A program made the translations under genes and the position numbers. The notes beneath the pieces are model-generated. The model had not been told where the DNA came from, ran no database searches, and saw only the letters and a program-made list of their open reading frames with translations. DNA of 47,428 bases from Vitreoscilla sp. (GTDB taxonomy: Bacteria; Pseudomonadota; Gammaproteobacteria; Burkholderiales; Burkholderiaceae_C): positions 1 to 47,428 of the forward strand of contig JADMKA010000003.1 of NCBI GenBank assembly GCA_018780145.1, in the 5' to 3' direction. Below, piece by piece: positions 1 to 47,428 of this stretch (positions within the stretch are counted from its first letter, which is position 1; the number at the start of each line of letters is the position of its first letter).

Positions 1-693
<693 letters not shown>

Positions 694-835
694 GGGGCTG
701 TCCTTGGTTGGCGCGGCGTGGGGGGCGGATTGTAGGCGTGCGCCTGCTGCGCAGTGTCGCAAGACGGGCGCTCGGCGCCATGCGCGAAACTGCTTACGGC
801 GCGGCTCCCGGGCACCACGATACTGCGCTGGCACC

Positions 836-2875
836 ATGACCCCGCCCGCCCCATCGCTGCCGCCGCCGGACGCTGCCCGCCCGCGCCGCGGCGTGCGTTG
901 GCTGTTGTGGGGGGCCTTGGTGGCCTTGCTGCTGGTCGCGCAGTCGCTGCTGGTCGGCCTGACACTCAGCTACGAGGAATCACGTGCCCAGGACCGCGCC
1001 GATGCGGTGGCCGGCGCCGCGGCGGGCGAGTTGCGCCGCCTGGTCCAGCGCAGCCTGCAGAGCGCGCAGTCCTTGACCTGGAACGACCCGCCGCTGGCGC
1101 AGTGGCGATTCGATGCCCAGGAGATGCTGCGCCAACGGCGCGAGTTCCTGCGCATCGAGATGCGCGAAACCGGAATGCAGGTGCTGCAGGCGGTGGACGG
1201 CCCCTTCCGCAGCCCGGTGTTCGGCGCTCTTGCGCGCAACGAGCTGGAGCTCGAGGCGCTGGCGGCCTGCGCCACCGCGCGCCGGGTGGCCGCGCCGCAG
1301 TTCTCGCGCTCCTACTTCGTGCCGCAGGTGGGCGGCCTGGGCCTGGAGGTGGTCGACTTGTGCCTGCCGCTGGACCGTGCCGGCCGGCCCAGCGGCTACA
1401 TGGTGGTCACCTTGGCCCTGGCCAGCCTGCTGGAGGATGCCGGCAACGCCACCGGCGCCGCCGACCACGAGCTGTCGCTGGTCGAGGCCGACGGCACGCG
1501 GCTGGTGCGCGCCGGCCTGCTCCGCGGCGCGGGGGTGTACCAGGCCACCCGGCTGGTCGATCTGCCTGGCAACTCGCTGCAACTGCGGGCCGACGCCGCG
1601 CAGGGCCGCCCCGGCCTGATCCCCAACCTGGCGATCGCCCTGGTGGTGGGCTTGTCGTTGCTGCTGTTCGGCGTGGTGGTGCTGCTGGCGCGCGACGTGC
1701 GCCGCCGGGCCGTGGCCGAGACCGCGCTGGCCGAGGCCCTGGCGTTTCGCCGGGCGATGGAGGATTCGCTGGTCACCGGCCTGCGCGCCCGCGACACGCG
1801 GGGCCGGGTCACCTATGTCAACCCGGCTTTCTGCAGCATGGTCGGCTACGACGCGGCCGAGCTGATCGACAGCGACCCGCCACCCTACTGGCCACCCGAG
1901 TACATCGACGAGTACCGCCGCCGCCAGGCCGAGCGGCTGTCGCTGGCGCGCGACCCGGTGACGCAGCGGCAAGGCTTCGAGACCCTGTTCATGCGCCGCA
2001 ACGGCGAACGCTTTCCGGTCATGATCTACGAGGCGCCGCTGCTCGACCGGGTCGGCCACCACGCCGGCTGGATGAGTGCCGTGCTCGACGTCAGCGCCGA
2101 GCGCAAGATGGAGGAACGCTCGCGCCAGCAGCAGGAGCGCCTGCAGGCCACGGCGCGCCTGGCCACCGTGGGCGAGATGGCCTCGCTGCTCAGCCACGAA
2201 CTGAACCAGCCGCTGGCGGCGATTGCCAGCTACGCCTCGGGCTCGCTGAACCTGCTGGCCGACCCGGAGGCCGATACCCCCGGCCTGCTGCGGCAGGCGA
2301 TGGAACGCATCGCCGAGCAGGCCGAGCGCGCCGGCCGCGTCATCAAGAGCGTGCACGGCTTCGTGCGCCGGCGCGAGCAGGCCCGCGAGGCGATCGGCGC
2401 GGATCTGCTGATCGAGGCCGTGCTGCCGCTGGTGCGCCTGCAGGCGCGCAAGAGCGGCACCCGCATCGAAGTGGAGTGCCCGAAGCCGGCGCCACGCGTC
2501 TGGGCCGACCGGACGATGGTCGAGCAGGTGCTGCTCAACCTGACCCGCAACGGCATCCAGGCGATGGAGGGCGAGGCCACGGCGCTGGCCGAGCGCGTGC
2601 TGACGGTGCGTGTCACGCAAATCCATGCGCGCTGGGTTCAGATGAGCGTCATCGACCGCGGCCCGGGCATCGCGCCGGACGTGGCGGCGCGTCTGTTCAC
2701 GCCCTTCTTCACGACCCGCGCCGAAGGCATGGGGCTGGGCCTGTCGCTGTGCCGCACAGTGATCGAGCAGCACGGCGGTGCGCTGGATTTCGGCCCGGCG
2801 TCGCCGTCTGGCCCGGGCACCGAATTCCGGTTTACCCTTCCGGTTCCGGACACCAACCGCCCCGTTGCCTCATGA
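836..2875 (+). CDS. Membrane PAS-domain sensor histidine kinase (DctS/FixL-like)
   Basis: Probable inner-membrane sensor kinase of a two-component system, 679 aa from the ATG at 836. Order: short cytoplasmic N-terminus, membrane segment about 23-43, periplasmic sensor region about 45-260, second membrane segment about 261-285, PAS domain ([18 protein letters not shown]) about 305-430, HisKA with phospho-acceptor His454 in [10 protein letters not shown], and an HATPase with N box ([12 protein letters not shown]), G1 box (DRGPGIA) and G2 box (GMGLGLSL). Its stop overlaps the next gene's start by 4 nt (ATGA), so the pair is translationally coupled. The layout matches DctS-type C4-dicarboxylate sensors, and the divergent neighbour is malic enzyme, but the ligand is unproven. 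The reading frame stays open upstream to 584; that part overlaps malic enzyme and is not coding. Confidence 0.92.
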
Positions 2876-3549
2876 GCTCACGATTCGGCCTGCCGATGGT
2901 CTATCTCGTCGACGACGAGGATGTGGTGCGCGAGGCCCTGGCCTGGCTGCTGCGCTCGCGCCGCCTGCTCTCCGAGGGCTTCGCCAGCGGCGAGGCTTTC
3001 GAGGCCTTCCTGGCCGGCAAATCCGCGCCGGGCATGGCCGACTGGCCCACCTCGCCGTCCTGCCTGCTGCTGGATGTGCGCATGCCCGGCCTGTCCGGCC
3101 TGGCGCTGTTCGACCGGCTCGTCGAGCGGCAGCTCACGCAGACCCTGCCGGTGATCTTTCTCACCGGCCACGGCGATGTGCCGACCGCGGTGGGCGCGGT
3201 CAAACGGGGCGCCTTCGATTTCGTCGAGAAGCCGTTCTCGGACAACGCGCTGGTCGACCGCATCGAGCAGGCCCTGGCGCGCAGCGAAGCGGCGCTGACG
3301 CAGCGGGCCGAGCTGCGCCAGGTGGAGCGCGCGCTGTCCGAGTTGACCGAACGCGAGCGCGACGTGATGCGCCTGGTGGTCGACGGCCGGCCGAACAAGC
3401 TGATTGCCGACGCGCTGGACATCAGCGTGCGCACGGTCGAGGTCCATCGGGCGCGGGTGTTCGACAAGATGAACGTCAAGTCCGCCGTGGAGCTGGCGAA
3501 CCTGCTGCACCCGCTGCCGGAGTACCGGCCGCACCCGCCGGGCGGGTAG
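2872..3549 (+). CDS. FixJ/NarL-type response regulator
   Basis: Transcription factor partner of the kinase encoded just upstream, 225 aa. The receiver domain (about 8-125) has the acidic pair Asp14-Asp15, phospho-acceptor Asp68 in LLLDVRMPG, Thr98 in FLTGHGD and Lys120 in EKPF. The C-terminal LuxR-type helix-turn-helix starts near residue 158 (LTERERDVMRLVVDGRPNK) and includes ISVRTVEVHRARVFDKM. The GHGDVPTAV segment and overall size are typical of the FixJ/DctR subgroup. An insertion in the receiver around residues 50-62 (GKSAPGMADWPTSPS) is somewhat longer than usual. It probably controls C4-dicarboxylate uptake or malic enzyme (inference from position). Confidence 0.93.
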   Translation: MSSRFGLPMVYLVDDEDVVREALAWLLRSRRLLSEGFASGEAFEAFLAGKSAPGMADWPTSPSCLLLDVRMPGLSGLALFDRLVERQLTQTLPVIFLTGHGDVPTAVGAVKRGAFDFVEKPFSDNALVDRIEQALARSEAALTQRAELRQVERALSELTERERDVMRLVVDGRPNKLIADALDISVRTVEVHRARVFDKMNVKSAVELANLLHPLPEYRPHPPGG

Positions 3550-3578
3550 CAACGGTGTGACTCGCCGACAATCGGGGC

Positions 3579-4550
3579 ATGTCCCTCGGTGAATTCGACC
3601 TGATCGAACGTTACTTCCGCCCGCCGCTGAAGCGCGCGGTGCTGGGCGGCGGCGACGATTGCGCCCTGATCGCGCCCACGCCAGGCCGGCAGCTCGCGGT
3701 GTCGACCGACCTGCTGGTCGAAGGCCGGCACTTCCTGTCCACCGTGGCGCCGGAGCGCCTGGGCCACAAGGCGCTGGCCGTGAACCTGAGCGATCTCGCA
3801 GCTTGTGGCGCGACGCCGGTGGCCTTCACGCTGTCGCTCAGCCTGCCGCGCGCTGACGAGGCCTTTCTCGCACCCTTTGCCCAGGGCCTGCTGGCGCTGG
3901 CCGAGCGCTTCGACATCGAGCTGATCGGCGGCGACACCACCGCCGGGCCGCTGACCATCGGCATCACCGTCCTCGGTGAAGTACCGCCCGGCCAGGCCCT
4001 GCTGCGCAGCGGTGCGAAGCCGGGCGACGACCTGTGGGTCAGCGGCCGGCTGGGCGACGCGAGGTTGGCCCTGGAGGGGTTCCGTGGCCGGGTCGACCTG
4101 GCCGGCCACGACTTCGCCGCGGTGCGCATGGCCATGGAACAGCCCGAGCCGCGGGTCGCGCTGGGCCAGGCGCTGCGCGGCGTGGCCAGCGCGGCGGTCG
4201 ACCTCTCCGACGGCCTGCTGGGCGACCTGGGCCATGTGCTGCGCCGCTCCGGCGTGGGGGCCGCCGTCTGGCTGGACGAACTGCCGCGCAGCCCGGTGCT
4301 GGCGTCGCAGGCCGAGGGCCTGCAGTGCGAGTGCCTGCTGGCGGGCGGGGACGACTACGAACTGCTGTTCACCGCCGCGCCCGCCCGGGCGACACAGGTC
4401 CACGCCGCCAGCCAGGCCAGCGGCACGCCGGTGCGCTGCATCGGCCGCATCGAAGCGGCTGCCCACGGCCTGAAGGTGTTCAGCCAAGCCCAGGGTGGCG
4501 AGTCGCTGGATCTGCGGCGTTGGTCCTCGTTCGACCACTTTCGGGCATGA
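3579..4550 (+). CDS. thiL: Thiamine-monophosphate kinase
   Basis: Phosphorylates thiamine monophosphate to thiamine diphosphate with ATP, the last step of cofactor synthesis, in the cytosol. 323 aa, normal family length. N-terminal FDLIERYF, the metal/ATP loop GGGDDCALI near 27-35, STDLLVEGRHF near 49-59, LAVNLSDLAACGATP near 74, IGGDTTAG near 118, and the C-terminal LAGGDDYELLFTA motif near 261 all fit the AIRS-like ThiL fold. The start ATG follows a short purine-rich stretch. The gene overlaps pgpA by 4 nt (ATGA) and forms the thiL-pgpA-pncC cluster common in betaproteobacteria. Confidence 0.97.
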   Translation: MSLGEFDLIERYFRPPLKRAVLGGGDDCALIAPTPGRQLAVSTDLLVEGRHFLSTVAPERLGHKALAVNLSDLAACGATPVAFTLSLSLPRADEAFLAPFAQGLLALAERFDIELIGGDTTAGPLTIGITVLGEVPPGQALLRSGAKPGDDLWVSGRLGDARLALEGFRGRVDLAGHDFAAVRMAMEQPEPRVALGQALRGVASAAVDLSDGLLGDLGHVLRRSGVGAAVWLDELPRSPVLASQAEGLQCECLLAGGDDYELLFTAAPARATQVHAASQASGTPVRCIGRIEAAAHGLKVFSQAQGGESLDLRRWSSFDHFRA

Positions 4551-5080
4551 ACAGCGTCGCTCCGCCGCGCCGGGCCAGCGCCCGCCTGATGCTCTCGCAC
4601 CCGGCACATTGGCTGTCATTCGGCTTTGGCAGCGGCCTGTCGCCGGTGGCCCCGGGCACCGCGGGCACGCTGTGGGCCTGGCTGGCCTTTCTGGTGCTCA
4701 GCCACTGGTTTGGCCCTGCCGCCTGGGGGGCCGTACTGGCAGGCGGACTGGGCGTCGGCTGGTGGGCCTGCACACGCACCGCGCAGGCCATGGGCACCGC
4801 CGACCCCGGGGCCATCGTCTGGGACGAGGTGATCGCCTTCTGGGCCGTGCTGTGGGTGGTGATGCCGGCGGGCTTTGCCGCCCAGCTCGCCGCCTTCGCA
4901 CTGTTCCGCTACTTCGATGCCGCCAAGCCAGGGCCGGTGGCCTGGGCCGACAGCCTGTTCAAGGGCCGCCCAGGCGAGCCCCCAGGCTGGCGCCAGGGGT
5001 GGGGCATCCTGTTCGACGATCTGGTCGCGGCGCTGTGCACGCTGCTGGTGCTGGCCCTGTGGCGGGTGGTGGTGGGCTGA
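4547..5080 (+). CDS. pgpA: Phosphatidylglycerophosphatase A
   Basis: Inner-membrane phosphatase that converts phosphatidylglycerol phosphate to phosphatidylglycerol. 177 aa. Family landmarks are FGSGLSPVAPGTAGTL near 25-40, the acidic IVWDEVIAFW near 93, FRYFDAAKPGPV near 120 and the GILFDDLVAAL segment near 153, with several hydrophobic helices between them. It overlaps thiL by 4 nt upstream and the next gene by 1 nt (TGATG), so it is expressed as part of that operon. Confidence 0.96.
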   Translation: MNSVAPPRRASARLMLSHPAHWLSFGFGSGLSPVAPGTAGTLWAWLAFLVLSHWFGPAAWGAVLAGGLGVGWWACTRTAQAMGTADPGAIVWDEVIAFWAVLWVVMPAGFAAQLAAFALFRYFDAAKPGPVAWADSLFKGRPGEPPGWRQGWGILFDDLVAALCTLLVLALWRVVVG

Positions 5081-5589
5081 TGGCATTGCTCAATGACGAT
5101 GTCGGCCTGATCGCCCGCCTTCCGGCGCTGGCCGACGGGCTGCGTGCGCGCGGCTGGCGGCTGGCCACCGCCGAGAGCTGCACCGGTGGCCTGATCGCCG
5201 CGCTGTGCACCAGCGTCGCCGGCTCCAGCGACTGGTTCGAGCGCGGTTTCGTCACCTACAGCAATGCCGCCAAGACCGAGCTGCTGGGGGTCGACGCCGC
5301 GCTGATCGCCGCCCACGGTGCCGTCAGCGAGCCGGTGGTGCGGGCCATGGCCGAAGGCGCGCTGGCGCACAGCGCAGCCGACCTGGCCATCGCGGTCACC
5401 GGCATCGCCGGCCCGGCGGGAGCGACCCCTGGCAAACCGGTGGGCCTGGTCTGGCTGGGCCTGGCCTGGCGTGGGGAAACGAGGGCCGAGCAGCAGGTGT
5501 TCGCTGGCGACCGCACGGCGGTGCGCAGCGCCACCGTTCAGTGGGGCTTGGAACGCTTGCTGGAGGTCCTGGCGATCAAGCCGCGCTGA
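5080..5589 (+). CDS. pncC: Nicotinamide-nucleotide amidase (CinA C-terminal domain family)
   Basis: Deamidates nicotinamide mononucleotide to nicotinate mononucleotide in NAD recycling. 169 aa, a stand-alone CinA-C domain without the N-terminal MoCF domain. Conserved parts are ATAESCTGGLIAA near 28-40, GSSDWFERGFVTYSN near 47, VTGIAGPAG near 106 and KPVGLVW near 119. The ATG overlaps the pgpA stop by one base. Its last 52 nt overlap, tail to tail, the end of the minus-strand GGDEF-EAL gene. Confidence 0.95.
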   Translation: MALLNDDVGLIARLPALADGLRARGWRLATAESCTGGLIAALCTSVAGSSDWFERGFVTYSNAAKTELLGVDAALIAAHGAVSEPVVRAMAEGALAHSAADLAIAVTGIAGPAGATPGKPVGLVWLGLAWRGETRAEQQVFAGDRTAVRSATVQWGLERLLEVLAIKPR

Positions 5590-7709
5590 ACCACCAGCGG
5601 GCGGGCGATGCTGGCCGGGTGCGGCGTGGCCCACAGCGGCTCGTTGCTGGCGGGCACCGGCCGAGAGAACAGGAAGCCCTGCTGCCAGTGGCAGCCGGCA
5701 GCAGCCAGCGTGTCGCGCTGCGCCTCGGTCTCCACGCCCGAGGCGACCACCGTGATCGACAGGCTGCGCGCCAGTTGCACGATGGCGTGCACCGTGGCCC
5801 GCGCCTCCGCGTCCTGCGGCAGGCGGGCCACCAGGGCCGCGTCGATCTTGATCTTGGCCGGGTGCAGCTGGCCCAGGCGGGAGAGCGAAATCATCGCGGA
5901 GCCCACGTCGTCGAGCACCAGGGCCACGCCCATGGCGCGCAGCTCCTCGACCCGGGCGTTGGTGAACTCGGGGTCGGCCATCAGCGTGTGGGTGGACAGC
6001 TCAAGCTCCAGCTCGCCCGGATCGATCTGGTGCTCGTCGAGCAGGTGGGCCAGCAGCCGTGGCAGGTGCTCGTGCCGGAACTCGCCGGCACTCAGGTTCA
6101 CCGCCATGCTGCCGGCGTGGAAGCCGGCGGCCTTCCACAGCGCGAGCTGGCCACAGGCGCTGTGCAGGGAATGCTGGCCGAGCGCATGGATCTGCCCGCA
6201 CTCCTCGGCGCGGTGGATGAAGCGGGCCGGCGGCAGCAGCCCTTCGCGCGGGTGCTGCCAGCGCACCAGGGCCTCGGTGCCCACCGCCTGGCCCGTGGTG
6301 GTGTCGATCACCGGCTGAAAATGCATCAGCAGTTCGCGGCGCGCCAACGCCTGGGCCAGCTCGCCGTCGGTGGTCGGCGCCTGTTCGGGCTCGCTTTCGC
6401 GGTACATCGCGAAACGGCCGCGGCCGGCCGCCTTGGCGCGGTACATGGCCTGGTCGGCGTGCCGCAGCAACTCGTCGAAGCCCTCGCCGTCCTGCGGGTA
6501 GCGCGCCACGCCGATGCTGGCCGAGATCTGCATGCGCAGTGGCTTGCCGGCCAGCGGCACCGGGGTCTCGATGGCGTGGATCACGCGCAGGGCCGTGTGG
6601 GCGATGGCTTCGGCGGCCGGCGCGTCCGGCAGCAGGGCGATGAACTCGTCCCCCGACAGCCGACCGACGATGTCCGAGCCGCGCATCGCGCCGCGCAGGC
6701 GTTGGCCGATGCAGCGCAGCAACTCGTCGCCGGCCGGGTGGCCGAGCGTGTCGTTGATGTGCTTGAAGCGATCCAGGTCGATGAACATCAGCGCCATCGG
6801 GTGCTGCGAGCGCCGGGCCACCGCCAGTGCATGGTCGAACAGCTCGCGGAACAGGCGGCGGTTCGGCAGGTTGGTGAGCTGGTCCACCATCGCCAGCCGG
6901 CGCAACTCGGCGTTGCTGCCCTCCAGCTCGTTGACCAGGCCCTCGATGCGGTCGCGCGCCAGGTTCAGGTGCTGGCCCAGTTCCCCGAGCTCGTCCTGGC
7001 GCCGCCAGGCGACGCGCGGGGCGGCCAGGTTGTCGGCGCGCGCCAGGCTGCTGGCCTGGGACTTCAGCCGGTCGATCGGCCGCAGCAGGCGCCAGTTCAG
7101 CACCCAGATCAGCACCGCAGCGCCCAGCACCATCTGCACCACCACCAGCCGCATCAGCGCATTGCGGCGGTCGCGCATCAGCTGGTCCAGCACCCGGTCG
7201 TCGAATGCCAGGCGCAACTCGGCCACCGACTGGTCGCCCGCCTCCACCGGGCGTTGCCGCCACACCTGGGGCGTATCGGTGGGGCAGCGGGCGGTCATCG
7301 GGGGCGGCAGCGCGACCCCGCCGCTGCGCAACTCGACACCGCACACCAGCGGGTCCTGCAGGGCGGACTTCAGCAGCGCGGCCACCTCGGCGGTGGCACC
7401 GCTGCGCAGCGGGCCGGCGAGCGCGCTGGCGGTGAGGCTCAGCACGCTGTCGCGGCGGTGTTCGATCATGGGCTCGATCTGTTCCCGGGCGGTCCGGGAA
7501 TCGGCCCACACCATGCCCAGGCCAGGCAGCACCACGCCCGCCACGATAGCGGCCAGCACCGCCATGCGGATGGACAAGCCGGGCAGGCGCAATCCCGCAC
7601 CACGGGTGGGCGAGCGGGCGACCGGATGAGCGGCCTGGTTCGACGCCGGCACCGGAGGTCTGAGCGGTCCTCGACTCCTGGGTGTCGCTTGTTTGTTCTG
7701 GGGTTCCAC
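5538..7709 (-). CDS. Membrane GGDEF-EAL protein; EAL domain looks degenerate
   Basis: Cyclic-di-GMP signalling protein, 723 aa, anchored by membrane segments at about 47-70 and 187-205 that flank a periplasmic region, followed by a HAMP-like linker. The diguanylate cyclase signature is SGDEF (352-356), usually active, and an inhibitory I-site RGSD (344-347) lies five residues ahead of it. The EAL domain keeps Glu479 (EAL), Asn538, Asp600/Asp601 and Lys621. The ELTES-type motif is changed to ELSTH (Thr573 replaces the second Glu), and the AEGVET motif reads ASGVET (Ser657 replaces Glu). I infer cyclase activity with weak or no phosphodiesterase activity. The GTG start at 7709 is chosen because GGAGGG lies just upstream; an ATG at 7565 would cut into the first membrane segment. 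Confidence 0.92.
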   Translation of the reverse strand: MEPQNKQATPRSRGPLRPPVPASNQAAHPVARSPTRGAGLRLPGLSIRMAVLAAIVAGVVLPGLGMVWADSRTAREQIEPMIEHRRDSVLSLTASALAGPLRSGATAEVAALLKSALQDPLVCGVELRSGGVALPPPMTARCPTDTPQVWRQRPVEAGDQSVAELRLAFDDRVLDQLMRDRRNALMRLVVVQMVLGAAVLIWVLNWRLLRPIDRLKSQASSLARADNLAAPRVAWRRQDELGELGQHLNLARDRIEGLVNELEGSNAELRRLAMVDQLTNLPNRRLFRELFDHALAVARRSQHPMALMFIDLDRFKHINDTLGHPAGDELLRCIGQRLRGAMRGSDIVGRLSGDEFIALLPDAPAAEAIAHTALRVIHAIETPVPLAGKPLRMQISASIGVARYPQDGEGFDELLRHADQAMYRAKAAGRGRFAMYRESEPEQAPTTDGELAQALARRELLMHFQPVIDTTTGQAVGTEALVRWQHPREGLLPPARFIHRAEECGQIHALGQHSLHSACGQLALWKAAGFHAGSMAVNLSAGEFRHEHLPRLLAHLLDEHQIDPGELELELSTHTLMADPEFTNARVEELRAMGVALVLDDVGSAMISLSRLGQLHPAKIKIDAALVARLPQDAEARATVHAIVQLARSLSITVVASGVETEAQRDTLAAAGCHWQQGFLFSRPVPASNEPLWATPHPASIARPLVVQRGLIARTSSKRSKPH

Positions 7710-7783
7710 CGCGGTCCCTCCACGGCCCGGTGCCGCGGTGGCGACCGGTGAAACTCCATTGTGAACCGGTTACGCTGCCGGTC

Positions 7784-8689
7784 ATGAGTGTTTTCCTGTG
7801 TGGCCAATGGGGGCCCGACGAGGCCGGCGACTGGCTGTCGCACCTGCGCCGTGCTCTGCCCGAAGAGACCATCGCCGACAGCCTGGCGGGCGTGGATCCG
7901 GCCGGCATCGACATCGCGGTGGTGGCCAATCCGCCGCTCGGCTCGTTGGCGGGCCTGCCCGGCCTGCGCCTGATCCAGTCGCTGTGGGCCGGGGTCGACC
8001 GCTTGCTGGCCGACCGGAGCCTGCCGCCGCAGGTGCCGGTGGCCCGCATGGTGGATCCGGCCATGAACGCGGCCATGGCCGAGACGGCGTTGTGGGCAGT
8101 GCTCGCCCTGCACCGCGGCTTTTTCGCCTATGCCCACCAGCAGCGGCAGGGTCTCTGGCGGCCCCTGCCGCAACGCCGCGCTGGCGAGTGGCGGGTGGCC
8201 GTGCTGGGGCTGGGCCAGATGGGGGGCGCCGTTGCCGCGCGGCTGCAGGCCCAGGGCTATGCCGTGCAGGGCTGGCGGTCCGCCGACGGTCCGGCGGCAC
8301 TGCCACCGTTGCTGGCGGCCAGCCACACGGTGGTCAACCTGCTGCCGCTGACGCCAACCACGCGCGGCCTGCTCGATGCACGTTTCTTCGCCGCCATGGC
8401 GCCCGGTGCCAGCCTGGTCAATCTGGCGCGTGGTGCCCATCTGGTGGAGGCCGACTTGCTGGCCGCGCTGGATGCCGGCCACCTGTCGCATGCGGTGCTG
8501 GATGTGTTCCAGGCCGAACCGCTGCCCATCGGCCACGCGTTCTGGTCCCATCCGCGGGTCACGGTGCTGCCGCACGCGGCGGCGCAGACCGACCCGCGCA
8601 GCGCGGCAGCCGTGGTGGCGGCCAACGTGCGGGCGCTGCGCGCCGGCCGGCCGCTGGCCCACCAGGTGGACCGCGGGCGCGGCTACTGA
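7784..8689 (+). CDS. D-2-hydroxyacid dehydrogenase (glyoxylate/hydroxypyruvate reductase A-like)
   Basis: NAD(P)H-dependent reductase of 2-keto acids, probably glyoxylate or hydroxypyruvate. 301 aa from the ATG at 7784; the frame is open further upstream but without a good start. The Rossmann motif is GLGQMG (142-147). The catalytic set of the family is present: Arg216 in NLARG, Glu245 in FQAEPLP and His264 in LPHAAAQTDP. Length and the ending AAAVVAANVRALRAGRP fit the GhrA branch. It ends 7 nt inside the 3' end of holA (convergent). Substrate is inferred from the family only. Confidence 0.9.
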   Translation: MSVFLCGQWGPDEAGDWLSHLRRALPEETIADSLAGVDPAGIDIAVVANPPLGSLAGLPGLRLIQSLWAGVDRLLADRSLPPQVPVARMVDPAMNAAMAETALWAVLALHRGFFAYAHQQRQGLWRPLPQRRAGEWRVAVLGLGQMGGAVAARLQAQGYAVQGWRSADGPAALPPLLAASHTVVNLLPLTPTTRGLLDARFFAAMAPGASLVNLARGAHLVEADLLAALDAGHLSHAVLDVFQAEPLPIGHAFWSHPRVTVLPHAAAQTDPRSAAAVVAANVRALRAGRPLAHQVDRGRGY

Positions 8690-9807
8690 CCTGAGCCCAA
8701 TGCCGGTGCCAGTGCCAGCGCCTGGGGCGCCGTCGATGCGCCTCGGCGCCCGGCCGCGCGGGCGGCGCGCGCCACGTCCAAGGTCATCAGGACCAGGCGG
8801 CGCAGCGCGTCCCAGGCGTCTTCGGGCCAGTCCGGGCGGCGCAGCCCCTTGATCACGCCGTCGCAGGTGCTGGCGGCCTCGATCAGGTGCGACAGCCGGG
8901 CGTCGTCCAGGCCTGGCAGCAGGGATTCGAACAGCCGCTCCTTGTCGCCCCAGACCCTGGCCTCGCGCAGGGCCATCGGCAGCGGCCGGCCGGCGCACAG
9001 GGCGTCGCGGGCACGCTTGAGCGCCATCAGGTCGGAGGCCAGCATCCAGTGCACCGGCACGGCAGCCTCGCCCTCGGCCTTGAGGCCGTCGAGCATGCGC
9101 AGCGCGCGCGCCGCCTGGCCAGAGAACACGGCCGGGGCGAGCTGGTAGGTGTCGAAACGGGCCACGTCGAGCACCGCGGCCTCGATCTGCTCGAAGCTCA
9201 GCTCACCCGCCGGGTGCAGCAGCGACAGCTTCTGCAGTTCCTGGTGCGCGGCCAGCAGGTTGCCTTCCACCCGGTCGGCGAAGAAGGCCAGCGCCTGCTG
9301 CCCCGCCTCGCCGGCCTGCACCTTCTGGCCCTGGGCCGCCAGGCGCTGGGCGATCCAGTTCGGCAGCGCCGGCCGTTCCACCGGATCCACCCGGAGCACC
9401 GCGCCGGCGCGGTCCAGGGCCTGGAACCAGGCACTCTGCTGCTGCAGCCGGTCGAGCTTGGGCAGGTGGACGAGGGTCAGCAGGCCCTCGCCGAGGTGCT
9501 CGCAGTACTGCTGCAACGCGGCCGAGCCATCCTTGCCCGGTTTGCCACTGGGAATGCGGATCTCGATCAGCTTCTGGTCGGCGAACAGGCCCATCGACTG
9601 GGCGGCGCCCAGCACCGAGCTCCAGTCGAAGTGGGCCCCGCTGACGGTGAACACCTGGCGCTCGCTGTAGCCGGCCGCGCGGGCGGCGGCGCGCAACGCG
9701 TCGGCCGCCTCCTGGGCCAGCAGGGGCTCGTCGCCGAAGAGTGTGTAGACCGGCTTCAGGCCACCGCGGGCCAAATGGCTGGAGAGTTGATCGGCGCGAA
9801 TCTGCAT
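8683..9807 (-). CDS. holA: DNA polymerase III delta subunit
   Basis: Clamp-loader subunit that opens the beta sliding clamp during replication. 374 aa, close to the usual length of about 340-370. The N-terminus (MQIRADQLSSHL, then VYTLFGDEPLLAQEAADALR) and the segment HLPKLDRLQQQSAWFQAL are typical of bacterial delta subunits. It is the third gene of a leuS-lptE-holA run, starting 9 nt after the lptE stop, the normal arrangement in beta- and gammaproteobacteria. Confidence 0.96.
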   Translation of the reverse strand: MQIRADQLSSHLARGGLKPVYTLFGDEPLLAQEAADALRAAARAAGYSERQVFTVSGAHFDWSSVLGAAQSMGLFADQKLIEIRIPSGKPGKDGSAALQQYCEHLGEGLLTLVHLPKLDRLQQQSAWFQALDRAGAVLRVDPVERPALPNWIAQRLAAQGQKVQAGEAGQQALAFFADRVEGNLLAAHQELQKLSLLHPAGELSFEQIEAAVLDVARFDTYQLAPAVFSGQAARALRMLDGLKAEGEAAVPVHWMLASDLMALKRARDALCAGRPLPMALREARVWGDKERLFESLLPGLDDARLSHLIEAASTCDGVIKGLRRPDWPEDAWDALRRLVLMTLDVARAARAAGRRGASTAPQALALAPALGSGQ

Positions 9808-9816
9808 GCCGGCGTT

Positions 9817-10314
9817 TCAGACGCTGGTGCGCGGGCCGGTGGCGGCCAGCATGTGCAGCAGCTGTTGCGCCAGGTCGGCACGCATCTCGCGCACCAGCCC
9901 GGCCTCTTCGGCCTGCTTGGCCAGCGCGGCGGACTCGCTGTAGCTCATGTCGCGGGTCAGCTCCAGGCGCGTCTCGCCCAGCTGCGGGCTGCCGTCAGGC
10001 CGGTCCAGGCGGAACCGCAGCGTGACGCGCAGGCGGAACTCGCGCACCTGGCCGCCCGCGGTGGAGGCGGCGACGGTCTTGTCGAAGCGCTCCTCGATGG
10101 CCACCAGCACCATCTCGGCTTCGCCAGGCCCGGCCACGACCCTGACCTGCGAGGGCAGAGCCTGGCGCAGTGCCTCGGCCAGGGGCGAGCGGGGCTGGAA
10201 GCCGGTCAGCGCCAGGCGGCTGAACGGCAGGCGCTCGGGCCGGCGCAGCTCGAAACCGCAGCCGGCCACAGCGGCCGCGGCAAGGGCGAGCAGGGCGGTC
10301 CGGCGACGGGCCAC
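9817..10314 (-). CDS. lptE: LPS-assembly lipoprotein LptE
   Basis: Outer-membrane lipoprotein that plugs the LptD barrel and helps deliver lipopolysaccharide to the cell surface. 165 aa from a GTG at 10314, two bases after the leuS stop. The N-terminus has basic residues, an alanine/leucine-rich core and a lipobox ending in AVAGC (Cys19), followed by GFELRRPERLPFSRLALTG, the usual LptE opening. The conserved RLTRDMSYSESAALAKQAEE-like region is near residues 117-137. Its position between leuS and holA supports the call. A different start codon is possible because the frame is open through leuS. Confidence 0.93.
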   Translation of the reverse strand: MARRRTALLALAAAAVAGCGFELRRPERLPFSRLALTGFQPRSPLAEALRQALPSQVRVVAGPGEAEMVLVAIEERFDKTVAASTAGGQVREFRLRVTLRFRLDRPDGSPQLGETRLELTRDMSYSESAALAKQAEEAGLVREMRADLAQQLLHMLAATGPRTSV

Positions 10315-10316
10315 GC

Positions 10317-12953
10317 TCAGACCACCACGTTGACCAGCCGGCCGGGCACCACCACGATCTTCTTCGGTGGCTTGCCCTCGGAGAACTTGATGCAATCCGG
10401 GTGGGCCAGGGCGGCGGCCTCGATGGCCGCCTTGTCGGCCGCAGCCGGCACCTTGATCGCGCCGCGCAGCTTGCCGTTGACCTGCAGCACCAGCTCGATC
10501 TCGTCTTGCTGCAGCGCGGCCTCGTCGACGGCCGGCCAGGGGGCGTCCAGCAGTTCGCCCTGGGTGGCGGCGAAGCCCAGTTCGCCCCACAGCGCGTGGG
10601 TGATGTGCGGGCAGGCCGGGTAGAGCATGCGCAGCAGCACCGACAGGCCTTCGCGCAGCACGCCGGGATCGCCCGCGCCGTCGCGGCTGGCGTCCTCCAG
10701 CGCGTTCAGCAGCTTCATCGCGCCGGAGATCACGGTGTTGTATTGCAGGCGCTCGAAGTCGTGGCTGACCTGCTTGAGCACGAGGTGGATCTCGCGCCGC
10801 GTCGCCCTGGCGCTGTCGGTGGCGCCAGGCGTGCTCGCCGCGAGCACGCCGGCCTGGTGCCGCGCCGCGAAGGCCCACAGGCGGCGCAGGTAGCGGTGCG
10901 CGCCTTCGACACCGGCGTCGGACCACGCCGCGCTGTCCTGCGGCGGGCCGGCGAACATGGTGAACATGCGCGCGGTGTCGGCGCCGTAGCGCGCGATGAT
11001 GTCGCGCGGCTCGACCACGTTGTTCTTCGACTTCGACATCTTCTCGATGCCGCCCAGCGTGACGGGCTGGCCGTCCTCGCGCGCGGTGGCACCGACCGGG
11101 CGACCCTTGTCGTCGTGCCGGATCTCGACCTCGTTCGGGTAGAACCAGCGCTTCTTGCCTGACGCGTCCTCGCGGTAGAAGCACTCGTTGAGCAGCATGC
11201 CCTGGGTGAACAGGCGCGTGAAGGGTTCGTCGAAGTCGACCAGCTTCAGGTCGCGCATGACCTTGGTCCAGAAGCGCGCGTACAGCAGGTGCAGCACGGC
11301 GTGTTCGATGCCGCCGATGTACTGGTCCATCGGCATCCAGTACTTCGTGCCCGCGCCGACCATGGCCTCGTGGTTCGCTGGGTCGCAGTAGCGCATGTAG
11401 TACCAGGCGCTGTCGACGAAGGTGTCCATGGTGTCGGTCTCGCGCCGGGCCGGTTTGGCGCAGCGCGGGCAGGCGACCTTCAGGAAGGCCTCGCACTTGT
11501 TCAGCGGGTTGCCGCTGCCATCGGGGATCAGGTCCTCGGGCAGCACCACCGGCAGGTCCTTCTCCGGCACCGGCACCGCGCCGCAATCGTCGCAATGGAT
11601 GATGGGGATCGGCGTGCCCCAGTAGCGCTGGCGGCTGATGCCCCAGTCGCGCAGGCGCCAGGTGGTCTTCTTCTCGCCCAGGCCCTTGGCGGCAAGCTGC
11701 TCGGCCACCTTGCTCACCGCCGCCTGGTACGCGAGCCCATCGAGCAGGCCCGAGTTCACGCAGACCGCGCGCTGCTTGTCGGCATACCACTCGGCCCAGG
11801 CGTCGGTGGAATAGGTCTCGCCCTCGACCGCGACGACCTGCTGGATGGCCAGGCCGTACTTCTTCGCGAAGGCGAAATCGCGCTCGTCGTGCGCCGGCAC
11901 ACCCATCACCGCGCCATCGCCATAACCCATCAGCACGTAGTTGCCGACCCAGACCTCGACCGGCGCGCCGGTGAGCGGGTGCATCACGACCAGGCCGGTC
12001 GGCCGGCCTTCCTTCTCTCGCAATGCCAGCTCGGCCTCGGTGGTGCCGCCCTTCTTGCATTCCTCGACGAAGGCCGCCAGTTCGGCGTTGCCGCGCGCGG
12101 CATGCTCGGCCAGCGGGTGCTCGGGTGCCACGGCGCAGAAGGTGACGCCCATGATGGTGTCGGCACGCGTGGTGAAGACGTACATGCGCCCGTCACCGAT
12201 CAGCGCGCCCGACGCGTCGCGGATGTCATGCGGGAACGCGAAGCGCACGCCCTCGCTCTTGCCGATCCAGTGTTCCTGCATCAGGCGCACGCGCTCGGGC
12301 CAGCCGGCCAGGAAGTTCGGTGCCGAGGGCTCGGTGACGTTGGCCAGCAGCTCGTCGGCGTACTGGGTGATGGCCAGGTAGTAGCCGGGGATCTCGCGCT
12401 TTTCCACCAGCGCGCCCGAGCGCCAGCCGCGCCCGTCGACCACCTGCTCGTTGGCCAGCACGGTCTGGTCGACCGGGTCCCAGTTGACGACCTGGGTCCT
12501 GCGGTAGGCGATGCCCTTGTCGAGCATCTGCAGGAACATCCACTGGTTCCATTTGTAGTAGCTGGCGTCGCAGGTGGCGACCTCACGGCTCCAGTCGAAG
12601 CCCAGGCCCAGCGGCTGCATCTGCGACTTCATGTCGGCGATGTTCTCGCGCGTCCATTGCGCCGGCGCCACCTTCTTGTCGATGGCGGCGTTCTCGGCCG
12701 GCAGGCCGAAGGCGTCCCAGCCCATGGGCATCAGCACGTTGAAGCCCTTCATGCGCAATTGGCGCGCCATCATGTCGTTGATGGTGTAGTTGCGCACATG
12801 GCCCATGTGCAGCTTGCCCGAGGGGTAGGGCAGCATCGAGCAGGCGTAGAACTTCGGCTTGCCTGCGTCTTCGGAGACGCGGTAGGCGTCGGTGGCGTTC
12901 CAGTGGGCCTGGGCTGCGCTCTCGACCTCGGCGGGGACGTATTTTTCGTTCAT
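10317..12953 (-). CDS. leuS: Leucyl-tRNA synthetase
   Basis: Charges tRNA-Leu with leucine in the cytosol. 878 aa, normal length for a bacterial class Ia enzyme with an inserted editing domain. The HIGH-type motif is HMGH (49-52) and the KMSKS loop is at 638-642 (followed by KNNVVEP). The start ATG at 12953 gives the standard N-terminus [18 protein letters not shown]. It heads the leuS-lptE-holA run. A perfect 11-bp inverted repeat lies 27-70 bases upstream, between this gene and exbD. Confidence 0.99.
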
Positions 12954-12979
12954 CCGCCCGATTGTAAGGACGGGGGTTC

Positions 12980-13023
12980 CTAGGAGGCTGTCAGGCCCGA
13001 CCCACAGCCCGGCAGCCTCCTAG
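12980..13023 (-). terminator. Inverted repeat at the end of exbD, possible terminator
   Basis: The arms CTAGGAGGCTG (12980-12990) and CAGCCTCCTAG (13013-13023) pair perfectly over 11 bp around a 22-nt loop. The exbD stop codon lies inside one arm. No run of T follows on the minus strand, so simple intrinsic termination is uncertain; it could equally be a processing or anti-decay hairpin in front of leuS. Confidence 0.45.
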
Positions 13024-13457
13024 CCTGGCGAGCTGGCGGCGCCCTGCGGCCCCGCGGTGATGAAGCCGATGCGCGACAGGCCCGCCTCCTGCATCAGCCC
13101 GATCAGCTCCGCCACGCGCCCGTAGGCCACCGCGGCGTCAGCGCGCAGCTGCACCTCGGTGGCCGGGTCGCGGCCGGCGGCGCGCTCGGCCTGCTCGCGC
13201 AGATCCTTCATCGAGGTGGGCAGGTCACCCAGGTAGAGCTGGCCGGCGGCGTCCACGGACACCGCCAGGAAGACCGGGTTCTCGCTGGAGCGGCTGCCCT
13301 CGGCCTTGGGCAGGTCCAGCCGCAGGCTGCTGCTCATCAGGGGCGCGGTGATGATGAAGATCACCAGCAGCACCAGCATCACGTCGATCAGCGGCGTCAT
13401 GTTGATGTCGCTCATCGGTTGCGGCGCGCGGGCCCGCTCGAGGCGGCCGAAGGCCAT
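13020..13457 (-). CDS. exbD: ExbD/TolR-family biopolymer transport protein
   Basis: Inner-membrane partner of an ExbB/TolQ proton channel, using the proton gradient to drive TonB- or Tol-type work on the outer membrane. 145 aa with one membrane segment, VMLVLLVIFIITAPLM (about 27-42), preceded by MSDINMTPLIDV, which holds the essential membrane aspartate (Asp25). The periplasmic part has the usual REQAERAAGRDPATEVQLRAD pattern, interrupted by no obvious defect. It follows exbB with a gap of 48 nt. No tonB, tolA or tolB is next to it, so ExbD and TolR cannot be separated with certainty. Confidence 0.92.
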   Translation of the reverse strand: MAFGRLERARAPQPMSDINMTPLIDVMLVLLVIFIITAPLMSSSLRLDLPKAEGSRSSENPVFLAVSVDAAGQLYLGDLPTSMKDLREQAERAAGRDPATEVQLRADAAVAYGRVAELIGLMQEAGLSRIGFITAGPQGAASSPG

Positions 13458-13505
13458 GTCAGCTGCACTCCCGCAGGGCAGCGACCGGGAGGGAGCGTGG
13501 GGGCA

Positions 13506-14150
13506 TCAATGACTCGCGATCTCGCGCAGGTCGTGCGCGAAGCCTTCGAGATCGGCCTCGCAGGCGCCGATCCACTTGCCGAACACGTTGTAGGCCAGCA
13601 CCGCGGGGATGGCCACCGCCAGGCCGGCGGCCGTCATCACCAGGGCCTCGCCGACCGGGCCGGCGACCTTCTCGATCGTGATGCCGCCGGCGGTGGCGAT
13701 GCCCAGCAGCGCGTGGTAGATGCCCCAGACCGTGCCGAACAGGCCGACGAACGGGGCCGTGGCACCGACCGAGGCGAGGAAGACCTGGCCCATCTGCAGG
13801 TGCGCCAGGCCGCCATGCAGGGCGTCGCGCAGGCGGCGGGTCAGTTGCGACTCGACGGCGCCATGGCTTTGCAGCGTGCCGGCATCGGGTTGGGTGAAGG
13901 CGGCGTCCACCAGGGGAACGAGCACCCCCTCGCGGTCCAGCGTGGCCAGGCGGGCACGGGCGGCGGCGCGGTCGGGTGCGTTCCAGAAGGCGTCGACGCC
14001 TCGCCGCAGGTCGCTCACCGCACGCCGCAGCACCCAGCCCTTCCAGATGATCAGCACCCAGGCGCCGATCGACATCAGCAGCAGCAGCAGCGCCACCGCG
14101 CGGCCGATGGCGTCGGCCTGGAACCAGAAGCCCTGGAAGCCTTCCATCAT
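13506..14150 (-). CDS. exbB: MotA/TolQ/ExbB-family proton channel protein
   Basis: Inner-membrane channel subunit that works with the ExbD/TolR protein encoded downstream. 214 aa with three membrane segments: about 13-32, then about 118-140 ([21 protein letters not shown]) and about 155-180 ([23 protein letters not shown]). Both the GLFGTVWG and the [15 protein letters not shown] motifs are diagnostic. The start ATG overlaps the dapB stop by 4 nt (ATGA); a second ATG follows immediately. Clustering with dapB and bamE puts it in an envelope/housekeeping operon. Confidence 0.94.
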
Positions 14151-14947
14151 TCGAACCCGAGAACCTGGGCCATCGTGAACAGGCCGGCGCCTCGCCCGGC
14201 CAGGAAGCGCGCGGCACGCAGGCTGCCCTGGGCGTAGCCGATGCGGCTGCTGGCCTTGTGGCTGATTTCGATGCGCTCGCCGGTACCGCAGAACATCACG
14301 GTGTGGTCGCCGACGATGTCGCCGCCCCGCACGGTGGCGAAGCCGATGGTGCTGGGGTCGCGCTCGCCGGTCACGCCTTCACGGCCGTAGACGGCACAGG
14401 CCCGCAGATCGCGGCCGAGCGCGCTCGCCACGGTCTCGCCCATCGCCAGCGCGGTGCCGCTGGGAGCGTCGACCTTGTGGCGGTGGTGGGCCTCGACGAT
14501 CTCGATGTCGTAGCCCTCGTTCAGGGCCCGCGCCGCCATGTCCAGCAGGCGCAGCACCACGTTCACGCCGACGCTCATGTTGGGCGCCATCACGATGCCG
14601 ATCTCGGCGGCCGCCGCAGCCACCTCGGCCTTGCCGGCCTCGCTGAATCCGGTGGTGCCGATGACCATGCCCACGCCTTGCCGGCGGCAGGCGGCCAGGT
14701 GGGCGAGCGTGCCTTCGGGGCGGGTGAAGTCGATCAGCACGTCCGCGCCGGCCAGGCCGTGCGCGATGTCGTCGGTCACCAGCACACCGCTGGCCTGACC
14801 CAACCAGGCGGTGGCGTCCTGCCCCAGGCCGGGGCTGCCGGGGCGGTCGAGGGCGCCGGCGAGCGTGCAATCCGGCGCCAGTTGCACCGCTTCGATCAGC
14901 ATGCGGCCCATGCGGCCGCTGGCGCCGGCAACCGCCACCCGGGTCAT
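14147..14947 (-). CDS. dapB: 4-hydroxy-tetrahydrodipicolinate reductase
   Basis: NAD(P)H-dependent step of the diaminopimelate/lysine pathway, needed for peptidoglycan and lysine. 266 aa. The N-terminal nucleotide site is [18 protein letters not shown] (4-21). The signature [17 protein letters not shown], near 153-169, contains the catalytic His pair and Lys. [10 protein letters not shown] near 96 is also typical. The start overlaps bamE by 4 nt and the stop overlaps exbB by 4 nt, so bamE-dapB-exbB(-exbD) are probably one transcript. Confidence 0.98.
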
Positions 14948-15495
14948 TGGGGCTCCAGCGGTGGGTAAGGGCGCACGGCACCCAGCGGCAGGTTGGTCGC
15001 TTCCGTGGCCGCGACCTTGGCCGGCGGCGGCAGTGCCTGACGCTCCTCGGGGGTCAACTCCAGCTTGGGTTCCTTGTCGGTGCTGGCCGGGCGGCTGATC
15101 GAGGCGACGAACTCGCGCTCGGAGGGCAGCTCCGGCGCCTCGACCGACTTGACGACATCACCCTCGAACAACACCACCACCGAGCGCTGCTGCGGCTCGG
15201 TGCCCGGGCGGCGAATCAGGAACACGTAGTCCCAGCGCTGGGCGTGGAACGGGTCGGCGACCAGCGGCGAGCCCAGCACGTCGCGCACGCGGGTGCGCGG
15301 CAGCCCGGGCTTGATGGCGGCGATCTGCTCGCGCGTCACCACGTTGCCCTGCACCACCTCCACCCGGTAGGGCGTGATGATGCTGGTGAGGCCATCGCTC
15401 ATCGCGGTGGTGACAGTGTTGCAGCCGGCGATGCTGCCTAGGCCGGCCAACAACAGAGCGGCGGGCACGAGGCGGAGTCGGAGGATCTGGGGCAT
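14944..15495 (-). CDS. bamE: Outer-membrane assembly lipoprotein BamE (SmpA/OmlA)
   Basis: Small lipoprotein of the BAM complex that inserts beta-barrel proteins into the outer membrane. 183 aa with a signal peptide and lipobox ending GSIAGC (Cys25). The SmpA/OmlA core shows [20 protein letters not shown], the [22 protein letters not shown] turn and RWDYVF. It has a longer, proline-rich C-terminal tail than E. coli BamE (113 aa), usual in betaproteobacteria. It is divergent from fur, a long-known arrangement (omlA-fur), and overlaps dapB by 4 nt. Confidence 0.96.
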
Positions 15496-15533
15496 GTCGG
15501 CGGGCGTGTCTTCAAGGGCGCGAAACGCGCAGG

Positions 15534-15549
15534 GCCAGCCGGGGCTGGC
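15534..15549. promoter_or_regulatory. Palindrome in the bamE-fur intergenic region
   Basis: GCCAGCC and GGCTGGC form a perfect 7-bp inverted repeat with a 2-bp spacer, in the 111-nt divergent region. It sits immediately next to a TATGAT hexamer (15550-15555) that could be the fur -10. It is placed where an operator for either gene could act; no known factor is assigned and GC-rich chance repeats are common in this genome. Confidence 0.3.
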
Positions 15550-15606
15550 TATGATGCGACGATTCTAGCGGCCCGACCGGCCGCGTCAGCGCGCGAGAGC
15601 CGGACC

Positions 15607-16071
15607 ATGCCCACCCATGTCGATGAACTCAAGAGCAGCGGCCTGAAGGCCACGTTGCCGCGCCTTCGCATCCTCGAGATCTTCCAGAAGACCCAGCTTC
15701 GCCACATGACGGCCGAGGACGTGTTCAAGGCCCTGCTGGTCGAGGGCTCCGACATCGGCCTGGCGACGGTCTACCGGGTGCTGATGCAGTTCGAGCAGGC
15801 GGGTATCCTGTCGCGCAGCCACTTCGAGTCGGGCAAGTCGGTCTTCGAGCTGAACGAGGGCCAGCACCATGACCACCTGGTGTGCCTGACCTGCGGCCGC
15901 GTCGAGGAGTTCTTCGACCCGGAGATCGAATCCCGCCAACGGGCCGTGGCCCAGGCCAAGGGCTTCGACCTGCACGAGCACACGCTGGCGCTGTACGCGG
16001 TCTGCAACAAGCCCAACTGCGAGCACCGGCCCGCGCCAGGCCAGCGCAGCGGCCACACGCCGGCCGGTTAG
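15607..16071 (+). CDS. fur: Ferric uptake regulator
   Basis: Iron-responsive repressor that binds DNA as a metal-loaded dimer. 154 aa. The winged-helix part includes [16 protein letters not shown] and [18 protein letters not shown] (about 55-72). The metal region has [18 protein letters not shown] (about 85-102), and the structural zinc cysteines are visible as CLTC and CNKPNC. Transcribed away from bamE with only 111 nt between the starts. The C-terminal tail after CEHRP is short and variable, as in other betaproteobacterial Fur proteins. Confidence 0.98.
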
Positions 16072-16091
16072 CTTGGCACCGGGTGCCCCAT

Positions 16092-17048
16092 CTAGGGCTC
16101 GCGGATCGAATCCATGGCCGCCTGGTGGCGGGCGATGAACTCCTGGTAGGTGTCGATACCGCGCAGCTGCAGGATGGTGTTGCGCACGGCCGCTTCCACG
16201 AGCACCGCGAGGTTGCGGCCGGCGTCCACGGCGATCACCACCTTGCGGATGGGGATTTCCAGGATTTCCTCGTACAAGGGCTCGTAGGGCAGGCGCTCGA
16301 ACTCGCGCTCCATGGTCTCCTTGCGGACCAGGTGGACGATGAGCTTCAGGCGCATCTTCCGCCGCACGGCGGTCTCGCCGAAGATCGCCTTGATGTCCAG
16401 CAGGCCGATGCCCCGCACCTCCAGCAGGTTCATCAGCAGGTCGGGGCAGCGGCCCTCGAGGGTGCTTTGCGAAACACGGTACAGGTCCACCGCGTCGTCG
16501 GCCACCAGGCCGTGGCCGCGCGAGATCAGCTCCAGGCCCAGTTCGCTCTTGCCCAGGCCGGATTCGCCGGTCAGCAGCACGCCCAGGCCAAGGATGTCCA
16601 TGAAGACACCATGGCGGGTCGTGCGTTCGGCGAACAACTGGCTCAGGTAGGAGCGCACCACGTCGATCACGTGGCCGGCCGACGACGAGGTGATGAACAG
16701 CGGGATCTCGGCGCGGTCGCACATCGCCACCAGACGGTCCGGCGCGCGCTGGTCGTCGGCGACGATGATCACCGGCGGCTCCAGCGTCACGATCCGCTGG
16801 ATGCGGCGTTCCAGCACCTCCACCGGCGCATCGGCCAGGTAGGCCACCTCACGGCGGCCGACCAACTGCACCCGGTAGGGGTGGATGTAGTTCAGGTAGC
16901 CGACCAGGTCGGCGGCCGAGCGCGCGTCGCGCACGGCAGCTTCGTCGAAGCGTCGCTCCGGATGGGCATGGCCGGCAATCCACTCCCAGTGCAGGGAGGG
17001 CTGGTGTTCCTCGAACAGCGCCTCGGCGCTGATGGAGATCGGTTTCAC
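16092..17048 (-). CDS. hprK: HPr kinase/phosphorylase
   Basis: Bifunctional enzyme that phosphorylates and dephosphorylates HPr or an HPr-like protein, part of the nitrogen-related PTS in betaproteobacteria. 318 aa. The P loop is GESGLGKS (161-168), with the upstream [15 protein letters not shown] segment (about 145-159) and the family signature [12 protein letters not shown] (208-219). It lies 25 nt downstream of ptsN, the expected pairing, and probably shares its transcript. The HPr substrate gene is not in the window. Confidence 0.97.
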
Positions 17049-17073
17049 GAAGCAGGGCCGCTGGCAGGGACCG

Positions 17074-17544
17074 CTAGGCCACCGACTTCAGCGGTTCCCA
17101 GTCGGCGATCAGGCGGTGCACGGTGGCGGCGTCGGGCGCGGCCTTGAGCTTCTCGCGCAGGTCGCGGTCGGACAGCAACTCGGCGATCTCCGACAGGATT
17201 TCGAGGTGGCGCTGGGTGGCCGCCTCGGGAACCAGCAGAAAGATCAGCAGGCTCACGGCCTCGTCGTCCGGGGCGTCGAAGGGGATCGCGTCCTGTACCC
17301 GCAGCACCGCGGCCAGCGGGTTCTTCAGGCCCTTGACGCGGCCATGCGGCACGGCCACGCCGTGTCCGAGCCCCGTCGAGCCCAGGCGTTCGCGGGCGAA
17401 CAGGTTGTCGGTGACGGTGGCGCGGGCAATGGCATGCTGGTTTTCGAACAGCAGGCCGGCGTGCTCGAAAGCACGCTTCTTGCTGGTGGCATCCACGCCC
17501 ACGAGCACGTTTTCCACGGGCAAGATGGCGGCAAGGCGGTTCAT
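17074..17544 (-). CDS. ptsN: PTS IIA-Ntr regulatory protein
   Basis: Phospho-acceptor of the nitrogen PTS, a regulator of potassium, nitrogen and stress functions rather than a sugar carrier. 156 aa from the ATG at 17544, preceded by GAAAGAG. The active-site His67 is in [11 protein letters not shown]. An in-frame TTG at 17565 would add 7 residues but has no Shine-Dalgarno sequence. Transcribed with hprK. Upstream on the minus strand is a perfect TATAAT -10 (17621-17626). Confidence 0.96.
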
Positions 17545-17620
17545 GAACGGCTCTTTCGACAACAACGGGCGGTGATGCTTGTCTTATCGGCCGGTGATCC
17601 CTCCGGCTTCAAGGCTGCGG

Positions 17621-17649
17621 ATTATAGAAATCCGGGCACTTCGCAACAC
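17621..17649 (-). promoter_or_regulatory. Putative sigma-70 promoter of ptsN-hprK
   Basis: On the minus strand TATAAT (17621-17626) is a perfect -10. The hexamer at 17-nt spacing is GTGTTG (17644-17649), a poor -35, which fits an activator-dependent promoter. The expected start is near 17614, about 70 nt upstream of the ptsN ATG. Confidence 0.5.
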
Positions 17650-17669
17650 TTGAACGGGGCCTCCGATGA

Positions 17670-17683
17670 GACGGTTGACCGTC
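17670..17683. promoter_or_regulatory. Inverted repeat upstream of the ptsN promoter
   Basis: GACGGT and ACCGTC are perfect arms around a 2-bp spacer. The centre is about 62 bp upstream of the predicted ptsN start, a position often used by activators. A second palindrome, GTTGCAAC, lies at 17692-17699. The binding protein is unknown. Confidence 0.35.
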
Positions 17684-17756
17684 AATGCTGCGTTGCAACA
17701 ACAGTCTAGCGATTTCGCCGCCCAGCGGGCGTGACTTCTTCCTCAACAAATGACAA

Positions 17757-17774
17757 GGCGGCCCGCAGGCCGCC
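17757..17774 (-). terminator. Intrinsic terminator of hpf
   Basis: On the minus strand GGCGGCC-TGCG-GGCCGCC forms a 7-bp GC stem with a 4-nt loop, followed by TTGTCATTTGTT. It begins 24 nt after the hpf stop, and separates hpf from ptsN transcription. Confidence 0.7.
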
Positions 17775-17797
17775 TCCGGGTCGACGGATGTCGCGAG

Positions 17798-18136
17798 TCA
17801 GGCGCTGGCGCTTTGGCGCTTGGCCGATTCGTGGTGGTGGTCCTGCAGCCGGTCCTTGTGGCGGCAGACCTGGCGGTCCAGCTTGTCCATCAGTTGATCG
17901 ATCGCGGCATACAGGTCCTCGTGGGACTGCTCGACGAAGATGTCCTTGCCCTTCACGTGCAAGGTCACCTCGGCCTTCTGTCGTCGTTCCTTTTCCTTCA
18001 ACTTCTCCACCGTCAGCAGCACGTTCACATCCACCACCTGGTCGAAATGGCGCGTGATGCGCTCCAGCTTTGTGAGCACATACTCTCGCAGAGCAGGTGT
18101 CACTTCCAGGTGGTGTCCGCTGATCGTCAAGTTCAT
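17798..18136 (-). CDS. hpf: Ribosome hibernation promoting factor
   Basis: Binds the 30S subunit in slow growth or stress and helps form inactive 70S/100S ribosomes. 112 aa, so a short-type HPF/RaiA without the long-form dimerisation domain. The family fold is visible as [53 protein letters not shown] and [18 protein letters not shown]; the tail is His- and Ser-rich. The ATG at 18136 is preceded by a strong GGAGG. The frame stays open upstream to 18721, but that part has no family similarity. It is usually beside rpoN in this group; here the neighbour is a divergent corA. Confidence 0.95.
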
Positions 18137-18307
18137 CGAGGCCTCCTCGCCATGGGACGGGTTACGCACCGGGCCAGCCCGGGCGGGCTGGGTTTCGTGA
18201 CGCCAAGATGACGCCACCGGTCCGGACCAGTGTGCGCCCGCCCCCCGCCTTTGACAAGGACGAGGGGCATCGCGAAGGCCGGTTAGACTGCGTTGTTTCG
18301 GGCAGTT

Positions 18308-18328
18308 TTGCGCACTGTCAGTGCGCAA
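18308..18328. promoter_or_regulatory. Perfect palindrome, candidate operator of corA (and perhaps hpf)
   Basis: The arms TTGCGCACTG (18308-18317) and CAGTGCGCAA (18319-18328) are perfectly complementary around one base. The length and odd symmetry are typical of a dimeric-repressor site. It covers the predicted corA -35. I cannot assign a regulator. Confidence 0.55.
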
Positions 18329-18343
18329 TCGTTGGACGATAAT
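18315..18343 (+). promoter_or_regulatory. Putative corA promoter
   Basis: CTGTCA (18315-18320, 4/6 match to the -35) and GATAAT (18338-18343, 5/6 match to the -10) are separated by 17 nt. The transcript would start near 18350, giving a leader of about 190 nt before the corA ATG. Confidence 0.5.
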
Positions 18344-18390
18344 CCGCCCGTTTTGGCCCACGAAAGCATCCACTTGGACATCACCCCCCC

Positions 18391-18476
18391 TCGGTGACCG
18401 TCCGCTCCAGCCCGCCGGATCGACGCCCCCAGCCGGGGCCTCGTGGTGAGCGCCCGGGGTGAGACGGTGACGCCGA
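18391..18476 (+). ncRNA. Structured 5' leader of corA (candidate cis-regulatory RNA)
   Basis: TCGG plus ACCGTC (18391-18394, 18397-18402) can pair with GACGGT plus CCGA (18463-18468, 18473-18476), closing a long arm. Inside it GCCCC (18425-18429) pairs with GGGGC (18435-18439). The leader sits before a magnesium transporter gene, so metal sensing is plausible, but I could not match it to the M-box, the manganese riboswitch or other named classes. GC-rich DNA folds easily by chance. Confidence 0.3.
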
Positions 18477-18542
18477 CCACCCCCGCCCGATGAATGGGCC
18501 GGGCGCCGAAACGAGCGGCCCGTGCCCTGCTGGAAGCACCGC

Positions 18543-19517
18543 ATGCTCAACGTTTTCACGCTGGACAAAGGCCGCCTGAACGGCCGCCTGCTGCAAGAAG
18601 AGATCGATTCCGCCGCCGAACTGGCCGAGGTCCAGCCGGTCTGGGTCGACCTCGAGTCGCCCACCGCCGAGGAGATCGGCTGGATCCATGGCCGCTTCGG
18701 CCTGCGCATCCCCGACAACATCGTCGACGACGACCTCGAAGAGTCCGCCCGCTTCTACGAGGAGGACAACGGCGAGCTGCACATCCGCTCCGACTTCCTG
18801 ATCGACGACGACGTCACGCCTCGGAACGTGCGGGTGGCCTTCATCCTGTTCAACAACGTGCTGTTCTCGGTGCACGCGGAGGACCTGCCGGTGTTCCGCC
18901 TGCTGCGCCTGCGGGCCCGCCGCATCCCGGCGCTGATCGAGGACGCCAAGGACGTGCTGCTCAAGCTCTACGACGCCGACGCGGAGTACTCCGCCGACGC
19001 GCTCGAGGGCATCTACGACAGCCTGGAGGCCGTGAGTGCGCGCGTGCTCAAGCAGGACGTGGACGACCGCGCTGCCGGCGAGGCCCTGGCCGCCATCGCC
19101 AAGGAAGAGGACCTGAACGGCCGCATCCGGCGCAACGTGATGGACACCCGCCGCGCTGTCAGCTTCATGATGCGCAGCCGCATGCTCAACGCCGAGCAGT
19201 TCGAGGAGTCGCGCCAGATCCTGCGCGACATCGACTCGCTGGATTCGCACACCGCGTTTCTCTTCGACAAGATCAACTTCCTGATGGACGCCACGGTCGG
19301 CTTCATCAACATCAACCAGAACAAGATCATCAAGATCTTCTCGGTGGCCTCGGTGGCGCTGCTGCCGCCGACGCTGATCGCCAGCGTCTACGGCATGAAC
19401 TTCGCCCACATGCCCGAGCTGGCCCAGCCCTGGGGCTACCCGTTCGCGCTGGGCCTGATGGTGGCCTCGGTGGCGGCGCCGCTGATCTACTTCCGCCGCA
19501 AGGGCTGGATGAGGTAG
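18543..19517 (+). CDS. corA: CorA-family magnesium/cobalt transporter
   Basis: Pentameric inner-membrane channel for divalent cations. 324 aa from the ATG at 18543, preceded by GGAAG; a GTG at 18522 in the same frame is less likely. The long cytoplasmic N-terminal domain ends in a stalk helix ([20 protein letters not shown], about 236-255). The two C-terminal membrane helices follow ([25 protein letters not shown], then [19 protein letters not shown]), with the diagnostic YGMNF pore motif and a basic C-terminus. Divergent from hpf; see the promoter, palindrome and leader entries. Confidence 0.96.
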
Positions 19518-19639
19518 TAGAGCCACTTGAAGGCGGCGGCTCCTGCGGAGCGCCAATAAGTCACTGCGGATGCGACCCGTTGCATCTGGCGGGGTTTCCT
19601 CTGCTCAATGCTGCGGCGCACTCGCACGAAGAGCAGGCC

Positions 19640-20101
19640 ATGAACACATTGCTCGCCGCCGGTCTCTTTGCCGCCTGCGCGGCTGCCAGCTCTGCGGCGC
19701 TGGCCCAGTTCACCAAGGTGCCGATGCCGCTGCGCGCAGAAAGCCCGGGCGTGTCCCAGGCGCAAACCGAGCAGGCCTACCGGCGCGATGCGGCGCAGCG
19801 CGTCTACGCTGCGTTTCCGGCGCACATCCACAAGGGCAAGTTGCCGCCGCTGATGTACGCCATCGCGATCACGGAGACCGATGTGGATGCCACCGGGCAG
19901 ATCACCGATGTGCGTCTCACCCGAGAGCCGGCCGCCGCGAAGGAAGTGGGGCCCTGGGTCGTCGCGTTGTTGCGCCAAATGGTCCGGCTGCCGGCGCCGG
20001 CCCAGATGGAGCGCGCCACCTACAAGGACATCTGGCTGGTCGACAAGAGCGGCAAGTTCCAGCTCGACACCCTCACCGAGGGCCAGCGCAGCGGGCTATG
20101 A
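19640..20101 (+). CDS. Small exported protein, possibly TonB C-terminal-like
   Basis: 153 aa. A clear signal peptide (hydrophobic run with ALAQ cleavage site near residue 22-23) predicts export to the periplasm. The middle part LMYAIAITETDVDATGQITDVRLTR, followed by a PWVVALLRQMVRLPAP helix, resembles the carboxylate-side fold of TonB C-terminal domains, but there is no membrane anchor or proline-rich spacer, so it is not a normal TonB. I do not recognise a named family. A weak hairpin (19539-19551) separates it from corA. The last 6 nt overlap the end of the minus-strand NTF2-like gene. Confidence 0.75.
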   Translation: MNTLLAAGLFAACAAASSAALAQFTKVPMPLRAESPGVSQAQTEQAYRRDAAQRVYAAFPAHIHKGKLPPLMYAIAITETDVDATGQITDVRLTREPAAAKEVGPWVVALLRQMVRLPAPAQMERATYKDIWLVDKSGKFQLDTLTEGQRSGL

Positions 20102-20533
20102 GCCGCTGCCGAGCCGGCGCTTCAACCAGCGCATCAGCCCACCCAGCAGCGGCAGCTTCTCGTACAGCTCTTCGGCGGCATCCCAGTAGTCGCGGTGCAG
20201 GTCGATGCGGCCATCGGGCGCGAAGCGAAGGTGGCTGGCGCCGTGGATGCGCATGGGCCTGCCGCGCAGGCTGAAATCGAAGTCCCAGGTCAGCACGCAG
20301 TCGGGGCCGCTACCGATGGCCTCGCGCACGCTGAATCGCGGCTCGCCCAGGCTGTCGAACATGTGGGCAAAGATGCGGCGGATCGGCTCGACGCCGACCA
20401 CCTCGTTGAAGGGGTCCTTGAAGCGTGCGCCTTCGGTGTAGTAGTGGTCCCAGCGCGCCAGGTCGCCTGGCGCCAGTTGCTCGAACAGGGTGATCACCCG
20501 GTCGATGTGGGGCTCGGGGTGGCGCGCCGTCAT
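20096..20533 (-). CDS. NTF2-like/SnoaL-type protein, last gene of the lipid operon
   Basis: 145 aa, no signal peptide, so cytoplasmic. The pattern HIDRVITLFEQLAPGDLARWDHYY, then ARFKDPFNEVVGVEPIRRIFAHMF and HLRFAPDGRIDLHRDYWDAAEELY, is that of small cone-shaped NTF2-like proteins, which bind small hydrophobic ligands or act as simple isomerases or hydratases. It starts 7 nt after the SDR gene and is the last of eight co-directional genes; a role on a modified lipid or its product is inferred from that. Confidence 0.85.
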   Translation of the reverse strand: MTARHPEPHIDRVITLFEQLAPGDLARWDHYYTEGARFKDPFNEVVGVEPIRRIFAHMFDSLGEPRFSVREAIGSGPDCVLTWDFDFSLRGRPMRIHGASHLRFAPDGRIDLHRDYWDAAEELYEKLPLLGGLMRWLKRRLGSGS

Positions 20534-20540
20534 CGCTGGC

Positions 20541-21326
20541 TCACAACCCGGTGGCGCGGCGCACCACCGATTCGTACAGGCCCATGGGCAGGCAGCTCAG
20601 GGCTTTCAGCCACAGCGTGAAACGGCGTGGGAAGTGCAGCTCGAAATCGCCGCGGGCCCAGCCGCGCAGCATGGCCTCGGCGGCCTGCGCCGGAGCGATC
20701 AGGCCCGGCATGCGGAAGTCATTGCCGGCCGTCAGCGGCGTCGCGACGAAACCCGGGTTGACCACCGAGATCCCCACGCCCAACGGCGCCAGATCCAGGT
20801 GCAGCGACTGGGCCAGGTGGATCAGGGCGGCCTTGGTGGGCCCGTAGGCCAGCGAATTGGGCAGGCCACGGTAGCCGGCCACGCTGGCCACCAGGCTCAG
20901 GTGGGCCGGCTGGCCGGAGGCGGCCTGGGCGCGCAGGGTGGGCAGCACCGCTCCCACCACATGCAGCGCGCCGCCCACGTTGACCTGCTGGTGGTGCAAC
21001 ATCACGTCGAGATCGAACTCGGTGGCGCGCATCGGCTGGTAGATGCCGGCACAGTAAAGCACCAGGTCGAGCCGGCCGTGGCGCGCCAGCAGGGCGTCGG
21101 CGGCCGCCTGCACCGCGGCGCGGTCGGTCGCATCCAGCGGCAGCGCCTCGCTGCCAGGGTGGGTGGCAGCGATTGCGTTCAGGCCGGCGGCGCCGCGCGC
21201 CGAGACGATCACCGTCGCGCCCTGGGCATGCAACGCTTCGGCGAGCGCCCGGCCGATCCCGGTGGAGGCGCCGACCAGCCAGGCGACGCGCCCGCGCCAT
21301 TCGGTGATCGGGGGATTCAGCGGCAT
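20541..21326 (-). CDS. Short-chain dehydrogenase/reductase
   Basis: 261 aa cytosolic NAD(P)-dependent oxidoreductase. The nucleotide loop is GASTGIG (19-25), CAGIY is near 92-96, and the catalytic Ser148, Tyr161 and Lys165 are in ASVAG and YGPTK. PGFVATPLT follows. The C-terminal region (PRRFTLWLKALSCLPMGLYESV) is amphipathic and could bind membrane. The gene set around it (Cfa-type methyltransferase, FAD oxidoreductase, DUF1365) suggests a lipid substrate. It starts 7 nt after the DUF3833 gene. Confidence 0.93.
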   Translation of the reverse strand: MPLNPPITEWRGRVAWLVGASTGIGRALAEALHAQGATVIVSARGAAGLNAIAATHPGSEALPLDATDRAAVQAAADALLARHGRLDLVLYCAGIYQPMRATEFDLDVMLHHQQVNVGGALHVVGAVLPTLRAQAASGQPAHLSLVASVAGYRGLPNSLAYGPTKAALIHLAQSLHLDLAPLGVGISVVNPGFVATPLTAGNDFRMPGLIAPAQAAEAMLRGWARGDFELHFPRRFTLWLKALSCLPMGLYESVVRRATGL

Positions 21327-21333
21327 GGTGGTG

Positions 21334-21876
21334 TCACGGTTTGTAGAACGAGAGTGTCACCTCGCCCAGGCGGATGCCGAACTTGCTCATCACGGCCTTG
21401 TTCAGCATGACCTTGTCGTCCATCAGGTACATCCAGTCGTCGAACTGCACCTCCCAGACCTGGCCGTCCACCGGCAAGGCCAGGGTGTAGCGCCAGTTGA
21501 GCGCGTTGCCACGGGCCTGGCCGACGGCGCTGCCGACCACGTCGTCGGCACGGCCGGTGTACCGGCCGTCGGCACCGCGCGAGAGCTTCCAGACCCGGCG
21601 CTGCGTGCTGCCGTCGCTGTAGCGGAAGTCCTCTTCCAGCACGCCCTCGTCGCCTGACCAACGGCCGTTCAGGGCCACCGTGAAGCGCTTGACGACCTTT
21701 CCGGACCGGTCCGTGAACAGCCCATGGGCGGCCATCGGCCCGTTGAAGTACTGGCGCAGGTCCAGCACCGGCGTGTCATTGGCGTAGTCGGCCGGGGTCG
21801 GGCCGGCACAGCCCGACAGGGCGGTGCCGACAACCAGGGCCGCCATGGCGGCCCAACGTGCGGGCAGGGAGGTCAT
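21334..21876 (-). CDS. DUF3833-family lipoprotein
   Basis: 180 aa with a lipobox ending TALSGC (Cys23), so a predicted envelope lipoprotein. The body reads LRQYFNGPMAAHGLFTDRSG, VLEEDFRYSDGSTQRRVW and ALNWRYTLALPV, as in DUF3833. The lipocalin-like beta pattern would suit carrying a lipid, but the function is not known. It overlaps the MFS gene by 4 nt and is regularly seen beside cfa/DUF1365 genes in proteobacteria. Confidence 0.88.
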   Translation of the reverse strand: MTSLPARWAAMAALVVGTALSGCAGPTPADYANDTPVLDLRQYFNGPMAAHGLFTDRSGKVVKRFTVALNGRWSGDEGVLEEDFRYSDGSTQRRVWKLSRGADGRYTGRADDVVGSAVGQARGNALNWRYTLALPVDGQVWEVQFDDWMYLMDDKVMLNKAVMSKFGIRLGEVTLSFYKP

Positions 21877-23135
21877 CGTGGGTGTTCCTTTCGAATCCAC
21901 AGGCGCCACAGGGCCAGCAGGGCCAGGGCCTTCAGGGCGCAGGGCAGCGCGGCGTAGACCAGGGACAGGGCCAGGCCGCCGCTGCCGCCGGTGTGCCCGG
22001 GCTGGTAGCCCAGGGCCTGCAGCAGCGGCAGGGCCAGGCCGGCGGCGAGCGCGAGGTTGAGCTTGGTGGCGGCGTTCCACCAGCCGAAGGCGACCCCTTC
22101 GTCCTGCGCCGGGCTGTCGCGCAGCAGCCCGGCGAGCAGGGCCGGTGGCACGCACAGGTCAGCCCCGAGCGCGGCGCCGCTGGCCACGCAGACGGCGGCA
22201 AACCACAGCCCGTCGCCGGGCCCGAGGGCCACCGCGCCGACGAAGGCCAGGATCGACAGCGCCATGCCGAGCGCCCAGCCGGGTGCCAACCCGATGCGGG
22301 CCACAACCCGCACCCACAGCGGCAGCGACAGCGCCGCCGCGGCGAAGTACAGGCCGAGCAGGACGGGTTCGCCCTCGGGCCATTGCAGCCGGTCGCGGAT
22401 GAAGAACAGCACCAGCGTGGCGGGCAGCGCGCTGGCCACCCCGTTGAGCAGGTAGACGCCGAGCAGCCGCCGGAAACGCGGCTCGCGCCAGGGTGCCCAC
22501 GGGTGCGATGGCGGCGTGTTCGAGCGCGCCGGCGGCGGCGACGGTGCGGCCGCCCACCCCAGCAGGCCGGCCACCAGCGCGGCGGCCAGGACCAGGCTGG
22601 CCACCTGAAGCCCCAGCGTGCCCGGCAGCACGCTGGCCACGATCACCCCGACCAGGGCCGCGCCTTCTCGCCAGGACACGACCCGGGCGCGTTGCGCTGC
22701 ATCACCGCCCAGGCGAGCGCCCCAGGCATGGTGCAGGACCGACAGCCCGCTGTAGGCCGCGTAGCAACCCACCAGGGCAGCCCCGCACCAAACCAACAAG
22801 GCGGTCTGGCCGCTCACGGCGGGGAAGAACAGGGCCTGGAAGGCGAGGGCCAGCAGCCCGGCGGCCAAGCCGGCGGCCAGCAGCCTGGCGCGCCGCGGCG
22901 CGCCCAGCAGGCGGTCCACGCCCAGTCCGATGAGCGGGTCGGCCACGGCGTCCGCGGCGCGCACCGCCAGCAGCAGCAGGCCCAGGCTGGCCAGCGGCAC
23001 GCCGAACTCGCTGGCGTAGTGGTGGGGCAGCACCACATACAGCGGCAGCGCGACAAACGCCAGAGGCAACCCCATCAGCCCGTAAGCCAGCCCCTGCGGC
23101 GGGGTCAACCCGGCCGCGTGTCCGGCTGCGGTCAT
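21873..23135 (-). CDS. MFS transporter of the GPH (sugar-cation symporter-like) type
   Basis: 420 aa inner-membrane protein with about 12 hydrophobic segments. Near residue 60 DAVADPLIGLGVDRL, a GPH/MelB-like cation-site segment, is present, and the loop after it (RLLGAPRRARLLAAGL) replaces the usual MFS motif. Substrate unknown. Its presence in a lipid operon, together with a lipoprotein and an exported protein, suggests movement of a lipid or precursor, but other roles are possible. It overlaps the genes on both sides by 4 nt. Confidence 0.9.
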   Translation of the reverse strand: MTAAGHAAGLTPPQGLAYGLMGLPLAFVALPLYVVLPHHYASEFGVPLASLGLLLLAVRAADAVADPLIGLGVDRLLGAPRRARLLAAGLAAGLLALAFQALFFPAVSGQTALLVWCGAALVGCYAAYSGLSVLHHAWGARLGGDAAQRARVVSWREGAALVGVIVASVLPGTLGLQVASLVLAAALVAGLLGWAAAPSPPPARSNTPPSHPWAPWREPRFRRLLGVYLLNGVASALPATLVLFFIRDRLQWPEGEPVLLGLYFAAAALSLPLWVRVVARIGLAPGWALGMALSILAFVGAVALGPGDGLWFAAVCVASGAALGADLCVPPALLAGLLRDSPAQDEGVAFGWWNAATKLNLALAAGLALPLLQALGYQPGHTGGSGGLALSLVYAALPCALKALALLALWRLWIRKEHPR

Positions 23136-23680
23136 GGCGCCAGGCCCAGCAACTGGCGGCGCAACTCGGGTTCGGAGGTCCAGGGGGCCAGCCAGATGCC
23201 GAAGAAGAGGCTGGCAAAGCGTGCGTCACGAACCTCGCCGGCGAGCCGGCCGTTGACATGGAAGCGCGCCGCGGCACCCGGCACCTGTGCGCCGGTGATG
23301 CGGTGGCCGGCCTCGACATCCGGAAACAGAGCCCGCATGGCGGCCAGCCAGCGCTTGGCGTCGGCCTCGGCCATCGGCCCCGCGCGGCGCATCTCGGTCA
23401 GTGAGCGTTCGGCGATGCGCGGGCCGCTGAGGGCCCGGGCGTATTCGATCTCCAGTGCCAGCGGCGAACGGTCCAGGGCGCCGGCCGGCACGGGCTCGGG
23501 GGCCCACAGACGGATGTCGTAGATCGCCAGGCCCATGAAGCGCAGCCGGCCCTCGCCCTGCTTGACGATGGGACCGGCCTGCGGCCACTCGGCGCGCAGC
23601 TCTGGAGGTGGGGCCGCCTGCGCACGCACCTGCGCCGCCCAGCCCAGCACGGGCAGCGCGAGGCAGCTGCGGCGCCTCAT
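23132..23680 (-). CDS. Chalcone-isomerase-like exported protein
   Basis: 182 aa with a short twin-basic signal peptide (MRRRSCLALPVLGWAAQVRAQA). The mature part has GEGRLRFMGLAIYDIRLWAP and ALEIEYARALSG, ending with FFGIWLAPWTSEPELRRQLLG. This is the bacterial chalcone-isomerase-like family, which lacks the plant flavanone active site and probably binds fatty acids. Overlaps of 4 nt on both sides (cfa-type gene upstream, MFS downstream) bind it into the operon. A fatty-acid-binding role in the periplasm is inferred. Confidence 0.87.
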   Translation of the reverse strand: MRRRSCLALPVLGWAAQVRAQAAPPPELRAEWPQAGPIVKQGEGRLRFMGLAIYDIRLWAPEPVPAGALDRSPLALEIEYARALSGPRIAERSLTEMRRAGPMAEADAKRWLAAMRALFPDVEAGHRITGAQVPGAAARFHVNGRLAGEVRDARFASLFFGIWLAPWTSEPELRRQLLGLAP

Positions 23681-24900
23681 TCGCGCTGCAGCGTGAACTG
23701 CATGACGCTGGTGCTGCCGGCGTCGAAGGCGGCCTCGCAATAGGCCAGGTAGAACTCCCACAGACGCATGAAGCGCTCGTCGTAGCCCTGCTCGCGCACG
23801 CGGGCCTCGTGGGCCAAGAAGTCCTGCCGCCAGCGGCGCAGCGTCTCGGCGTAGTCGGCGCCGAAATCCAGCTCGGCGACCACCGTCAGGCCCGCCTGCG
23901 CGGCGGCGGCGCGGAAGGCGCTCGGGCTGGGCAGCAGGCCGCCTGGGAAGATGTACTGCTGGATGAAGTCGGTGCCGCGCACGTAGCGCTCGAACAGGTC
24001 GTCCCGGATGGTGATCGACTGGATGCAGGCGCGGCCGCCGGGCCTGAGCTTGTCGTGCACGCTGCGGAAGAAGGAGGCCCAATAGGCGCGCCCCACGGCC
24101 TCGAACATCTCGATCGAGACGATGCCGTCGAAGCCAGTCTCCGGGATGTCGCGATAGTCCTGCAGGCGCAGCTCGGCCTGCCCCGCCAGGCCCTGCCTGG
24201 CCAGGCGGTCGGTGGCATGGGCCAACTGCTCGTTCGACAAGGTGACGCCGGTGACGTGCAGGCCGTGGTCGCGCGCTGCCAATTCGGCCACGGCGCCCCA
24301 GCCACAGCCGATCTCCAGCAGGCGCTGACCGGGGCGCAACTGGCATTCGTCGATCGCCCGCTGCATCTTGGCCACCTGCGCGCGGGCCAGCGGCTGCGCA
24401 TGGTTGCCGGCAAACCAGGCGCTGGAGTAGTTCATCGTCTCGTCCAGCCAGAGGCGATAGAAGGGGTTGCCCAGGTCGTAGTGGGCCTGGATGTTGCGCC
24501 GGCTGCCATGGCGCGAATTGCGGTTCAGCGCGTGGCGCAGGCGGTACACCAGGGCGCCCCACCAGCTGCCGTGGATGCCGCGCTCCAGCGCCTCCCGGTT
24601 GGCCAGGAACAGGCGCAGCAGCGAGGCCAGGTCCGGCGAGCTCCATTGGCCCTCGACATAGGCCTCGCCGAAGCCGACATCGCCTGATCGCAGCACCGCG
24701 CCGAAGACCGCCCAGCTGGTCAGGCGCAGCCCCGCGTGTGGGGCGTCGCCGGTGCCGAACTGCAGGATCTGGCCGTCCGGGCATTGCAGCGTCAGGGTGC
24801 CGACCCGCAACCGGTGCAGCAGGCCCAGCGCGCTGCGGGCAGCCGCCGAGGCCGCGGGCAGGCTCGCTTCGGTGGGGCGGGCAAGGGTGGACGTGTTCAT
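23677..24900 (-). CDS. cfa: Cyclopropane-fatty-acyl-phospholipid synthase-family methyltransferase
   Basis: SAM-dependent enzyme acting on double bonds of membrane phospholipid acyl chains. 407 aa from the ATG at 24900. The SAM site is LEIGCGWG (195-202); NIQAHYDLGNPFYRLWLD (136-153) is also conserved. By alignment from memory to E. coli Cfa, the bicarbonate ligands Glu267, Ile296 and Tyr350 are present, but the Cys139 position is Ser160 (YSSAW) and the His266 position is Gln294 (IQSITI). It may therefore methylate without ring closure or make another product. Overlaps DUF1365 by 4 nt and the next gene by 4 nt. The frame is open upstream to 24993, an unlikely start. Confidence 0.93.
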   Translation of the reverse strand: MNTSTLARPTEASLPAASAAARSALGLLHRLRVGTLTLQCPDGQILQFGTGDAPHAGLRLTSWAVFGAVLRSGDVGFGEAYVEGQWSSPDLASLLRLFLANREALERGIHGSWWGALVYRLRHALNRNSRHGSRRNIQAHYDLGNPFYRLWLDETMNYSSAWFAGNHAQPLARAQVAKMQRAIDECQLRPGQRLLEIGCGWGAVAELAARDHGLHVTGVTLSNEQLAHATDRLARQGLAGQAELRLQDYRDIPETGFDGIVSIEMFEAVGRAYWASFFRSVHDKLRPGGRACIQSITIRDDLFERYVRGTDFIQQYIFPGGLLPSPSAFRAAAAQAGLTVVAELDFGADYAETLRRWRQDFLAHEARVREQGYDERFMRLWEFYLAYCEAAFDAGSTSVMQFTLQRE

Positions 24901-25697
24901 GGGTTCACGGGGCCAGCGGTGGGGTGCGGGGGCGAGCTCACCGCCTGACGGGGCGGCTCGGGCTTGCGGAAGAACGGAACGCCTTGCCACCACAGGCGCA
25001 GCGCCTGCCAGTGGATCCGGGCGACGACGCCCAGGCTCATCAGCGGCATGCGCAGCACGGCGCCGCGAAGGCTGGCCGAGTCCAGCGGCACCAACCGGCC
25101 GGACACGCTGGTCAGCAGCAGCGGGCCGGCCTCGTCGTCGTGCTCGATGCGGGCGACGGTGCGCAGCGGCTGCCCGCCGTCGCCCAGGGTGCGCATGAAG
25201 CGGAACCGGTAGCGCCCCGCCGCGCGACAGAACGGCGACACATGGAAGACCTTGCGGGCCTGCATTTCGCGGCCCCAGGCCAGCTCGGCGCCGGCGAGCA
25301 GGTAGCAGTGGCGCTCACCGAAGGTGTTGTTGACCTCCACCAGCACGGCCGCGAGCGAGTTGTCCTCGCGGTGGGCGTACCAGAAGCTGACCGGCTTGAA
25401 GGCGTGGCCCAGCATGCGCGGCAGGCAGTGCAACCAGACCTCGCCGGTGGCATCGACGATGCCCTCTCGCCGCAGCAGTTCGTCGAGCCAGGCCAGGCTG
25501 TCGTCACGCCCATCACCATGGTCCCGGTCATGAAAACCGACCCACGCGAACCGGTTGCGCCGCAGCGCCGGCTCGGGCCGTTCGCGCAAGTGCCGCATCG
25601 GCAGCAGCAGGAAGAAGGTCGGGTAGGCGAAGGCGTTCCGGACCGGCCGCAGCCGGGCGTGCCGCACTTCACCGATGCCGAGCAGCGCGCCGCTCAT
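24897..25697 (-). CDS. DUF1365-family protein
   Basis: 266 aa, function unknown. Family hallmarks are GEVRHARLRPVRNAFAYPTF at the N-terminus, RMLGHAFKPVSFWYAHRED near 120-138, VEVNNTFGERHCYLL near 145-160, KVFHVSPF near 176 and the C-terminal LGVVARIHWQALRLWWQGVPF. DUF1365 nearly always travels with an FAD amine-oxidase-like protein and a Cfa homologue, exactly the order here. It overlaps the FAD gene by one base (TGATG) and cfa by 4 nt. Confidence 0.92.
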   Translation of the reverse strand: MSGALLGIGEVRHARLRPVRNAFAYPTFFLLLPMRHLRERPEPALRRNRFAWVGFHDRDHGDGRDDSLAWLDELLRREGIVDATGEVWLHCLPRMLGHAFKPVSFWYAHREDNSLAAVLVEVNNTFGERHCYLLAGAELAWGREMQARKVFHVSPFCRAAGRYRFRFMRTLGDGGQPLRTVARIEHDDEAGPLLLTSVSGRLVPLDSASLRGAVLRMPLMSLGVVARIHWQALRLWWQGVPFFRKPEPPRQAVSSPPHPTAGPVNP

Positions 25698-27028
25698 CAG
25701 GCCGCCTGGCGCCAGGCCGAATCCACCGACCAGCGGGCCTTCAGCGCGTCGACCACCGCCAAGCCCGAGGCCAGGCCGTCTTCGTGGAAGCCATAACGTG
25801 TCCAGGCGCCGCAGAACCACACATGGCCACGCCCCTGCAGCGACGGCAGGCGGCGCTGTGCGGCAACCGCGGCGCGATCGAACACCGGGTGGGCGTAGTC
25901 GAACTCTCCCTGAACCGTGCAGGGGTGCGGTTCGCGGATCGGGTTCAGCGACACGATCACCGGGCGTGCCCAGGGCAGCGGCTGCAGCTTGTTGAGCAGG
26001 TAGTGCAGGCAGACCTCGCTGGCGTCGGTGGCGGCGGGCCGGGCACCTTCGTAGTTCCAGGCGGCCCAGGCCCGCTGGCGCCGGGGCAGCAGGCTGGCGT
26101 CGGTGTGCAGGACGGCGCGGTTGGGTTGCGTCCGGATGGCGCCCAACACCGCGCGCTCGTCGGCCGAGGCATCGGCCAGCAGGGCCAGGCTTTGCGGTGC
26201 ATGGCAGGCCAGCACCACCTCGTCGAAGCGTTCGCTGCCGTGGTCGGTGTCGACCCAGACGCCAGCGGTGCCGCCGTCCGCGCCGGGCGGCTGGCGGCGC
26301 ACCGCGCGCACCGGGTGGTTGCGGCGGGCGTCGGGCAGTTGCGACACCAGCTTGTCCACGTAGTGGCGTGAACCGCCCTGCACGGTGAACCAGCGCGGCC
26401 GGTCGTTGACCTGCAGTAGGCCGTGATTGTGGCAAAAGCGGATCAGCGTGCCGACCGGAAAGCGCAGCATCTGCGCCGTGGGGCAGGACCAGATACAGCC
26501 GATCATCGGCAGGAAGTAGGCGTCCCGGAACATCGGGCCGAAGCGGTGCTCGGCGAGGAAATCGCCCACCGGCTGGGACAGGACCGCGTCGTCGCCCCGC
26601 TCCGCCAGCGCTGTCGCCAGGCGGTTGAAGCGCAGGATGTCGGCCAGCATGCCCCAGAAGCGCGGTGAGACGAGGTTGCGGCGTTGCGCGAACACCGAGC
26701 CCAGGTCAGCGCCACTCCACTCCAGGCCCAACCGTGGCGCCTGGACGGAGAACGACATGTCCGATGCGGCGGTGTCCACGCCCAGCCGCTCGAACAGGCC
26801 GATCAGCTTGGGGTAGGTGCGTTCGTTGTAGACCAGGAAGCCGGTGTCGACGCCAAAGGTCTCGCCATCCAGCGTGAGATCCACCGTGTGGGCGTGGCCG
26901 CCGAAGCGGGCATCGGACTCGAACAGCGTGACCTGGGTGCCCGCCGTGTCATGTGCCAGGTGCCATGCCGCCGAGAGCCCGGCCACCCCGGAGCCGACGA
27001 CGGCCACCCGGCGGGGGGTGGCGCTCAC
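25697..27028 (-). CDS. FAD-dependent amine-oxidase-like oxidoreductase, first gene of the lipid operon
   Basis: 443 aa flavoprotein. The GTG at 27028 is preferred because GAGGGG lies 7 nt upstream; a TTG at 27055 is less likely. The FAD-binding loop is VVGSGVAGLSAAWHL near 8-22, with the E-R-FGGHAH pattern near 39-47 and DTGFLVYNERTYPKL near 61. The C-terminal WFCGAWTRYGFHEDGLASG closes the flavin site. This family is annotated as a cyclopropane/fatty-acid-associated oxidoreductase; in Rhodobacter a homologous gene set is tied to singlet oxygen and to methylated or furan fatty acids. Substrate here is inferred, not shown. Confidence 0.92.
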   Translation of the reverse strand: MSATPRRVAVVGSGVAGLSAAWHLAHDTAGTQVTLFESDARFGGHAHTVDLTLDGETFGVDTGFLVYNERTYPKLIGLFERLGVDTAASDMSFSVQAPRLGLEWSGADLGSVFAQRRNLVSPRFWGMLADILRFNRLATALAERGDDAVLSQPVGDFLAEHRFGPMFRDAYFLPMIGCIWSCPTAQMLRFPVGTLIRFCHNHGLLQVNDRPRWFTVQGGSRHYVDKLVSQLPDARRNHPVRAVRRQPPGADGGTAGVWVDTDHGSERFDEVVLACHAPQSLALLADASADERAVLGAIRTQPNRAVLHTDASLLPRRQRAWAAWNYEGARPAATDASEVCLHYLLNKLQPLPWARPVIVSLNPIREPHPCTVQGEFDYAHPVFDRAAVAAQRRLPSLQGRGHVWFCGAWTRYGFHEDGLASGLAVVDALKARWSVDSAWRQAA

Positions 27029-27273
27029 TGGCCGCCCCTCGCGACGAGAAGACAAGGCAGCCGCGCAGCACCCGGGAACGAAGGAGGGAGGGAGGGAGGA
27101 GGAGAGGCGCTCCCGGGCGACATCCAGACGGGCTGGAAGGCTGCGCGGCTGAAAGAATGCGGACGCTCATGGACAGAGCCTGCTCGTGCCGGAAAGTTCC
27201 GCGGCGCCGGTTGGCGCCGGGCGCCACCAAAGGGTGGATGTGGAGCAGGCGAAAGGGTGGAAGGCCTCATGAT

Positions 27274-27286
27274 TTGTCCTGGACAA
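27274..27286. promoter_or_regulatory. Candidate LitR operator 1
   Basis: TTGTCC-T-GGACAA, a perfect 6-bp inverted repeat around one base. Matches site 2 at 10 of 13 positions. Lies about 246 nt upstream of the first operon gene, in the part facing the leftward transcript. Confidence 0.6.
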
Positions 27287-27335
27287 GATGGCGGCAGAAA
27301 CTGATGATGCGCTAGCTTCAGCAAAATAGGAAGTT

Positions 27336-27348
27336 TTGTCTAGGACAT
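27336..27348. promoter_or_regulatory. Candidate LitR operator 2, overlapping the litR promoter
   Basis: TTGTCT-A-GGACAT. Centre-to-centre distance to site 1 is 62 bp, about six helical turns, so both face the same side. TTGTCT (27336-27341) followed after 17 nt by TATCCA (27359-27364) would make it the litR -35, allowing autorepression. Confidence 0.55.
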
Positions 27349-27366
27349 AACTATACAGTATCCAAA

Positions 27367-28314
27367 GTGACTGAGCGGTTCAAAATGTGGAACATTGCCG
27401 AAGTCGAGCGCCACACCGGCCTGGGCAAGGACACGCTGCGCGTCTGGGAGCGGCGCTACGGCTTTCCTTCGCCCGGCCGGGATGAGCAGGGCCAGCGCGT
27501 CTATACGCAGCCCGAGGTCGATCGGTTGCGGGTGCTTGCCAGCCTGCTGAGCGCCGGTCACCGGCCCGGCCGGGTGGTCGGCCTGGAGCACGGTGCCTTG
27601 CTGGCCCTGCTGGACCGCGACGGCGCGGGCGCCGCTTCGTCGACCGAGCCGCCGAGCACCCACCAGCCGCTGATCGACGCCGCCTTCGAGGCAACCTGCC
27701 GTTACGACGGCCAGGCCTTGCGTCGACACCTGCAGCAAGCGCTGCCACGTCTGGGCCTGGCCACGTCGGTGGTCGAGGTGGTGGCGCCCTTGACCACGCG
27801 CGTGGGCCGCGCCTGGATGACCGGCCAGCTTCGGGTCGCCGGCGAGCACCTGTACACCGAGGTGGTGCACGGCGTGCTGCGGCAGGCGCTGCTGGCCCTT
27901 CCCGAGCCGGAGGCCGGGAGTGCCCGGCGGGTGCTGTTGACCACCTTGCCGGGCGAACCGCACGGGCTGGGTCTGCTGATGGCCGAGGCGATGTGCGCGC
28001 TGGAGGGGGCCGTGTGCGTCAACCTGGGGGTGCAGACGCCGGTGGAAGAGATCGTGGCCGCGGCACTGTGGCACCGCGCCGACGTGGTCGGCCTGAGTGC
28101 CACGGGCGCCTTGCCGACACGCTGGCTGCGCGAGGGGTTGACCCAGCTGCGCGAGCGCCTGCCGGCCTGCACGGCCCTCTGGCTGGGCGGCTCCGCGTCC
28201 GCAGGGCCACGCGGCGTGCGCGGCGTGTTGCGGGTGACGGACTTGAAGGAGATCGGCCCGGCGCTGGGTGCGCTGCTCAGCCCGCCGGCTTCTGTGCTGC
28301 CGCCTTCGCCTTGA
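27367..28314 (+). CDS. litR: LitR/CarH-type MerR regulator with coenzyme-B12 light-sensing domain
   Basis: Transcription regulator, 315 aa. The MerR helix-turn-helix is at about 8-75 (NIAEVERHTGLGKDTLRVWE, then RRYGFPSPGR). The C-terminal half has the two B12-photoreceptor motifs: W-x9-EH (Trp150, Glu160, His161) and E-x-H-x-x-G (Glu197, His199, Gly202 in GEPHGLG), His199 being the expected cobalt ligand. In CarH/LitR, adenosylcobalamin holds the DNA-bound tetramer in the dark; light breaks it and opens the genes. The residue after Trp150 is Met, where the Thermus protein has a His that ligates cobalt after light. Start is unsettled: GTG 27367 (used for numbering) or ATG 27385, which has GAGCGG upstream. 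The last 38 nt overlap the GST gene tail. Confidence 0.9.
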   Translation: MTERFKMWNIAEVERHTGLGKDTLRVWERRYGFPSPGRDEQGQRVYTQPEVDRLRVLASLLSAGHRPGRVVGLEHGALLALLDRDGAGAASSTEPPSTHQPLIDAAFEATCRYDGQALRRHLQQALPRLGLATSVVEVVAPLTTRVGRAWMTGQLRVAGEHLYTEVVHGVLRQALLALPEPEAGSARRVLLTTLPGEPHGLGLLMAEAMCALEGAVCVNLGVQTPVEEIVAAALWHRADVVGLSATGALPTRWLREGLTQLRERLPACTALWLGGSASAGPRGVRGVLRVTDLKEIGPALGALLSPPASVLPPSP

Positions 28315-28963
28315 TGGCGGCGATCTGCGCGTCCTGCGCCACCTTGCGGTCGGCCGCCACCTTCTGCGCCGAGGGGCGCTCGCCGACCAGCTTGATGTAG
28401 GGCTTCCAGTCGATGCCGCCCTCGGCCAGGAGATCCACCCCGTACATCGTCTTGGTGGCCATGGACACCAGCGGCAGGGAAACGAAGGCCGCGCAGTCGG
28501 CACTGGTGAAGGTGTCGCCGGCGACATAGGGCGAGAACTTCGCCAGCCGCTTGAAGGCGGCGATGTTCTTCTCCAGCAGCTTGCGGATGCGCGCCTGGTT
28601 CGACTCGCTCACCGTGCCGCCAAAGAAGGCCTGCGGGTACAGCTCGCGCACCACCAGTTCCAGGTGCAGCTCGATGAAGGTGGTCAGCTCGCGCACCTTG
28701 GCCGCGCCCCAGGCGTCGGCGGGCACCAGAGCCGGGCTCGGGTAGGCCTGTTCGAGGTACTCGACGATCACCTCGCTCTCGCACAGTGCGCCCTGCGGTG
28801 TGCGGATGAAGGGCACCTTGCCCAGCGGCGACGCAGCCAGCGAGGTCTCGTCCTTCATGCCGGTGGCGACGTACTCCTCGGTGAAGGGAATGCCCTTTTC
28901 GAGCAGCACCATCTTGACCTTGTTGTAGTAGTTCGAGACGGCGAAGCCGCACAGCGTGATCAT
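28277..28963 (-). CDS. Glutathione S-transferase family protein
   Basis: 228 aa cytosolic enzyme with an N-terminal thioredoxin-like domain (CGFAVSNYYNKVKMVLLEKG, then GKVPFIRTPQGALCESEVIVEYLE with the Glu-Ser pair that binds glutathione) and an all-helical C-terminal domain (FTSADCAAFVSLPLVS). The ATG at 28963 follows GGAGACC. A conjugating or peroxidase role is likely; the substrate is not evident. Convergent with litR, sharing 38 nt at the 3' ends. Confidence 0.92.
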   Translation of the reverse strand: MITLCGFAVSNYYNKVKMVLLEKGIPFTEEYVATGMKDETSLAASPLGKVPFIRTPQGALCESEVIVEYLEQAYPSPALVPADAWGAAKVRELTTFIELHLELVVRELYPQAFFGGTVSESNQARIRKLLEKNIAAFKRLAKFSPYVAGDTFTSADCAAFVSLPLVSMATKTMYGVDLLAEGGIDWKPYIKLVGERPSAQKVAADRKVAQDAQIAAIKAKAAAQKPAG

Positions 28964-29063
28964 GGGTGGTCTCCAGTCGATTCCGGTGGCCGGAGTGTAG
29001 GAGCCGGGGTGCCGCCCCGCTGGCACCCCGGTGACAGCGCCCAGTCGAGCGCCGCGCCCCACC

Positions 29064-29960
29064 TCAACGGGTGCGGCGACTCACCAGCGCGATGCCCGCC
29101 ACCACCGCGACCAGCGCCAGCACCAGGCGCGGCGTGATGGGCTCCCCGAGCAAGCCGGCGCCAGCGGCCAGGCCGAACACCGGGGTCAGCAAGGTGTAGG
29201 AGGAGATCTGCGTGGCCGGGTAGTGGCGCACCAGCCAGAACCACAGCAGGTAACTGGCAAAGGTGACGATCACCGTCTGAAAGGCCAGCGCCGACCAGGC
29301 CCGCGTGCTGGCCGTCACCGGCCACTGCTCGCCCGCCACCCACGAAGCCGCGCCCAGCAGCAGCGCCGAGACCAGCAACTGGGCCATGAGGGTCTGCTCG
29401 GGCAGGGCCTGCGACAGTCGGGTGCCGCGTATCGTCAGCGTGGTGCCGGCCCACAGCACCGCCGCGGCCACGCCCAGCGTGTCGCCCCACCACTGCAAGG
29501 GGCCGGCGGCCGGCGCCACGAAGCCCTCGGCAAAGGCGGCCGCCACGCCGGCGAAGGCGACACCGAGGCCCAGCCACTGCGGCCAGTGCAGGCGCTCCGA
29601 AGGCGCCAGCCAGGGCATGGCCAGTGCCACGACAAACGGCGCCAGGTAGATGAAGACGGCCATGCGCGAGGCGTGGGTGTACTGCAGGCCGACGAAGATG
29701 CAGCCGAACTCCAGCGCGAACAGCGTGCCGGCCAGCAGCCCGGGGCGCAGCACGCCACCGGTCGGGCGCAGGTCCAGCCGCCGCCCGCCCGCCCACAGGC
29801 CCAGCAGTGCGGCCGCGCCGGCCGAGCGCAGCGCGGCCTGCAGCAGTGGCGCGATTTCGGCCACCGCGACCTTGGAGGCCGACTGGTTCACCCCCCACAA
29901 CGCAGCGCACAGCACGAGGCAGACGATGGCCGTGGTGTCCAGGTGGGTCTTGCGCTGCAT
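29064..29960 (-). CDS. EamA/DMT-family transporter
   Basis: 298 aa inner-membrane protein with ten hydrophobic segments in two repeats. The first EamA repeat begins AIVCLVLCAALWGVNQSASK (about 11-30) and the second is DTLGVAAAVLWAGTTLTIRG (about 159-178). Such proteins export amino acids, nucleobases or other metabolites; the substrate is unknown. It starts 2 nt after the rhombosortase stop and is the third gene of glnE-rrtA-eamA. Confidence 0.92.
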   Translation of the reverse strand: MQRKTHLDTTAIVCLVLCAALWGVNQSASKVAVAEIAPLLQAALRSAGAAALLGLWAGGRRLDLRPTGGVLRPGLLAGTLFALEFGCIFVGLQYTHASRMAVFIYLAPFVVALAMPWLAPSERLHWPQWLGLGVAFAGVAAAFAEGFVAPAAGPLQWWGDTLGVAAAVLWAGTTLTIRGTRLSQALPEQTLMAQLLVSALLLGAASWVAGEQWPVTASTRAWSALAFQTVIVTFASYLLWFWLVRHYPATQISSYTLLTPVFGLAAGAGLLGEPITPRLVLALVAVVAGIALVSRRTR

Positions 29961-29962
29961 GC

Positions 29963-30625
29963 TCAGGCCGACATCGGCAGGTGGGGCTGCCTTCGGCAGA
30001 CGATCCACCAGGCCAGCACCCCGGCCAGCACGCCGCTGGCATGGGCCGCCGGGGCCAGCGCGAAATCCCAGCCCACCACCACGCGGGTCGGTGGCCCCCA
30101 GGGTTGTTCGAGGGCGATCTTCAGCAGCAACCCCACGCCCAGCAGGCGCCCGATCAGCACGCCGCGCTGCTCGCCCGAGCGCAGCAGCACGCAGGCGGCG
30201 ATCGCCACGCCCGCATGCAGCACGCCTGACAGGCCGCCATAGTGGCGCAGGCCGGGCTGGGCCAGCAGGCCCAGCTGGGTCAGCGGCCAGGCCAGGGCCC
30301 AGGCCGCGGCGGCCCGCGGCCCCAGCCCGCCCCGCCAACCCAGCAAGGCCACCAGGGCGGCGCCCACCAGGTTCATCACCAGGTGGGCGTCGCTCCAGTG
30401 CACGAAGGCGGCACTCCACCAGCGCCAGGGTTCACGCAGGGCCAGCCCGGGTTGCCAATCCAGCCACGCCGGGTCGAACCGGCTGCCGGCAGCGGCCCCC
30501 AATGCCAGCAACCCGGCCAGCGCGGGCCAGGCCAGGCCCCACTCAAGGAAACGACGGGCCGCTCCCGAGTTTCCTTGACCCCCTCGGGGGGCCTGACGCG
30601 AAGCGGCAGGTTTGGGGGCGCTCAC
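29963..30625 (-). CDS. rrtA: Rhombosortase (rhomboid-family intramembrane serine protease)
   Basis: Intramembrane protease thought to process proteins ending in GlyGly-CTERM. 220 aa from a GTG at 30625 that overlaps the glnE stop (GTGA). The catalytic serine is Ser133 in YGGLSGVLHAG and the base is His195 in AAHASGVLAG. HWSDAHLVMNLVG (76-88, with Asn85) is the oxyanion-side helix. This short form with the GLSGVLH motif separates rhombosortases from general rhomboids. Two likely GlyGly-CTERM proteases are encoded at 38.5-42.7 kb. The first 25 codons coincide with a repeat-like stretch (see the repeat entry), so the true N-terminus is a little uncertain. Confidence 0.88.
   Translation of the reverse strand: MSAPKPAASRQAPRGGQGNSGAARRFLEWGLAWPALAGLLALGAAAGSRFDPAWLDWQPGLALREPWRWWSAAFVHWSDAHLVMNLVGAALVALLGWRGGLGPRAAAAWALAWPLTQLGLLAQPGLRHYGGLSGVLHAGVAIAACVLLRSGEQRGVLIGRLLGVGLLLKIALEQPWGPPTRVVVGWDFALAPAAHASGVLAGVLAWWIVCRRQPHLPMSA
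30543..30621. repeat. Inverted repeat and hairpin-rich stretch at the start of rrtA
   Basis: TCAAGGAAAC (30543-30552) and GTTTCCTTGA (30569-30578) are perfect 10-bp arms. Immediately beside them CCCCC-TC-GGGGG forms a short stem, followed by a CGAAGCGGCAGG run up to 30621. The composition recalls small dispersed intergenic repeats of Burkholderiales; copy number cannot be judged from one window. Confidence 0.4.
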
Positions 30626-33375
30626 AAGGGCTGCGTGCCTGCCGTGCCGAAGACCGCCCGCCACAGCGTGCGGATGGCCTCGCGCTCGCCGGCCAGCTCG
30701 GCCGGGTCGAACTGGGTCGGCCGTTCGTCCAGGCGGGCCCGGTGCTGGGCTCGGCGCAACTCGCGGTAGGCATCGGCGGCGGCGCGGCCGACACCGGCGG
30801 GCAGCAGGCCCTCGGATTCGGCGCGCTGCAACAGGGCGATGTTGCCGACGTTGTCCAGCAAGGCCGGGTGGCGGGCGCTTTCGGACAGCACCAGGAACTG
30901 CACCGCGAACTCGGCGTCCATCATGCCGCCTTCGCTGTGCTTGACGTCGAACAGCTCGGCCTTCACCGGCCGCGCGGCGCGCACCTTGGCGCGCATCTCC
31001 TGCACCTCGGCCTTCAGCAGGTCTGGCTCGCGCTCGGCGCCGATGACGGCGCGGCGCGTGGCCTCGAAGCGCGCCGCCAGCTCGGGCGCCCCGGCGCAAA
31101 AGCGGGCGCGTGACAAAGCCTGGTGCTCCCAGGTCCACGCGGTGTTGCTGCCGCGGCCGCGCTGGTAGCGGTCGAAGGAATCGATGGAGGTGACCAGCAG
31201 GCCGGAGTTGCCGTTCGGCCGCAAGGCGGTGTCGATCTCGAACAGCTCGCCGGCGGCGGTGCGCAGCGTCAGCCAGTTGATCAGCTTGCGCACGAAGGCG
31301 GCGTAGACCTCCTGCGCGTGGTCCGGGTCGGCTTCGTCGGCGTCGTCATAGAGGAACACCACGTCGAGATCGCTGCCGTAGCCCAGCTCCAGCCCGCCGA
31401 GCTTGCCGTAGGCGATGACGGCAAAGCGCGGGCGCTCGCGGTGGCGCTGCTTCAGGTGGCCCCAGGCCCAGCGCACGCAGCAATCAAGCACCGCGTCGGC
31501 CAGGGCCGACAGATCGTCCGCCACCTGCTCGACCGTGATGCGCTGCTCGACATCGCGCACCAGGGTGCGGAAGACCTCGGCGTGGTGCGCGCGGCGCAGC
31601 GTGTCGAGCAGCGAACCTTCGTCGGCCTCGCCGGAACGCGACCAGGCGGCGTGGCGCTCGTCCAGGTCGGCGACGAAACCGGCCCGGTCGAAGCGCTCGC
31701 GCATCTGGCGCTCGTCGGCCAGCTCGTCGATCACGCCCGGATGGCGCATCAGGTAGCGCATCGGCCAGCGGGCCAGCCCCAGCAGGCGCAGCAGGCGGCG
31801 CTGCACCTCTGGCCGCTCGACTAGCAGGGCGATGTAGCTTTCGCGGCGCAGCAGGGGCTCGATCCAGTCGACCAGGCGCACCGCGGCGTCCAGCGAGCAT
31901 TCGCCGCTGGCCACACCGGCGGCCGAGCGCAGCATCAGCTTGCCCAGTCGCAGCTTGCTCTCGTCGCGCAGGGCCTGCACGCGCGGGTGCTGCGCGAACT
32001 CGCGGACCCGGGCGGCGAGCTCGGGCGGCAGGCGTTCCAGCAGGGCCTCGTGGTCCAGCGACAGCGGGCCTTCGCCGCAGCGCTGGCAGCCGCCAGCGCG
32101 CGACGGGGGGGGCGCCTGACCATCGTGCAGCAGCGCGTCGAACTCGGTCGCCACCAGCTCGCGCACGGCGCCCAGGCGGTCCAGCAGCTCGCAGGTGTCC
32201 GGGCTGCAGGCCAGGTGCAGGCTGGCGGCGATCCAGCCCAGGTCGCCATCGGCGGTGGGCAGCAGGTGGGTCTGCTGGTCATCGAGGTACTGGATGCGGT
32301 GCTCGACCTGGCGCAGGAACACATAGGCCTCGGCCAGCTTGCGCGCGGCCTCGACCTTCATCAGGCCGCCGGCGGCCAGCTTGTCCAGCGCCTTCAGCGT
32401 GGAGCGGGTGCGGATCTCCGGAAACTGGCCGCCGCGCGCCACCAGCAGGAGCTGCACGATGAACTCGATCTCGCGGATGCCGCCGCGCGACAGCTTCACG
32501 TCGTTGGCCCGCTCGGGCCGGCCGGCTGCGCGGCGCTGGGCCTCGTCGCGGATCTTGCGGTGCAGCTGGCGCAGGCCCTCGAAGACGCCGTAGTCGAGGT
32601 ACTTGCGGTAGACGAAGGGGGTGACCAGCGAGCGCAAGGCGAGCGCACGGCCGCTGGCCACGCTCTCGCGGGGGGCGACGACCCGGCTCTTCAGCCAGGC
32701 GAAACGCTCCCATTCGCGGCCTTGCACGAGGAAGTACTCCTCCAGCATCGCCAGGCTGACCACCGGCGGGCCGGAGTTGCCGTTGGGCCGCAGGGCCAGG
32801 TCGACGCGGAAGACGAAGCCGTCGTCGGTGACCTCGCCGATCAGTGTGTAGAGGGTGCGGGCGACCTGCGAGAAGTACTCGTGGGCGCTGACCGGCTTGG
32901 CGCCGTGGGTCTGGCCGTGGTCTTCGTAGACGTAGATCAGGTCGATGTCGGAGGAGACGTTCAGCTCGCGGGCCCCCAGCTTGCCCATGCCGACGATCCA
33001 GAAATCGATGCGCTGGCCGGCCTCGTCCAGCGGCGGGCCGTGGCGCGCGTCGGCTTCGGCCAGGGCCTGGACCAGGGCGCGCTCCAGCGTCACCTCGGCC
33101 AAGTGGGTCATGGTGCCGGTGACGTCGTGCAGCGAGGCGGCCTGTTCGACATCCAGCACGGCCAGGCGCTCCAGCACCAGCTGGCGTGCCACCCGCAGCG
33201 CGGCGGGCAGGGGCCGGCCGGCGGACTCCAGGCCGGCGATCAGCGCGTGGATGGCGGTTGCGTCGGGCACTCCGGGCGCCAGTCGCGCCAACTCGGCGCC
33301 GAAGCGCCGCCGCACCCGCTGCACGAAGCGGCTGTGGTCGGCCAGGGCCAGGGGCAGGGAACCGATCGGGCTCAC
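30622..33375 (-). CDS. glnE: Bifunctional glutamine synthetase adenylyltransferase/deadenylylase
   Basis: Turns glutamine synthetase down or up by adding or removing AMP, under PII control. 917 aa (E. coli 946). Two GlnE/nucleotidyltransferase units are seen: the N-terminal one with SSDIDLIYVYEDHGQTHG and the C-terminal one with GYGSDLDVVFLYDD; both keep the metal-binding D-x-D. RGGIREIEFIVQLL near 290 and SEGGMMDAEFAVQFL near 795 are the usual helical-linker signatures. The start is a GTG at 33375. It overlaps rrtA by 4 nt. Confidence 0.97.
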   Translation of the reverse strand: MSPIGSLPLALADHSRFVQRVRRRFGAELARLAPGVPDATAIHALIAGLESAGRPLPAALRVARQLVLERLAVLDVEQAASLHDVTGTMTHLAEVTLERALVQALAEADARHGPPLDEAGQRIDFWIVGMGKLGARELNVSSDIDLIYVYEDHGQTHGAKPVSAHEYFSQVARTLYTLIGEVTDDGFVFRVDLALRPNGNSGPPVVSLAMLEEYFLVQGREWERFAWLKSRVVAPRESVASGRALALRSLVTPFVYRKYLDYGVFEGLRQLHRKIRDEAQRRAAGRPERANDVKLSRGGIREIEFIVQLLLVARGGQFPEIRTRSTLKALDKLAAGGLMKVEAARKLAEAYVFLRQVEHRIQYLDDQQTHLLPTADGDLGWIAASLHLACSPDTCELLDRLGAVRELVATEFDALLHDGQAPPPSRAGGCQRCGEGPLSLDHEALLERLPPELAARVREFAQHPRVQALRDESKLRLGKLMLRSAAGVASGECSLDAAVRLVDWIEPLLRRESYIALLVERPEVQRRLLRLLGLARWPMRYLMRHPGVIDELADERQMRERFDRAGFVADLDERHAAWSRSGEADEGSLLDTLRRAHHAEVFRTLVRDVEQRITVEQVADDLSALADAVLDCCVRWAWGHLKQRHRERPRFAVIAYGKLGGLELGYGSDLDVVFLYDDADEADPDHAQEVYAAFVRKLINWLTLRTAAGELFEIDTALRPNGNSGLLVTSIDSFDRYQRGRGSNTAWTWEHQALSRARFCAGAPELAARFEATRRAVIGAEREPDLLKAEVQEMRAKVRAARPVKAELFDVKHSEGGMMDAEFAVQFLVLSESARHPALLDNVGNIALLQRAESEGLLPAGVGRAAADAYRELRRAQHRARLDERPTQFDPAELAGEREAIRTLWRAVFGTAGTQPL

Positions 33376-33495
33376 GAGGGGTCTGTGCTAGATTGCCCCG
33401 CAGACGCGGTGCGCGTGTGGCAGGGGGGTGGTTCGCAGGGGCTGGCCGCCGGCGCCCACGCGGCCGGCGCCGGGCATGCCGCCCAGATCTCGCCC

Positions 33496-36400
33496 ATGCC
33501 CTTGATTCCCTCTCGTTCCGTGCGGTTGCCCGTGCATCGCCGCCATGTGTTGTGGTCCCTCTCGCGCCATGCTGTCCGGCTGGTGGTCGGCCTGCTGCTT
33601 GCGCTGTGGAGCTTATTGCTCATTGGGTGGCTGACACTGCACTGGGGGATTCTGCCGCACATCGACGAATGGCGCCCGCAGATCGAGCAGCGGGCCAGCC
33701 AGGCGCTGGGGCTCCCGGTGCGCATCGGCCGCATCGAGGTCAGCTCCTCTGGCTGGGTGCCCGCGCTGGAACTGCACGCGGTGGTGCTGTCCGGCCCCGA
33801 TGGCCGGGAGGCGCTTCGCCTGCCGCGGGTGTCGGCGGCGCTGTCTCCCCAATCGCTGTTCGCCTGGCAACTGCGCTTCGCCCAGCTCTACATCGAGGGT
33901 CCCGAGCTGGAGATCCGGCGCGACATCCAGGGCCGCTGGCATGTCGGTGGGCTCGACATGGACAGCTCGGCCGCCCTCGACGATGGCGCGGCGCTCGACT
34001 GGTTGTTCGAGCAGCACGAGTTCACCATCCGCCACGGCACCTTGCGCTGGGTGGACCAGCTCCGTGCAACGCCACCGCTGGAACTGCGCGACGCCGACCT
34101 GGTGATGCGCAACGGCCTGCGCGGTCACGACCTGAGGCTGGACGCCACGCCGCCGGCCGGCTGGGGTGAGCGGTTCTCGGTGCGTGGCCGCTTCAGCCAG
34201 CCGCTGCTGGCCCGCAGCGGGGACTGGCGCAGCTGGTCCGGCACTCTGTTCGCCGAGCTGCCGTCGGCCGAGATGGCCGGGTGGCGCGCGCACCTGACCC
34301 TGCCGGTCGATCTGCGTGCCGGCAGCGGCGCGGCGCGCCTGTGGCTCGACCTGTCCAAGGGGCAGTGGCGTCGCGCCACGCTGGACGCGGCCCTGGAGGG
34401 CGTGGACCTGCGCCTGGGCGAGCAGCTCGACCCGCTGGTGCTGCAGCGCCTGACCGGCCGTTTCGAGGCCGAACGCAGCGGCACCGGCATGCGCCTGGCG
34501 GCAAGCGACCTGGGTTTCACGATGGCCGACGGCAGCGTCTGGCCCGCCAGCCGCTGGAGCCTGGCTTGGCGGCAGGTGCAGGACCTGGAACGCACGGCGC
34601 TGTCGGCCGCTCCGGTCAGCGGCGGCGAATTCAGCGCCGACGCGCTCGACCTCGCGCTGATGGCCGGCATCGCCGGGCGCCTGCCGCTGCCGGCGCCACT
34701 GCGCGAGGCCTTGGCCGAACTGGCACCCACGGGCCATGTCCAGGCCCTGCAGGGCAGCTGGAGCGGCCGGCCCGACCAGCCCGAGCGCTACCGTGTCAAG
34801 GGCCGGGTCGCGGGCCTGTCGATGGCCGCCGCGGCAGGGCTCCGGGAGGGCGAACTGGGCCGCCCTGGCTGGCGCAACGCCGATATCGAGTTCGACGCGC
34901 AGGACAGCGGCGGCGAGGCGCGCCTGTTGGTGACCGACGGCGCGATCGAACTGCCCGGGGTGTTCGCGGAGCCGGTGGTGCCGCTCGACCGTTTCAGCGG
35001 CCGGTTCACCTGGCGCATCGAGGCGCCGCGAGCGGCGGGCGCCGCCAGCTCGCCCGCGTTGCCGGCCATCGAGCTGCGGCTGCAGGATGGCCAGTTTGCC
35101 AATGCAGACGCGCGCGGCGACCTGCAACTGACCTGGCGCACCGGCACCGGGGCGGCCGGCCGCACCCCCGGCGTGCTGGACCTGACCGGCCGCATCGAGC
35201 AGGGCCGCGCAGCCAGCGTGGCGCGCTACATCCCCAAGGACCTGCCCCAGACCCGCGACTACCTGGCCGGCGCGATACGCGACGGCACGGTGCGCCAGGC
35301 GCGCGTGCGGCTGCGTGGCGATCTGCGGGATTTTCCGTTCGCGCGGCCGGGCGATGGCGAGTTCCGCGTCAGCGCCCAGGCCGAGAACGTCACGCTGGCC
35401 TACGTGCCGCCCCTGCTCACCGGCGGCGTGCAGCGCTGGCCGGAATTCACCCAGGTGAATGGCGAGCTGTTGTTCGACCGGCAGGCGATGCAGATCCGCG
35501 ATGCCCGGGCCCGCCTCTGGGGCATCGAGCTGAAGGGCGTCAACGGCCGCATCGCCAACCTGCTGGAACAGCCCACCCTGGCCATCGAGGGCGGCGGACG
35601 CGGGCCGCTGAACGATGCGCTCCGGTTCATCGGCGCGTCGCCGGTCGGCGGCTGGCTGTCGCAGGCCCTGCGCGAGGCGAGCGGCAGCGGGGCGGCCGAG
35701 CTGAAGCTGGCACTGCAGATTCCGCTGGACGACGCCGACCGCAGCACCGTCAAGGGCTCGGTGGCCCTGGCCGGCAACGAGCTGCGGCTGCGGCCCGACG
35801 TCCCGCTGCTCGGCAACGTGCGCACCCGGATCGATTTCACCCAGCGTGGTTTCAGCCTGGTGCCCGGCACCGCTCGTGCCCTGGGCGGCGATCTGTCCTT
35901 CGACGGCGGCAGCGCCGCCGACGGGGCGGTGCGTGTCAACGTCCAGGGCGTGGCCACCGCCGACGGCCTGCGCGCGGCCACCGAGCTGGGCCTGGTGCCC
36001 CGGATGGCCCAGTCGACGAGCGGCCAGGCGGCCTACAAGCTGCAACTGGGCATCACCCAGGGCCAGACCGAGATGCTCGTCACCAGCCCGCTGGCGGGCC
36101 TGGCGCTGGATCTCCCGGCGCCGCTGAAGAAGCCCGCTGCGGCGACCTGGCCACTGCGCTTCCAGACCCAGCTCCAACCCGCCACCGCAGCAGGCGCGTT
36201 GCCGCGCGACACGCTGCAGTTCTCGCTCGGTGGTGTGCTGCAGGCCAGCTACCTGCGCGAGCTGGGGCCCGAGGGGGCGCGCGTGCTGCGTGGTGCGCTG
36301 GCCGTGGGGGAGGCGGTGCCGCCTGCGCCGCCCACGGCCGGTGTGGCCGCGGCCGTCCAGCTGCCCCAGGTCAACCTCGACGCCTGGGTGGCCTTGGCGA

Positions 36401-37623
36401 AGGGCTGGCTGGTCGAGCCGCGTGCCGGTGCCCTGGCCGATGCGGGCTACGCGCCGGCCGATCTCAGCCTGCGTGCGGGCCAGTCCCTGACGGTTGCCGG
36501 CCGCCGCTTCGGCCCCGTGGCGGCCACGGTGCAGCGGCGCGGCAGCGGCGAGGCCGAGGTCTGGCGCGCGCAGCTGCAGGCCGAGCAGGCCCAGGGCCAG
36601 GTCGAGTGGCGGCCGGCCGGTGCCGGCCTGCCCTGGCCGCGCTTGCAGGCCCGGCTGGCGCGCCTGTCGGTGCCGGCCGTGCCCGATGCCGAGGCCGACG
36701 CCGGCGTGCCCGATGCGTCCGCCAGCCTGTTGAACGGCGAGGGCCCGCCCCCCGCGCTGGACATCGTGGTCGACGAGCTGGAGTGGGGAACCAAGCGCCT
36801 CGGTCGCCTGGAGCTCGACGCCCGGCCGGCCGAGATGGCCGCCCCGCGTGACTGGCGGATCGCCAAACTCAACCTCGGCGCACCCGAGGCGCGCCTCAGT
36901 GGCACCGGGTTATGGACGGCCGCGCGCAAGCGCATGCTGCTGGACGTCAAGCTCGACGTGCAGGACGGCGGCGCCATGCTCGAGCGTTTCGGCTCCGGCA
37001 AGCAGCTGCGTGGCGGCAAGGGCCGTGCCCAGGGGCAGCTGCAGTGGACCGGCGCGCCGCTGTCGCCGGAGTGGGCCGCGCTGTCGGGCAACCTGCAGCT
37101 CAGCCTCGACCAGGGCCAGTTCCTGAAGGCCGAGCCGGGCGCAGCCCGCCTGCTGGGCGTGCTCAGCCTGCAGTCGTTGCCACGCCGGCTGACACTGGAT
37201 TTCCGCGATGTCTTCCAGCAGGGCTTCGCCTTCGACAACCTGAGCGCCGACGTGGCCTTGGCGGAGGGCGTGGCACGCACCAACAACCTGCGCATCCGCG
37301 GCGTGCAGGCGGCGGTGCTGATCGAGGGCCAGGCCGACCTCAGGCGCGAGACCCAGGACCTGCACATGGTGGTGGTGCCCGAGATCAATGCCGGCACGGC
37401 GTCGCTGGCCTACGCGGTGATCAACCCGGCCATCGGCCTGGGCAGCTTCCTGGCCCAGCTGTTCCTGCGCAAGCCGCTGATGCAGGCCGGCACCCGCGAG
37501 TTCCACGTCACCGGCCCCTGGGCCGATCCGCAGGTGGCCACCGTCGAGCGGGCCGGTGATGCCCCGCTGCCGGACATGGACGGCCCGGCCGCCTCGGCCT
37601 CCGCACCGGCGCTGGCGAAGTAA
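33496..37623 (+). CDS. yhdP: YhdP-family AsmA-like protein (TIGR02099)
   Basis: Very long envelope protein, 1375 aa, anchored by one N-terminal membrane segment (VVGLLLALWSLLLIGWLTL, about 31-49) with the rest in the periplasm. In E. coli, YhdP, TamB and YdbH move phospholipids to the outer membrane. The start of the domain has IEQRASQALGLPVRIGRIEV near 64-83 and PRVSAALSPQSLFAWQL near 112; the C-terminus has the YAVINPAIGLGSFLAQLFLRKPL segment and FHVTGPWADPQV. The ATG at 33496 is chosen since the open frame further upstream is antisense to glnE. A 30-nt gap separates it from the next gene. Confidence 0.94.
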   Translation: MPLIPSRSVRLPVHRRHVLWSLSRHAVRLVVGLLLALWSLLLIGWLTLHWGILPHIDEWRPQIEQRASQALGLPVRIGRIEVSSSGWVPALELHAVVLSGPDGREALRLPRVSAALSPQSLFAWQLRFAQLYIEGPELEIRRDIQGRWHVGGLDMDSSAALDDGAALDWLFEQHEFTIRHGTLRWVDQLRATPPLELRDADLVMRNGLRGHDLRLDATPPAGWGERFSVRGRFSQPLLARSGDWRSWSGTLFAELPSAEMAGWRAHLTLPVDLRAGSGAARLWLDLSKGQWRRATLDAALEGVDLRLGEQLDPLVLQRLTGRFEAERSGTGMRLAASDLGFTMADGSVWPASRWSLAWRQVQDLERTALSAAPVSGGEFSADALDLALMAGIAGRLPLPAPLREALAELAPTGHVQALQGSWSGRPDQPERYRVKGRVAGLSMAAAAGLREGELGRPGWRNADIEFDAQDSGGEARLLVTDGAIELPGVFAEPVVPLDRFSGRFTWRIEAPRAAGAASSPALPAIELRLQDGQFANADARGDLQLTWRTGTGAAGRTPGVLDLTGRIEQGRAASVARYIPKDLPQTRDYLAGAIRDGTVRQARVRLRGDLRDFPFARPGDGEFRVSAQAENVTLAYVPPLLTGGVQRWPEFTQVNGELLFDRQAMQIRDARARLWGIELKGVNGRIANLLEQPTLAIEGGGRGPLNDALRFIGASPVGGWLSQALREASGSGAAELKLALQIPLDDADRSTVKGSVALAGNELRLRPDVPLLGNVRTRIDFTQRGFSLVPGTARALGGDLSFDGGSAADGAVRVNVQGVATADGLRAATELGLVPRMAQSTSGQAAYKLQLGITQGQTEMLVTSPLAGLALDLPAPLKKPAAATWPLRFQTQLQPATAAGALPRDTLQFSLGGVLQASYLRELGPEGARVLRGALAVGEAVPPAPPTAGVAAAVQLPQVNLDAWVALAKGWLVEPRAGALADAGYAPADLSLRAGQSLTVAGRRFGPVAATVQRRGSGEAEVWRAQLQAEQAQGQVEWRPAGAGLPWPRLQARLARLSVPAVPDAEADAGVPDASASLLNGEGPPPALDIVVDELEWGTKRLGRLELDARPAEMAAPRDWRIAKLNLGAPEARLSGTGLWTAARKRMLLDVKLDVQDGGAMLERFGSGKQLRGGKGRAQGQLQWTGAPLSPEWAALSGNLQLSLDQGQFLKAEPGAARLLGVLSLQSLPRRLTLDFRDVFQQGFAFDNLSADVALAEGVARTNNLRIRGVQAAVLIEGQADLRRETQDLHMVVVPEINAGTASLAYAVINPAIGLGSFLAQLFLRKPLMQAGTREFHVTGPWADPQVATVERAGDAPLPDMDGPAASASAPALAK

Positions 37624-37653
37624 GCTGTCTGCACCGCCACCGAAAGCACCCCG

Positions 37654-38454
37654 ATGAAGATCGCCGCCGTCCAGATGGTCTCCACCCCCGACGTGGCCCG
37701 CAACCTCGCCGCCGCCGCGCGCCTGGTCGCCGAGGCGGCCGATGCCGGTGCCCGGCTGGTGGCGCTGCCCGAGTACTTCTGCCTGATGGGCCAGCGCGAC
37801 GACGACAAGCTGGCCATCGCCGAGGCCGACGCTGACGGGCCGATCCAGGCCTTTCTCGCCGAGGCCGCGCGCCGCCACGCCATCTGGCTGGTCGGCGGCA
37901 CCTTGCCCATCCGCGCCGCCACGCCGGACCGGGTGCGCAACGCCTGCTGCGTCTACGGGCCCGGCGGCGAGCGGGTGGCGCGCTACGACAAGATCCACTT
38001 GTTCGCCTTCGACAACGGCCGCGAGCGCTACGACGAGGGCCGGGTGCTCGAAGCCGGCAGCGAGCCGGTGGCCTTCGACGCGGCCGGGCTGCGGGTCGGC
38101 CTGTCGATTTGTTACGACCTGCGCTTCCCCGAGCTCTACCGTGCGCTGATGCAGCCGCCCTGCGACGTGCTGGTGGTACCTGCCGCCTTCACCCACACCA
38201 CCGGCCTGGCGCACTGGGAGCTGCTGCTACGCGCCCGTGCGGTGGAAAACCAATGCCATGTGCTGGCCAGCGCCCAGGGCGGGCTGCACGAGAACGGCCG
38301 CCGCACCTTCGGCCACAGCATGGTCATCGACCCCTGGGGCGAGGTGCTGGCGGTGCAGCCCGAGGGCGAGGGCGTGGCCGCGGCCGACGCCGCGTTGGAG
38401 CGGCGCGACGCGGTGCGTGGGCAACTGCCCGCGTTGGCGCATCGCCGCTTCTGA
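37654..38454 (+). CDS. Nitrilase-family amidase (deaminated glutathione amidase-like)
   Basis: 266 aa carbon-nitrogen hydrolase. The catalytic triad is complete: Glu40 (LPEYF), Lys113 (YDKIHLF) and Cys153 (SICYDLRFPELYR). The CYDLRFPELYR context is typical of NIT1/Nit2-like enzymes that clear deaminated glutathione. Betaproteobacteria usually have yhdP, this gene and tldD in a row; here tldD is absent from the next position, which holds a protease gene. Confidence 0.93.
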   Translation: MKIAAVQMVSTPDVARNLAAAARLVAEAADAGARLVALPEYFCLMGQRDDDKLAIAEADADGPIQAFLAEAARRHAIWLVGGTLPIRAATPDRVRNACCVYGPGGERVARYDKIHLFAFDNGRERYDEGRVLEAGSEPVAFDAAGLRVGLSICYDLRFPELYRALMQPPCDVLVVPAAFTHTTGLAHWELLLRARAVENQCHVLASAQGGLHENGRRTFGHSMVIDPWGEVLAVQPEGEGVAAADAALERRDAVRGQLPALAHRRF

Positions 38455-38533
38455 CCCGCTTTTCGACACGTTGCAGCAACCTGGATTTGCCTAGACTGCC
38501 CGGGTTTCCTGTTCAACCGCGAGACCGAAGACG

Positions 38534-40762
38534 ATGACGATCCCGTCCTGGCTGAAGACCTGCGCCCTGGCCGGCGGGCTGCTCGGCGCCCTGGCGCTGA
38601 CCGTCGGCCTGGTGGCCGGTGAACGCAACCCCGTTCGCGCGCGCCCCCTGCCGGTGGCGCCGGCCGAGCAGGCCCGCGTGATCGTGCAGTACAAGGCGGG
38701 CGCCGCGTTGCTGCGCACCCATGCCGCCCAGGCGGGCGTGGGCCAGCCCCTGCGCTATGCCCAGGCCCTGGCCGCACGGCATGGCCTGGCGCTGAAGGAC
38801 GGCCGGCTGCTGGCCGATCGCATGCAGCTGGTGCGCGGCCAGGGCATCGGTTCGGCCGCGCTGGCCGCCCGGCTGGCCGCCGACCCGGATGTCGAGTGGG
38901 CGGTGGTCGACGGCCGCCGCTTCGCCTTGGCCGCCCCCAACGACCCCCGCTACCCCGGCGGGCTGACCACGGTCACGCCCAGTGCGGGCCAGTGGTACCT
39001 GCGCGCCAACAGCGGCGAGGTGAAGGCGGCGATCCGTGTCGAAGCCGCGTGGAGCCGGGCCACTGGCAGTGGCCAGGTCGTGGCCGTGCTGGACACCGGC
39101 ATCACCAACCACCCGGACCTGGCGAGCAAGCTGTTGCCGGGCTACGACTTCGTGGGCTACAGCGTCGACGACGTGCCGACCGCCAACGACGGCGACCTCG
39201 ACGATGCCGATCCAGCCGACCCCGGCGACTGGATCACCGATGCCGAAAACAAGTCGGACGCGTTCGAGGACTGCGGCGTCACCGATTCGAGCTGGCACGG
39301 CACCCAGGTGTCCGGCCTGGCGGCGGCGGTGACCGGCAACGGCGTCGGCATGGCCGGTGTGGCGCGCGACGCGATGCTGCTGCCGGTGCGGGTGCTGGGC
39401 AAATGCGGCGGCTACGACTCCGACATCATCCCGGCGATGCGCTGGGCCGGTGGCCTGAGCGTCAGCGGCGTGGCCGACAACCCCAACCCGGCGCGGGTGC
39501 TCAACCTCAGCCTGGGCTCCACGGGCGAGTGCACGGCCGCTTACCGATCGGCCCTGACCGAACTCGCCGCGCAGCAGGTCGTCGTCGTCGCGGCAGCTGG
39601 CAACGAGGGCCTGGCGGTCGGCGTACCGGCCAACTGCCCGGGCGTGGTGGCGGTGGCCGGCGTGCGCCACATCGGCAGCAAGGTCGGTTACTCGGATCTC
39701 GGGCCCGAGGTGGTGGTCAGCGCGCCCGGCGGCAACTGCGTCAACGAGACCGGCACCTGCCTCTACCCGCTGCTGTCGACGTCGAATTCAGGTGCCCAGG
39801 GCCCGGGCGTCTCCCGGTACACCACCGGCGGGTCGGACGCCGCGGTCGGCACCAGCTTCTCGTCACCACTGGTCGCCGGCACGGTGGCCCTGATGCTCTC
39901 CGCCAACCCGGATCTGAGCCCGGCCCAGGTGGCCAGTGCCTTGCGCACCAGTGCCCGCGCGTTCCCCACCAGCGGTGGCGATCCCGGCTCACAGGCTTGC
40001 CAGGCACCCGGCGCCACCCCACAGGACACCGAGTGCTATTGCACGCTGGCCACCTGCGGCGCCGGCCTGGCCGATGCCGGCGCGGCGGTGAGCCGGGCGA
40101 TCAGCGGCCCGTTCCCTGTGGTCACGGTGTCCGACCAGACGCCGGTCGTCGGCCGCTCGGTCAGCCTGAACGGCGCCACGTCGACGGCGCTGGCCGGCCG
40201 CAGCCTGGCCAGCCACACCTGGAGCGTCGTCTCGGGCGATGCCCAGTTCACCAGCGCCACCAACGCCAACCGGGCCACGCTGCGGGTCGACGGTGCCGGC
40301 CCGGTGGTGGTGCAGCTGACGGTGGCCGACGACCTCGCCACGAGTGCCTCACTGCGGCTGCAGCTCGACGTGGCCGCCTCGGCGCTGGCGGCCGCCATCA
40401 GCGCCACGCCGAGCAGCCCGGAGGTCGGCGACAGCATCGCACTCAGCGGGGCCGCCTCGGAGGTCGACGCCGGGCGCAGCATCGCGGCCTACCGCTGGGA
40501 GATCAGCTCCGGTGCCAGCCTGGCCCACTTCAGCGGTGCCGCCGACCAGCCCACCGCCACGCTGGTGGCTGATGCGGCCGGCTCGGTGACCGTCCAGCTC
40601 ACCATCACCGACAGCGCCGGCCAGACGGCCAGCACCAGCAGCACGCTGAGCATCGCGGCGGCACCGGTGTCGTCGGGTGGCGGTGGCGGTGCGCTGGCGC
40701 CGTGGTGGGCACTCGGCCTGGCGGGCCTGGTGGCGGCGTTGCGGCGGCGGCGCGCCGGGTGA
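38534..40762 (+). CDS. Subtilisin-like (S8) protease with GlyGly-CTERM tail
   Basis: Exported serine protease, 742 aa. An N-terminal signal segment (LAGGLLGALALTVGLVAG) and a propeptide-like region (about 45-130) precede the catalytic domain. The triad is Asp187 (AVLDTGITNHPDL), His255 (SSWHGTQVSGL) and Ser441 (GTSFSSPLVAGT), with oxyanion Asn357 (AAGNEG). The catalytic part ends with a Cys-rich CYCTLATCGAG turn. Two PKD-like repeats (about 535-620 and 622-710) follow. The C-terminus is GlyGly-CTERM: five glycines at 715-719, a hydrophobic helix and RRRR, the signal read by rhombosortase. It is expected to be released or anchored at the cell surface. Confidence 0.94.
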   Translation: MTIPSWLKTCALAGGLLGALALTVGLVAGERNPVRARPLPVAPAEQARVIVQYKAGAALLRTHAAQAGVGQPLRYAQALAARHGLALKDGRLLADRMQLVRGQGIGSAALAARLAADPDVEWAVVDGRRFALAAPNDPRYPGGLTTVTPSAGQWYLRANSGEVKAAIRVEAAWSRATGSGQVVAVLDTGITNHPDLASKLLPGYDFVGYSVDDVPTANDGDLDDADPADPGDWITDAENKSDAFEDCGVTDSSWHGTQVSGLAAAVTGNGVGMAGVARDAMLLPVRVLGKCGGYDSDIIPAMRWAGGLSVSGVADNPNPARVLNLSLGSTGECTAAYRSALTELAAQQVVVVAAAGNEGLAVGVPANCPGVVAVAGVRHIGSKVGYSDLGPEVVVSAPGGNCVNETGTCLYPLLSTSNSGAQGPGVSRYTTGGSDAAVGTSFSSPLVAGTVALMLSANPDLSPAQVASALRTSARAFPTSGGDPGSQACQAPGATPQDTECYCTLATCGAGLADAGAAVSRAISGPFPVVTVSDQTPVVGRSVSLNGATSTALAGRSLASHTWSVVSGDAQFTSATNANRATLRVDGAGPVVVQLTVADDLATSASLRLQLDVAASALAAAISATPSSPEVGDSIALSGAASEVDAGRSIAAYRWEISSGASLAHFSGAADQPTATLVADAAGSVTVQLTITDSAGQTASTSSTLSIAAAPVSSGGGGGALAPWWALGLAGLVAALRRRRAG

Positions 40763-40808
40763 GCTTGGGTTCCTTGGCGCCCGGCCGATAAGCAGACAAG
40801 CCCTCTGC

Positions 40809-42698
40809 ATGTCGCGGTGGGCGTTGCCCAAGAGCGCCCACCCGATGCCGGTCTGCTGGAACCGTTCGCTGCCCTTGGCCCTCATCGGGCTGGCCACCTC
40901 GCTGATCGTCGCGGCGTCTCCGCTGGCTCCCGCCGACCCGCCGGTTGCTGGCCTCATCGTCCGCCTGCAGGCCGCACCTGCGCATGCCCCGGAGCGTGAG
41001 CGAGCACTAACTGTAAGAGAAGTCCAGAATCGGCGGCACTTGCAGGCCGAGCGCTGGCGCAGCCTGTTCGCGGTGACCGGTCTGGCGCAGGAAACCGGCC
41101 TGGTGCTGGAGCCGGCCGGCCGGGCCTCCTGGCGCCTGAGCCCCCGCCAGGCCTGGACGGCCGCCGAGGCCGCCCGATGGCAGGCCCGCCTGGCCGCCCG
41201 GCCCGAGGTCGCCTGGGCGGTGGCGGACAGCCGCGAGCCGCGCCTGCAGACGGCGCCGCCCACCCCTGACGACCCCCTCTTCGCCGGACCCGATGGCCAA
41301 TGGTGGCTGCAAGCGGTCAGCGGCAGTGACGGCAACCTGCCCGAGGCGCGCCTGCGTGGCGTGCCGGGCCTGCAAAGTGCCTGGGCCACCAGCACCGGCC
41401 ATGCGGACACGGTGATCGCCGTGCTCGACTCGGGCTGGACGGCCCACCCGGATCTGGATCCGGCGCGGGTACTCCCCGGCTACGACATGGTCTCCGACTG
41501 GGACGCCGGCACCGGCCGCGGTGCGGCGCGGGACGGCGACGGCCGCGATGCCGACGCGCGCGATCCTGGCGACTGGGTCAGCGCCGAGGACGTCGCGGCC
41601 GATCCCGGCCGCTACGCGGGCTGTGCGGTGGAACCGAGTGGCTGGCACGGCACCGCGGTGACCGGCCTGATCGCCGCGCAGACCGGCAATGGCCGGGGCG
41701 GCGCCGGCATCGATTCGGCGGCGCGCATCCTGCCCGTGCGGATCGCCGGCGCCTGCGGCGCGACGGTGCGTGACATCGTCGATGGCCTGCGCTGGGCCGC
41801 CGGCCTGGCTGTCTGCAGACGCTATGCCGACGCCTTGGCGGAGGACCCGGGCTGTGCCGAATGGGCGCCCCTCAACCCGCACCCGGCGCGCGTGATCAAC
41901 CTCAGCTACGGCGGCGCATCCGCCTGCAACGCCGAATACCAGGACGCCATCGACGAACTCTGGGCCCATGGCGTGGTGGTGGTGGCGGCGGCCGGCAATT
42001 CCCACGGCGCACCGACCCGGCCCGCCAACTGCGCCAAGGTGATCGGCGTGGCCGCGCTGAACCGCGATGGCTTCAAGGCCAATTACTCGAATTTCGGTGC
42101 CACGTTGGCGATCGCCACCGTGGGCGGCGACGACGCGGGCGGCGCCTGGGGCGGCCTGCTGGCCGACAGCGGGCTGCTGGGCCCGGGCAACCTCGGCAGC
42201 CGCACGCCCGGCGCGGGATCGTATGGGGCGCGCTACGGCACCAGCTACGCGGCCCCCTTGGTCAGTGGCACGCTGGGGCTGATGCTGGCCGTGCACCCCG
42301 GGCTGGGCGCAGCACAGCTGCGCGAGGGCCTGATGGCCTCGGCACGGCCGCATGTGCGCTCACGCTGGGTGGCCGAGTGCAGCAGTGCCAACCCGGGCCG
42401 TTGCCTGTGCACCCGCAGCACCTGCGGCGCCGGCATGCTCGATGCGGCCCAGGCCCTGGCCTATGCGCAAGCCACGCGCGAGGGCGTCAGCTACCTGGCG
42501 CCGAACTGGCCCACGGTGCAGATCGACACCGCCGAACTGCGCCTGGCCGCCGCCTTGGGGCCAGACCGCGAAGCCGCGGCCGGCCAGGACCCTGCTGAGC
42601 CCACCGGCCAGGCCGGCGGTGCGCTGGAGCCCCTGGCCCTGCTGCTGTTGGCGTGGCTGGCCCGCAGCCTGCGCCGCCCCGGCACCGTCAAGCGCTGA
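40809..42698 (+). CDS. Subtilisin-like (S8) protease, second copy with short GlyGly-type tail
   Basis: 629 aa from the ATG at 40809 (an ATG at 40845 would give 617 aa; neither has a clear ribosome-binding site). A signal segment (LALIGLATSLIVAASPLA) and propeptide precede the catalytic domain. The triad is Asp207 (AVLDSGWTAHPDL), His280 (SGWHGTAVTGL) and Ser479 (GTSYAAPLVSGT), with Asn397 (AAGNSHG). It shares the CLCTRSTCGAG turn with its neighbour but has no PKD repeats. The tail has GGALEPLALLLLAWLARSLRR, a shorter, weaker form of the GlyGly-CTERM signal. Likely a diverged tandem duplicate. The first 60 codons contain a lower-GC patch near 41005-41030. Confidence 0.92.
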   Translation: MSRWALPKSAHPMPVCWNRSLPLALIGLATSLIVAASPLAPADPPVAGLIVRLQAAPAHAPERERALTVREVQNRRHLQAERWRSLFAVTGLAQETGLVLEPAGRASWRLSPRQAWTAAEAARWQARLAARPEVAWAVADSREPRLQTAPPTPDDPLFAGPDGQWWLQAVSGSDGNLPEARLRGVPGLQSAWATSTGHADTVIAVLDSGWTAHPDLDPARVLPGYDMVSDWDAGTGRGAARDGDGRDADARDPGDWVSAEDVAADPGRYAGCAVEPSGWHGTAVTGLIAAQTGNGRGGAGIDSAARILPVRIAGACGATVRDIVDGLRWAAGLAVCRRYADALAEDPGCAEWAPLNPHPARVINLSYGGASACNAEYQDAIDELWAHGVVVVAAAGNSHGAPTRPANCAKVIGVAALNRDGFKANYSNFGATLAIATVGGDDAGGAWGGLLADSGLLGPGNLGSRTPGAGSYGARYGTSYAAPLVSGTLGLMLAVHPGLGAAQLREGLMASARPHVRSRWVAECSSANPGRCLCTRSTCGAGMLDAAQALAYAQATREGVSYLAPNWPTVQIDTAELRLAAALGPDREAAAGQDPAEPTGQAGGALEPLALLLLAWLARSLRRPGTVKR

Positions 42699-42704
42699 GC
42701 GATC

Positions 42705-43415
42705 TCACGGCGCAGCACAAGGCTGCCAGCGCGTGCCGGCATTCAGAGCGGCCAGGCGTTGCCCGGCGGCCGGATCCAGCCGATCGACCCGCAGGCGGTG
42801 CTCGACGCCGGGCGACGGCAGCTGCTGGATCTTGGCCGTGCGCACACCCCGGTTCTGCAGCTGCTCGAGCCGGCCCTGGGCGTCGCCCTCGGTGCCGAAC
42901 TCGCCCAGCGCCAGGCCGGGCGTCAGCTCGGCCGGCGTGCGAAGCTCGCTGAACGGCAGCTTCAGGCGCTGCAACTCCTCGACCTTGCGTTGCAGCGCCT
43001 CGCGTTCGGCGAAGCGGCCCATGTAGAGGATCCAGCGGCCGGGCAGCTCCCGCCGCATGTCCACCCAGCCGCCGGCCGGCACGCCGGCCTGGGCCAGCTC
43101 GCGGGCCGCTGCCGAGGCGGCGGCGTCGTTCAAGGGGCCGGCCTCCAGGCAGAGCGGCGTGGTGTCGGTGGACGAGGCCGCGCCACTGGCAACAAGCATC
43201 GAAGGGTCGGCGACCCGTGGCGCCGATGTGGCGCTGCCCCCCGGCTCGGCCGGCAGGATGCGGATGGCGTCAGGCTGGATCTGGCGGGCCAGCCGGCCCG
43301 GCTCGCGGCCGGCATCGACCCCCGGCAAACCCAGGGTCTGTGCGACCGGTGGCTGGTGCCAGGCCCAGAACACGAGGTTCGCCAGCACCAGCGCGGCGAC
43401 CAGCAGGCGCAGCAT
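42705..43415 (-). CDS. SPOR-domain-containing membrane protein
   Basis: 236 aa. An N-terminal membrane anchor (LRLLVAALVLANLVFWAWH) is followed by a variable linker and a C-terminal SPOR-type repeat (about 115-200, WILYMGRFAEREALQRKVEELQRL), which in this family binds denuded peptidoglycan at the division site. The ATG at 43415 gives the anchor at residue 2; the frame continues 21 codons upstream into birA. In many Burkholderiales it follows birA and coaX; here it follows birA directly, with 22 nt between the genes. Confidence 0.87.
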   Translation of the reverse strand: MLRLLVAALVLANLVFWAWHQPPVAQTLGLPGVDAGREPGRLARQIQPDAIRILPAEPGGSATSAPRVADPSMLVASGAASSTDTTPLCLEAGPLNDAAASAAARELAQAGVPAGGWVDMRRELPGRWILYMGRFAEREALQRKVEELQRLKLPFSELRTPAELTPGLALGEFGTEGDAQGRLEQLQNRGVRTAKIQQLPSPGVEHRLRVDRLDPAAGQRLAALNAGTRWQPCAAP

Positions 43416-43437
43416 CGGGAGCGCGATCTGCCGAGGC

Positions 43438-44319
43438 TCAGCCGGCGTCCGGTGCCGGACGCACGCTGACCTCGCCACCGACCACGCGGTGCACCGCGCC
43501 GCTGGCGTCTCTCACCCGCAATGCGCCGTCGGCATCCACGCCCAGGGCGTCGCCGCGCGGGCAGGCCGAGTCGGTGGTGACCACCGGGTGGCCGCGCAGC
43601 AGGTCGCGGTCGGCGTAGGCCGATTCGAAGCCGGCGAAGCCCTCGCGCTCGAAGCGCAGCAGTGCTCGCGCCAGGGCCGGCATCACCTTGGCCAAGGCCA
43701 GTGGTGGCGTGGCCTGCGGGTCGATCTCGCTCAGGCTGGCCACCGGCTCGGCCAGGTGCAGCGGCAGCACGTTCAGGCCGATGCCGATCACCGCCATGCG
43801 GTGGTCGCCCAGACCGATCGCCTCGATCAGGATGCCACCCAGCTTGCGGCCACCGGATTGGCGCAGCCACAGGTCGTTCGGCCACTTCAGGCCGATGTGG
43901 CTGCCGCTCGGGTCGAGCGCGCCGGCCAGCGCCACGCCGACCGCCAGCGACAGCCCGGACCAGTCGGCCCGCTCCATCGGCATGCTGAGCGAGAAGGTCA
44001 GCGAGGTGTCGGCCCCCGCCAGCCAGTTGCGGCCCAGCCGGCCGCGCCCCTGGGTCTGCTCGATCGCCACCAGCAGCGTGGGCCGCAGGTCGTCCGCCCG
44101 CAGGCCGCGGCCGTGAGCGTCGCGGGCGCCGCGCGAGGCGTCACGCAGGCGGTCGACCAGGGTCACATTGGTCGACGGCAGGCGGTCCACCACCTCGATC
44201 GACAGGCCCGGCAGCAGCGGGTTCAACGCCTCCCACAAGGCCTGGGTGCCCCAGGTGCCGGCATGGTGCGAACCGGCGCCGCCGTGGGCGCGATCCTGGA
44301 ACGGGCGAGTGGTGTCCAC
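43438..44319 (-). CDS. birA: Biotin-protein ligase (monofunctional)
   Basis: Attaches biotin to the biotin carboxyl carrier protein. 293 aa. The adenylate-forming motif GRGRLGR is at 91-97, and GLKWPNDLW near 143-151 carries the active Lys. There is no N-terminal helix-turn-helix, so unlike E. coli BirA it is not expected to repress the biotin operon. The start codon is one base away from the stop of the SET-domain gene, so the two may share a transcript. N-terminal ~25 residues are His/Gly-rich and variable. Confidence 0.95.
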   Translation of the reverse strand: MDTTRPFQDRAHGGAGSHHAGTWGTQALWEALNPLLPGLSIEVVDRLPSTNVTLVDRLRDASRGARDAHGRGLRADDLRPTLLVAIEQTQGRGRLGRNWLAGADTSLTFSLSMPMERADWSGLSLAVGVALAGALDPSGSHIGLKWPNDLWLRQSGGRKLGGILIEAIGLGDHRMAVIGIGLNVLPLHLAEPVASLSEIDPQATPPLALAKVMPALARALLRFEREGFAGFESAYADRDLLRGHPVVTTDSACPRGDALGVDADGALRVRDASGAVHRVVGGEVSVRPAPDAG

Positions 44320-44865
44320 TCAGGCCTCGCGGCGGCGCGAGCCGCCCTTGGCCGCACGGCGCGGCAGCAGCAGCGTACCCCGGCAGGTGTCGGCGCCGCA
44401 GCGGCACTCGAAGCGCTTCTTCAGCGACGGGGTCATGCGCTCGTCGATCGACAGGCGGTAGTCGTAGAACAGCTCCTCGCCCGGCGCGATCGGCCGCAGG
44501 GCCTTGATGAAGACGCGGCCATCGGTCTCGTCGGTCTCGCAGTTCGGGTCGCAGGCGTGGTTGATCCAGCGGGCCGAGTTGCCACCGTACAGCGCGTCGA
44601 TGACCTGACGGCCGTCGTCGAGCTGGAAGTAGAAGGTGTGGTCAGGCTGGCTGGGATCGTGCGGGTGGCGGTCCAGGGCTTCCTGCCAGGAGATGACCTG
44701 GCCGGTGTATTCGATCAGGGTTTCGCCAGGCTCGATGGGCTGCAGCGCGAACACCCCCCGGCCATGCACCCCGCTGCGCCGGACCTGGATGCGCCGCCCG
44801 CCACCCTGGGGCGCTGAGGTGGCGGCAGGGGTACGGGCAGGGCGGGCTTGCTTGACGGGCTTCAT
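44320..44865 (-). CDS. SET-domain protein (putative lysine methyltransferase)
   Basis: 181 aa from the ATG at 44865 (ATG 44874 is also possible; neither has a clear ribosome-binding site). Complete SET signatures: the SAM-binding HGRGVFA (34-40), the RWINHACDPNC pseudoknot (99-109) and ELFYDY (131-136), with a post-SET zinc cluster CRCGADTC (154-161). The N-terminal 25 residues are Lys/Arg/Ala-rich, like a nucleic-acid-binding tail. Stand-alone bacterial SET proteins of this type probably modify nucleoid or other basic proteins; the substrate is unknown. It may have come from a eukaryote-like source long ago, yet composition matches its neighbours. Confidence 0.92.
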   Translation of the reverse strand: MKPVKQARPARTPAATSAPQGGGRRIQVRRSGVHGRGVFALQPIEPGETLIEYTGQVISWQEALDRHPHDPSQPDHTFYFQLDDGRQVIDALYGGNSARWINHACDPNCETDETDGRVFIKALRPIAPGEELFYDYRLSIDERMTPSLKKRFECRCGADTCRGTLLLPRRAAKGGSRRREA

Positions 44866-44885
44866 TGGGTACATTGAATCTGTGG

Positions 44886-44934
44886 GCGCGTGTGCGCACG
44901 CGTGTACAGGCGTACATGGGTGCGTGTGCGCGCG
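44886..44934. other. Alternating purine-pyrimidine tract between the SET gene and topB
   Basis: Bases 44886-44908 are 23 nt of perfect purine/pyrimidine alternation rich in GC and GT steps, followed by 44910-44918 and 44920-44934 with the same pattern, broken by single purines. Such DNA is prone to form left-handed Z-DNA under negative supercoiling. It lies in the divergent gap upstream of a topoisomerase gene. Confidence 0.6.
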
Positions 44935-44988
44935 AGATGGCAAATTGTAGGCATGGGCCGGCGTGGCCCGGGCAAGACGACGAAACAA

Positions 44989-47428
44989 ATGAGCAAATCA
45001 CTGATCATCGCGGAGAAGCCCAGCGTGGCGCAGGACATCGTGCGGGCGCTGACCCCGGTGTCCGGCAAGTTCGAGAAGGAGGCCGACCACTTCGAGAACG
45101 ACCGCTACGTGGTCACCTCGGCCGTGGGCCACCTGGTGGAGATCAAGGCGCCGGAGGAGTTCGACGTCAAGCGCGGCAAGTGGAGTTTCGCCCACTTGCC
45201 GGTGGTGCCGCCGCATTTCGACCTGGCGCCGATCGACAAGGCCAAGTCGCGCCTGACCGCCGTGGTGCGGCTGGTCAAGCGCAAGGACGTGACCGAGCTG
45301 ATCAACGCCTGCGACGCGGGCCGCGAGGGCGAGCTGATCTTCCGCCTGATCGTGCAGTACGCCGGTGGCGCCAAGCAGAAGATCGACAAGCCGGTGCGCC
45401 GGCTGTGGCTGCAGAGCATGACGCCGCAGGCCATCCGCGACGGCTTCGACGGCCTGCGCACGGACGAGCAGATGCTGGGCCTGGCCGACGCGGCGCGCAG
45501 CCGCAGCGAGGCCGACTGGCTGGTCGGCATCAATGGCACGCGGGCCATGACGGCGTTCAACTCGCGCGACGGTGGCTTCTTTCTCACCACCGTCGGCCGG
45601 GTGCAGACGCCCACGCTGTCCATCGTCGTCGAGCGCGAGGAGAAGATCCGCAAGCACATCCCGCGCGACTACTGGGAGATCAAGGCGGGCTTCGGCGCGG
45701 CGGCCGGCGACTACGAAGGCAAGTGGTTCGATCCCACCTTCAAGAAGAACGAGGATCCGGACCGGCGCGCCGACCGCCTCTGGAACGAGGCCGAGGCGAA
45801 AGCCATCGCGGATGCGGTGCGCGGCCAGCCCGGCACGGTGACCGAGGAGGCCAAGCCCAGCAACCAGAGCAGCCCGCTGCTCTACGACCTGACCACCTTG
45901 CAGCGCGAGGCCAACTCGCGCTTCGGCTACTCGGCCAAGACCACGCTGAGCCTGGCCCAGGCCCTGTACGAGAAGCACAAGGTGCTGACCTACCCGCGGA
46001 CCGACTCGCGCAACCTGCCCGAGGACTACGTGGCGGTGGTCAAGGACACCTTCAAGATGATCGCCAGCGAGGACCTGCCGGGCCCGTTGAAGGCGCTGGC
46101 GCCGCATGCGGCCAAGGGCCTGGCCGAGGGCTACGTGAAGCCGATGAAGCGGGTCTTCGACAACGCCAAGGTTTCGGACCACTTCGCCATCATCCCCACG
46201 CTGCAGCCGCCGCGCTCGCTGAGCGAAGCCGAGGCCAAGCTGTACGACATGGTGGTCAAGCGCTTCCTGGCGGTCTTCTACCCGCCGGCCGAGTACATGG
46301 TCACCACCCGCATCACGCAGGTCGGCACCCACAAGTTCCAGACCAACGGCAAGGTGCTGGTGAACCCGGGCTGGCTGGCCGTCTACGGCAAGGAGGCCCA
46401 GGACGAGGACGCCAACCTGGTGCCGGTGCAGCCCAACGAGTCGGTGAGCAACGAGGGCGTCAACATCGTCGCCCTGGTCACCAAGCCGCCCGCCCGCTAC
46501 ACCGAAGCCACGCTGTTGAGTGCGATGGAGGGCGCGGGCAAGCTGATCGAGGACGACGAATTCCGCGAGGCCATGGCCGAGAAGGGCCTGGGCACGCCAG
46601 CCACCCGGGCGCAGGTGATCGAAGGCCTGATCCTCGAGAAGTACATGCACCGCGAGGGGCGCGAGCTGATCCCCACCGCCAAGGCCTTCCAGCTGATGAC
46701 GCTGTTGCGCGGCCTGGGCGTGGAGGACCTGACCAAACCCGAGCTGACCGGCAACTGGGAGTACCAGCTGGCCGAGATGGAGCACGGCCGGCTGTCGCGC
46801 GGCGCGTTCATGAAGGACATCGCCAAGATGGCCGAACGCATCGTCAAGAAGGCCAAGGAGTACGACCGCGACACCATCCCCGGCGACTACGCCACGCTGA
46901 AGGCGCCGTGCCCGAACTGCGGCGGCGTGGTGAAGGAGAACTATCGGCGCTTCGCCTGCGAGGCCTGCGAGTTCAGCATCACCAAGATCCCCGGTGCCCG
47001 CAGCTTCGAGCTGCCCGAGGTCGAGCGCTTCCTGGTCGACAAGAAGATCGGCCCGCTGGAAGGCTTCCGCTCCAAGGCCGGCTGGCCCTTCAGCGCCGAG
47101 CTGAAGCTGGTCTTCGACGACGAGATCAAGAACTGGAAGCTGGAGTTCGATTTCGGCGAGGACGCCAAGGCGCAGGAGGAGGGCGAGCCCGTCGATTTCA
47201 GCGCGCAGCAGAGCCTGGGCGCCTGCCCCAAGTGCCAGGGCCGGGTCTTCGAGCACGGCAGCAACTACCTCTGCGAGCACGCGGTGGGCGCGCATGTGAC
47301 CTGCGACTTCAAGACCGGCAAGATCATCCTGACCCAGCCGGTCTCGCACGAGCAGGTCCACAAGCTGCTGACCACCGGCAAGACCGACCTGCTGGAGAAC
47401 TTCGTCTCCAACAAGACCCGCCGCAAGT
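44989..47428 (+). CDS. topB: DNA topoisomerase III, 3' end beyond the window
   Basis: Type IA topoisomerase that decatenates DNA and works with RecQ-type helicases. About 813 residues are visible from the ATG at 44989. The Toprim domain has IIAEKPSVAQDI (6-17) and DAGREGELIFR near 108-118. The active-site Tyr is in LTYPRTDSRNLP near residue 335-346. The C-terminal part carries two zinc-finger-like Cys clusters (APCPNCGG... CEACEF and ACPKCQG... CEH), as in the longer betaproteobacterial forms. A 787-aa minus-strand frame fully inside it is a high-GC shadow. Confidence 0.97.
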   Translation, partial: MSKSLIIAEKPSVAQDIVRALTPVSGKFEKEADHFENDRYVVTSAVGHLVEIKAPEEFDVKRGKWSFAHLPVVPPHFDLAPIDKAKSRLTAVVRLVKRKDVTELINACDAGREGELIFRLIVQYAGGAKQKIDKPVRRLWLQSMTPQAIRDGFDGLRTDEQMLGLADAARSRSEADWLVGINGTRAMTAFNSRDGGFFLTTVGRVQTPTLSIVVEREEKIRKHIPRDYWEIKAGFGAAAGDYEGKWFDPTFKKNEDPDRRADRLWNEAEAKAIADAVRGQPGTVTEEAKPSNQSSPLLYDLTTLQREANSRFGYSAKTTLSLAQALYEKHKVLTYPRTDSRNLPEDYVAVVKDTFKMIASEDLPGPLKALAPHAAKGLAEGYVKPMKRVFDNAKVSDHFAIIPTLQPPRSLSEAEAKLYDMVVKRFLAVFYPPAEYMVTTRITQVGTHKFQTNGKVLVNPGWLAVYGKEAQDEDANLVPVQPNESVSNEGVNIVALVTKPPARYTEATLLSAMEGAGKLIEDDEFREAMAEKGLGTPATRAQVIEGLILEKYMHREGRELIPTAKAFQLMTLLRGLGVEDLTKPELTGNWEYQLAEMEHGRLSRGAFMKDIAKMAERIVKKAKEYDRDTIPGDYATLKAPCPNCGGVVKENYRRFACEACEFSITKIPGARSFELPEVERFLVDKKIGPLEGFRSKAGWPFSAELKLVFDDEIKNWKLEFDFGEDAKAQEEGEPVDFSAQQSLGACPKCQGRVFEHGSNYLCEHAVGAHVTCDFKTGKIILTQPVSHEQVHKLLTTGKTDLLENFVSNKTRRK

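Follow-up and report, generated by a model that had tools for sequence, protein, structure and literature searches.

A candidate B12-dependent light switch beside a predicted furan fatty acid operon in Vitreoscilla sp. and related betaproteobacteria

In R. palustris, UfaD, UfaO, and UfaM are encoded in that order by RPA2571-2570-2569, and the trio is described as sufficient for the synthesis of furan fatty acids (FuFA); deletions of RSP1087, RSP1088, and RSP1089 are reported to have left FuFA unchanged (PMC7380195). Light induces ufaM of Pseudomonas 25-33-fold, a response tied to a class II LitR that is independent of B12 (PMC9758184). The CarH proteins known so far recognize direct repeats of 11 bp arranged in tandem (PMC9304148) and carry the motifs GxxW, EH, GxxH, and GxxxP, of which the W, the EH, and the lower His are described as key for AdoCbl binding and the light response (PMC11796333). 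Here, we analyzed a window of 47,428 nucleotides from Vitreoscilla sp. in which an eight-gene operon lies divergent from a litR gene (Table 1). Judging from the sequence, we put the probability that this cluster is a light-switched FuFA operon under an AdoB12 photoreceptor at roughly 70%.

Table 1 Features of the litR-ufa region, in positions of the window
Feature	Position	Strand	Evidence and remarks
ufaD-like FAD-dependent fatty acyl desaturase (predicted)	25697-27028	-	Pfam Amino_oxidase / NAD_binding_8; first gene of the operon
ufaO-like DUF1365 protein, furan-ring oxygenase family	24897-25697	-	Pfam DUF1365, E 7e-76
ufaM-like SAM-dependent fatty acyl methyltransferase (predicted)	23677-24900	-	Pfam CMAS, E 3e-83; CMAS/Cfa-type
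Chalcone-isomerase-like protein	23132-23680	-	Pfam Chalcone_3, E 6e-9
MFS transporter, GPH/MFS_2 type	21873-23135	-	Pfam MFS_2, E 1.5e-40
DUF3833 putative lipoprotein	21334-21876	-	Pfam DUF3833, E 5e-71; calycin-like beta-barrel in the predicted model
Short-chain dehydrogenase/reductase (SDR)	20541-21326	-	Pfam adh_short, E 1.4e-35
SnoaL_2 / NTF2-like protein	20096-20533	-	Pfam SnoaL_2, E 3.4e-18; last gene of the operon
litR, MerR/CarH-type regulator	27367-28314	+	Pfam MerR_1, B12-binding_2, and B12-binding, all above Pfam cut-offs
Operator copy 1 (candidate), TTTGTCCTGGACAAG	27273-27287	.	Exact 10-base core TTGTC-N3-GACAA; 62 bp from copy 2
Operator copy 2 (candidate), TTTGTCTAGGACATA	27335-27349	.	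Upstream of litR; one mismatch to TTTGTCNNNGACAAA
litR promoter candidate, sigma-70-like TGGACA-N17-GATGAT	27280-27308	+	Consensus match; -35 inside operator copy 1

The operon spans 20096-27028, with all eight genes on the minus strand, and Pfam profile matches bear out the coordinates, gene order, and families given by the first-pass annotation. That annotation had counted six of the seven junctions as tight; the tightness holds and the count rises to all seven, which, with the given starts, are overlaps of 1, 4, 4, 4, and 4 nt and two 7-nt gaps. For UfaD, GTG 27028, GTG 27007, and TTG 27055 are possible starts. Genes 1-3 match UfaD, UfaO, and UfaM by family and gene order, bringing together the three families that mark the Ufa pathway (FAD, DUF1365, and CMAS, respectively). 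The UfaM-like protein scores under the NCBIfam cyclopropane synthase cut-offs (for example, 276.6 against 600 and 258.1 against 400 bits). The AlphaFold model of UfaO (mean pLDDT 90.4) had no PDB match with E < 0.001, so its cofactor could not be named; that of the DUF3833 protein (mean pLDDT 93.0) gave Foldseek matches that include a fatty-acid-binding-like protein and nitrophorins.

We surveyed 200 genomes of the source's family (lineage given as Burkholderiaceae_C), 83 with LitR and 117 without. Among the matches listed, UfaO occurred in 75 of the 83, and LitR and UfaO shared a contig in 67, divergently in every case (67/67); of these, the window itself and 65 relatives were read as loci, one at 12 kb being left out. 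Eighty LitR loci were taken from genome contigs; 72 of them reach 3 kb or more upstream, and 61 of these 72 have a divergent ufa operon. In the other 11, divergent ufaD was absent and LitR stands beside other genes, as also in loci L299 and L301. Relatives with the same layout include Rubrivivax gelatinosus (L223), Curvibacter delicatus (L244), Methylibium (L234), and Azoarcus KH32C (L300). Since the eight-gene set with a divergent LitR recurs across the family, the arrangement is more than chance. A phylum-wide search found LitR in 9 of 398 genomes, five of them in the source's family, its own genome included.

For comparison, 43 loci were fetched from the 63 genomes that lack LitR and have a UfaO of ≥45% identity, along with 12 of the 14 UfaO loci below 45% (ChrR-type). 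The operon is retained without LitR in 42 of the 43 loci fetched as LitR-free, a set that counts L100 as LitR-free although a weak stretch of LitR likeness is present there. A quick UfaD tree implies about 25 changes in LitR presence, at least six of them forced by well-supported branches. Given this retention and these repeated changes, the operon does not require light control.

Because UfaM, UfaD, and UfaO are assigned by family and order only, an operon that is controlled by light and LitR might make some other modified lipid; its acyl chain could be branched, hydroxylated, or cyclopropane-bearing, or the product could be a surface lipid that the MFS and DUF3833 proteins export. We consider this unlikely. 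We know of no role in FuFA synthesis for five of the eight genes, which would suit such a product. The resemblance to Rhodobacter FuFA genes that had been proposed for the set is borne out for three of its eight genes, UfaD, UfaO, and UfaM, and the unaltered FuFA in the RSP1087, RSP1088, and RSP1089 deletions points the same way (PMC7380195). Against another lipid speaks the UfaD-UfaO-UfaM trio, which is the most constant part of the operon (66/66 LitR, 43/43 LitR-free, and 12/12 ChrR-type loci, all selected by UfaO) and whose order is the one proven in R. palustris (PMC7380195).

The divergent gene, which starts at GTG 27367 or, as a likely alternative, at ATG 27385, had been called a B12 photoreceptor gene, and its predicted product agrees with this: it combines a MerR HTH, a four-helix B12-binding_2 domain, and a Rossmann B12-binding domain, as in CarH/LitR class I. 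It aligns with Thermus thermophilus CarH over residues 7-301 (phmmer, E 2.4e-22) and keeps W150, E160, H161, and H199, the counterparts of W131, E141, H142, and H177; all four signatures are present (G196, H199, G221, P225). Of 65 aligned family LitRs, 63 preserve the W, E, H, and lower-ligand H together, and 28 have the GxxH glycine. LitR scores 109.1 bits against NCBIfam TransRegCarH, whose curated cut-off is 400, and we regard it as homologous to CarH and outside the curated CarH set. We predict that it is an AdoB12 photoreceptor. The source genome encodes a PF01923 cobalamin adenosyltransferase (E 1.6e-54), so AdoB12 supply is possible despite the lack of a CobA/BtuR (PF02572) match there. 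No photosynthetic reaction-centre gene (PF00124) was found in this genome, and a link to photosynthesis was dropped.

A fold with conserved B12-binding residues could report cofactor level, and LitR might control the operon with B12 supply or redox state, not light, as the main cue that it senses, a possibility that would sit well with a genome lacking the reaction-centre gene. We think it quite improbable. Rubrivivax gelatinosus, a phototroph, has the same layout. The W, EH, and lower His of CarH, for AdoCbl binding and light response, are all kept (PMC11796333), and genes of the Cfa/UfaM type are light-induced in Pseudomonas and Vibrio cholerae (PMC9758184, PMC5241685).

The LitR loci have a candidate operator in common, the inverted repeat TTTGTC-N3-GACAAA, which often occurs as a pair spaced by about 63 bp. 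Both copies in the window lie between litR and ufaD, as in relatives, and copy 2 is in register with theirs. In a de novo dyad scan, TTGTC-N3-GACAA turned up in 38 of the 66 LitR loci; in each of five shuffled sets, the best dyad reached a count of 2. Upstream of UfaD, the exact core is found in 40/66 LitR loci, 0/43 LitR-free orthologous operons, and 0/12 ChrR-linked clusters; with one mismatch allowed, the counts are 60/66, 2/43, and 0/12, leaving six LitR loci without a site, and in the wider locus set 73 of 80 have one. Among the matches listed for the source genome (5.57 Mb), TTTGTCNNNGACAAA occurs with one mismatch at three places, two in the window and one on contig C231, and nowhere exactly. 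Two-mismatch matches number at least 51 against at least 39 for a reversed control pattern, an excess so small that weak sites mean nothing. The YWR centre of the operator pattern was picked after the LitR loci had been viewed; with any centre, exact sites occur among the matches listed in 31 of 83 LitR genomes vs 20 of 117 others, a comparison that rests on the listed sites of 51 of the 63 genomes with a match. Spacings of paired sites fall near whole helical turns (about 21, 32, 53, 63, and 73 bp) in a test that covered spacings up to 110 bp and took seven spacing clusters as independent; four longer ones were left out (133, 133, 165, and 174 bp), of which 133 and 174 are out of helical phase.

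The conserved site differs from the tandem 11-bp TnnACA direct repeats typical of CarH in being an inverted repeat; one half of each window copy contains TnnACA. The Pseudomonas class II operator TGTACA-N12-TGTACA has no match in the window at two mismatches or fewer; at three there are 17 (shuffle mean 6.4), none over the two operators and one, at 27359, overlapping the litR start. In relatives, the wider set of sites includes, among the matches listed, places beside uvrB, an Rrf2/aminotransferase pair, and chemotaxis receptor, lipocalin, and TerC genes. A wider LitR regulon there is a lead only, and Rrf2 proteins might themselves bind sites of the TTTGTC-N3-GACAAA type.

The litR promoter candidate is the sole sigma-70-like site detected in 18500-29500, and none was detected there for the ufa operon itself. 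An RpoE-type promoter pattern has no match in the window, which is weak evidence. The claim that the cluster is free of photolyase, ECF sigma, and ChrR genes is right for the eight operon genes and litR; the ECF sigma plus ChrR pairing that marks ECF11 RpoE-ChrR clusters is missing from this cluster, and one ECF sigma and ChrR-cupin pair lies elsewhere in the genome, on contig C159. ECF sigma and ChrR queries, drawn from the ChrR-type loci, matched in 0/66 LitR loci vs 12/12 ChrR-type loci. On the UfaD tree, the ufa clusters of the ChrR type group in a clade of their own (97% SH-aLRT), and a search of the 12 detected no copy of any of the five accessory genes. Mere co-location, with LitR regulating itself and distant genes and the operon under another factor such as the distant ECF/ChrR pair, could appeal to that pair, to the many orthologous operons without LitR, and to the undetected sigma-70 promoter, but is very improbable in view of the two candidate operators between litR and ufaD here and in relatives, the separate clade without the accessory genes, and, weakly, the unmatched RpoE-type pattern.

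Returning to a light-switched FuFA operon, the genes and their operon organization, the conserved divergence from litR, the cobalamin-binding residues, and the LitR-tied candidate operator observed here allow a mechanism to be sketched, whose photochemistry, dark repression, enzyme steps, and protective role would follow those of published families. In the dark, an oligomer of AdoB12-bound LitR would occupy both inverted-repeat operators, which are spaced by about six helical turns, and would thereby cover the divergent promoters and repress both itself and the operon; light would break the Co-C bond and release LitR, and the operon would be transcribed. UfaM would methylate cis-vaccenoyl chains of phospholipids, UfaD would then desaturate the methylated chains, UfaO would insert O2 to give the furan ring, and the furan lipid would scavenge singlet oxygen. 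The chalcone-isomerase-like, MFS, DUF3833, SDR, and NTF2-like proteins probably move or handle the modified lipid, which is a guess.

The first-pass annotation had proposed such a route from light through B12 to lipids, and the cobalamin-binding residues, the divergent linkage, and the operator that tracks LitR lend it good comparative support. Its implied novelty does not survive: light control of ufaM by a B12-independent LitR is known in Pseudomonas, which makes the idea less new than implied (PMC9758184). Our literature searches found no published report of a B12-dependent version of a light-controlled ufa operon.

The DNA site common to LitR and the operon suggests that light turns lipid defence on in many betaproteobacteria. 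We lean, by a little, towards a family-wide betaproteobacterial B12 light switch with furan-lipid synthesis, not carotenoids, as its main conserved output and with paired inverted repeats at whole helical turns as its operator. If true, ChrR and LOV/class II LitR would be joined by a third light-to-FuFA circuit, one protective lipid pathway would be wired to light via at least three different sensors, and AdoB12 photoreceptors would control betaproteobacterial membrane chemistry, the source genome with its lack of a photosynthetic reaction-centre gene included. The analysis provides a testable operator and named relatives of the same layout; for green-light gene switches, an inverted-repeat operator would be indicated.

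The UfaD, UfaO, and UfaM families are common to the operon, to RSP1087-1091 plus RSP2144 of R. sphaeroides, and to RPA2571-2569 of R. palustris (PMC7380195, PMC6852236), whose gene order it repeats (PMC7380195). The R. sphaeroides genes answer to singlet oxygen through an ECF sigma factor and ChrR (PMC7380195, PMC6852236), whereas the regulator linked here is a predicted AdoB12 photoreceptor; within the family, too, the ChrR-linked ufa clusters are a lineage distinct from the LitR-linked operons on the UfaD tree. The Pseudomonas pmlR/pplR cluster likewise links a LitR-family MerR gene (pmlR1) to a light-induced operon with an FAD oxidoreductase, UfaM, an SDR, and unknown genes (PMC9758184). 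Its class II LitR retains one of two B12-binding domains, the second being absent from class II LitR/LOV systems, whereas the window LitR has both domains and all key residues. The P. putida system needs no B12, and a short LOV protein switches PmlR2; the Pseudomonas cluster includes phrB where ours has no photolyase gene, and its site is T(G/A)TACA-N12-TGTACA instead of TTTGTC-N3-GACAAA (PMC9758184). In V. cholerae, blue light also induces a Cfa-type gene (CFA synthase VC1122), and there ChrR VC2301 and MerR-like VCA0056 jointly mediate a global blue-light response; VCA0056 shares its operon with a photolyase gene and is not reported to bind B12 (PMC5241685). Domain order and cobalamin-binding residues ally the window LitR with the class I proteins of Thermus, Bacillus megaterium, and Myxococcus. 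Class I targets are mainly carotenoid genes and its mapped operators 11-bp tandem direct repeats (PMC9304148, PMC9758184), whereas the target linked to the window LitR is a lipid operon, with an inverted repeat, often paired about 63 bp apart, as the candidate operator.

From gene anatomy and comparison across genomes, the most likely reading, to which we give a probability of roughly 0.7 for its regulatory and enzymatic parts jointly, is that AdoB12-bound LitR would repress the ufa operon in the dark and that light would release this repression, thereby inducing furan-lipid synthesis. Gene coordinates and Pfam assignments bore out the eight-gene, one-direction cluster with a divergent B12-domain gene described in the first-pass annotation. 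Its tight junctions are likewise present, as overlaps of 1, 4, 4, 4, and 4 nt and gaps of 7 and 7 nt, but they number seven and not the six it had counted.

Coordinates of the ufa operon, litR, candidate operator copies, and loci compared with them
Feature	Position	Strand	Families or content
ufa operon (eight genes)	27028 to 20096	minus	Pfam, in transcription order: Amino_oxidase/NAD_binding_8, DUF1365, CMAS, Chalcone_3, MFS_2, DUF3833, adh_short, SnoaL_2
ufaO	24897-25697	minus	DUF1365
Operator copy 1 (predicted)	27273		TTTGTC-N3-GACAAA-like
Operator copy 2 (predicted)	27335		TTTGTC-N3-GACAAA-like
litR	27367-28314	divergent from operon	Pfam: MerR_1, B12-binding_2, B12-binding
Own-genome contig C159 (locus L216)	near 80260		ECF sigma factor gene, ChrR-type cupin gene
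Split litR, locus L091 (genome G181)	10248-13133		HTH part and B12 part
Insert ORF in L091	10565-12418		Group II intron reverse transcriptase/maturase
litR locus L299 (Eleftheria terrae)	8403-9879		litR, fasciclin-domain gene
litR locus L213 (genome G051)	6014-9024		litR, glutathione peroxidase gene

According to excerpts of PMC7380195, phospholipid cis-vaccenate chains are converted in R. sphaeroides to a methylated furan fatty acid by the fatty acyl methylase UfaM together with UfaD (RSP1091) and UfaO (RSP1090, DUF1365); the furan lipid disappears upon singlet oxygen exposure, protects cells, and is unchanged after loss of RSP1087, 1088, or 1089. The same excerpts report RPA2571 (UfaD), RPA2570 (UfaO), and RPA2569 (UfaM) of R. 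palustris to be sufficient for furan fatty acid, and the first three window genes have identical families in identical order (PMC7380195). Based on family and gene order, we assigned this trio as putative UfaD, UfaO, and UfaM. The CMAS protein scored under the NCBIfam cyclopropane synthase cut-offs (e.g., 276.6 versus 600 bits). The AlphaFold model of UfaO is confident (mean pLDDT 90.4) and matched no PDB fold with E < 0.001; H13, D59, H130, and H229 are among the UfaO residues that are invariant in an aligned set of 42, and an unseen oxygenase fold is possible. The predicted model of the DUF3833 protein is a calycin-like barrel, which would fit a lipid-binding lipoprotein.

The pairing of LitR with these genes was examined in a family sample of 200 genomes, own genome included, with LitR counted at E 1e-20 or better. 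LitR was present in 83 and UfaO in 154 of the 200. Among the matches listed, UfaO occurred in 75 of the 83 LitR genomes: on separate contigs in 8, and on the same contig in 67, always divergently (67/67) and at 1.4 to 3.5 kb in 66 and 12 kb in one. The trio was found in all 66 LitR loci read, and each of the other five genes in 53 to 60 of them, these loci having been picked by UfaO and some ending at contig edges. A second scan of genome contigs, partly overlapping the 200-genome set, gave at least 80 LitR loci; 72 had at least 3 kb upstream, and 61 of these 72 listed loci carried a divergent ufa operon. An Azoarcus sp. KH32C plasmid has the identical eight-gene order adjoining a MerR gene. 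In 37 of the 66 LitR loci, ufaD is preceded, in the operon direction, by a glutathione peroxidase gene; no such gene was found in the window.

The alignment to T. thermophilus CarH spans residues 7-301 of the window LitR and places CarH W131, E141, H142, and H177 at W150, E160, H161, and H199. All four cobalamin-site residues are intact in 63 of 65 aligned family LitRs, window included; the exceptions, L035 and L064, both belong to the set of six LitR loci lacking an operator. The glycine of the GxxH signature is conserved in only 28/65. The window LitR scored 109.1 against a cut-off of 400 on the NCBIfam CarH model and thus counts as a relative not included in the curated CarH set. The own genome encodes a cobalamin adenosyltransferase (PF01923); PF02572 was unmatched and a reaction-centre gene was not found in this assembly, given as 96.5% complete.

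A de novo inverted-repeat search upstream of LitR yielded TTGTC-N3-GACAA at 38 of 66 loci, the best repeat in each of five shuffled controls reaching 2 loci. In the 3 kb preceding UfaD, an exact match to the core occurred at 40/66 LitR loci, 0/43 LitR-free orthologous operons, and 0/12 ChrR-type clusters; with one mismatch allowed, these became 60/66, 2/43, and 0/12. In the window genome, TTTGTCNNNGACAAA had no exact match and, with one mismatch, three listed places, two being the tabulated copies. At two mismatches, 51 places against 39 for a reversed control indicate that weaker sites carry no signal. Among the matches listed, exact sites with a YWR center, a choice made after inspecting LitR loci, occurred in at least 31/83 LitR genomes versus at least 1/117 others; with any center, the values were at least 31/83 and at least 20/117. 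Paired copies are most commonly separated by 62 to 65 bp, and distinct spacings up to 110 bp cluster around 21, 32, 53, 63, and 73 bp, with singles at 96 and 107. These spacings keep phase with a 10.5 bp period (simulated P 0.0008, clusters taken as independent), the test omitting four longer spacings of 133, 133, 165, and 174 bp, of which those of 133 and 174 bp do not keep phase. Only one sigma-70-like site was found in 18500-29500; its -35 falls within copy 1, and it is directed to litR.

Operator copies and LitR also occur beside other genes. In four LitR-bearing genomes (L198, L200, L201, and L211; Pfam for L211 only, BLAST for the rest), copies are flanked by a uvrB-like gene on one side and an iscR-iscS-like pair (Rrf2 and class V aminotransferase) on the other, and at L196, L204, and L209 they adjoin methyl-accepting chemotaxis receptor genes. 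Two such receptor genes flank litR in Comamonas endophytica (L301), with a BLUF gene close by. In Eleftheria terrae, litR is divergent from the fasciclin-domain gene, not from a ufa operon, and has two exact operators 62 bp apart. At L213, litR is divergent from the glutathione peroxidase gene, past which lies a stretch with BLAST matches to photolyase-like proteins and no Pfam match; UfaO was not found among the matches listed for that genome.

A quick tree built from 121 UfaD proteins places the 12 ChrR-linked sequences in one clade (97% SH-aLRT) separate from LitR-linked and LitR-free UfaD. ECF and ChrR genes are present at 12/12 of these loci, where we found no member of the five-gene accessory set. 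LitR presence requires about 25 changes on the tree, at least six forced by well-supported branches, and a divergent TetR gene stands in LitR's stead in 6 of the 43 LitR-free operons. The operon thus outlasts any single regulator, and its control has changed repeatedly. Within the window's genus, one genome (G076) has the ufa operon and no LitR match, and in another (L091) an insert of about 2 kb separates the two parts of litR. In the own genome, the ECF sigma factor and ChrR-type cupin genes adjoin each other on a different contig from the ufa operon, beside an ORF in which CxxCH cytochrome motifs were seen by eye.

In open-licence literature, we found no report of furan fatty acid and CarH together, nor of AdoB12-LitR control of ufa genes. 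Light induction of ufaM, tied to a B12-independent LitR, is already in print for Pseudomonas (excerpts of PMC9758184), and a Cfa-type gene is induced by blue light in V. cholerae (excerpts of PMC5241685). The candidate core TTGTC-N3-GACAA differs from the Pseudomonas site, given there as T(G/A)TACA-N12-TGTACA (PMC9758184), and, as an inverted repeat, from the mapped CarH operators, which are described in excerpts of PMC9304148 as tandem 11-bp direct repeats.
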